From NCBI RefSeq assembly GCF_045679555.1, contig NC_092098.1, positions 21,110,038 to 21,174,037 of the forward strand: 64,000 bases of DNA. The letters run 5' to 3'. Both the position numbers and the translations under genes were made by a program. This stretch comes from Salvelinus alpinus. Lineage: Eukaryota > Chordata > Actinopteri > Salmoniformes > Salmonidae. The notes under the pieces were generated by a model that saw only the letters and a program-made list of their open reading frames with translations, was not told the DNA's origin and made no database searches. Below are positions 1 through 64,000 of the stretch, piece by piece. Each line of letters begins with the position of its first letter. Position 1 is the stretch's first letter.

Positions 1-308
1 AGACAAGGCCGAGTATAGCCCACAAAGATCTCCGCCACGGTACAACCCAAGGGGGGGCGCCAACCCAGACAGGAAGATCACATCAGTGACTCAACCCACT
101 CAATTGATGCACCCCTCCTAGGGACGGCATGATTGAGCACCAGTAAGCCAGTGACTCAGCCCCTGTAATAGAGGCAGAGAATCCCAGTGGAGAGAGGAGA
201 ACCGGCCAGGCAGAGACAGCAAGGGCGGTTTGTTGCTCCAGAGCCTTTCCGTTCACCTTCACACTCCTGGGCCAGACTACACTCAATCATATGACCCACA
301 GAAGAAAA
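1..308 (-). repeat. Fragment of a large dispersed teleost repeat (unit A)
   Basis: The text gccgagtatagcccacaaag and the following ~280 bases are a segment I recognise as very frequent in salmonid intergenic DNA, read here in reverse. It ends near 308, where Tc1-like sequence starts. In units B and C the fragment is longer because its other part starts exactly at the unit junction. The open frames within it are repeat text and not host genes. Confidence 0.6.
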
Positions 309-314
309 TTAAAA

Positions 315-1677
315 AAATCACATTTACATAACTATTCAGACCCTTTACTCAGTACTTTGTTGAAGCACCTTTGGCAGCGATTACAGCCTTGAGTCTTCTT
401 GGGTATGACGCTACAAGCTTGGCACACCTGTATTTGGGGAATTTCTCCCATTCTTCTCTGCGGATCCTCTCAAGCTCTGTCAGGGTGGATGGGGAGCGTT
501 GCTGTGCAGCTATTTTCAGGTCTCTCCAGAGATGTTCGATCGGGTGCAAGTACGGGCTCTGGCTGGACCCTCAAGGACATTCAGGGACTTGTCGCGAAGC
601 CACTCCTGCATTGTCTTGGCTGTGTGCTTAGGGTCGTTGTCCTGTTGGAAGGTGAACCGTCGCCCCAGTCTGAGGTCCTGAGCCCTCTGGAGCAGGTTTT
701 CATCAAGGATCTCTCTGTACTTTGCTCCATCCATCTTTGCCTCGATCCTGACTAGTCTCCCAGTCCCTGCCACTGAAAAACTTCCCTACAGCATGATGCT
801 GCCACCACCATGCTTCACCGTAGGGATGGTGGTAGGTTTCCAGACCAAAGAGTTCAATCTTGGTTTCATCAGACCAGAGAATCTTGTTTCTCATGGTCTG
901 AGAGTCTTTAGGTGCCTTTTGGCAAACTCCAAGTGGGTTGTCATGTGCCTTTTACTGAGGAGTGGCTTCCATTTGGCCACTCTACCATTAAGGCCTGATT
1001 GGTGGAGTGCTGCAGAGATGGTTACAGAGGAACCCTAGAGCTCTGTCAGAGTGACCATCGGGTTCTTGGTCACCTCCCTGACAAGGCCCTTCTCCGATTG
1101 CTCAGTTTGGCCGGGCGGCCAGCTCTAGGAAGAGTCTTGGTGGTTCCAAACTTCTTCCATTTAAGAATGAAGGAGGCCACTGTGTTCTTGGTTATGTTGA
1201 ATGCTGCAGACATTTTTTGGTACCCTTCCCCAGATCTGTGCCTCGACACAATCCTGTCTCGGGGCTCTACGAACAATTTGTTCAACGTCATTGCTTGGTT
1301 TTTGCTCTAACATGCACTGTCAACCGTGGAACCATATATAGACAGGTGTGTGCCTTTCCAAATCATGTCCAATCAATTGAATTTACTGCAGTTGGACTCC
1401 AATCAAGTTGTAGAAACACCTCAAGTATGATCAATGGAAACAGGATGCACCTGAGCTCAATTTTGAGTCTCATAGCAAAGGGTCTGAATATTTATGTAAA
1501 TAAGGTATTTTTTTAATACATTTGCAAACATTTCTAAAAACCTGTTTTCACTTTGTCATTATGGGGTATTGTGTGTAGATTGCTGAGGATTTAAAAATAT
1601 ATATATTTCAGAATAAGGCTGTAACGTAACAAAATGTGGAAAAGGTCAACGGGTCTGAATACTTTCCGAAGGCATAT
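315..1677 (-). mobile_element. Tc1-like DNA transposon relic (unit A)
   Basis: The minus strand carries transposase blocks of the Tc1/mariner DD34E type: an HTH region (1291-1070, RIVSRHRSGEGYQKMSAAFN), the first Asp block (SDETKIELFG, ~860), the second Asp block (QQDNDPKHTA, ~640) and the Glu block (MHPIEHLWRDLKIA, ~545). The blocks fall in different frames with stops between, so the gene is dead. The right end keeps the family terminus gggtctgaatactttccgaa (~1650-1670). On the left only the inner direct repeat (attcagaccctttac) remains; the outer terminus is missing, replaced by the dispersed repeat. It lies downstream of the trpc2 exon. Confidence 0.85.
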
Positions 1678-1921
1678 GAGATTAGGGAATAAAATGGTAA
1701 TAACATGGTAATAGTATGGTAACAAGTTATAGTTACAATTAAAACATTCATTGCCCAGTATGGTTGTATTCCTGTTCCAGGGTAATCTCGGTTTACCCAG
1801 AATTTAAATCTTGCATACTTTATTTTTACGTAGTCTGTCCAAGAGAGATTAGTTCCAGGGTAATGCACCACATACTTTGTGCATAGTGACTATATCGGCA
1901 TAAGCACAAACAGGATCTAAC

Positions 1922-2534
1922 CTTGAACTCAGGTTCCTTCTTGGAAGCTTACGGATCTCCCTTCCGAGGCCGAAGGCACTGAGCATGGCATTGTATGAGG
2001 TGATGGACAGATAGGCCATACTGTCAATGCCACGGTAGGTGTTGAGACAGGTAGAACTTCAGCAGGTCATGCTGCCGCCCATTCCAGCACTCTAGACAGG
2101 CACAGGTGATCTTGTGTGAATGTGGGATGACGTGGCCCTTCTAGGTCAGCATGGTGACAATCTCATACAGGTCCTTCTGACAGGCCAGGGTCAGCGGGAT
2201 CATGCCGGGGCAAACTGCAAGTCGTCAATGGAGTGGTCGAAAATGGCCAGGGAGAAGGATTGCACATCCATCTTGTTGCTCTTCTCCTGGTCCAGGCAGT
2301 TGAGGAGCATCTTCACCACACAGGGTTGATGGATGTCGATGGCGACCAGTAGAGCCTCATGGATCTGGGAGAAGTCAAAATTGTTGCCCAGGTGGATGGA
2401 CAGGTTGAGGGCCTCCAGCTGATGGATGATGCCGTCGCCAGGCTTCAGCAGGCCACACACCTTTATTATGTTCCTATCCTGGATGGCACCGATCCACGCC
2501 TCTTCATCTTCACCATCTCCTGCCATTGCTCTAG
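1922..2534 (-). pseudogene. trpc2: trpc2 ankyrin-region exon, disrupted (unit A)
   Basis: An acceptor (ttttag) at 2535 opens an exon whose ATG lies at 2526. The frame gives MAGDGEDEEAWIGAIQDRN, then ankyrin-like text (EALLVAIDIHQPCVVKMLL) typical of the N-terminus of TRPC channels, then LACQKDLYEIVTMLT, KITCACLEC, NTYRG and KEPEFK in shifted frames. The exon ends at a GT donor after KEPEFK (1922). TRPC2 is the pheromone-sensing cation channel of vomeronasal and microvillous olfactory neurons. The frame is lost: one base is missing near 2203-2212 (Phe-Ala-Pro-Gly-Met region), a TAG stands at 2141-2143, bases are missing near 2044-2060 in the Leu-Ser-Arg-Ile-Asn region, and one near 1937. The rest of the gene would lie left of position 1. 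A functional second salmonid ohnolog elsewhere is possible. Confidence 0.8.
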
Positions 2535-4028
2535 CTAAAACCACAAGGAGACACAGAGAGTTCATTGCTTTGATATTTCTGAATCCAAACCATAAATTAA
2601 TACAAAAATGTATAATAAAACTGCAAAACACAAATCACTATTAAATCATTTGTTTGCACTGGGTAGTCTACAGATGAACATTAAGATATTCATAAAGGAA
2701 ATTTGTGAGTACCATGCAGTATCAAGGTATGACACAGGACAAAATAGCCTTATAATCTGAGAAATTAACAGGAATAAACATTATGAAGACATAAGTAGAC
2801 AAAATGTAATGTTACTATGAAGACCACCCCTAGATGAAATTGCAAGATACTATCAAGACCATCAGTAATAATAGCTTTCTATTCTAGTAAATCTGTTCAT
2901 ATTCATTCCTGTCATTTTTCTTCATTGTATGCATTTTGTTTACTGCTTTTCAAATCATTTGTAGTCTCATTGTAAAGCACTTTGAGCTGCAAATAATGTA
3001 TGAAAGAAGATTTACAATTTAAGTTTATTATTGCAGTATTAAACTAAATTGACCTACATTCTACTACAAAATTCATACCTTACTTCTTGACACATTTTAC
3101 ATCATATTTCAATCTATTGTTTCACATATTTTCTTTGCCAAGTTTTTTCAAATACACTAACCTTGAGGTTTCCCATTGTTTCTTTAGTGAAAGTGACAGA
3201 CAGTAATTGTCCGTAATGTGAGGTTACATTAAATTGGTGGAAATCCAAGCGCCCTGGTTAATCGAGGCTAAGAGCTTGGTAGGAGAGAACGGCAGTGAGG
3301 TCCACTGACTGCTGTTTGGGCTCAGTGTCAAGAACGGCTCACTGTGGTAATGTGCTCTCGGCTGACTACACAGGTTAGGTTGGTTAGAATGTCTCGCCAC
3401 AAACCAAGTAACACATCTCTACTCCCCTGGGACAGGACTAATTAAAAAGCAACCATTTCAGTGTTACACACATGGCAAGGCCCAAACCAGGGAGTGGCCC
3501 TTGCCTTCCATACCAAGCCTCTTAACATTATCACTGGAAATGCTCCCCAGTGGAAACACTGCAGATGAGACAGTGTTAACAGGTAGCAGGAGTAATTAAC
3601 ATTCCCTGTGCAACAAGTTGTGGTGAAAAAAAACAAGGAACAGCCAAGACAAAATAAATCACAGTTAATTTAATTGATAATTTCAATTATGTGATAACTT
3701 CCGAAAAAATATGTACTGAACACAGTCTATGATTGATGCTGTTTATAGTATACAATATATTATAGGTCATCATTAGCACATAGCATGTGTAAACAGTGCA
3801 AGAACAAACCGCCTTCAATGAGCTCAGGAGAGAACCAATCACTCAGAGCAGAGTGGGGAATAGAGGTAGACAGAGAGAGATTCGTTATTTTTCCAGGTAT
3901 ATAGCTACAGAACAAGTCAGTAAAATACAAATATACATACAGTATATTAAAAACAAAAGATTATCCACGTTTGCTGCACTGCCCACTGATTAAAAGCAAA
4001 AACGTGTTACTATACAATGCATTCTTTC
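2535..4028. other. Spacer between the trpc2 exon and the xndc1 stop in unit A (same in B and C)
   Basis: AT-rich sequence of about 1.5 kb without a recognisable exon. The stretch near 2975-3005 (gtaaagcactttgagc) resembles the 3' tail of teleost retroposons, but no full element could be delimited. The equivalents are 10401-11894 in B and 18266-19759 in C. Confidence 0.5.
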
Positions 4029-5440
4029 CTAGTCCACCCAGATAACATGGGGGTCCACGGGGTCTCCACAGGTGCTGGCGTGCATCTGGATGTGGGACAG
4101 AGGGAACCTGAAGGAGCAGAGAGGGCAGGGCACCATGGACTCTTCTAGGCTGGCGGGAGAGACAGGGAAGGGGCGGGGAACAGGGGTCACAATCCCCCCA
4201 GGGAGCTTCCTGGTCTCCACCTGCTGGCAGGAGGCGGCGTGGAGCGGCAGGTACTCTGCAGTAAAGAACACTGCAGCATAGAGAAAGAACAGACAACGGG
4301 TGTCAATACTACTGTTGATTGTAACAGTGAATCAATATACAGTATGTCATACAGTCCACGAAGAGACAGAATAAGAAGCCAACAAACACACCTCCGCATA
4401 TTGGGCATGTGGTCTCAAGGTCACCAGTGTCCTGAGGCTCTGGAGATGGGTGAGGATAAGGGGCTGTGGCAGTGTGTTGTAGAGTAGCTATTGGCCTCTT
4501 ACTGACTGCAGGTTTTCCGTGCTTACTAGAGGTGGTGCCATTCAGCTGGTTCTGCCTGGGAGGGAGGTAAAGAACAGAGATTCATGCTGAGAGATACTTG
4601 TGAGCTAGAAGTTGCTCCTATGTGCAGATCCAGGATAAGCTTACCCTCCCAAAATGATCCATGGGGTGGAGTATAGAGGAATACCTGCTTTTGGAGTTTG
4701 GTTTTCTCTTCAGGTGTCTTTGAGAAGTATTTTCCTTGGAGCTGCAAACTGTGCTTAAACAAGCCATTGAAGCTGAAAAACATCACAACTAATCATTTGT
4801 CAAGCTTAGTGTTGCCCAAAAAAATTACCAAGCAAAATGCATGGTATTTCTGAGAGCTGAGGTGTTTACCTGTGTGAGGGTGTATATTTCCCATATTTCC
4901 AACTGGCTTGCCTTTGTTGGGTGTAGCTGTATGAGCCCCTGGCTTTCCCTGGTTGGGGATATGGGTAGTTGCATCTGGCTTGGCTGTGGGAGTGGAAGAG
5001 GTTGCTGTATTCTGAGTGCCAGAGAATGATGTGTGACTGGGAGACAAGGAAGTGGAAGGAAGGGGAAGGGAACGCCTGGCAGCCTGGGACGCTGTGAGGA
5101 CCATACGAGCTGTCCGGCTCAGAACCACACCCTCCCTGACAGCAGAGGGAGACAAACCAAGGTGTAGGTGATTTTCTGTAAAAGTATTTATTAATTCAAT
5201 GCTGTCTAATCTGTTTGACAGTGCCTCATACAGAACTCAAAATTCCTCCACTTACCCTTTCATTCCCCCAAAGAAGGTTCTCTGCACAGCAGGGCTGGAC
5301 AGCCATTCTCTCACGCCTGATGCCGATTTGTCTGGGGTTGTCTGAATAGAGAGAAGGTCAAAGGAGAGAGAGTGAGAATACAAGCACACACTTCTGGCCT
5401 CTGATGTTTACCAATAATACATATCTCTTGTATATTCCCA

Positions 5441-5703
5441 AATTATAAACTGGGTTGTTCAAGCCCTGAATGCTGATTGGCTGACATACTACTGGTATGA
5501 CAAAACATTTATTTTTACTGCTCTAATTACGTTGGTAACCAGTTTATAATAGCAATAAGGCACCTCGGGGGTTTGTGGTATATGACCAATATACCACGGC
5601 TAGGGGCTGTGTCCAGGCACTCAGCGATGAGTCACGGATAATAACAGCCTTTAGCTGTGGTATATTGTCCATATATCACACCCCCTTGTGCCTTACTGCT
5701 TAA
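5441..5703. repeat. Salmonid palindromic MITE in xndc1 (also 13307-13569, 21172-21434)
   Basis: The second half is a hairpin: gcaataaggcacctcggggg near 5551 pairs with cccccttgtgccttactgct near 5680, and ggtatatgaccaatatacca is itself self-complementary. The first half (aattataaactgggttgttc) is the standard leader of this repeat in salmonids. It lies in an xndc1 intron. No coding capacity. Confidence 0.7.
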
Positions 5704-5753
5704 GACTATACACACTTACATTCATCTCATAACAGTCCAAATCGATCACCATA

Positions 5754-5915
5754 GGGTCGTTCCATATGATTTCAATCACCTAAAATCAGATTTTCACAAA
5801 TGTTGTAGCTTAAACCCTTACATCTGAAGTGTTTGTATTGTGCCCGTTATCGGTTGAGACACAGTATACTCTTGAATACAGGGTAAAAGTGAATGAAATC
5901 GTATGGAACAACCCC
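5754..5915. repeat. Short inverted-repeat element (MITE-like); also 13620-13781, 21485-21646
   Basis: The left end gggtcgttccatatgatttc and the right end gaaatcgtatggaacaaccc are inverted copies with few mismatches, enclosing ~110 bases of non-coding sequence. The total of 162 bp without an ORF fits a non-autonomous DNA element. Confidence 0.65.
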
Positions 5916-5954
5916 ATAAGACAAATCTACAACTCTTATCTGTTTTAAATATAA

Positions 5955-6202
5955 TTCAGTCATTTAGCAGATGCTTGTAACCAGAACAATACTTTGTGGG
6001 GGGGGTGGGGGTAAGACAGATGTCTTAATTAACATACTATTTGAAGAGGTAGGGTTCAAACTTTTTCGCAGGATGGGCAGGGACTCTGCTGTCCTAGCAT
6101 CAGGGGGAAGCTGGTTCCACCATTGGGGTGCCAGGACAGAGGAGAGCTTTGACTGGGCTGAGCGGGAGCTGACCTCCCGTAGGGGTGGGTGGACCAAGAG
6201 AC
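5955..6202. repeat. Dispersed teleost repeat fragment (also 13821-14068, 21686-21933)
   Basis: Text such as ctggttccaccattggggtg is a common salmonid repeat segment. It yields an apparent minus-strand 77-codon frame (SVLAPQWWNQLPPDARTAES) that resembles the C-terminal end of LINE polymerases. I read it as a repeat fragment. The run of G's at 5998-6011 belongs to it. Confidence 0.5.
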
Positions 6203-7015
6203 CTGGGCCCAGTTTCCCAAAAGCATCTTAAGGCTAAGTTCATCGTTAGGACCTCCGTAGGAGCAATGTTAAATCCCTCAGCTGTTTCCCAAAACCATCG
6301 TTATTAACGTTGAACTTGAAAACGCTTGTGATGTAACACCTGCCTCAGACCACTATTAGAACAACCAAGTGCATTGTTAAGATGCTTTTTGCCCTCCTAT
6401 GTCACTTTATACAGAGAAGATCTCCGCTAAACATAGAATCACGTGGTTTATCCGTCTCTCTGTGACCACCAATGACCAGAAAAAAGTTGACTACAATACA
6501 AAGTTCCCAATGTCTTTGCAATTGATACAAACAAGTGATGTATAAAAAGACACTTCAAATGAAAATATAAACAGTAAACTACAGACTCATGTTCAATCAT
6601 TTTGTTTATATTCTGGTACTTGTAGGCTACTGTCTGTAAGTCTCAATATATTTCATGTGTAGTCTAACATGTGGGCAATGATGTGACAAATTGGTGATTT
6701 AGTGCATTTTTATAGGGTAAGCATTAGAATAAGCCACCTCGATATTTGCAGCCGTAGGTGGTAATATCTTTCTAGTAGCTATTCCGTCGTCAAGTATTGT
6801 GAAATAATTATAATGTTAAGGTAAGATTTGAGTGGAGAAAGCTGACCCGAGAGCAGCGCTCCCTTTCTTTTGATCCTATCAGTATCAACACACGCTCTAA
6901 CAACGCACTTAACGATTGTTCTCTCTGCATGGTGTTTTGGGAAACGCATGTTATATCTTTGGATTTTGTAAGAAAGATGCAACAAGGTCTACTGCTATCA
7001 GGAAACCGGGCCCAG
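6203..7015. repeat. Possible 0.8-kb non-autonomous DNA element with 15-bp terminal inverted repeats (also 14069-14881, 21934-22746)
   Basis: The left end ctgggcccagtttcc (6203-6217) and the right end ggaaaccgggcccag (7001-7015) are inverted copies with one mismatch. A second inner pair, tttcccaaaa and ttttgggaaa, adds to it. The interior is AT-rich with no transposase. I saw no clear target duplication, so the family is undecided. Confidence 0.5.
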
Positions 7016-7673
7016 AGGTGTTCTCTGCAATTTACTGTACTGTTCTCTCTGAAGAGTTCACTGCCAAGCCCTCAGTCTATACACACACCTGACCCTGGTT
7101 CTCTTTGCAAGTCTGTGTGGAGCCCTCCTCGCTCTCCTCCAGGGGGCTGCGGATGCGCAGGAAGGACAGGCCAAACTGAGAGCGCTTGTTAAAAGGCTGA
7201 GTGCAGGTTACTCTCACCCGGTCCCAGCTGTCCTCTGCACCTTCTGACAGGAAATCACCTGGAGGGGGGGGGGGTCAATTGTTTTGACTAAAGGAGGGTT
7301 ACTAAAGAAGCATCTTCGGACACTGATTCTCATTCCCTTCATCTATATTGCATGACATATCAGTCCTACTATTGTCATAGGGCTGAGATCCATCCAGTCT
7401 ATCTGGTCTCACCTTTCTTGAACATTCTCACTCCTGTCAGCCCAGTGCCCTGTCGCGATTCTGCTGGACTCATCAGTGTTGCTGTTGGCAACAGGGTGAT
7501 ATAGGGCTGGTCCAGGGGCCAAGAGGACCGGCCAACATCAATCTGAATGAACGCAGATCCAAAGTTCCCTACAAATTACACAGCAAGTTGGGAAACGGTC
7601 ATTAAATTGTATGGAACATCAAAACAAAACGATAACAGTGTCCCATTGTGTGTTTACTACAATACATAAACTT

Positions 7674-8174
7674 AGCCCCCCGACACATAAACTACTGCAG
7701 CATAAATACTGGAGGCTGAGACATTAGGGGTCAGGAGACACTGTGGCCCCATCCGATGATACCCCCGGACAGGGCCAAACAGGAAGGATATAACCCCACC
7801 CACTTTGCCAAAGCACAGCCCCCACACCACTAGAGGGATAGCTTCAACCACCAACTTACCATCCTGAGACAAGGCCGAGTATAGCCCACAAAGATCTCCG
7901 CCACGGTACAACCCAAGGGGGGGCGCCAACCCAGACAGGAAGATCACATCAGTGACTCAACCCACTCAATTGATGCACCCCTCCTAGGGACGGCATGATT
8001 GAGCACCAGTAAGCCAGTGACTCAGCCCCTGTAATAGAGGCAGAGAATCCCAGTGGAGAGAGGAGAACCGGCCAGGCAGAGACAGCAAGGGCGGTTTGTT
8101 GCTCCAGAGCCTTTCCGTTCACCTTCACACTCCTGGGCCAGACTACACTCAATCATATGACCCACAGAAGAAAA
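7674..8174 (-). repeat. Dispersed teleost repeat fragment starting at the A/B junction
   Basis: The fragment begins at the junction base 7674 (agccccccgacacataaac) and runs to about 8174, next to the Tc1-like element. Its sharp left edge at the junction means that the duplication breakpoint lies at or in this repeat. Confidence 0.6.
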
Positions 8175-8180
8175 TTAAAA

Positions 8181-9543
8181 AAATCACATTTACATAACTA
8201 TTCAGACCCTTTACTCAGTACTTTGTTGAAGCACCTTTGGCAGCGATTACAGCCTTGAGTCTTCTTGGGTATGACGCTACAAGCTTGGCACACCTGTATT
8301 TGGGGAATTTCTCCCATTCTTCTCTGCGGATCCTCTCAAGCTCTGTCAGGGTGGATGGGGAGCGTTGCTGTGCAGCTATTTTCAGGTCTCTCCAGAGATG
8401 TTCGATCGGGTGCAAGTACGGGCTCTGGCTGGACCCTCAAGGACATTCAGGGACTTGTCGCGAAGCCACTCCTGCATTGTCTTGGCTGTGTGCTTAGGGT
8501 CGTTGTCCTGTTGGAAGGTGAACCGTCGCCCCAGTCTGAGGTCCTGAGCCCTCTGGAGCAGGTTTTCATCAAGGATCTCTCTGTACTTTGCTCCATCCAT
8601 CTTTGCCTCGATCCTGACTAATCTCCCAGTCCCTGCCACTGAAAAACTTCCCTACAGCATGATGCTGCCACCACCATGCTTCACCGTAGGGATGGTGGTA
8701 GGTTTCCAGACCAAAGAGTTCAATCTTGGTTTCATCAGACCAGAGAATCTTGTTTCTCATGGTCTGAGAGTCTTTAGGTGCCTTTTGGCAAACTCCAAGT
8801 GGGTTGTCATGTGCCTTTTACTGAGGAGTGGCTTCCATTTGGCCACTCTACCATTAAGGCCTGATTGGTGGAGTGCTGCAGAGATGGTTACAGAGGAACC
8901 CTAGAGCTCTGTCAGAGTGACCATCGGGTTCTTGGTCACCTCCCTGACAAGGCCCTTCTCCGATTGCTCAGTTTGGCCGGGCGGCCAGCTCTAGGAAGAG
9001 TCTTGGTGGTTCCAAACTTCTTCCATTTAAGAATGAAGGAGGCCACTGTGTTCTTGGTTATGTTGAATGCTGCAGACATTTTTTGGTACCCTTCCCCAGA
9101 TCTGTGCCTCGACACAATCCTGTCTCGGGGCTCTACGAACAATTTGTTCAACGTCATTGCTTGGTTTTTGCTCTAACATGCACTGTCAACCGTGGAACCA
9201 TATATAGACAGGTGTGTGCCTTTCCAAATCATGTCCAATCAATTGAATTTACTGCAGTTGGACTCCAATCAAGTTGTAGAAACACCTCAAGTATGATCAA
9301 TGGAAACAGGATGCACCTGAGCTCAATTTTGAGTCTCATAGCAAAGGGTCTGAATATTTATGTAAATAAGGTATTTTTTTAATACATTTGCAAACATTTC
9401 TAAAAACCTGTTTTCACTTTGTCATTATGGGGTATTGTGTGTAGATTGCTGAGGATTTAAAAATATATATATTTCAGAATAAGGCTGTAACGTAACAAAA
9501 TGTGGAAAAGGTCAACGGGTCTGAATACTTTCCGAAGGCATAT
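8181..9543 (-). mobile_element. Tc1-like DNA transposon relic (unit B)
   Basis: Copy of the unit A element, with the same broken transposase frames and the same lost left terminus. One residue differs from unit A (WEISQ instead of WETSQ at ~8618), a change shared with unit C. It was carried by the tandem duplication and is not a separate insertion. Confidence 0.85.
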
Positions 9544-9787
9544 GAGATTAGGGAATAAAATGGTAATAACATGGTAATAGTATGGTAACAAGTTATAGTT
9601 ACAATTAAAACATTCATTGCCCAGTATGGTTGTATTCCTGTTCCAGGGTAATCTCGGTTTACCCAGAATTTAAATCTTGCATACTTTATTTTTACGTAGT
9701 CTGTCCAAGAGAGATTAGTTCCAGGGTAATGCACCACATACTTTGTGCATAGTGACTATATCGGCATAAGCACAAACAGGATCTAAC

Positions 9788-10400
9788 CTTGAACTCAGGT
9801 TCCTTCTTGGAAGCTTACGGATCTCCCTTCCGAGGCCGAAGGCACTGAGCATGGCATTGTATGAGGTGATGGACAGATAGGCCATACTGTCAATGCCACG
9901 GTAGGTGTTGAGACAGGTAGAACTTCAGCAGGTCATGCTGCCGCCCATTCCAGCACTCTAGACAGGCACAGGTGATCTTGTGTGAATGTGGGATGACGTG
10001 GCCCTTCTAGGTCAGCATGGTGACAATCTCATACAGGTCCTTCTGACAGGCCAGGGTCAGCGGGATCATGCCGGGGCAAACTGCAAGTCGTCAATGGAGT
10101 GGTCGAAAATGGCCAGGGAGAAGGATTGCACATCCATCTTGTTGCTCTTCTCCTGGTCCAGGCAGTTGAGGAGCATCTTCACCACACAGGGTTGATGGAT
10201 GTCGATGGCGACCAGTAGAGCCTCATGGATCTGGGAGAAGTCAAAATTGTTGCCCAGGTGGATGGACAGGTTGAGGGCCTCCAGCTGATGGATGATGCCG
10301 TCGCCAGGCTTCAGCAGGCCACACACCTTTATTATGTTCCTATCCTGGATGGCACCGATCCACGCCTCTTCATCTTCACCATCTCCTGCCATTGCTCTAG
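9788..10400 (-). pseudogene. trpc2: trpc2 ankyrin-region exon, disrupted (unit B)
   Basis: This copy of the damaged exon carries the same missing base and the same TAG (10007-10009) as unit A. It is followed on the minus strand by the unit junction and then xndc1 exon 3 of unit A, not by further trpc2 exons, so it is an isolated exon. The damage was therefore present before the unit was copied, unless conversion spread it. Confidence 0.8.
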
Positions 10401-11894
10401 CTAAAACCACAAGGAGACACAGAGAGTTCATTGCTTTGATATTTCTGAATCCAAACCATAAATTAATACAAAAATTTATAATAAAACTGCAAAACACAAA
10501 TCACTATTAAATCATTTGTTTGCACTGGGTAGTCTACAGATGAACATTAAGATATTCATAAAGGAAATTTGTGAGTAGCATGCAGTATCAAGGTATGACA
10601 CAGGACAAAATAGCCTTATAATCTGAGAAATTAACAGGAATAAACATTATGAAGACATAAGTAGACAAAATGTAATGTTACTATGAAGACCACCCCTAGA
10701 TGAAATTGCAAGATACTATCAAGACCATCAGTAATAATAGCTTTCTATTCTAGTAAATCTGTTCATATTCATTCCTGTCATTTTTCTTCATTGTATGCAT
10801 TTTGTTTACTGCTTTTCAAATCATTTGTAGTCTCATTGTAAAGCACTTTGAGCTGCAAATAATGTATGAAAGAAGATTTACAATTTAAGTTTATTATTGC
10901 AGTATTAAACTAAATTGACCTACATTCTACTACAAAATTCATACCTTACTTCTTGACACATTTTACATCATATTTCAATCTATTGTTTCACATATTTTCT
11001 TTGCCAAGTTTTTTCAAATACACTAACCTTGAGGTTTCCCATTGTTTCTTTAGTGAAAGTGACAGACAGTAATTGTCCGTAATGTGAGGTTACATTAAAT
11101 TGGTGGAAATCCAAGCGCCCTGGTTAATCGAGGCTAAGAGCTTGGTAGGAGAGAACGGCAGTGAGGTCCACTGACTGCTGTTTGGGCTCAGTGTCAAGAA
11201 CGGCTCACTGTGGTAATGTGCTCTCGGCTGACTACACAGGTTAGGTTGGTTAGAATGTCTCGCCACAAACCAAGTAACACATCTCTACTCCCCTGGGACA
11301 GGACTAATTAAAAAGCAACCATTTCAGTGTTACACACATGGCAAGGCCCAAACCAGGGAGTGGCCCTTGCCTTCCATACCAAGCCTCTTAACATTATCAC
11401 TGGAAATGCTCCCCAGTGGAAACACTGCAGATGAGACAGTGTTAACAGGTAGCAGGAGTAATTAACATTCCCTGTGCAACAAGTTGTGGTGAAAAAAAAC
11501 AAGGAACAGCCAAGACAAAATAAATCACAGTTAATTTAATTGATAATTTCAATTATGTGATAACTTCCGAAAAAATATGTACTGAACACAGTCTATGATT
11601 GATGCTGTTTATAGTATACAATATATTATAGGTCATCATTAGCACATAGCATGTGTAAACAGTGCAAGAACAAACCGCCTTCAATGAGCTCAGGAGAGAA
11701 CCAATCACTCAGAGCAGAGTGGGGAATAGAGGTAGACAGAGAGAGATTCGTTATTTTTCCAGGTATATAGCTACAGAACAAGTCAGTAAAATACAAATAT
11801 ACATACAGTATATTAAAAACAAAAGATTATCCACGTTTGCTGCACTGCCCACTGATTAAAAGCAAAAACGTGTTACTATACAATGCATTCTTTC

Positions 11895-14800
11895 CTAGTC
11901 CACCCAGATAACATGGGGGTCCACGGGGTCTCCACAGGTGCTGGCGTGCATCTGGATGTGGGACAGAGGGAACCTGAAGGAGCAGAGAGGGCAGGGCACC
12001 ATGGACTCTTCTAGGCTGGCGGGAGAGACAGGGAAGGGGCGGGGAACAGGGGTCACAATCCCCCCAGGGAGCTTCCTGGTCTCCACCTGCTGGCAGGAGG
12101 CGGCGTGGAGCGGCAGGTACTCTGCAGTAAAGAACACTGCAGCATAGAGAAAGAACAGACAACGGGTGTCAATACTACTGTTGATTGTAACAGTGAATCA
12201 ATATACAGTATGTCATACAGTCCACGAAGAGACAGAATAAGAAGCCAACAAACACACCTCCGCATATTGGGCATGTGGTCTCAAGGTCACCAGTGTCCTG
12301 AGGCTCTGGAGATGGGTGAGGATAAGGGGCTGTGGCAGTGTGTTGTAGAGTAGCTATTGGCCTCTTACTGACTGCAGGTTTTCCGTGCTTACTAGAGGTG
12401 GTGCCATTCAGCTGGTTCTGCCTGGGAGGGAGGTAAAGAACAGAGATTCATGCTGAGAGATACTTGTGAGCTAGAAGTTGCTCCTATGTGCAGATCCAGG
12501 ATAAGCTTACCCTCCCAAAATGATCCATGGGGTGGAGTATAGAGGAATACCTGCTTTTGGAGTTTGGTTTTCTCTTCAGGTGTCTTTGAGAAGTATTTTC
12601 CTTGGAGCTGCAAACTGTGCTTAAACAAGCCATTGAAGCTGAAAAACATCACAACTAATCATTTGTCAAGCTTAGTGTTGCCCAAAAAAATTACCAAGCA
12701 AAATGCATGGTATTTCTGAGAGCTGAGGTGTTTACCTGTGTGAGGGTGTATATTTCCCATATTTCCAACTGGCTTGCCTTTGTTGGGTGTAGCTGTATGA
12801 GCCCCTGGCTTTCCCTGGTTGGGGATATGGGTAGTTGCATCTGGCTTGGCTGTGGGAGTGGAAGAGGTTGCTGTATTCTGAGTGCCAGAGAATGATGTGT
12901 GACTGGGAGACAAGGAAGTGGAAGGAAGGGGAAGGGAACGCCTGGCAGCCTGGGACGCTGTGAGGACCATACGAGCTGTCCGGCTCAGAACCACACCCTC
13001 CCTGACAGCAGAGGGAGACAAACCAAGGTGTAGGTGATTTTCTGTAAAAGTATTTATTAATTCAATGCTGTCTAATCTGTTTGACAGTGCCTCATACAGA
13101 ACTCAAAATTCCTCCACTTACCCTTTCATTCCCCCAAAGAAGGTTCTCTGCACAGCAGGGCTGGACAGCCATTCTCTCACGCCTGATGCCGATTTGTCTG
13201 GGGTTGTCTGAATAGAGAGAAGGTCAAAGGAGAGAGAGTGAGAATACAAGCACACACTTCTGGCCTCTGATGTTTACCAATAATACATATCTCTTGTATA
13301 TTCCCAAATTATAAACTGGGTTGTTCAAGCCCTGAATGCTGATTGGCTGACATACTACTGGTATGACAAAACATTTATTTTTACTGCTCTAATTACGTTG
13401 GTAACCAGTTTATAATAGCAATAAGGCACCTCGGGGGTTTGTGGTATATGACCAATATACCACGGCTAGGGGCTGTGTCCAGGCACTCAGCGATGAGTCA
13501 CGGATAATAACAGCCTTTAGCTGTGGTATATTGTCCATATATCACACCCCCTTGTGCCTTACTGCTTAAGACTATACACACTTACATTCATCTCATAACA
13601 GTCCAAATCGATCACCATAGGGTCGTTCCATATGATTTCAATCACCTAAAATCAGATTTTCACAAATGTTGTAGCTTAAACCCTTACATCTGAAGTGTTT
13701 GTATTGTGCCCGTTATCGGTTGAGACACAGTATACTCTTGAATACAGGGTAAAAGTGAATGAAATCGTATGGAACAACCCCATAAGACAAATCTACAACT
13801 CTTATCTGTTTTAAATATAATTCAGTCATTTAGCAGATGCTTGTAACCAGAACAATACTTTGTGGGGGGGGTGGGGGTAAGACAGATGTCTTAATTAACA
13901 TACTATTTGAAGAGGTAGGGTTCAAACTTTTTCGCAGGATGGGCAGGGACTCTGCTGTCCTAGCATCAGGGGGAAGCTGGTTCCACCATTGGGGTGCCAG
14001 GACAGAGGAGAGCTTTGACTGGGCTGAGCGGGAGCTGACCTCCCGTAGGGGTGGGTGGACCAAGAGACCTGGGCCCAGTTTCCCAAAAGCATCTTAAGGC
14101 TAAGTTCATCGTTAGGACCTCCGTAGGAGCAATGTTAAATCCCTCAGCTGTTTCCCAAAACCATCGTTATTAACGTTGAACTTGAAAACGCTTGTGATGT
14201 AACACCTGCCTCAGACCACTATTAGAACAACCAAGTGCATTGTTAAGATGCTTTTTGCCCTCCTATGTCACTTTATACAGAGAAGATCTCCGCTAAACAT
14301 AGAATCACGTGGTTTATCCGTCTCTCTGTGACCACCAATGACCAGAAAAAAGTTGACTACAATACAAAGTTCCCAATGTCTTTGCAATTGATACAAACAA
14401 GTGATGTATAAAAAGACACTTCAAATGAAAATATAAACAGTAAACTACAGACTCATGTTCAATCATTTTGTTTATATTCTGGTACTTGTAGGCTACTGTC
14501 TGTAAGTCTCAATATATTTCATGTGTAGTCTAACATGTGGGCAATGATGTGACAAATTGGTGATTTAGTGCATTTTTATAGGGTAAGCATTAGAATAAGC
14601 CACCTCGATATTTGCAGCCGTAGGTGGTAATATCTTTCTAGTAGCTATTCCGTCGTCAAGTATTGTGAAATAATTATAATGTTAAGGTAAGATTTGAGTG
14701 GAGAAAGCTGACCCGAGAGCAGCGCTCCCTTTCTTTTGATCCTATCAGTATCAACACACGCTCTAACAACGCACTTAACGATTGTTCTCTCTGCATGGTG

Positions 14801-15433
14801 TTTTGGGAAACGCATGTTATATCTTTGGATTTTGTAAGAAAGATGCAACAAGGTCTACTGCTATCAGGAAACCGGGCCCAGAGGTGTTCTCTGCAATTTA
14901 CTGTACTGTTCTCTCTGAAGAGTTCACTGCCAAGCCCTCAGTCTATACACACACCTGACCCTGGTTCTCTTTGCAAGTCTGTGTGGAGCCCTCCTCGCTC
15001 TCCTCCAGGGGGCTGCGGATGCGCAGGAAGGACAGGCCAAACTGAGAGCGCTTGTTAAAAGGCTGAGTGCAGGTTACTCTCACCCGGTCCCAGCTGTCCT
15101 CTGCACCTTCTGACAGGAAATCACCTGGAGGGGGGGGGGTCAATTGTTTTGACTAAAGGAGGGTTACTAAAGAAGCATCTTCGGACACTGATTCTCATTC
15201 CCTTCATCTATATTGCATGACATATCAGTCCTACTATTGTCATAGGGCTGAGATCCATCCAGTCTATCTGGTCTCACCTTTCTTGAACATTCTCACTCTT
15301 GTCAGCCCAGTGCCCTGTCGCGATTCTGCTGGACTCATCAGTGTTGCTGTTGGCAACAGGGTGATATAGGGCTGGTCCAGGGGCCAAGAGGACCGGCCAA
15401 CATCAATCTGAATGAACGCAGATCCAAAGTTCC
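11895..15433 (-). pseudogene. xndc1: Second copy of xndc1 exons 3-9 (unit B), lacking exons 1-2
   Basis: The seven 3' exons of xndc1 recur here with unchanged reading frames and splice sites: exon 3 at 15433-15278, last exon ending in the stop at 11895. Exons 1 and 2 and the promoter were not duplicated, so the copy has no start of its own. It could be reached only by read-through splicing from unit C, or be silent. The coding text equals unit C wherever I compared translated frames. The intron 3 G-run directly before exon 4's acceptor is one base shorter. I label it a partial gene copy because nothing inside its exons is visibly broken. Confidence 0.85.
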
Positions 15434-15538
15434 CTACAAATTACACAGCAAGTTGGGAAACGGTCATTAAATTGTATGGAACATCAAAACAAAACGATAA
15501 CAGTGTCCCATTGTGTGTTTACTACAATACATAAACTT

Positions 15539-16039
15539 AGCCCCCCGACACATAAACTACTGCAGCATAAATACTGGAGGCTGAGACATTAGGGGTCAGG
15601 AGACACTGTGGCCCCATCCGATGATACCCCCGGACAGGGCCAAACAGGAAGGATATAACCCCACCCACTTTGCCAAAGCACAGCCCCCACACCACTAGAG
15701 GGATAGCTTCAACCACCAACTTACCATCCTGAGACAAGGCCGAGTATAGCCCACAAAGATCTCCGCCACGGTACAACCCAAGGGGGGGCGCCAACCCAGA
15801 CAGGAAGATCACATCAGTGACTCAACCCACTCAATTGATGCACCCCTCCTAGGGACGGCATGATTGAGCACCAGTAAGCCAGTGACTCAGCCCCTGTAAT
15901 AGAGGCAGAGAATCCCAGTGGAGAGAGGAGAACCGGCCAGGCAGAGACAGCAAGGGCGGTTTGTTGCTCCAGAGCCTTTCCGTTCACCTTCACACTCCTG
16001 GGCCAGACTACACTCAATCATATGACCCACAGAAGAAAA
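15539..16039 (-). repeat. Dispersed teleost repeat fragment starting at the B/C junction
   Basis: Same fragment as at 7674-8174, with the same edge at the unit junction. The next element is again the Tc1-like relic. Confidence 0.6.
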
Positions 16040-16045
16040 TTAAAA

Positions 16046-17408
16046 AAATCACATTTACATAACTATTCAGACCCTTTACTCAGTACTTTGTTGAAGCACC
16101 TTTGGCAGCGATTACAGCCTTGAGTCTTCTTGGGTATGACGCTACAAGCTTGGCACACCTGTATTTGGGGAATTTCTCCCATTCTTCTCTGCGGATCCTC
16201 TCAAGCTCTGTCAGGGTGGATGGGGAGCGTTGCTGTGCAGCTATTTTCAGGTCTCTCCAGAGATGTTCGATCGGGTGCAAGTACGGGCTCTGGCTGGACC
16301 CTCAAGGACATTCAGGGACTTGTCGCGAAGCCACTCCTGCATTGTCTTGGCTGTGTGCTTAGGGTCGTTGTCCTGTTGGAAGGTGAACCGTCGCCCCAGT
16401 CTGAGGTCCTGAGCCCTCTGGAGCAGGTTTTCATCAAGGATCTCTCTGTACTTTGCTCCATCCATCTTTGCCTCGATCCTGACTAATCTCCCAGTCCCTG
16501 CCACTGAAAAACTTCCCTACAGCATGATGCTGCCACCACCATGCTTCACCGTAGGGATGGTGGTAGGTTTCCAGACCAAAGAGTTCAATCTTGGTTTCAT
16601 CAGACCAGAGAATCTTGTTTCTCATGGTCTGAGAGTCTTTAGGTGCCTTTTGGCAAACTCCAAGTGGGTTGTCATGTGCCTTTTACTGAGGAGTGGCTTC
16701 CATTTGGCCACTCTACCATTAAGGCCTGATTGGTGGAGTGCTGCAGAGATGGTTACAGAGGAACCCTAGAGCTCTGTCAGAGTGACCATCGGGTTCTTGG
16801 TCACCTCCCTGACAAGGCCCTTCTCCGATTGCTCAGTTTGGCCGGGCGGCCAGCTCTAGGAAGAGTCTTGGTGGTTCCAAACTTCTTCCATTTAAGAATG
16901 AAGGAGGCCACTGTGTTCTTGGTTATGTTGAATGCTGCAGACATTTTTTGGTACCCTTCCCCAGATCTGTGCCTCGACACAATCCTGTCTCGGGGCTCTA
17001 CGAACAATTTGTTCAACGTCATTGCTTGGTTTTTGCTCTAACATGCACTGTCAACCGTGGAACCATATATAGACAGGTGTGTGCCTTTCCAAATCATGTC
17101 CAATCAATTGAATTTACTGCAGTTGGACTCCAATCAAGTTGTAGAAACACCTCAAGTATGATCAATGGAAACAGGATGCACCTGAGCTCAATTTTGAGTC
17201 TCATAGCAAAGGGTCTGAATATTTATGTAAATAAGGTATTTTTTTAATACATTTGCAAACATTTCTAAAAACCTGTTTTCACTTTGTCATTATGGGGTAT
17301 TGTGTGTAGATTGCTGAGGATTTAAAAATATATATATTTCAGAATAAGGCTGTAACGTAACAAAATGTGGAAAAGGTCAACGGGTCTGAATACTTTCCGA
17401 AGGCATAT
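16046..17408 (-). mobile_element. Tc1-like DNA transposon relic (unit C)
   Basis: Third copy of the same insertion, equal to unit B at the one site where unit A differs. The shared truncation of its left end shows that a single ancestral insertion predates the triplication. Confidence 0.85.
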
Positions 17409-17652
17409 GAGATTAGGGAATAAAATGGTAATAACATGGTAATAGTATGGTAACAAGTTATAGTTACAATTAAAACATTCATTGCCCAGTATGGTTGTAT
17501 TCCTGTTCCAGGGTAATCTCGGTTTACCCAGAATTTAAATCTTGCATACTTTATTTTTACGTAGTCTGTCCAAGAGAGATTAGTTCCAGGGTAATGCACC
17601 ACATACTTTGTGCATAGTGACTATATCGGCATAAGCACAAACAGGATCTAAC

Positions 17653-18265
17653 CTTGAACTCAGGTTCCTTCTTGGAAGCTTACGGATCTCCCTTCCGAGG
17701 CCGAAGGCACTGAGCATGGCATTGTATGAGGTGATGGACAGATAGGCCATACTGTCAATGCCACGGTAGGTGTTGAGACAGGTAGAACTTCAGCAGGTCA
17801 TGCTGCCGCCCATTCCAGCACTCTAGACAGGCACAGGTGATCTTGTGTGAATGTGGGATGACGTGGCCCTTCTAGGTCAGCATGGTGACAATCTCATACA
17901 GGTCCTTCTGACAGGCCAGGGTCAGCGGGATCATGCCGGGGCAAACTGCAAGTCGTCAATGGAGTGGTCGAAAATGGCCAGGGAGAAGGATTGCACATCC
18001 ATCTTGTTGCTCTTCTCCTGGTCCAGGCAGTTGAGGAGCATCTTCACCACACAGGGTTGATGGATGTCGATGGCGACCAGTAGAGCCTCATGGATCTGGG
18101 AGAAGTCAAAATTGTTGCCCAGGTGGATGGACAGGTTGAGGGCCTCCAGCTGATGGATGATGCCGTCGCCAGGCTTCAGCAGGCCACACACCTTTATTAT
18201 GTTCCTATCCTGGATGGCACCGATCCACGCCTCTTCATCTTCACCATCTCCTGCCATTGCTCTAG
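17653..18265 (-). pseudogene. trpc2: trpc2 ankyrin-region exon, disrupted (unit C)
   Basis: This is the third copy, with the same frameshift and in-frame TAG (17872-17874). It lies about 1.5 kb downstream of the intact xndc1 stop at 19760, which matches the mammalian Xndc1-Trpc2 order. No further trpc2 exon follows before the next unit begins at 15538. Confidence 0.8.
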
Positions 18266-19759
18266 CTAAAACCACAAGGAGACACAGAGAGTTCATTGCT
18301 TTGATATTTCTGAATCCAAACCATAAATTAATACAAAAATGTATAATAAAACTGCAAAACACAAATCACTATTAAATCATTTGTTTGCACTGGGTAGTCT
18401 ACAGATGAACATTAAGATATTCATAAAGGAAATTTGTGAGTAGCATGCAGTATCAAGGTATGACACAGGACAAAATAGCCTTATAATCTGAGAAATTAAC
18501 AGGAATAAACATTATGAAGACATAAGTAGACAAAATGTAATGTTACTATGAAGACCACCCCTAGATGAAATTGCAAGATACTATCAAGACCATCAGTAAT
18601 AATAGCTTTCTATTCTAGTAAATCTGTTCATATTCATTCCTGTCATTTTTCTTCATTGTATGCATTTTGTTTACTGCTTTTCAAATCATTTGTAGTCTCA
18701 TTGTAAAGCACTTTGAGCTGCAAATAATGTATGAAAGAAGATTTACAATTTAAGTTTATTATTGCAGTATTAAACTAAATTGACCTACATTCTACTACAA
18801 AATTCATACCTTACTTCTTGACACATTTTACATCATATTTCAATCTATTGTTTCACATATTTTCTTTGCCAAGTTTTTTCAAATACACTAACCTTGAGGT
18901 TTCCCATTGTTTCTTTAGTGAAAGTGACAGACAGTAATTGTCCGTAATGTGAGGTTACATTAAATTGGTGGAAATCCAAGCGCCCTGGTTAATCGAGGCT
19001 AAGAGCTTGGTAGGAGAGAACGGCAGTGAGGTCCACTGACTGCTGTTTGGGCTCAGTGTCAAGAACGGCTCACTGTGGTAATGTGCTCTCGGCTGACTAC
19101 ACAGGTTAGGTTGGTTAGAATGTCTCGCCACAAACCAAGTAACACATCTCTACTCCCCTGGGACAGGACTAATTAAAAAGCAACCATTTCAGTGTTACAC
19201 ACATGGCAAGGCCCAAACCAGGGAGTGGCCCTTGCCTTCCATACCAAGCCTCTTAACATTATCACTGGAAATGCTCCCCAGTGGAAACACTGCAGATGAG
19301 ACAGTGTTAACAGGTAGCAGGAGTAATTAACATTCCCTGTGCAACAAGTTGTGGTGAAAAAAAACAAGGAACAGCCAAGACAAAATAAATCACAGTTAAT
19401 TTAATTGATAATTTCAATTATGTGATAACTTCCGAAAAAATATGTACTGAACACAGTCTATGATTGATGCTGTTTATAGTATACAATATATTATAGGTCA
19501 TCATTAGCACATAGCATGTGTAAACAGTGCAAGAACAAACCGCCTTCAATGAGCTCAGGAGAGAACCAATCACTCAGAGCAGAGTGGGGAATAGAGGTAG
19601 ACAGAGAGAGATTCGTTATTTTTCCAGGTATATAGCTACAGAACAAGTCAGTAAAATACAAATATACATACAGTATATTAAAAACAAAAGATTATCCACG
19701 TTTGCTGCACTGCCCACTGATTAAAAGCAAAAACGTGTTACTATACAATGCATTCTTTC

Positions 19760-22700
19760 CTAGTCCACCCAGATAACATGGGGGTCCACGGGGTCTCCAC
19801 AGGTGCTGGCGTGCATCTGGATGTGGGACAGAGGGAACCTGAAGGAGCAGAGAGGGCAGGGCACCATGGACTCTTCTAGGCTGGCGGGAGAGACAGGGAA
19901 GGGGCGGGGAACAGGGGTCACAATCCCCCCAGGGAGCTTCCTGGTCTCCACCTGCTGGCAGGAGGCGGCGTGGAGCGGCAGGTACTCTGCAGTAAAGAAC
20001 ACTGCAGCATAGAGAAAGAACAGACAACGGGTGTCAATACTACTGTTGATTGTAACAGTGAATCAATATACAGTATGTCATACAGTCCACGAAGAGACAG
20101 AATAAGAAGCCAACAAACACACCTCCGCATATTGGGCATGTGGTCTCAAGGTCACCAGTGTCCTGAGGCTCTGGAGATGGGTGAGGATAAGGGGCTGTGG
20201 CAGTGTGTTGTAGAGTAGCTATTGGCCTCTTACTGACTGCAGGTTTTCCGTGCTTACTAGAGGTGGTGCCATTCAGCTGGTTCTGCCTGGGAGGGAGGTA
20301 AAGAACAGAGATTCATGCTGAGAGATACTTGTGAGCTAGAAGTTGCTCCTATGTGCAGATCCAGGATAAGCTTACCCTCCCAAAATGATCCATGGGGTGG
20401 AGTATAGAGGAATACCTGCTTTTGGAGTTTGGTTTTCTCTTCAGGTGTCTTTGAGAAGTATTTTCCTTGGAGCTGCAAACTGTGCTTAAACAAGCCATTG
20501 AAGCTGAAAAACATCACAACTAATCATTTGTCAAGCTTAGTGTTGCCCAAAAAAATTACCAAGCAAAATGCATGGTATTTCTGAGAGCTGAGGTGTTTAC
20601 CTGTGTGAGGGTGTATATTTCCCATATTTCCAACTGGCTTGCCTTTGTTGGGTGTAGCTGTATGAGCCCCTGGCTTTCCCTGGTTGGGGATATGGGTAGT
20701 TGCATCTGGCTTGGCTGTGGGAGTGGAAGAGGTTGCTGTATTCTGAGTGCCAGAGAATGATGTGTGACTGGGAGACAAGGAAGTGGAAGGAAGGGGAAGG
20801 GAACGCCTGGCAGCCTGGGACGCTGTGAGGACCATACGAGCTGTCCGGCTCAGAACCACACCCTCCCTGACAGCAGAGGGAGACAAACCAAGGTGTAGGT
20901 GATTTTCTGTAAAAGTATTTATTAATTCAATGCTGTCTAATCTGTTTGACAGTGCCTCATACAGAACTCAAAATTCCTCCACTTACCCTTTCATTCCCCC
21001 AAAGAAGGTTCTCTGCACAGCAGGGCTGGACAGCCATTCTCTCACGCCTGATGCCGATTTGTCTGGGGTTGTCTGAATAGAGAGAAGGTCAAAGGAGAGA
21101 GAGTGAGAATACAAGCACACACTTCTGGCCTCTGATGTTTACCAATAATACATATCTCTTGTATATTCCCAAATTATAAACTGGGTTGTTCAAGCCCTGA
21201 ATGCTGATTGGCTGACATACTACTGGTATGACAAAACATTTATTTTTACTGCTCTAATTACGTTGGTAACCAGTTTATAATAGCAATAAGGCACCTCGGG
21301 GGTTTGTGGTATATGACCAATATACCACGGCTAGGGGCTGTGTCCAGGCACTCAGCGATGAGTCACGGATAATAACAGCCTTTAGCTGTGGTATATTGTC
21401 CATATATCACACCCCCTTGTGCCTTACTGCTTAAGACTATACACACTTACATTCATCTCATAACAGTCCAAATCGATCACCATAGGGTCGTTCCATATGA
21501 TTTCAATCACCTAAAATCAGATTTTCACAAATGTTGTAGCTTAAACCCTTACATCTGAAGTGTTTGTATTGTGCCCGTTATCGGTTGAGACACAGTATAC
21601 TCTTGAATACAGGGTAAAAGTGAATGAAATCGTATGGAACAACCCCATAAGACAAATCTACAACTCTTATCTGTTTTAAATATAATTCAGTCATTTAGCA
21701 GATGCTTGTAACCAGAACAATACTTTGTGGGGGGGGTGGGGGTAAGACAGATGTCTTAATTAACATACTATTTGAAGAGGTAGGGTTCAAACTTTTTCGC
21801 AGGATGGGCAGGGACTCTGCTGTCCTAGCATCAGGGGGAAGCTGGTTCCACCATTGGGGTGCCAGGACAGAGGAGAGCTTTGACTGGGCTGAGCGGGAGC
21901 TGACCTCCCGTAGGGGTGGGTGGACCAAGAGACCTGGGCCCAGTTTCCCAAAAGCATCTTAAGGCTAAGTTCATCGTTAGGACCTCCGTAGGAGCAATGT
22001 TAAATCCCTCAGCTGTTTCCCAAAACCATCGTTATTAACGTTGAACTTGAAAACGCTTGTGATGTAACACCTGCCTCAGACCACTATTAGAACAACCAAG
22101 TGCATTGTTAAGATGCTTTTTGCCCTCCTATGTCACTTTATACAGAGAAGATCTCCGCTAAACATAGAATCACGTGGTTTATCCGTCTCTCTGTGACCAC
22201 CAATGACCAGAAAAAAGTTGACTACAATACAAAGTTCCCAATGTCTTTGCAATTGATACAAACAAGTGATGTATAAAAAGACACTTCAAATGAAAATATA
22301 AACAGTAAACTACAGACTCATGTTCAATCATTTTGTTTATATTCTGGTACTTGTAGGCTACTGTCTGTAAGTCTCAATATATTTCATGTGTAGTCTAACA
22401 TGTGGGCAATGATGTGACAAATTGGTGATTTAGTGCATTTTTATAGGGTAAGCATTAGAATAAGCCACCTCGATATTTGCAGCCGTAGGTGGTAATATCT
22501 TTCTAGTAGCTATTCCGTCGTCAAGTATTGTGAAATAATTATAATGTTAAGGTAAGATTTGAGTGGAGAAAGCTGACCCGAGAGCAGCGCTCCCTTTCTT
22601 TTGATCCTATCAGTATCAACACACGCTCTAACAACGCACTTAACGATTGTTCTCTCTGCATGGTGTTTTGGGAAACGCATGTTATATCTTTGGATTTTGT

Positions 22701-23876
22701 AAGAAAGATGCAACAAGGTCTACTGCTATCAGGAAACCGGGCCCAGAGGTGTTCTCTGCAATTTACTGTACTGTTCTCTCTGAAGAGTTCACTGCCAAGC
22801 CCTCAGTCTATACACACACCTGACCCTGGTTCTCTTTGCAAGTCTGTGTGGAGCCCTCCTCGCTCTCCTCCAGGGGGCTGCGGATGCGCAGGAAGGACAG
22901 GCCAAACTGAGAGCGCTTGTTAAAAGGCTGAGTGCAGGTTACTCTCACCCGGTCCCAGCTGTCCTCTGCACCTTCTGACAGGAAATCACCTGGAGGGGGG
23001 GGGGGTCAATTGTTTTGACTAAAGGAGGGTTACTAAAGAAGCATCTTCGGACACTGATTCTCATTCCCTTCATCTATATTGCATGACATATCAGTCCTAC
23101 TATTGTCATAGGGCTGAGATCCATCCAGTCTATCTGGTCTCACCTTTCTTGAACATTCTCACTCCTGTCAGCCCAGTGCCCTGTCGCGATTCTGCTGGAC
23201 TCATCAGTGTTGCTGTTGGCAACAGGGTGATATAGGGCTGGTCCAGGGGCCAAGAGGACCGGCCAACATCAATCTGAATGAACGCAGATCCAAAGTTCCC
23301 TACAAATTACACAGCAAGTTGGGAAACGGTCATTAAATTGTATGGAACATCAAAACAAAACGATAACAGTGTCCCATTGTGTGTTTACTACAATACATAA
23401 ACTTCGTTGTCAATATTGATGAGCCTTACCCACATCGATGTATCCAAAGTATGAGGCTCGCTCCAGCTGCAGTTCTGCTCTGAGGACTCCACTTCGGTCC
23501 TGGGGGTTGCACAGCCACGACCTGCTGTCTCCACCCACAACACACAGGTTCTCCACACAGTTCTTGGGGTCCTGCACCATTTCAATATAATTAACTAGGA
23601 GCTACATGTATAGCTACTGATGCAACCCATGTGACATGGCTACAAACGCTGTTCAGTAGCTGAATATTTCTCATCATGCCAAATACATTTCGTTAATGCT
23701 AGCTGCCTAGATAATTTAACTACCTAACGTTACTGAGTTTCTAACTATAGTTAGCTAGCTACTCATTGCTAGCTAGCCCTAGTCTACTTGCAGTAAGCTA
23801 AGTTAGTTGACAGTTAAATACACGAACTTACCTGTGACGTGAATGAAACGACGTGTTTAATTTTCAATGGGGCCAT
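19760..23876 (-). CDS. xndc1: xndc1: XRCC1 N-terminal domain-containing protein with two UBZ4-like zinc fingers (nine exons)
   Basis: Exons read on the minus strand are 23876-23832, 23571-23430, 23299-23144, 22989-22820, 21072-20987, 20866-20601, about 20519-20416, 20282-20123 and 20001-19760. Phases agree and give 456 residues ending in VIWVD and a stop. Residues 1 to ~160 match the XRCC1 N-terminal fold (start MAPLKIKHVVSFTSQ; core QIDVGRSSWPLDQPYI; later EDSWDRVRVTCTQPF). Next come RTFF and SRTARMVL blocks and a Ser/Thr/Pro/Lys-rich linker. Two zinc fingers close the protein: CPIC...HAASC (~372-391) and CPLC...HASTC (~425-444), both of Rad18/UBZ4 pattern. A role in DNA-break repair is inferred from the XRCC1 and UBZ domains. 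In mouse the homologous exons are joined to Trpc2. Here a stop ends the frame before trpc2. The start of exon 7 is the weakest point: the better-looking acceptor at 20503 would break the frame. Confidence 0.85.
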
Positions 23877-24091
23877 ATTAAGGTAAAATTAATTAGCTGT
23901 TTGTTTATGTAAAATCCAAGAGACCATCAGCTGTACAGTTTGTTACTCGTACTTTTTTCCCGCCACCAGAAAACAACCACTGCTGTGCGTGTTGACAAAC
24001 GGAAAAGGAACTCGCGTGCAGTGTTTAGATTGGCCCTTCGGTTTCCCAAACCGGAAATGGCATGCGCTAGGAATTAACAGCACTCCCGAAG
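23877..24091. promoter_or_regulatory. Divergent promoter between xndc1 and rnf121
   Basis: Only 215 bp separate the xndc1 start codon (minus, 23876) from the rnf121 start codon (plus, 24092). The interval has ETS-like accggaaatg (~24050) and gaagatggcggggg over the rnf121 start, which fits a YY1 element placed at a start codon. No TATA box is obvious for either gene. This is typical of housekeeping bidirectional promoters. Confidence 0.6.
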
Positions 24092-36400
<12,309 letters not shown>

Positions 36401-37640
36401 CCTGGGAGAGTGGAGAAGGACACACAAGCCATATGGAGATGGTAGATAATGCACTGGCCTGACTAGGAGGCCTCACCATGGACTATAAGAACATCTATTA
36501 TAAACTGTGTCTATACATGTACTATTTGTATATATTTATAGGCACATAGTATCTGTATTTAAGATGTATTAGAATTTGACTAGTAACCTGGGTTTGGATG
36601 TCTGTTTTTATAGTATTTTTGTTTAGTCAATCACAACTTTTTAAACAAATGCAGTGTACATTTCATTGCTTAGTAAAATGGTCCTCACTTTTTTGGAGAT
36701 GCTTTTTCAAAAGTAATTTGTCTTAACTTTTTGTTTCTACGGTAATGAGTGGCTGACACGGCCCAGATACGTGAGTGGAGCGTTGTAGAGTGCCAGTCTT
36801 CGTTTTGTGTGTTAAATCTGCACCTTTTGTTAGTGGAGGTCCTGGTTTAATGTGGCTGCTGGGGTGAGGGTTTCTAGTCTCTCAGGAGCACTGGGCTCAA
36901 GACAGTGTGTCCTATCCTACTACAGACTTCATCTCTTTAAGAGGGGAACTACAATATGTCCCCCTCAGACGGCTGCTCGTGTCTGTGTTCAGCCCAGATG
37001 ACTCAAGGAATAGGTACCATAAAAGACTATGCAAAAAGGTGAATATAATTTGATCATTTTGGTTGTCTGTTTACTTTTTTGTCATGTTTTTGTTCTCTTG
37101 ATTGTCTGTTATTAAACGTGACACAGTCAAGATCAGGTGTAGACATTACTTAATTCAGACCAGATCCAGTAGTATAGACCCTTCATGACCTGGGGGATTT
37201 TGTGTATCATTTCCAGAATATTATACTTCCTGTTCCGTTAAGATGCAATATAGTTCTCGTCATATATGAAGAAACATACCAGACTGATGCCAGTCATGCC
37301 ACCCTGGACTAGGATTGGGTGTGGCCATTGAAATATGACGTTCTTCTTTTAGACTGCTCTTGTGAAGAATACAGGTAAGCAGTGAAAATATGTGTATTTC
37401 ACCACAATATTTCACATTTCTTATATGATTCATATCCATGTGTTAAATGAGTCACACTTAAGTCATATGGTAGAGGGTATATTACACTTGAGAAATGTAA
37501 CCTGCATATGTCAAAGTAACATTTGAGGTCAAAATGTCTAGTGACTAATTTAATCTTGATTGTGTCTAACAAAAAATACGCTAAATAACTTGATAGGGAA
37601 TTCCCTTGTGTTCTTGGTCAGCGTGGGTGGGTTAAGGGGA
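36401..37640. other. rnf121 3' flank / intergenic
   Basis: Probably includes the rnf121 3' UTR. A candidate attaaa signal lies near 37110. I see no coding exon or recognisable repeat in the stretch. Confidence 0.4.
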
Positions 37641-37726
37641 AGTAACTGTGCATATATAGTAAGTAAGAGACGGTGTTACAACTAGCTTTGTTGACCAACT
37701 CGCACAGTAGTCGGACAGAAGCAAGT
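37640..37726 (+). promoter_or_regulatory. Putative il18bp promoter with TATA-like box
   Basis: The text gtgcatatatagtaagta places a TATA-like box at ~37653, about 75 bases before the il18bp ATG. This spacing would put transcription start near 37683. A ggggaagtaactg element lies just upstream. Inferred from position only. Confidence 0.4.
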
Positions 37727-38896
37727 ATGCAGTTGACGATTCTTCTCACAGGTAAGAGATCCTCTAACATTCTCACACACACGTTCACTGATGTATGGGA
37801 ATGTGGATGTTTCTGCTGCATATGTATTTACATTTCTGTGCCTGTGTTACGCAATGGCTGAGGGTGTGCTCCATCTCTTCTACAGCCTTCATGTGTTTTT
37901 TTGGGGTCCTGCGCTCCGAGGCCACTGCAGGTGTGTCCCCCCGTCTATCTTCCTGCATACATCATTTTTTTATGTTTCAAAGTGTCTAACTTCAGTTGAT
38001 ATTGTCCAGATTCCACAGAGGTGCCGTCTCCCAGAATCCTCCAGCCCCATAGGTCCAAAATACGAGCTGTTCCAGGTAAAGAATTCTGCCATCTCAGTTA
38101 TTTATTTTTTAGTTTTCATGAAAGTGGCTTATCAATCATAGATACTCGAGTGTTTGAACTCAAAAATTACCTGGTCTTCACCTCCAGTGTTGCTGGGTGT
38201 GCGGTCAGATAATTATATTCTGGTGTTGGTTAGGAACCACCGTTTTTAACAAACAGGATGTGTTTGTCATACACAGGAGAGAAGTTGATTATTGAATGTA
38301 AAGCAGACCCAGGCCTTCCTGATGACTTTACCCATGTCTACTGGCTGGTCAACAGCACCTTCCCAGAGGTAGCCTTCACTGATGGCAGAGTATCAGAAAC
38401 AGAGGAGTAAGTACTGGGGTTTGTCTTCACATACTTTATTGGAAGCTTTTGAAAGCCACACTAAACCATGTCCCTTACTTTCTTCTCTTTTAACGATGCT
38501 GTTAATACTGTACTGCTGTTTTTATATTTGAACCACACATGTAGAGTAGGCGAAGTCCAGTGTGAGTTCTGTTGAGATGTTGTACTATATACTGTGGCGG
38601 GAGTGTTGGCTAAGAGTTGTAAACGTGGTGGTTTCAGATCAGCCTCAGAGGACGGCAGGGTGATCCAGAGGAGTCTGGTGTTAAAGAACGTGACTGCAGA
38701 GGATTTTAAGTCCACTTTCACCTGTGTAATAAGTAGCCTAGCTGGGCTTGACCGAAGGACTGTCACACTGATGCCCACAAGGCTAGTGTTCCCTCATTAC
38801 CTCACTCCCAACTCAAAACACCAGGGGAAACCGAGAAAGGAATTTAAGAAGAAACCTCGCAAAAAGGATCAGGGGAAAAAAACAAAACCACGCTAG
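37727..38896 (+). CDS. il18bp: il18bp: secreted interleukin-18 binding protein (five exons)
   Basis: Exons are 37727-37751, 37886-37930, 38010-38075, 38277-38406 and 38638-38896. All have GT-AG borders and consistent phase, giving 174 residues. The start MQLTILLTAFMCFFGV is a signal peptide split over two exons. The single Ig domain has the cysteines in LIIECKADP and STFTCVISS, and VYWLVNSTFPEVAF matches the IL-18BP strand YWLGNGSF of mammals. Possible N-glycosylation sites are NST and NVT. IL-18BP captures IL-18 and dampens interferon-gamma responses. The last ~25 residues are almost all Lys, Arg, Gln, Pro and Gly, suggesting heparin or matrix binding; I do not recall such a tail in mammals. 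The position beside rnf121 is the conserved vertebrate one. Other Ig-domain decoys are possible, but synteny argues for il18bp. Confidence 0.85.
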
Positions 38897-39106
38897 CAAG
38901 AAATTAGATTAGATGGATGGTCTTAGTCCAGTACTTAACCCTTGTGTGGGTTAATGATACAATTTTAATTATTTTTTTCAACCTGAGACTTATTGTCCTT
39001 GGCTCATTTTCTATGAACAACATGTAAAATAACACTTTCATTGAGTGCACACTGCACCCCCCTACACATTTATATTACATGTGGTGTTCGATTCACTGGA
39101 CCCGAG

Positions 39107-39116
39107 GGTAATAAAA
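39107..39116 (+). terminator. Candidate polyadenylation signal of il18bp
   Basis: An aataaa in gtaataaaagtgcctg lies about 210 bases after the il18bp stop, followed by a T/G-rich stretch. Confidence 0.45.
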
Positions 39117-39701
39117 GTGCCTGTCTCCCTGCCTGTCTCCCACTCTTTACCCTTTGTAGTGTGTGAAACTACACAATGTCTTGTGGGAACCGCCACAATG
39201 TTATTTCAATACATTGTAAAAAAATGCAGTATTTTCCCACACTACCCCAGCCAGGTGCAAATTGGGGGAGGGACACAACAAATAAATAGCTTTGTATGTG
39301 TGGCTCCTTACCACAATCAAACAGTATGGCAAAAATAATCTGCTCAAAGGGCCTTAAACATTTTAAAACATTTTGCAGAGAGAAGCTAGTGTGGACGGAG
39401 CGTGGATGGATGGAACTTTGGAAGATGAAGAATTTTCAGAATATGAGTATCATGTCTCTGTCAATTCGGAGTCTGACCGTGAGTTGGAAGAAGAGGATGA
39501 GATTGACCCTCAGCCAGCCCGTCAGCAGCCAGGACCAGCCTGTCAGCAGCCAGCTCATCGGCAGCCTGCAGGAGGAGAAATGTGGATGTAAAAAAAATTG
39601 TGAAGTTGAATAGTCTTTTCCAAGGAATGAGCCACCCAGCATGGCTGCCAGTGTGATAAGGATGCAACCAGTGCCAACGCGAATGGCGATTACTCATGTG
39701 C

Positions 39702-40860
39702 AGTGGCGACTCGTCATTCAGGGCAGGTTAGGCAGAGCCCCACCTGTTTTGAGCCACACATTTTAAGCAACAAAAAAAAACAGGCTTGCCTGTTTTGCAT
39801 GTTATTTTGGCATTAATACGTGTCACATCAGTTTGCACACAATGTACAAAATATATAGAATTTAGTTAATAAAGCCGCATACGAACAAGGTCTCTTTTTA
39901 AAATATTTTTTAAAGTAAGGCAGCTCCAAAATGCAGGAGTTTCAGGCTAGCTCAGTGCTTTCTGTGGTGGTGGGGCAAGCCAGCAGAAAATACGGAGCGT
40001 TGCGCCGTGATTGGTCAGTGTTCTGTCACTCATGGGGACACTACGTCACTGCCAAGTCTAAGGGTAGAGCTAGAAAATTCAAGCCCCTTGGGTGCTGCCA
40101 TAGAGTTACGTTAGAAGTGCCCGTCCATGAAGGCTCAAGGTCATTGGTCACAGATAAAATGACGTCAAATCACGTTATCTTTGATTGGACTGATCATGTC
40201 AACATCATACTTTCAAAATCTTAGCTAGCAGTCATCATGAATCAAGTTGACAATCTACTGGCAAATCCTTTCTAACCTATGTCATATGAAGAGAAATTAT
40301 AGATAAAACCTATCCGTGCTCATCGGCCATTGGACATAAACATTACACAAATTGGAAATCGCAAATTCAACAATGAGTGGTTTGGAAGGAATAAGTGGCT
40401 AACTGGAAGCAGTGCAAAGCAATCGCCTGCTATTCAGTGGAGTGGCTGTGTGGGTCTCTTTTCCTAGTATAAAATGATAAACATTCAACATTGGCCAGGC
40501 TGTCAATTAAGCATTATTTGTACCACGCTCAAAACAACTTAACTCAGAACTGCAAAATCTGACTTTAGTGAGTTCAAGACAAGGAAACTTGCGAAAAAGA
40601 AGATACGACTGGGAAAATACGTTTTGAACTTTCATCCAACTCAGAATTGTAAATCTGGAACTCGGGCCTCTTTCTAGAGCTACGACCTAAAGATCATTGA
40701 CGTCATCATGATTTTTCAGAGTTCCCAGTTGTCTTGAAAGCACCATAAATCCAGAGAATGCCAGACTTTGATGACCGAATATGCCCACGAAGGACCGCTG
40801 CGCCATCTTCCTGTTCAAGGGAGCACAGCACAACAAGGTGAGTCCAAAAATGTCTTGTAT
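39702..40860. repeat. hAT-type dispersed repeat (composite)
   Basis: It begins cagtggcgactcgtcattca, a terminus I associate with salmonid hAT-like repeats. Blocks such as gagcgttgcgccgtgattgg and cagagttcccagttgtcttg are further known dispersed segments. The right boundary is uncertain. No transposase frame is visible. Confidence 0.45.
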
Positions 40861-41329
40861 GCTGCTGCATAAATGATGTAATATGCCAGGGAGATATGTA
40901 TACTGTAGCTAAGAAAGTAATACTAAGTGTATGTTGTGTAGTAAGCTGTTAGTAGCCCATGTGCCTCACCCTAATCATTTGTTCTATTTTCACCTCTTAA
41001 TTTCGCCTACTGTTCTGACTTGGTGGTGCACATGTAGCCTATAACCTGTTTTTGAGAAATGTAATCATTGAATATTGTCAGAGCTTTCATTGTCTGCTTA
41101 TATGCCCCTTTTATTTATCCTACGGTTCTGACTTGGTGTACAGGGAGAAAGAACACTAAGAACGGCCCATGTTCTGAATTCTGTCGCTGTACATTTCAAA
41201 AGTGCTGAAAAAATAGTTCTATTGACTACGTACGTCCTAGCTCAGTCATTAATATCAATTGAAATTACGGATTGCCTCTTATCCGCTTGTCGTCCTCTTA
41301 TGCCATATAAGTGACCATTTTGGTCACCT

Positions 41330-41992
41330 TTGAATGCTGGTGGTGTTTTCACTCTAGTGGTAGCATGAGACGGAGTCTACAACCCACACAAGTGGCTCAG
41401 GTAGTGCAGCTCATCCAGGATGGCACATCAATGTGAGCTGTGGCAAGAAGGTTTGCTGTGTCAGCGTAGTGTCCAGAGGCGCATGGAGGCGCTACCAGGA
41501 GACAGGCCAGTACATCAGGAGACGTGGAGGACGCCGTAGGAGGGCAACAACCCAGCAGCAGGACCGCTACCTCCGCCTTTGTGCAAGGAGGAGCACTGCC
41601 AGAGCCCTGCAAAATGACCTCCAGCAGGCCACAAATGTGCATGAGCTGCACTACCTGAGCCACTTGTGTGGGTTGTAGACTCCGTCTCATGCTACCACTA
41701 GAGTGAAAGCACCGCCAGCATTCAAAAGTGACCAAAACATCAGCCAGGAAGCATAGGAACTGAGAAGTGGTCTGTGGTCACCACCTGCAGAACCACTCCT
41801 TTATTGGGGGTGTCTTGCTAATTGCCTACAATTTCCACCTTTTGTCTATTCCATTTGCACAACAGCATGTGAAATTTATTGTCAATCAGTGTTGCTTCCT
41901 AAGTGGACAGTTTGATTTCAAAGAAGTGTGATTGACTTGGAGTTACATTGTGTTGTTTAAGTGTTCCCTTTATTTTTTGAGCAGTGTATATG
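41330..41992. mobile_element. Fold-back Tc1-like element: two 5' halves head to head
   Basis: The left arm (gaatgctggtggtgttttca to ggctcaggtagtgcag, ~41331-41410) is repeated in reverse at 41643-41728. Between them, plus strand, lies a Tc1 HTH region ([47 protein letters not shown]). The right arm continues to the terminus gtgttccctttattttttga and gcagtgtata (~41965-41990). The left arm lacks its terminus. No catalytic domain remains. Confidence 0.7.
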
Positions 41993-42190
41993 TGAGTGAG
42001 ATGTTAGTAAAATTCCTGAACTAAATGTTTTCATCAATCTAGATTGCAGCCGGTAGTAACAAGAAAAAGCGCTGCAATGCGTGTTGACCCAAGGACAGGA
42101 AGACACAGTACACATGCATCAAGTGCAAGAAATACATTTGCAACACACACACAGTAAAACTCTGTCCCCTGTGGTGTGTAGACAGCCTTA

Positions 42191-42550
42191 ATGTGTTCAA
42201 TGGGGCACATTTATAATTTCCATAAAATACTGTATGTAAATGTATCCTTCCAATTGGTTCAGTTCAAAGCAATAAACATCAATAGTGATAAACCTTGTTT
42301 CATTTATATTTGTTCAAGATCAACATGATTTATTCCACCCATGTCTTGATTATTTACAAAAATCACAATTTAAAATATAAAAAACGAATTGTGCTTTAGC
42401 AGAGGTAAATGGCAAATGTTAACCATGTATGCTGTCTACATCTAAGTATTTTTACAAATTGTTATGGCTGTGTTTTAACCCAATAATGTTGTGGGTCCAT
42501 CAGACCTGCAAACATTGGGTGAATAACAAAACCCTTGTGTGGTGTTCATG
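42191..42550. other. Intergenic, nothing recognised
   Basis: AT-rich sequence without a coding frame or a repeat that I can name. Confidence 0.4.
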
Positions 42551-42552
42551 TT

Positions 42553-43056
42553 TAAGAAAAATACTTTAAAGTACGACTTCAGTTTTTTTGGGTATCTGTA
42601 CTTTACTATTTATATTTGACAATGTTTACTTCCCTACATTCCTAAAGAAAATATTGTACTTTTTACTCCAAACATTTTCCCTGAAAACCAAAAGTACTTG
42701 TTACATTTTGAATGCTTAGCAGGACAGGAAAATGGTCAAATTCAAGCACTTATCAAGAGAACACGTGGTCATCCCTAACGCCTCTGGCCTGGCGGTCTCA
42801 ATAAACACATGCAACTTTCGTAAATAATGTCTGAGTGTGCACCAGGCTATCCATACGTTTTAAAAACAAGAAAATGGTGCTGTCTGCTTTGCTTAATAAG
42901 TATATTTTAGTAATTACATTTACTTTGGTTTTAAATATACCTAACACTTTGACTTTTACTCAAGTAGTATTTTACTGGCTGACTTTCACTTTTAACTTTT
43001 TAATAGAAAGTTACTCAAGTATGATAATTGGGTACTTTTTCTACCACAGAGCATTT
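42553..43056. repeat. Dispersed teleost repeat with 'acttttactcaagta' motif
   Basis: Begins near tacgacttcagtttttttgg and ends near gggtactttttctaccac. Inner text such as aatgcttagcaggacaggaa is a well-known interspersed sequence in salmonids, probably a non-autonomous DNA element. No coding capacity. Confidence 0.6.
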
Positions 43057-43439
43057 CTATTGCTCCATCTAGTGATAATAGTCATATGGATTCTAATGCG
43101 ATCTTGAGGACTCACATAATAGGGATAGATAAATACATTCAATTGTTGACTTTTTTTGCCACGGACTCTGTAACCTAGATTAAAGACAATTTAGTTCAGA
43201 GGGAACTTCTCTTCATCTGCCCTTTTTAACATCTGTTCGAAATTGATTAAATTGTGTTTTATGACAGTGAGACCACAACTGTTCTGGAAGTAGACAGCCA
43301 TTGCAAATAAGGTTGCATCAGGTCATTTGTGTGCACCTTGTAAATGCATTGTAATCTGTGTTTTATATCAGCTCACCATTGTGTAAAGCATGGAGGCCCC
43401 ACTTCTGTAGGCCTGCGAATCAATTTCCAAATGTTTTTT
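43057..43439. other. Intergenic, nothing recognised
   Basis: No gene or named repeat is visible. Confidence 0.4.
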
Positions 43440-43990
43440 ATTTTTAGGAACTTAGTCTGGATCTCAACTTGCTGTTAAGAGTTAGAATACACAAGGTGCC
43501 AGGGTTGGGGTCAATTCCATTTCAATTCAGGAAGTACAATGAAATTCCAATTATCTTCTAATGCTTTTCAATGTGGAATTGGGTTTACTTTCTGAATGCA
43601 AATGTAATTGACCCAACCCTGCAAGGTGCAATTTTGAAATGTGGTTGTGCATCTGAAATGTCTCTTGTCAGTCACTTAATTAGATTGGTTGGTAAGTAAG
43701 TCTAGCCAGCTATCTAAAGTTGCAGTAATCATGGTCAAATTACCACCCAGGGTCCCCCATTGATTTTGTTAGTAACTCTCAGATATCATATTTAAAAAAC
43801 TGCGAACATTTCTCTCCACCCTATGGCAAAATGTGTAGAATTGCCAAAAACTTGCTTTAAAACTGCAACATTTGCTCTAAGCCCCATGGCAATGTGTAGA
43901 ATTGCAGGAAATTAAATAGTTTCTCTTCCTTGTCGAGGGGTACACAAATGTTTTGCCCGCAAAAAGCTTGGGGCCGGCTCTGACTGCATG
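43440..43990. repeat. Dispersed repeat, same family as 34186-34593, opposite orientation
   Basis: Segments such as gttaagagttagaatacaca and gtaagtctagccagctatct are reverse complements of text at 34310-34470. This copy extends further right (ccaccctatggcaaaatgtg and cccgcaaaaagcttggggcc). A small hAT-type MITE at 43500-43621 interrupts it. Confidence 0.6.
43500..43621. mobile_element. 122-bp hAT-type MITE with perfect 8-bp target duplication
   Basis: The ends cagggttggggtcaatt and aattgacccaaccctg are inverted repeats. The element is flanked on both sides by caaggtgc (43492-43499 and 43622-43629), the 8-bp duplication expected of hAT transposases. It splits the surrounding repeat cleanly. 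Confidence 0.85.
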
Positions 43991-44437
43991 TGTGGGTATG
44001 GCTGTGGGTACACAGACCTGCGCGCTACTGTGGCCTGTCGTGAGTTAAGATTGTGACCCCCACCCCCATCAGTTGCACATACCTGGTGTAAAACATTTTC
44101 ACAATGTTATATTAAGTATACAGTCAATACATGTGACTGACTGCCTATAAATATGTAATTTGTCACATCCCTTTTACTCTTTTTATAACCCCTCACAGTA
44201 GCTGAGTGACTTTACTGCCTGTGTCTCAGTAGTATAGTAGTGTAATGCTACTGCCACCTTGTGGCTACTTCTCATGACAAATTTCCACTTACTACCACAG
44301 TTAAGTATTGTTACAAAGCAACCCTGAAGTATCCATATCTTTCTTCCCCAATTCCCTTAAGTTTGTCTAACTATACAACCCATATTTCAAACCTAATATA
44401 TACATCTTTATAAATACTGTAGTCAGAGTATTGTCAG
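43991..44437. other. 3' flank of the NLR gene
   Basis: Probably contains the 3' UTR of the minus-strand NLR gene. No other feature was identified. Confidence 0.4.
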
Positions 44438-47400
44438 TCAGTGGCTCTTCACAGAGTTTGAGCGGCTGCGTCTGGGAGCTTCAGCACCAACACCAAGCTC
44501 GTCCAGGCAGCACTGCAGGTTGGCGTTCCTGTCAGGGTAGTGGTTCTCTTTAATCTTCTTCCTGATAATGGCGGCTGTCTCCTCAGAGGCCGACGAGCAT
44601 TTGTTCATTTCGGGTAGGAAGCGTTGTAGCAGCTCCTGATTGGCCGTCTGGGCCATGCCCAACAGGAAGCGCAGGAAGACATCCAGGTTTCCATCGGGGC
44701 TCTGTAAGCTTCTCTCTATAGCACTGCGGTACATGTCCAGCAACCCGGGGTCCTTGAACATGCGTGAGAACTTGCTATTCCGCGGCTGCTGCAGGACGTT
44801 CTGCCCCATACACCTCCAGGTGAGGAACACGTAGAGGGCAGCCAGGTATTCTTGGATGGTGGGGTGGATGAAGGTCTGGATCCTCTCCTGGTACATGACA
44901 AACTGCTCGATCAGGAACTCAATGCACAGGCCACTCTTGGTGACAGCCTCAGCGACATCCACCCCGCAGTCCTTCCAGGTGGCCTTGCCAATGACCATCT
45001 GGTTTTTCTCCAGCATCGTAAAGGCTAGCTTGCCCAGGTTCATCAGGAAGTCCCTCTCCTCTTCCGGGGTGCGGGAGGCTGAGCCCCTGGCACCACGCAC
45101 ATGCAGGTGCACCAGCAGCAGGCGAGTGTACATCAGGGTCAGCCCCTTGGGCAGCTCTGCATCCGGCCCCTTCTCCCTAAACGTGTGCTGGAAAACATCC
45201 CGCACCACACAGCAGAACATGGGCAGATGGCACATGATGTGGAGGGTCTTGCAGGAGGTCAGGTGGGCAATCACCTTATCGGCCTGCGCCGGGTCCTGAA
45301 ACCTCCTCCTGAAGTACTCTTCCTTCTGTTCGTTGGTGAAGCCACGGACCTCCAACACCTGGTGCACAGACTCTGGGGGCAGCCGACTGGAGGTGAGTGG
45401 GCGAGAGATTATCCAGAGGAGAGACGAGGGGAGCAGATTGCCCCTAATCAGGTTGGTTACCACCACGTGCATGGCGGCTGGTTCAGTGCTGTCACACCAA
45501 GTCTCGGTGCGGTGGAAGTCCAGGGAATGTGCATACTCGTCCAGCCCGTCACAGATGAACATGACCTTGCCTTCGTCGCACTCGAAGGTGGGCAGCACCT
45601 TGGTCTCGGGGTAGAGAGTGTGGACGATCTCCAGGAGGCTGATCTTCAGGTTCAGCATGAGGTTGAGCTCTTTGAAGGGCAGTGGGAACAGGAAGTAGAC
45701 ATGATTGTGCTCGCGCTCCTCTGCCCAGTCCATGATGAACTTCTGCACGGCCACAGACTTCCCTACCCCGGCGATGCCGTTGGTCACTATATGGCTCACA
45801 TGCTTCTCATAGATCACATCGGGGTCAAAGATCTGGCTACAGGTTATCCGCTTCTCTTCCTTGCGATTGGTGGACAGCTTGTCGATCTTTCTGACCTCGT
45901 GCTCGATGTTGGGCCCAGCATTGCCTCGGTCTGTTATGTAGAGCTCATTAAAGATACTATCAAAGGCCTTATGCTCTCCCTGCTGGGCAACGCCCTCACA
46001 CATCCAGCTATACTTCCTCAACAGAGTGTCTCTCAGCTCATAACGCACCTCATCTGCACAGAGAGAACAGGGAAAACACAGACATTAAAAAAGGCACAGT
46101 CTACTAGATTTCCTGTTCAATGGCCATTTAAATTAACAATTTGTGTATAACTCATTGGTTCTTTAAGTACTGTATAACATATAAATGCCTCATGAGCATA
46201 GCTCAACTATTACCCTATCATAACTCAAAGTATACGTTTGTTATTTTATCATTATATTACATGAATCAAATGAAATAAAGCCAACGTGCATACTTTTCTT
46301 GCAGAGGTCCGTGAGGTAGGCATCCAGGCGTTTGAGGCCCATGTCCTTCAGCAGGGCCTTGGTGAGCTGCAGGGCCACCTCTAGGTCATAACACTCCAGC
46401 AGTCTATCCACCAGGTCCACCATGTCCATGCCCTGGGGAGGAGAGCTGAATGACTCTGGGTAGCGCTTCCACAGCGTGATCTTAAATGTCCTCAAATCAT
46501 CCTTCCCCAGTTTCTCCAGTGTCTTCCTGATGGCCTGTGGTCCACAGAATACAATTAAAACAAGAGAAAAGCAATTCTCATCCACTACACTTAACTTTAG
46601 GGACATGTTGACATTTGTTGCTGAACATACAGTACGTCACCTAGACTAGAGTGAAGTGTGAGCCCACCTTGAAGGTGAAGTCTACAGTCAGAGCAGGGTG
46701 TCTCTTCTCGTCTGGGTTTTTGATCAGCTCTGGTCTTGGAAGTTCCACTGCTGGACCCTCTTCTTTAGGTGCTGTGTCTTGAGACCTGGAGAGGCGGTGG
46801 AAGATTAAATATTGCAACACATACTAGTGTAAACACATACTAGCCTATCCATAGATTTGACCATTTGTAAACAAATGGACATACATGCACCAACACCCAC
46901 ACTATACTCAGGAAAAAATATGCATAATTACACACTTCAACAGATTGCATCCTGTCTGTGCCTGATCAAACATGGATGACTTTTCTTACTTCCTGGTTCT
47001 GGTCTCACAGTCATCACTGTCCACGGAGTAGCCACTGGAGTAAGACTCTGTTCTTTCCAGCTGGACTCTAAGTAGAACATCACATGGAAAATGAATTAAT
47101 CATCAGCAGTAGTGAACTAGTGCTGCTTCAAGGAGCCGTTGTCCACATAATATAACAAATATGTTCACGTACTGTAGTCCTTTAACGGTCTGTGTTCCTG
47201 GTTCGTGTTAATACTTTGTAAAGAAATGTAATGCAAGTGTATGTATTTTTTGTGTGACGGAATTCTTTTCATTTTACTGTATGTTAATGTAAGTGTATGA
47301 GTGTCTATAAATCAACATGTTTCAGTGTACCTAGTAGCAGACAGCTCAGTTTCTTCATCCAGTTCATCAGATGGCCAGAATTGGGTATCACTGTTTACAG

Positions 47401-47965
47401 AATTGTAGCTGTGGACCGGGGATTTAGCCCTTTCCACATCATGCCTGCCAAACACACACACACAAACTATGAATGATTGAGGATGGGGAAAGGATCAAGC
47501 TTAATTCTGGGCACATGAAATGTGCTGTGTGTTGTGGTATGGTCAGTGTCTCACCAGTGAGTAGTGTCCATGGGTCTCAGGCCATCTCCCAGGTCCAGGG
47601 AGGGTCTCCTCTCAGGCACATAGAAAGCCTCCTCTCCCTCATCAGACATATAGATTGTACTTCTTCCGCGGCCAGACACACCCTCTCCCAAGGGAAAACT
47701 GACATCTGATATAGTTTCCCCTCCATCATGCTCCATCGTATCAGAGCCTCGCCCAGCGATCCTGGAGGACCTCAGGTGTACAGGTTCCGGGTCACAGTTC
47801 AAAGTCTGACGTCAATGGCTACTTGAATGTTGCCAGACAGTAGACCTGTGCTGCAAGAAAATAAAAAAAAACACGCATACCAGTCGATCACATTTTTACC
47901 ATTATCATAAGTAATTCTATAACAATTACAGACTTCTTGCGACTTGCGAATAGGTCACTCTTACC
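44438..47965 (-). CDS. NLR protein with PYD, FISNA and NACHT but no LRRs (782 aa)
   Basis: A non-coding exon ends at 47965. Coding exons are 47850-47555 (ATG at 47736, preceded by an in-frame stop), 47444-47331, 47067-46990, 46785-46668, 46534-46294 and 46053-44438, all in phase. Residues 1-164 are Ser/Asp-rich and encoded by short exons with related motifs (HSYNSVNSDTQFW, SYSSGYSVDSDD). Residues ~165-244 are a pyrin domain (LRTFKITLWKRYPESF, VDLVDRLLECYDLEVALQL). A FISNA-like segment follows, then NACHT with Walker A GIAGVGKS (~337-344) and Walker B FICDGLDE (~410-417), and helical NACHT-associated regions (HPTIQEYLAALYVFL). The protein ends about 65 residues after QSPDGNLDVFLRFLLGM without leucine-rich repeats, as in mammalian NLRP10. 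It probably acts in cytosolic inflammasome-type signalling. Closest named homolog not determined; LRR exons downstream were looked for and not seen. Confidence 0.85.
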
Positions 47966-49017
47966 AAGAAAAAAAGCTGAAAATATCGAAGCTTTCTGTT
48001 CCGAGGCGAGCTTGTTTTGAAACCTCTGGCCTACTAAATTCACCTGTTTGCCTCATTTATGGCGACTCACTTTACTAAAACATAATGTGTACGCGTTCAA
48101 AATACACGTAACATAACCCTAGAGCTAATAAACGGCAAATGTTCCCGGTTAAAATGCTAAATATAGACCACAGACAGGGCCGCACTAACTTTTGACTCCG
48201 ACAAACAGGAACAGTAAAGTATTATCACAGATATAACAATGAGACAGATATTTCACCGGATGTTTAAATGTGAAGCATCCGGTTGACGTTTCCACTCACT
48301 ACCAAATATGGTAGAGAGGAAGCCCAATAGCCAGCAGTGGGAGAAGATGGAACCAGATACATTTGGCCGACATTCTAATGATATACTCATCGATTAAACG
48401 TTTGATCTCAATTTTTCTGTTCCCAGAACTACAATCTGTTATAAACAGAGTGGACTAAGTTTTGTGAACTTTGCCCTTTGCCAAAGTTCCACAAAATTGC
48501 GTTGTTGAGAAGAAGTGCAAAGGCGAATTGAGTTATTGCACACGCGCACTTCACAGAATAGGCGTTCCCCAACGGAAATATGCAAATATTGTCTAGAACG
48601 GGCCAATAAGGTCTTGCTAGTTCAAGCTTGGCTCTGCCCACGTCCTTGCTTGTTCTGCCCACTATGGCTAATTTGTTCCCATTTGAAATGACAGGCTGTG
48701 GTCTATCTTTGTTTAGTCATAAAAATCTTTGGTACTATTCTGCCAGTAGCATAACGATGATGTCACTTTCTTTCTTTTTAATGATGAAACCTTCAAAATA
48801 AAAGCCCACATTGTAATATCATTAGCTGATAAAAAATGTATTGAATGGTATATCAATGGCCACTTGTATTGTGCCAACAAGAAAAAGTGATAAGTAATTT
48901 ATGAAAACAAATAAAAAATATGGTTTTAAATTATTATTATTTAAAGACCAATAATGAAAAAATACAATGTTGACACTGGTATGTTAAGTACATTGAACTG
49001 TAGAGAGAAAACTTTAC
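47966..49017. other. 5' flank of the NLR gene and intergenic
   Basis: The first ~350 bases probably hold the NLR promoter. The remainder is AT-rich without a recognised gene or repeat. Confidence 0.4.
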
Positions 49018-49020
49018 TAC

Positions 49021-49146
49021 CTGTCTCAGCTAAAGGCGTGGGAAATAATTATTAGTGTCTACTAACCAAATATGATTTGTTTTCAAGGGGGCTATGTCAC
49101 ATGGCCTGCTGCTGGCTTTTTACTCCACCCCCTACATAGCCCCCGA
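49021..49146 (+). repeat. Left arm of a long inverted repeat around the LINE
   Basis: ctgtctcagctaaaggcgtg to ctccaccccctacatagccc is matched in reverse by 54657-54784. Both arms include tactaaccaaata and cctgctgctggctttttact or its complement. Divergence is noticeable, so the pair is old relative to the LINE between them. Confidence 0.7.
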
Positions 49147-49292
49147 TACAATACATATTGGATTGTCGAGAGATCTTTTCTACCTGTCTCAGCTAAAGTT
49201 AGGTGGGAAATACTCAGTATGATTAGTTTTGGAGGGGGACTGTGTCATACATATCCAGCTGCACTTCTCCGCCCCCTCCCTTTAGCTGAGAT

Positions 49293-49600
49293 TTTGCTCT
49301 CGAGTGGCGCAGCGGTCGAAGGCACTGCATCTCAGTGCTGGAGGCGTCACTACAGACCCTTGTTCGATTCCAGGCTGTATCCCAACCGGCCGTGATTGGA
49401 AGTCCCATAGGGCAGCGCACAATTGGCCCAGCATTGTCCGGGTCAGGGTTTGGCCGGGGTAGGCCGTCATTGTAAATAAGAATTTGTTCTTTTTTTAATT
49501 ATTTTTTAAATTTAAATTTAAAGGGGTGGATCAGCTTAATATTGCGCAAAGAATGTTGCGGAAAGAATTTGTTCTTATCTGACTTGCCTGGTAAAAAAAG
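49293..49600 (+). mobile_element. tRNA-derived salmonid SINE, interrupted in its tail
   Basis: The head ctcgagtggcgcagcggtcg, a B-box region (tgttcgattccaggctg), the body gggcagcgcacaattggccc and the tail gtaaataagaatttgttct match a common salmonid SINE. At 49491 a ~72-bp insertion interrupts the tail; the SINE resumes with agaatttgttcttatctgac at 49564. Its head resembles tRNA-Leu but cannot fold as a functional tRNA gene with an extended 200-bp body. Confidence 0.8.
49477..49576. repeat. Small insertion in the SINE tail flanked by a 14-bp direct repeat
   Basis: aagaatttgttctt occurs at 49478-49491 and 49563-49576, enclosing a T-rich start and the text aaggggtggatcagcttaat. This looks like a short retroposed fragment in reverse orientation with its target duplication. 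Confidence 0.55.
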
Positions 49601-49650
49601 AAAAGCTGAGACAGGTAGAAAAGATCTCTCTACAACCCAATATGTATTTA

Positions 49651-52600
49651 GCATCCAAGATGGCGTAGCAGTCGGACGTGTGTTTGTTTGTCTTGTCTTG
49701 TCCCGTGTAAATAGTCTTCGTATTTTTTCGTATACATTTCGTATATATTTTAATTTCACTTTCCATCTAGGAACTGAATATACATTCCTACATTCCGCCT
49801 CACCCAATGTGGTACGGACCTGCTATTTTTTATACTTTAGAACAGTAACCCCAATCAGAAGCTAGCCAGATAACTAGCTACTAGCTAGTAGTCAGTTAGC
49901 CACTGCTGCGGTCTTCACCCTTAACTCGGACACAGCCAGCTTCAGCTCGGGCCAATACCTGCCAGTCTGCAAGCGCGATATCAACCCAGAGCATATAGGA
50001 CTGCTTTTTCTCTACCACATCACCGGATTCCTGACGCAAGCTCTGGACAATTACACTGTATCATCACAGCTAGCTAGCTGCAACCGAGTGGCTACTACTG
50101 GCTAACACCTCTGTCCCGAAGCAAGCACCAGTTAGCCTTGAGCTAGCCTCGAGCTAGGCCCATCTGCCGGCTAGCCGAAGAGGTCTACCAGCGAATTCTT
50201 GGGCTACAATACCTCTTTTGCCAATTGGACTGGACCTTTTTTTGCCGACACAGAGCCCTGCCAATCCATCACAACTGGTCTAAATCAGCTACAAGCTAAT
50301 TTAGCCATTTTTTTTTGCCGCTGCTAGTAGCTTTTACCTTCTGCACAGACACCAGCCCTGTTATTAGCCTGGATATTACTCACCAATTTACCAGCATCGG
50401 ACTGTCTCTCGACAACAACGCCGGATTCCTGCCGTAATCCCTGAGCCACTACTTCTGATCCTCACAGCTAGCTTGCAGCTAGCGCAGCTAGCGCCACTGC
50501 CACGAAGCTAGCACCAGTTAGCAAACACAATTCTACAATTCACAACCTCTCTTTCGCCATCCGGCTTGGATTCTCTGTCGACACGACCACGTCTGAGCAG
50601 ACCCCCTCCGTCTGAGCAGATCACCCCCCGGGCTACTAACTTTAAACGCCGCGTGCTAGCTTAGTGGAGGCCTCCCTGCTCCATCTACGGCTGCCCCCTG
50701 GACACTATGATCACTTGGCTACATAGCTGATCCATGCTTGACTGTCCATTAATTCACGGTACTCCATTCTGTTTATTTGTGTTTTATCTGTCGGCTCTGT
50801 GCTTTAACTCAGGATCTGTGTGTAGTTAATCCGACCCTCTCTGCCTAGTCGTCGCCATTTTTACCTGTTGTTGCTGTGTTAGACTAGCACCCTGTTATTG
50901 CTGCTGTTATCTTACCTGTTGTTTTAGCTAGCTCTCCCAATCAAGACCTGCAATCACTTCATGCCTTATTGTATGTCTCTCTCAAATATCAATATGCCTT
51001 GCATACTGTTGTTCAGGCTAGTTATCATTATCATTGTTTTGGTTTGCAATGGACCCTGTAGTTCCACTCTCCGTACCTCTGATACCTCCTTTGTCCCACC
51101 CCCCACACATGCGGTGACCTCACCCATTGAGACCAGCATGTCCAGAGATACAACCTCTCTTATCATCACCCAGTGCCTGGGCTTGCCTCCGCTGTACCCG
51201 CGCCCCACCATACCCCTGTCTGCACATTATGCCCAGAATCTATTCTACCACGCCCATAAATCTGCTCCTTTTATTCTTTGTCCCCAACGCTCTAGGCGAC
51301 CAGTTTTGATAGCCTTTAGCCGCACCCTCATCCTACTACTCCTCTGTTCCTCGGGTGATGTGGAGGTAAACCCAGGCCCTGCATGTCCCCAGTCACCCTC
51401 ATTTGTTGACTTCTGTAATCGAAAAAGCCTTGGCCTCATGCATGTCAACATCAGAAGCCTCCTCCCTAAGTTTGCCTTACTCACCGCTTTAGCACACTCT
51501 GCCAACCCTGATGTCCTTGCCGTGTCCGAATCCTGGCTTAGGAAGGCCACCAAAAATTCTGAGATTTCCATACCCAACTATAACACTTTCCGTCAAGATA
51601 GAACTGCCAAAGGGGGAGGAGTTGCAATCTACTGCAGAGATAGCCTGCAAAGTTCTGTCATACTTTCCAGGTCTATGCCCAAACAGTTCGAACTTCTAAT
51701 TTTAAAAATTAATCTCTCCAGAAATAAGTCTCTCACTGTTGCCGCCTGCTACCGACCCCCCTCAGCTCCCAGCTGTGCCCTGGACACCATCTGTGAATTG
51801 ATCGCTCCCCATCTAGCTTCAGAGTTTGTTCTGTTAGGTGACCTAAACTGGGATATGCTTAACACCCCGGCAGTCCTACAATCCAAGCTTGATGCCCTCA
51901 ATCTCACACAAATCATCAAGGAACCCACCAGGTACAACCCTAAATCCGTAAACATGGGCACCCTAATTGACATTATCCCGACCAACCTGCCCTCCAAATA
52001 CACCTCTGCTGTCTTCAATCAAGATCTCAGCGATCACTGCCTCATTGCCTGTATCCGCCACGGGTCCGCGGTCAAACGACCACCCCTCATCACTGTCAAA
52101 CGCTCCCTAAAACACTTCTGCGAGCAGGCCTTTCTAATCGACCTGGCCCGGGTACCCTGGAAGGATATTGACCTCATCCCGTCAGTTGAGGATGCCTGGT
52201 CATTCTTTAAAAGTTACTTCCTCACCATATTAGACAAGCATGCTCCGTTCAAAAAATGCAGAACCAAGAACAGATATAGCCCTTGGTTCACTCCAGACCT
52301 AACTGCCCTCGACCAGCACAAAAACATCCTGTGGCGAACTGCAATAGCATCGAAGAGCCCCCGCGATATGCAACTGTTCAGGGAAGTCAGGAACCAATAC
52401 ACGCAGTCAGTCAGGAAAGCAAAGGCCAGCTTTTTCAAGCAGAAATTTGCATCCTGTAGCTCTAACTCCAAAAAGTTCTGGGATACTGTAAAGTCCATGG
52501 AGAACAAGAGCACCTCCTCCCAGCTGCCCACTGCACTGAGGCTAGGTAACACGGTCACCACCGATAAATCCGTGATAATCGAAGACTTCAACAAGCATTT

Positions 52601-54632
52601 CTCAATGGCTGGCCATGCCTTCCTCCTGGCGACTCCAACCTTGGCCAACAGCCCCGCCCCCCCCGCTGCTACTCGCCCAAGCCTCCCCAGCTTCTCCTTT
52701 ACCCAAATCCAGATAGCAGATGTTCTGAAAGAGCTGGAAAACCTGGACCCATACAAATCAGCTGGGCTTGACAATCTGGACCCCCTATTTCTGAAACTGT
52801 CCGCCGCCATTGTCGCACCCCCTATTACCAGCCTGTTCAACCTCTCCTTCGTATCATCTGAGATCCCCAAGGATTGGAAAGCTGCCGCGGTCATCCCCCT
52901 CTTCAAAGGGGGAGACACCCTGGACCCAAACTGTTACAGACCTATATCCATCCTGCCCTGCCTATCTAAGGTCTTCGAAAGCCAAGTCAACAAACAGATC
53001 ACTGACCATCTCGAATCCCACCGTACCTTCTCCGCTGTGCAATCCGGTTTCCGAGCCGGTCACGGGTGCACCTCAGCCACGCTCAAGGTACTAAACGATA
53101 TCATAACCGCCATCGATAAAAGACATTACTGTGCAGCCGTCTTCATCGACCTGGCCAAGGCTTTCGACTCTGTCAATCACCATATTCTTATCGGCAGACT
53201 CAGTAGCCTCGGTTTTTCTAATGACTGCCTTGCCTGGTTCACCAACTACTTTGCAGACAGAGTTCAGTGTGTCAAATCGGAGGGCATGTTGTCCGGTCCT
53301 CTGGCAGTCTCTATGGGGGTACCACAGGGTTCAATTCTCGGGCCGACTCTTTTCTCTGTATACATCAATGATGTTGCTCTTGCTGCGGGCGATTCCCTGA
53401 TCCACCTCTACGCAGACGACACCATTCTATATACTTCCGGCCCTTCCTTGGACACTGTGCTATCTAACCTCCAAACGAGCTTCAATGCCATACAACACTC
53501 CTTCCGTGGCCTCCAACTGCTCTTAAACGCTAGTAAAACCAAATGCATGCTTTTCAACCGTTCGCTGCCTGCACCCGCACGCCCGACTAGCATCACCACC
53601 CTGGACGGTTCCGACCTAGAATATGTGGACATCTATAAGTACCTAGGTGTCTGGCTAGACTGCAAACTCTCCTTCCAGACTCATATCAAACATCTCCAAT
53701 CCAAAATCAAATCAAGAATCGGCTTTCTATTCCGCAACAAAGCCTCCTTCACTCACGCCGCCAAACTTACCCTAGTAAAACTGACTATCCTACCGATCCT
53801 CGACTTCGGCGATGTCATCTACAAAATAGCTTCCAATACTCTACTCAGCAAACTGGATGCAGTTTATCACAGTGCCATTCGTTTTGTTACTAAAGCACCT
53901 TATACGACCCACCACTGCGACCTGTATGCCCTAGTCGGCTGGCCCTCGCTACATGTTCGTCGTCAGACCCACTGGCTCCAGGTCATCTACAAGGCTATGC
54001 TAGGTAAAGTGCCGCCTTATCTCAGTTCACTGGTCACGATGGCTACACCCACCCGCAGCACGCGCTCCAGCAGGTGTATCTCACTGATCATCCCTAAAGC
54101 CAAAACCTCATTTGGACGCCTTTCCTTCCAGTTCTCTGCTGCCTGCGACTGGAACGAATTGCAAAAATCTCTGAAGTTGGAGACTTTTATCTCCCTCAAC
54201 AACTTTAAAAATCTGCTATCCGAGCAGCTAACCGATCGCTGCAGCTGTACATAGTCCATCTGTAAACTACCCACCCAATTTACCTACCTCACCCCCCATA
54301 CTGCTTTTATTTATTTACTTTTCTGCTCTTTTGCACACCAGTATCTCTTCTTGCACATGATCATCTGATGATTTATCACTCCAGTGTTAATCTGCTAAAT
54401 TGTAATTATTCGATTTATTGCCTACCTCATGCCTTTTGCACACATTGTATATAGATTCTCTTTTTTTTCTACCATGTTATTGACTTGTTTATTGTTTACT
54501 CCATGTGTAACTCTGTGTTGTCTGTTCACACTGCTATGCTTTATCTTGGCCAGGTCGCAGTTGCAAATGAGAACTTGTTCTCAACTAGCCTACCTGGTTA
54601 AATAAAGGTGAAATAAAAAATAAATAAAAAAA
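49651..54632 (+). mobile_element. Full-length non-LTR retrotransposon (LINE, jockey/L2-CR1 type)
   Basis: It starts gcatccaagatggcgtagca, continues through a ~1.3 kb 5' region rich in gctagct, carries a single open 1097-codon ORF, and ends with gttaaataaaggtgaaataa and an A-rich tail. The tail text (gaacttgttctcaactagcc) is similar to that of salmonid SINEs, which may borrow this type of machinery. No clear target duplication was seen. The length of about 5 kb and the open ORF indicate a young copy. Confidence 0.85.
50961..54254 (+). CDS. LINE ORF: 2A-like leader, AP endonuclease and reverse transcriptase
   Basis: Residues 1-140 form a hydrophobic leader (IIIIVLVCN near 22-30, LILLLLCS near 123-130) ending in GDVEVNPGP (132-140), which fits the 2A translational-recoding motif DxExNPGP. 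The expected break is between Gly139 and Pro140 (codon at 51378). An AP endonuclease domain follows (LMHVNIRSLLPKF; ESWLRK; LLGDLNWDM; LSDHCLIACI). The reverse transcriptase has YKSAGLDNLDP, RPISILPCLSK, FIDLAKAFDSVNH, GVPQGSILGPTLFSVYINDV and LYADDTILY. The catalytic YADD is intact and the frame has no break. 2A-like sequences at this position are known in several APE-type LINEs. A separate ORF1 upstream was not found. The ATG was chosen as the first in frame. Confidence 0.9.
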   Translation: MPYCMSLSNINMPCILLFRLVIIIIVLVCNGPCSSTLRTSDTSFVPPPTHAVTSPIETSMSRDTTSLIITQCLGLPPLYPRPTIPLSAHYAQNLFYHAHKSAPFILCPQRSRRPVLIAFSRTLILLLLCSSGDVEVNPGPACPQSPSFVDFCNRKSLGLMHVNIRSLLPKFALLTALAHSANPDVLAVSESWLRKATKNSEISIPNYNTFRQDRTAKGGGVAIYCRDSLQSSVILSRSMPKQFELLILKINLSRNKSLTVAACYRPPSAPSCALDTICELIAPHLASEFVLLGDLNWDMLNTPAVLQSKLDALNLTQIIKEPTRYNPKSVNMGTLIDIIPTNLPSKYTSAVFNQDLSDHCLIACIRHGSAVKRPPLITVKRSLKHFCEQAFLIDLARVPWKDIDLIPSVEDAWSFFKSYFLTILDKHAPFKKCRTKNRYSPWFTPDLTALDQHKNILWRTAIASKSPRDMQLFREVRNQYTQSVRKAKASFFKQKFASCSSNSKKFWDTVKSMENKSTSSQLPTALRLGNTVTTDKSVIIEDFNKHFSMAGHAFLLATPTLANSPAPPAATRPSLPSFSFTQIQIADVLKELENLDPYKSAGLDNLDPLFLKLSAAIVAPPITSLFNLSFVSSEIPKDWKAAAVIPLFKGGDTLDPNCYRPISILPCLSKVFESQVNKQITDHLESHRTFSAVQSGFRAGHGCTSATLKVLNDIITAIDKRHYCAAVFIDLAKAFDSVNHHILIGRLSSLGFSNDCLAWFTNYFADRVQCVKSEGMLSGPLAVSMGVPQGSILGPTLFSVYINDVALAAGDSLIHLYADDTILYTSGPSLDTVLSNLQTSFNAIQHSFRGLQLLLNASKTKCMLFNRSLPAPARPTSITTLDGSDLEYVDIYKYLGVWLDCKLSFQTHIKHLQSKIKSRIGFLFRNKASFTHAAKLTLVKLTILPILDFGDVIYKIASNTLLSKLDAVYHSAIRFVTKAPYTTHHCDLYALVGWPSLHVRRQTHWLQVIYKAMLGKVPPYLSSLVTMATPTRSTRSSRCISLIIPKAKTSFGRLSFQFSAACDWNELQKSLKLETFISLNNFKNLLSEQLTDRCSCT

Positions 54633-54656
54633 TTTCATATATAGTGTCTTGCGTTG

Positions 54657-54784
54657 GGTGCTATGGAAGGGGTGGAGTAAAAAGCCAGCAGCAGGTCGTG
54701 TGACACAGCCTCCCTCAAAAACAAACTATATTTGGTTAGTAGAGACCCTAATGAATATTTTCCACCCCACTTTAGCTGAGACAG
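54657..54784 (-). repeat. Right arm of the long inverted repeat around the LINE
   Basis: The reverse complement of 49021-49146 with scattered mismatches (aaaaagccagcagcaggtcg; actttagctgagacag). The arms lie 5.5 kb apart because of the nested insertions. Confidence 0.7.
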
Positions 54785-55220
54785 CTGTATTTTTCTCTCT
54801 ACAACCAAATGTGTATCCCATGTACATTGCAGTGAATGGAGTGGGTTGAGTAGGGAGCACTCTGTATTAAACCCATCACTCAACACAAGAGTTCAATTTA
54901 AGTTTTTGCAGACTCTATTGAGTAATTCCAGCGACATATATTTGTATTTTGTTAAAAGTGTATTTCTTGAAATCTAACCTACACAATAGCTTTCAGCATG
55001 GCAGTATTAGTGTAAACTTTCAAAATAAATGTTGGTATAAATAATAATAATACTAATAATAACAATAAAATACCACAATTTTTTTCAAAGGCGGTTGCAA
55101 TGCTGTGTGAAAAACTGTTGTACTGCACTAGAGTGTTAAAAAAATAGATATTCCCAAAGTTTAGCACAATCGTGCCGCCAGGAGTACGGTAATAAACTGA
55201 AGGCTGATTTTAATTTCGTT
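54785..55220. other. Intergenic, nothing recognised
   Basis: AT-rich sequence with short AAT repeats near 55040. No gene or named element. Confidence 0.4.
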
Positions 55221-55224
55221 GGTA

Positions 55225-55937
55225 TACTACCTTTCAAAAGTTTGGGGTCCTTGTTTTTGAAAGAAAAGCAAATTTTTTGTCCTTTAAAATAACATCAAAT
55301 TGATCAGAAATAGAGCGTAGACATTGTTAATGTTGTAAATGACTATTTTAGCTGGAAACGGCTGATTCTTTTATGGAATATCTACATAGGCGTACATAGG
55401 CCCATTATCAGCAACCATCACTCCTGTGTTCCAATGGCACGTTGTGTTAGCTAATCCAAGTTGTTCATTTTAAAAGGTTAATTGATCATTAGAAAACCCT
55501 TTTGCAATTAGTTAGCACAGCTGAAAACTGTTGTTCTGATTAAAGAAGCAATAAAACTGGCCTTCTTTAGACTAGTTGAGTATCTCGATCATCAGCATTT
55601 ATGGGTTTGATTACAGGCTCAAAATGGCCAGAAACAAATAACTTTCTTCTGAAACTCGTCAGTCTATTCTTGTTTTGAGAAATGAAGGCTATTCCATGCG
55701 AGAAATTGCCAAGAAACTGAAGATCTCGTACAACGCTGTGTACTACTCCCTTTACAGAACAGCGCAAACTGCCACTAACCAGAAAAGAAAAAGGAGTGGG
55801 AGGCCCCGGTGCACAACTGAGCAAGAGGACAAGTACATTAGTGTCTAGTCTGAGAAACAGACGCCTCACAAGTCCTCAACTGGCAGCTTCATTAAATAGT
55901 ACCAGTCTCAACGTCATCAGTGAAGAGGCGACTCCAT
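55225..55937 (+). mobile_element. Tc1-like transposon, 5' half only
   Basis: The terminus ctacctttcaaaagtttggg opens the element. The plus-strand text SSETRQSILVLRNEGYSMRE and IAKKLKISYNAVYYSLYRTA is the paired HTH region, followed by KRKRSGRPRCTTEQEDKYIS and a stop. It breaks off near 55937, before any catalytic Asp, where the next element begins. It belongs to a different Tc1 family from the others in the window. Confidence 0.8.
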
Positions 55938-55960
55938 CGATATACAAAATCTCAAATTCA

Positions 55961-57010
55961 TACCACTGAACAAAAATATAAACCCAACATGTAAAGTGTT
56001 GGTCCCATGTTTCATGAGCTGAAATAAAATATCCAAGAAATGTTCCATACGCACAAAAAGCTTATTTCTCTCAAATGTTGTTCACAAATTTGTTTACATC
56101 CCTGTTAGTGAATATTTCTCCTTTGCCAAGAGAATCCATCCACTTGACAGGTGTGGCACATCAAGAAGCTGATTAAACAGCATGATCGTTACACAGGTGC
56201 ACCTTGTGTTGGGAACAATAAAAGGACACTCTAAAATGTGCAATTTTGTCACACAACACAATGCCACAGATGTCTCAAGTTTTGAGGGAGCGTGGTATTT
56301 GCATGCTGAATGCATCCATGTCCACCAAATCTATTGCCAGATAATTTAATGTTCATTTCTCGACCATAAGCCACCTCCAACATCATTTTAGAGAATTTGG
56401 CAGTACGTCCAACCGGCTTCACAACCGCAGACCAAGTGTATGGCGTCGTGTGATCAAGTGGTTTGCTGATGTCAACGTTGTGAACGGAGTGCCCTATGGT
56501 GGCGGTGGGGTTATGGTGTGGGCAGGTATAAGCTACGGAGAATGAACACAATTGCATTTTATCGATGGCAATTTGAATGCACAGAGATACCGTGATGAGA
56601 TCCTGAGGCACATTGTCGTGCAATTCATCCGCCGCAATCACCTCATGTTTCAGTATGATAATGCACGGCCCCATGTCGAAAGGATCTGTACACAATTCCT
56701 GGAATTGTGAAAATGTCCCAGTTCTTCCATGGCCTGCATACTCACCAGATTTGTCTCCAATTGAGCATGTTTGGGATGCTCTGGATTGACGTGTACGACA
56801 GCGTGTTCCAGTTCCCGACAATATCCAGAAACTTTGCAACAGCCTGATCAAACTCTATGCGAAGGAGATGTGTCGCGCTGCATTAGGCAAATGGTGGTCA
56901 TACAAGATACTGACTGGTTTTCTGATCCACTTCCCAAGGTATCTGTGACCAACAGATGCATATCTGTATTCCCATTCATGTGAAATCCATAGATTAGGGC
57001 CTAATGAATT
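55961..57010 (+). mobile_element. Tc1-like transposon, 3' end missing
   Basis: It starts ctgaacaaaaatataaaccc, a frequent salmonid Tc1 terminus. The decayed transposase is seen as [20 protein letters not shown] and, further on, [11 protein letters not shown]-like and [15 protein letters not shown]-like blocks in plus-strand frames with stops. The terminus at the right is absent: at ~57011 another Tc1-like element takes over. Confidence 0.75.
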
Positions 57011-57011
57011 T

Positions 57012-58361
57012 ATTCAGACCCCTTGACTTTTTCCACATTTTGTTACGTTACAGCCTTATTCTAAAATTGATTAAATAAATGTAAAAAATTTTATAGCATA
57101 ATGACAAAAGCAAAAACAGGTTTTTAGAATTGTTTTCAAATTTATAAAAAATACAAAACAGAATTTACCTTATATTTACCTTATTTACCTAAATATTCAG
57201 ACCCTTTGCTATGAGACTCGAAATTGAGTTCAGGTGCATCGTGTTTCCACTGATCATCCTTGAGATGTTTCTACAACTTGGAGTCCACCTGTGGTAAATT
57301 CAATTGATTGGATATGATTTGGAAAGGCACACACCTGTCTACATAAGGTTCCACAGTTGACAGTGCATGTCAGAGCAAAAACCAAGCCATGAGGTCGAAG
57401 AAATTGTTCGTAGAGCTTTGAGACAGGATTATGTCGAGGCACAGATCTGGGGAAGGGTACCAGAAATGTCTGCAGCAATGGAGGCTGCAAAGAACACAGT
57501 GGCATTCGTAAATGGAAGAAGTTTGGAACTGCCAAGACTCTTCATAGACTCTTTCAAACTGAGCAGTCGGGGGAGAAGGGCCTTGGTCAGGGAGGTGACC
57601 AAGAACCCAATGATCACTCTGACAGAGCAACAGAGTTCCTCTGTGGAGATGGGAGAACCTTCCAGAAGGAGAACCATCTAAGCAGCACTCCACCAATCAG
57701 GCCTTTATTGTAGAGCGGCCAGACAGAAGCCACTCCTCAGTAAAAGGCACATGACAGCCCGCTTGGAGTTTGCCAAAAGGCACCTAAAAACTCTCAGACC
57801 GTGAGAAACAAGATTATCTGGTCTGATGAAACCAAGATTGAACTCTTTGGTCTGAATGCGAAGCGTCACATCTGGAGGAAACCTGGCACCATCCCTACGG
57901 TGAAGCATGGTGGAGGCAGCATCATGCTGGGGGGATGTTTTTCAGCGGCAGGGACTGGGAGACTAGTCAGGATTGAGGCGAAGATTAACGGATTAAAGTA
58001 CAGAGAAATCCTTGATGAAAACCTGCTCCAGAGCACTCAGGATCTCAGACTGAGGCGAAGGTTCGCCTTCCAACAGGACAACGACCCTAAGCACACAGCC
58101 AAGACAACACAGGAGTAACTTTGGGACAAGTCTCTGAATGTCCTTGAGTGGTCCAGCCAGAGCCCAGACTTGAACCCGATCGAACATCTCTGAAGAGACC
58201 TGAAAATAGCTGTGTGCTAACGCACCCCATCCAACCTGACAGAGCTTGAGAGGATCTGCAGAGAAGAATGGGAGAAACTCCCCAAATACAGGTGTTCCAA
58301 GCTTATAGCGTCAAACATAAAGAAGACTCGAAGCTGTAATCGCTGTCAAAGGTGCTTCAAG
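57012..58361 (+). mobile_element. Tc1-like transposon, same family as 34642-36080, outer ends missing
   Basis: The left part attcagaccccttgactttt lacks the first ~16 terminal bases. The plus-strand transposase is preserved in pieces: MSEQKPSHEVEEIVRRALRQ, MRNKIIWSDETKIELFGLN, HGGGSIMLGGCFSAAGTGRL, FAFQQDNDPKHTAKTTQE and NPIEHL, with several stops, one after TTQE. The right end stops at ggtgcttcaa, ahead of a LINE 5' end. Confidence 0.8.
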
Positions 58362-60225
58362 ATCAAGATGGCGCCAAAGAGGATGGCTGACGTTTTACAT
58401 GCCTGTGACTAATTGTGCTATTTAGTTAGTTTTTTGTTGTTGTTTGTAACTTATTATTTTACTTATTTTGTATACAATGTTGCTGCTACCATCTCTTATG
58501 ACCGAAAATAACTTCTGGACATCAGAACAGGGATTACTCACCTCGAACTGGAAGAAGCTTTTTCCTTTAATGAGTCCGACGAGAAAGATATACTGCTCTC
58601 CTGGGAACAGGCCCAGATCCCAGTCATTTGCGTGAAGAAAAGACGAAGGAAAAGAGGACGCAGATCAGGCTGCCTTTGAGAATCTGTAGGCGAGCGAGTA
58701 AACTCCCACTGCCATCCTACTTGCTAACATGCAATCATTGGAAAATAAAATTGATGATCTACGATTAAGATTATCCTACCAACGGGACATTAAAAACTGT
58801 AATATCGTATGTTTCACAAGTCGTGGCTGAACGACAACACAGATAATATAGAGCTGGAGGGATTTTCAATGCACTGGCAGAACAGAGCGGCTACGTCTGG
58901 TAAGACTAAGGGTGGGTGTGTGTGTCTTTTTGTCAATAACAGCTGGTGTGCAATGTCTAATATTAAAGAAGTCTTGAGGTATTGCTCACCTGGGGTAGAG
59001 TACCTTATGATAAGCTGTGGACCACACTATCTACCAAGAGAGTTCTCATCTATAATATTCGTAGCCGTCTATTTACCACCACAGACCGATGCTGGCACTA
59101 AGACCGCACTCAACCAACTCTATAAGGCCATAAGCAAACAAAAAAATACTCACTCAGAAGCGGCGCTCCTAGTGGCCAGGGACTTTAATGCAGGCAAACT
59201 TAAATCAGTTTTACCAAATTTCTATCAGCATGTCACATGTGCAACCAGAGGGAAAAAAACTCTAGGCCACCTTTACTCCATACACAGAGATGCATACAAA
59301 GATCTCCCATGCCCTCCATTGGGCAAATCCTCCTAATTCCTGTTTACAAGCAAAAACTAAAGCAGGAAGTACCAATACGGAAGTGGTCAGATGACGCTGA
59401 TGCTACGCTACAGGATAGTTTTGCTAGCATAGTCTGGAATATGTTCCGGGATTCATCCAACGGCATTGAGGAGTATACCACCTCAGTCATCGGCTTCATC
59501 AATAACTGCATCGACGACGTCGTCCCCACAGTGTTCGTACGTACATATCCCAACCAGAAGCCATGGATTACAGGCAACATCCACATTGAGATAAAGGCTA
59601 GAGCTGCCGCTTTCAAGGAGCGGGACACTAATCCGGACGCGTATAAAAAAATCCCGCTATGCCCTCAGACGAACCATCAAACAAGCAAAGCATCAATACA
59701 GGATTAAAATTGAATCCTACTACACCGGCTCTGATGCTCGTTGGATGTGGAAGGGCTTGAAAACTATTACGGACTACAAAGGGAAACCCAGATGCAAGCT
59801 GCCCAGTGACGTGAGCCTTCCAGACGAGCTAAATTCCATTAATGCTCGCTTCGAGACAAGCAACACTAAAGCATGCACGAGAGCACCAGCTGTTCTGGAT
59901 GACTGTGTGATAACGCTTTCCGTAGCCGATGTGAGCAAGACCTTTAAACAGGTCAACATTCACAAAGCCGCGGGGCCAGATGGATTACCAGGACGTGTAC
60001 TCAAAGCATGCCTGGACCAACTGGCAAGTGTCTTCACTGACATTTTCAACCTCTCCCTGACTGAGTCTGTAATACCTGTTTCAAGCAGACCACCATAGTC
60101 CCAGTGCCCAAGGAAGCGAAGGTAACCTGCCTAAATGATTACCGCACCGGAGCACTCACGTTGGTAGCCATGAAGTGCTTTGAAAGGCTGGTCATGGCTC
60201 ACATCAACAGCATCCTCTTGTCATG
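58362..60225 (+). mobile_element. Decayed LINE (jockey/L2 type), 5' half
   Basis: It opens aagatggcgccaaagaggat. Plus-strand frames show a basic patch (KKRRRKRGRRSG, ~58640), AP-endonuclease text (WLNDNTDNIELEGFSMHW, YLMISCGPHYLPREFSS, ARDFNAGKLKSVLPNFYQH), the linker (YPNQKPWITGNIHIEIKARA) and the start of reverse transcriptase ([20 protein letters not shown]). Frames shift and stop several times. The copy ends near 60225, before the YADD region. It is older than the LINE at 49.7 kb and from another family. Confidence 0.8.
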
Positions 60226-60870
60226 AAATTACCTTTCAAATTATAGCTAAAATAACCAACTTTGAAAGCACTAACTACAACTATTGTTTAAAAATCGCCC
60301 ATATTGTGCCATTGACATCAGATTGTTAGCAGATAGAGGCACCAAATTGCACACTCACAGCTAGAATATGGATTTGTAGATACAGGGCCATCACAGGATT
60401 CACAAATTAACCCCACAGAAGCCATTTTCCAATATGGCCTCCAAACAACTCAATGGGGTCTTATTGGATCAGTTTCGCATGACCATACATGTATGAAATA
60501 TAACTGTAGTATGCCCAATAAAATCTTTAAAGGTTCGTAGTGATGTAGAATACACAACCAAATGAGCCAGGTGTGCCAGATATATAAATATATCTATAGC
60601 TGTCAGAATCACTGACTTCTGATTATGTTTTGATCCTTAATTGCAATATTTAATCTTCAAACATTTAAAATGGATACATACGTGTAAATATTCATGGATG
60701 TGGGCTGATTAAAATGATATACAATGCTATCCTATTAACTGTTTTCATTAGGAGGACTATAAGAGAACTACAAGTCTCTCAGCTGAAAATGTACTGTCAT
60801 GTTTGATTAACTGGAACAAACATTTAACCTACTGTGAAATATGTGCTCACTAATTTCTCTATGACTCAAA
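60226..60870. other. Intergenic, nothing recognised
   Basis: No gene or named repeat is visible. Confidence 0.4.
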
Positions 60871-61014
60871 GGCTGCCTTTAGACAGGTATCTCAATTCTG
60901 ATCTTTTTTTCACTAATTTATTTTTTGACCAATCAGATCAGCTCCGAAAAAGATCTGATGTGATTCGTCAGAATACCAATTAGTGGAAAAAGATCAGAAT
61001 TGGCTGAATTAGCC
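60871..61014. repeat. Palindromic hAT-type MITE
   Basis: caattctgatctttttttca near 60892 pairs with gaaaaagatcagaattg near 60985-61002. The opening ggctgcctttagacagg is a worn form of a frequent salmonid MITE terminus. The right terminus is more eroded. Confidence 0.65.
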
Positions 61015-62610
61015 TAATGTGTTTCGTCTGCTCTGAAATTGTATACAACTGTTTTTGGACATACAGTATTTCCCAAAATACCAGTAATATTATGAATTAC
61101 AACTTAGTTCACAAATCATTCAAAGAAACCTAACAGACTTTTGGATGTAGACTCCGACCCATTTCGGCTCACACCCACTCAGAGGACAGGGACAGGTACG
61201 AGTCTACGAGGGCAGAGTAATAATAGCTGGAGAGAGGAGAGAGCTTCCTTCCCCAAGGATATAAATTATTCACAGATAATGGGAAAAATAATAGCGACAT
61301 AAAAGCCCATCCATTCATAACTTGCAAGGACAAAATGGACTGAACAGCTGTAAGGCTATGGTATTTCACATGCCCGCCTTGCAATGCAGATGACACATTC
61401 TTTGGATAAAATTTGTCAGAGATGCTGACAACGATACCCCCACACAGAGCAAATGTGTTCACATACCCATGGGGGTGTGGCAGAGGGACAGGAACCATCG
61501 CTAAACTTACATAAACCAAACAAAGAACAAGCCAAGATGCTTTGATTTAACATAGCAATACTTGGTTAACAGCTTGTCCTAAGAGAGGCCTATTTAATAT
61601 CTTATGTCTTGTCTCTTGTTTGCTGTATATCCTCAGACTTCAAACACTACTTTTTTTTTTATATACATCTTGATTGATATCACTGAGAATTAGTCTTCAA
61701 GGCATTTTAGAAACCTAGACTCTTTGTTGTGCCATGATTCTGGACGGAACAAACATTCCTGTTACATGAATAACATGATAGTGTCTAACTTCACCTCAGA
61801 TTTAACCAGACCGGAGCATAGACTGAAAAAAAGACTGAGCAAAGTCTGAACAGCCTGTGATATTGTGCCCAGGTCAGGGGTTATGGGAAAAGAGTTGCTC
61901 TTTGTTCTGATGACACGTCTCTCTCTATGCTCCATAGTCTCTCTCTCTATCTACGCTCTATAGGCTCTCTGACAGATGTATTGTGCATTTGGGGCTAGTG
62001 TGCTGGCTAAGGCTGTGAGTGAGGCTCAGCTCTCTGAGTAGAAACTTCCTCACAACAGCCTAACTACCAATACTGAGGATTCTGAAGTGGCTGTGTCCCT
62101 GCTTTAGACTAGATTATTAATTAAGGAATTCATATGATTTAGAATTGTTCAGTGCACAGGTGTATTACATCACATCTTGCCAAGGCCACATACAGTATGC
62201 ACATTATACCAAACCACCAGTAAAGCGAAACCACTTCAAAGTAATCTGAGTTTGTTGTTTCTATAGGCCTACTTCATGAGGCAGCATCTCAACCTATGGT
62301 AAGCCTATTCATATTGTGGTAGTGGGATGCATTCATGGCAGTCTTCTATAGCTTCCACCTGAGTGAGTGGGATGTCTTTGTTATGTCAAAGAGATTCATT
62401 GTAGTCTCGACTGAGTCTTGAGTCTGTTGGTGGATATGTTAAATAGGGAGTGTAATCTATGTGATGTGCCAGCCACCAGCGCTCTCAATTCTCAGCGAAC
62501 TGGGCGTGCCTTGCAAGACCCAGGCTCTGATGGGTTACAACAGATGAACTTAGCTCATGAGCATCTACAAGTTATATTCTTCAAGAATTCATGGATTTAC
62601 AAAAGTATGT
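61015..62610. other. Intergenic, nothing recognised
   Basis: No gene, RNA or named repeat was seen on either strand. Small open frames here have no family signature. Confidence 0.4.
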
Positions 62611-62611
62611 A

Positions 62612-63745
62612 TACAAAAGTATGTGGACACCCTGTTAAATTAGTAGATTTGGCTATTTCAGCCACACTGTTGCTGACAGGTGTATAAAATCAAGCACACA
62701 GCCATGCAATCGCCATAGACAAACATTGGCAGTAGAATGGCCTCACTGAAGAGCTCAGTGACTTTCAACGTGGCATCGTCATAGGATGCCACTTTTCCAA
62801 TAAGTCAGTTCGTCAAATTTCTGCCCTGCTAGAGCTGCCCCAGTCAACTGTAAGTGCTCTTATTGTGAAGAGGAAACTTCTAAGAGCAACAATGGCTCAG
62901 CCAACAAGTGGTAGGCTACACAAGCTCACAGAACGGGACCGCTGAGTGCTGATGCGCATAGCACGTAAAAATCGTCTGTTCTCTGTTGCAACACTCACCG
63001 CCAAGTTCCAAACTGCCTCTGGAAGCAATGTCAGCACGAGAACTGTTCATCGGGAGCATCATGAAATAGGTTACCATAGCCAAGCAGCCGCACACAAGCC
63101 TAAAATCACCATGCGCAATACCAAGCATCGTCTGGAGTGGTGTAAAGCTCGCCGCCATTGGACTCTGGAGCAGTGGAAACGCGTTCTCTGTAGTGATGAA
63201 TCACGCTTCACCATCTGGAAGTCCGCCGGACAAATCTGGGTTTGGCAGATGCCAGGAGAACGCTACCTGCCGGAGTGCATAGTGCTGACTGTAAAGTTTG
63301 GTGGAGGATAAATAATGGTCTGGGGCTGTTTTTCATTAGTTCCAGTGAAGGGAAATCTTAACGCTACAGCACACAATGAAATTCTAGAGGATTTCTGTGC
63401 TTCCAACTATGTGCCAACAGTTTGGGAAAGGCTCTTTCCTGTTTCAGCATGACAATGCCCCCATGCACAAAGCGAGGTCCATACAGAAATGGTTTGTCAA
63501 GATCACTGTGACTGAACTTGACTGTCCTGCACAGAGCCCTGACCTCAACCTCATTGAACACTTTTGGGATGAACTGGAAGCAAGTTCCCGCAGCAATGTT
63601 CCAACATCTAGTGGAAAGCCTTCCCAGAAGAGTGGAGGGTGTTATTGCTGCAAAGGGGGGGGGGGGGGGGGTTAACTCCATATTAATGCCCATGATTTTG
63701 GAATAAGATGTTCGGTGAGCAGGTGTCCACATACATTTGGTAATT
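62612..63745 (+). mobile_element. Tc1-like transposon relic with both ends
   Basis: The ends caaaagtatgtggacaccct and ggtgtccacatacatttgg are inverted. The plus-strand transposase is readable in pieces: [40 protein letters not shown] with the first Asp in CSDESRF, FQHDNAPMHKA with the second, and SPDLNLIEHFWDEL with the Glu block. At least two frame breaks and a stop at ~63309 inactivate it. An 18-base G-run lies at 63654-63671 near the C-terminus. Confidence 0.85.
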
Positions 63746-64000
63746 TATTGTATCATTCATTTAAAGTCTAAAAATCAATGTATCAATTACAGATTTTCCC
63801 TTTAAGCAAGGATAATTAGTTCATGTTAATAACTAATTAAAATAAACGCCCATACTTTCATTATTATCTTATAATAGGGTAACCCATACCCTACCTAAGT
63901 CCAAAAATGAATGTAGCAGCAATTGCAGATTGCCCCATTGATATTTAATAGGCTTTTATCAGAAGCTTTCAATAAAAACTCATAACGTATAGAGGTGCAA

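Follow-up and report, generated by a model that had tools for sequence, protein, structure and literature searches.

The 64,000-nt window (the whole stretch of DNA analysed here) opens inside a head-to-tail array of at least three units of about 7.87 kb, which we consider to be probably a genuine and evolutionarily young tandem duplication with three or more copies. Self-BLAST aligned positions 1-15538 with 7867-23404 at 99.949% identity (6 mismatches and 2 gap openings), and positions 1-7673 with 15732-23404 at 99.974% (2 mismatches); given this length and identity, chance resemblance between the units is not an issue. The two internal junctions (7673/7674 and 15538/15539) were identical to each other over 60 bases on each side, and the right border of the array falls at 23404/23405. 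There were no N bases in the window and the copies of the unit were free of gaps. Thus both features of a true tandem duplication, a base-exact repeated junction and gap-free copies, were found. An earlier note on this DNA had described three near-identical head-to-tail units that differ by four single bases and one homopolymer length, and had placed the junctions and the end of the array at these same positions; self-BLAST and MAFFT confirmed all of this. Its term "triplication" is right for the units in view, but not as a count, since unit 1 is cut by the start of the window, lacking its first 193 bases, and the array begins somewhere to the left of the window, so that three is a minimum. 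Tandem Repeats Finder, for which the longest detectable period was 500, returned no rows, and ARAGORN found no tRNA genes. The coordinates of the units and of the features within them are given in Table 1.

Table 1. Positions of the tandem units, the coding exons of xndc1 and other features of the repeated unit.
Feature	Position	Strand	Other copies	Remarks	Method
Tandem unit 1	1-7673			7673 nt; left-cut at the window edge, 193 bases absent	self-BLAST, MAFFT
Tandem unit 2	7674-15538			7865 nt	self-BLAST, MAFFT
Tandem unit 3	15539-23404			7866 nt; last unit, adjoins the unique right flank	self-BLAST, MAFFT
xndc1 coding exon 1	23832-23876	-		unique, outside the array; donor GTAAGT	
xndc1 exon 2	23430-23571	-		unique, outside the array	
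xndc1 exon 3	23144-23299 (unit 3)	-	15278-15433 (Gly to Arg), 7413-7568		
xndc1 exon 4	22820-22989 (unit 3)	-	14955-15124, 7089-7258		
xndc1 exon 5	20987-21072 (unit 3)	-	13122-13207, 5256-5341		
xndc1 exon 6	20601-20866 (unit 3)	-	12736-13001, 4870-5135		
xndc1 exon 7	20416-20503 (unit 3)	-	12551-12638, 4685-4772		
xndc1 exon 8	20123-20286 (unit 3)	-	12258-12421, 4392-4555		
xndc1 exon 9	19760-20001 (unit 3)	-	11895-12136, 4029-4270	last coding exon, with stop	
trpc2-like ankyrin-region exon remnant	17620-18306 (unit 3)	-	one in each unit	approximate limits	
Transposon copy	16073-17405 (unit 3)		one in every unit		self-comparison
Left end of unit	15539-16050 (unit 3)			candidate repeat	

A three-way MAFFT alignment gave 5 variable columns among the 7673 common to all units, and none among the 193 columns present in units 2 and 3 only. 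Four of the variable sites are substitutions and the fifth is the length of a G run. Unit 1 has private states at 755 (G versus A) and 2712 (C versus G), unit 2 at 10476 (T versus G), at 15299 (T versus C) and in the G run beside 15129, and unit 3 has none. The absence of a private state from unit 3 is unremarkable, since five differences spread evenly over three units would leave one or more of the units with no difference about 38% of the time. Together the five sites define three distinct unit sequences that fit one tree without conflict. On the plus strand the run consists of 10 G in unit 2 (15130-15139) and 11 G in unit 3 (22995-23005), and this length difference falls within the pyrimidine tract that immediately precedes the acceptor of xndc1 exon 4. 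A single one of the four substitutions is a coding change, 15299 in unit 2, which is a missense (Gly to Arg) in the copy of xndc1 exon 3; coding bases make up 1172 of the 7866 bases of the unit.

The gene that the array cuts into, xndc1, lies on the minus strand and could be modelled with nine coding exons, GT-AG dinucleotides at all eight introns and an open frame of 452 codons to the stop. When residues 1-169 of the model were used as a Pfam query, residues 1-150 matched the XRCC1_N family (PF01834) over profile positions 1-148 of 148 (E 1e-48). Every unit contains exons 3-9 of this gene, including the stop, together with one trpc2-like exon. The right edge of the array lies within intron 2, separated by 105 bases from exon 3 downstream of it, so that a complete xndc1 is retained from exons 1 and 2 together with unit 3. 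Exons 3-9 in units 1 and 2 are bounded by the same AG and GT dinucleotides, and 13 of these 14 exon copies are identical to those of unit 3; exons 1 and 2 are missing from both units, so the copies they carry are truncated at the 5′ end. The complete gene would then consist of the promoter, exons 1 and 2 and unit 3, whereas the copies in units 1 and 2 would be expected to be inert or to be transcribed by read-through only. Most likely the array has no effect on the xndc1 protein. The earlier note had put the array "inside xndc1-trpc2". This is correct insofar as the array covers exons 3-9 of xndc1 and a broken trpc2-like exon, but the name merges what have been argued to be two genes (PMC3170594, in its available part), and the full xndc1 frame survives at the right-hand side.

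The arrangement of the exons would allow a different outcome, in which read-through splicing gives one long xndc1 protein whose length is set by the copy number of the array. Exons 3-8 together measure 930 nt, and this block is in phase 1 at either end, so that splicing exon 8 directly to exon 3 in the following unit, with exon 9 skipped, would keep the frame open for 1072 residues over three units. Roughly one block in three would have a length divisible by three by chance alone. Exons 1 and 2 encode residues 1-62 of XRCC1_N and the block begins inside this domain, so that any added module would be without the start of the domain; moreover, every unit contains an exon 9 complete with AG acceptor and stop. 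For these two reasons, that no unit lacks a terminal exon and that the block starts within XRCC1_N, we regard such a protein as scarcely credible.

Next to xndc1, each unit carries the remnant of an ankyrin-region exon, for which the name trpc2 is our assumption, made from the character of the sequence and from its position beside xndc1. The remnant has a nonsense codon and frame breaks, and so is not the open ankyrin-region exon that a functional TRPC2 would have. As none of the five variable sites falls within it or its copies, the lesions are common to all three units, which indicates that the exon was dead before the array formed. In a search of PDB the second piece of the remnant matched TRP channel chains, the best being TRP-gamma (E 3.2e-8) followed in order by TRPC4, 5, 3, 6 and 1; at E values up to 1 there were 58 sequences, with weaker ankyrin and designed-repeat chains among them. 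The first piece gave only two chance-level PDB matches, to aspartyl-tRNA synthetase (E 0.49), and Pfam listed no family for either piece at E 0.001. The membrane-spanning exons of TRPC2 would lie to the left of the window.

The remainder of the unit includes a transposon, presumably Tc1-like, which has relatives elsewhere in the window at 34687-36077 and 57011-58360, and a left end that we take to be a dispersed salmonid repeat. No second copy of this left end was found in 23405-64000, and a search of viral_contigs with 32 bases from near it gave no exact copy.

The unit would thus run from intron 2 of xndc1 past the end of that gene, through the dead trpc2-like exon and the presumed Tc1-like transposon, and into the repeat. 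We propose that the array could have arisen in two steps, of which the first would be the fusion of two sequences that share no notable homology, via end joining or template switching, and the second an unequal crossing-over between identical 7.87-kb copies, taking the number from two to three or more. Homology of the unit start to the unit end or the right flank, as a cause of the first duplication, was not found in the visible sequence: in four of four comparisons of 300 bases, on either strand, there was no excess over shuffles, since the local scores were 18, 17, 16 and 16, the shuffled sequences had a median of 17 in every comparison, and no score reached the 95% level. The 9-base ACATAAACT, which occurs near both ends of the unit, was also considered as the point of crossover and was rejected because the junction retains both copies of it. 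Likewise, an origin of unit 2 as the fresh product of a crossover between units 1 and 3 is unsupported, as unit 2 has three private states.

The divergence between units amounts to 1.7e-4 per site per branch (95% interval 0.47e-4 to 4.4e-4), calculated from four substitutions on three branches of 7673 bases. With assumed rates of 1e-8 and 2e-9, the array would be about 17,000 or 87,000 generations old, respectively; gene conversion would make these ages underestimates, and any errors among the differences would make them overestimates.

The near-identity of the units bears out the view, expressed in the earlier note, that either recency or an error of assembly must explain the array. The same base-exact junction is present twice without a gap, so at least one junction should be real; and with three distinct unit sequences, two single-copy haplotypes are insufficient to generate the array unless a mosaic or errors are also invoked. 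On these two grounds the sequence makes a purely false duplication less likely than a true one. An assembler could nevertheless have over-expanded a locus that truly has one or two copies, by repeating the unit or by laying haplotypes in series. The 99.95% identity of the units is compatible with this, and so is the presence of a homopolymer length among the five differences, as errors of this kind are common in sequencing. At none of the five variable sites do units 1 and 2 agree, which would also suit two haplotypes with unit 3 as a mosaic consensus, but to derive unit 3 from the other two would need three switches along the five sites. False duplications are also documented, making up 0.3 to 15.9% of the sequence in six vertebrate assemblies (PMC9516828, in its available part). 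The marks of such duplications are gaps between the copies, most often though not always, a read depth lowered to half or less, and discordant reads; no gap is present here. The array resembles the described cases in having near-identical adjacent copies on one scaffold that can be annotated as extra genes, but differs in being gap-free, in its three copies as against pairs, and in its base-identical junctions. Even a loop in the assembly graph would presumably require at least one read-supported junction, and this would make two true copies, or circular DNA, likely. For this reason "at least two copies" would be a firmer statement than "three", and over-expansion, taken together with the absence of gaps, the two identical junctions and the three distinct units, seems to us unlikely, if worth keeping in mind.

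Another reading is an older array held identical by gene conversion, which is common among adjacent copies in tandem arrays. However, it is not needed to explain the data, since all five differences are confined to single units and there is no sign of a converted tract; in addition, a long-lived array might have been expected to have degraded units at its edges, and the unit at the right edge, the one edge in view, is intact. We therefore think conversion a distinctly improbable explanation. Returning to a true and young duplication, a refinement compatible with it is that copy number still segregates as a polymorphism in the species, other individuals having one, two or more units. Young arrays of nearly identical units readily change in number through unequal crossing-over, and the very low divergence between the units would fit an unfixed state; from the one sequence analysed, we regard this as about as likely as not.

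To the right of the array, the start codons of xndc1 and of a plus-strand gene, which we assume to be rnf121, are arranged head to head with about 215 bases between them (23876-24094), and this spacing suggests a shared promoter. Pfam gave no family in the three frames taken as exons of the putative rnf121. Two direct repeats of 168 bases (24429-24596 and 29059-29226), which are 100% identical, flank an open frame of 1382 aa on the minus strand (24763-28911) with reverse transcriptase, RNase H and integrase domains. The whole looks like a very young LTR retrotransposon, presumably Gypsy-like, and may sit in intron 1 of the plus-strand gene; the five bases immediately beyond one repeat do not match those beyond the other. 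Further mobile elements are represented by an intact LINE-like open frame of 1108 aa on the plus strand (50928-54254), with endonuclease/exonuclease/phosphatase and reverse transcriptase domains, and by another transposase piece, a DDE_3 endonuclease match (63388-63675, plus strand; E 5.5e-8). Pieces of an NLR-type immune gene were seen on the minus strand at 44438-46636, with FISNA (E 7.1e-19), NACHT, NOD2 winged helix and NLRC4 HD2 matches, and a PYRIN domain in a second frame. FISNA is the fish-specific NACHT-associated domain, and its presence supports a fish, presumably a salmonid, as the source of this DNA. A frame at 38576-38896 (plus strand) weakly resembled an IL18BP-like Pfam family of viral type (E 0.0061, short of the curated cut-off), and this would fit il18bp, which we believe to be a neighbour at this locus.

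It has been argued that XNDR (which is xndc1) and TRPC2 are separate genes that lie next to each other in vertebrates, teleosts included, and that the joined XNDR-TRPC2 transcript of mouse may be biologically irrelevant; TRPC2 is reported to be disabled in several lineages, in which XNDR can persist (PMC3170594, available part). The locus described here is similar in that its nine coding exons equal in number exons 2-10 of platypus XNDR, which hold the complete coding sequence, and in that the trpc2-like exon is broken while xndc1 is open. It differs in that only one trpc2-like exon was recognised in the window, and in the array itself, of which the available part of the same paper makes no mention. 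In Atlantic salmon, a trpc2 with a missense variant is placed beside rrm1 on chromosome 13, and numa1 is on chromosome 11; the word "tandem" is absent from the main text of that paper, as available (PMC4982270). Among the matches listed in a search of full-text literature there was no array at the xndc1-trpc2 locus, which is weak evidence of its absence from print.

Recent tandem segmental duplications typically consist of head-to-tail copies with more than 99.9% identity that carry part of a gene, and the array is like them in everything but its phase-symmetric block of exons. It is an ordinary kind of event, and mainly a warning for annotation: automatic methods can annotate units 1 and 2 as additional xndc1 or "xndc1-trpc2" genes that do not exist, and short reads from the three copies can stack into false heterozygous sites. 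If the array is real and unfixed, it provides a convenient copy-number marker. The early death of the trpc2-like exon bears on which copies of trpc2 fish keep.
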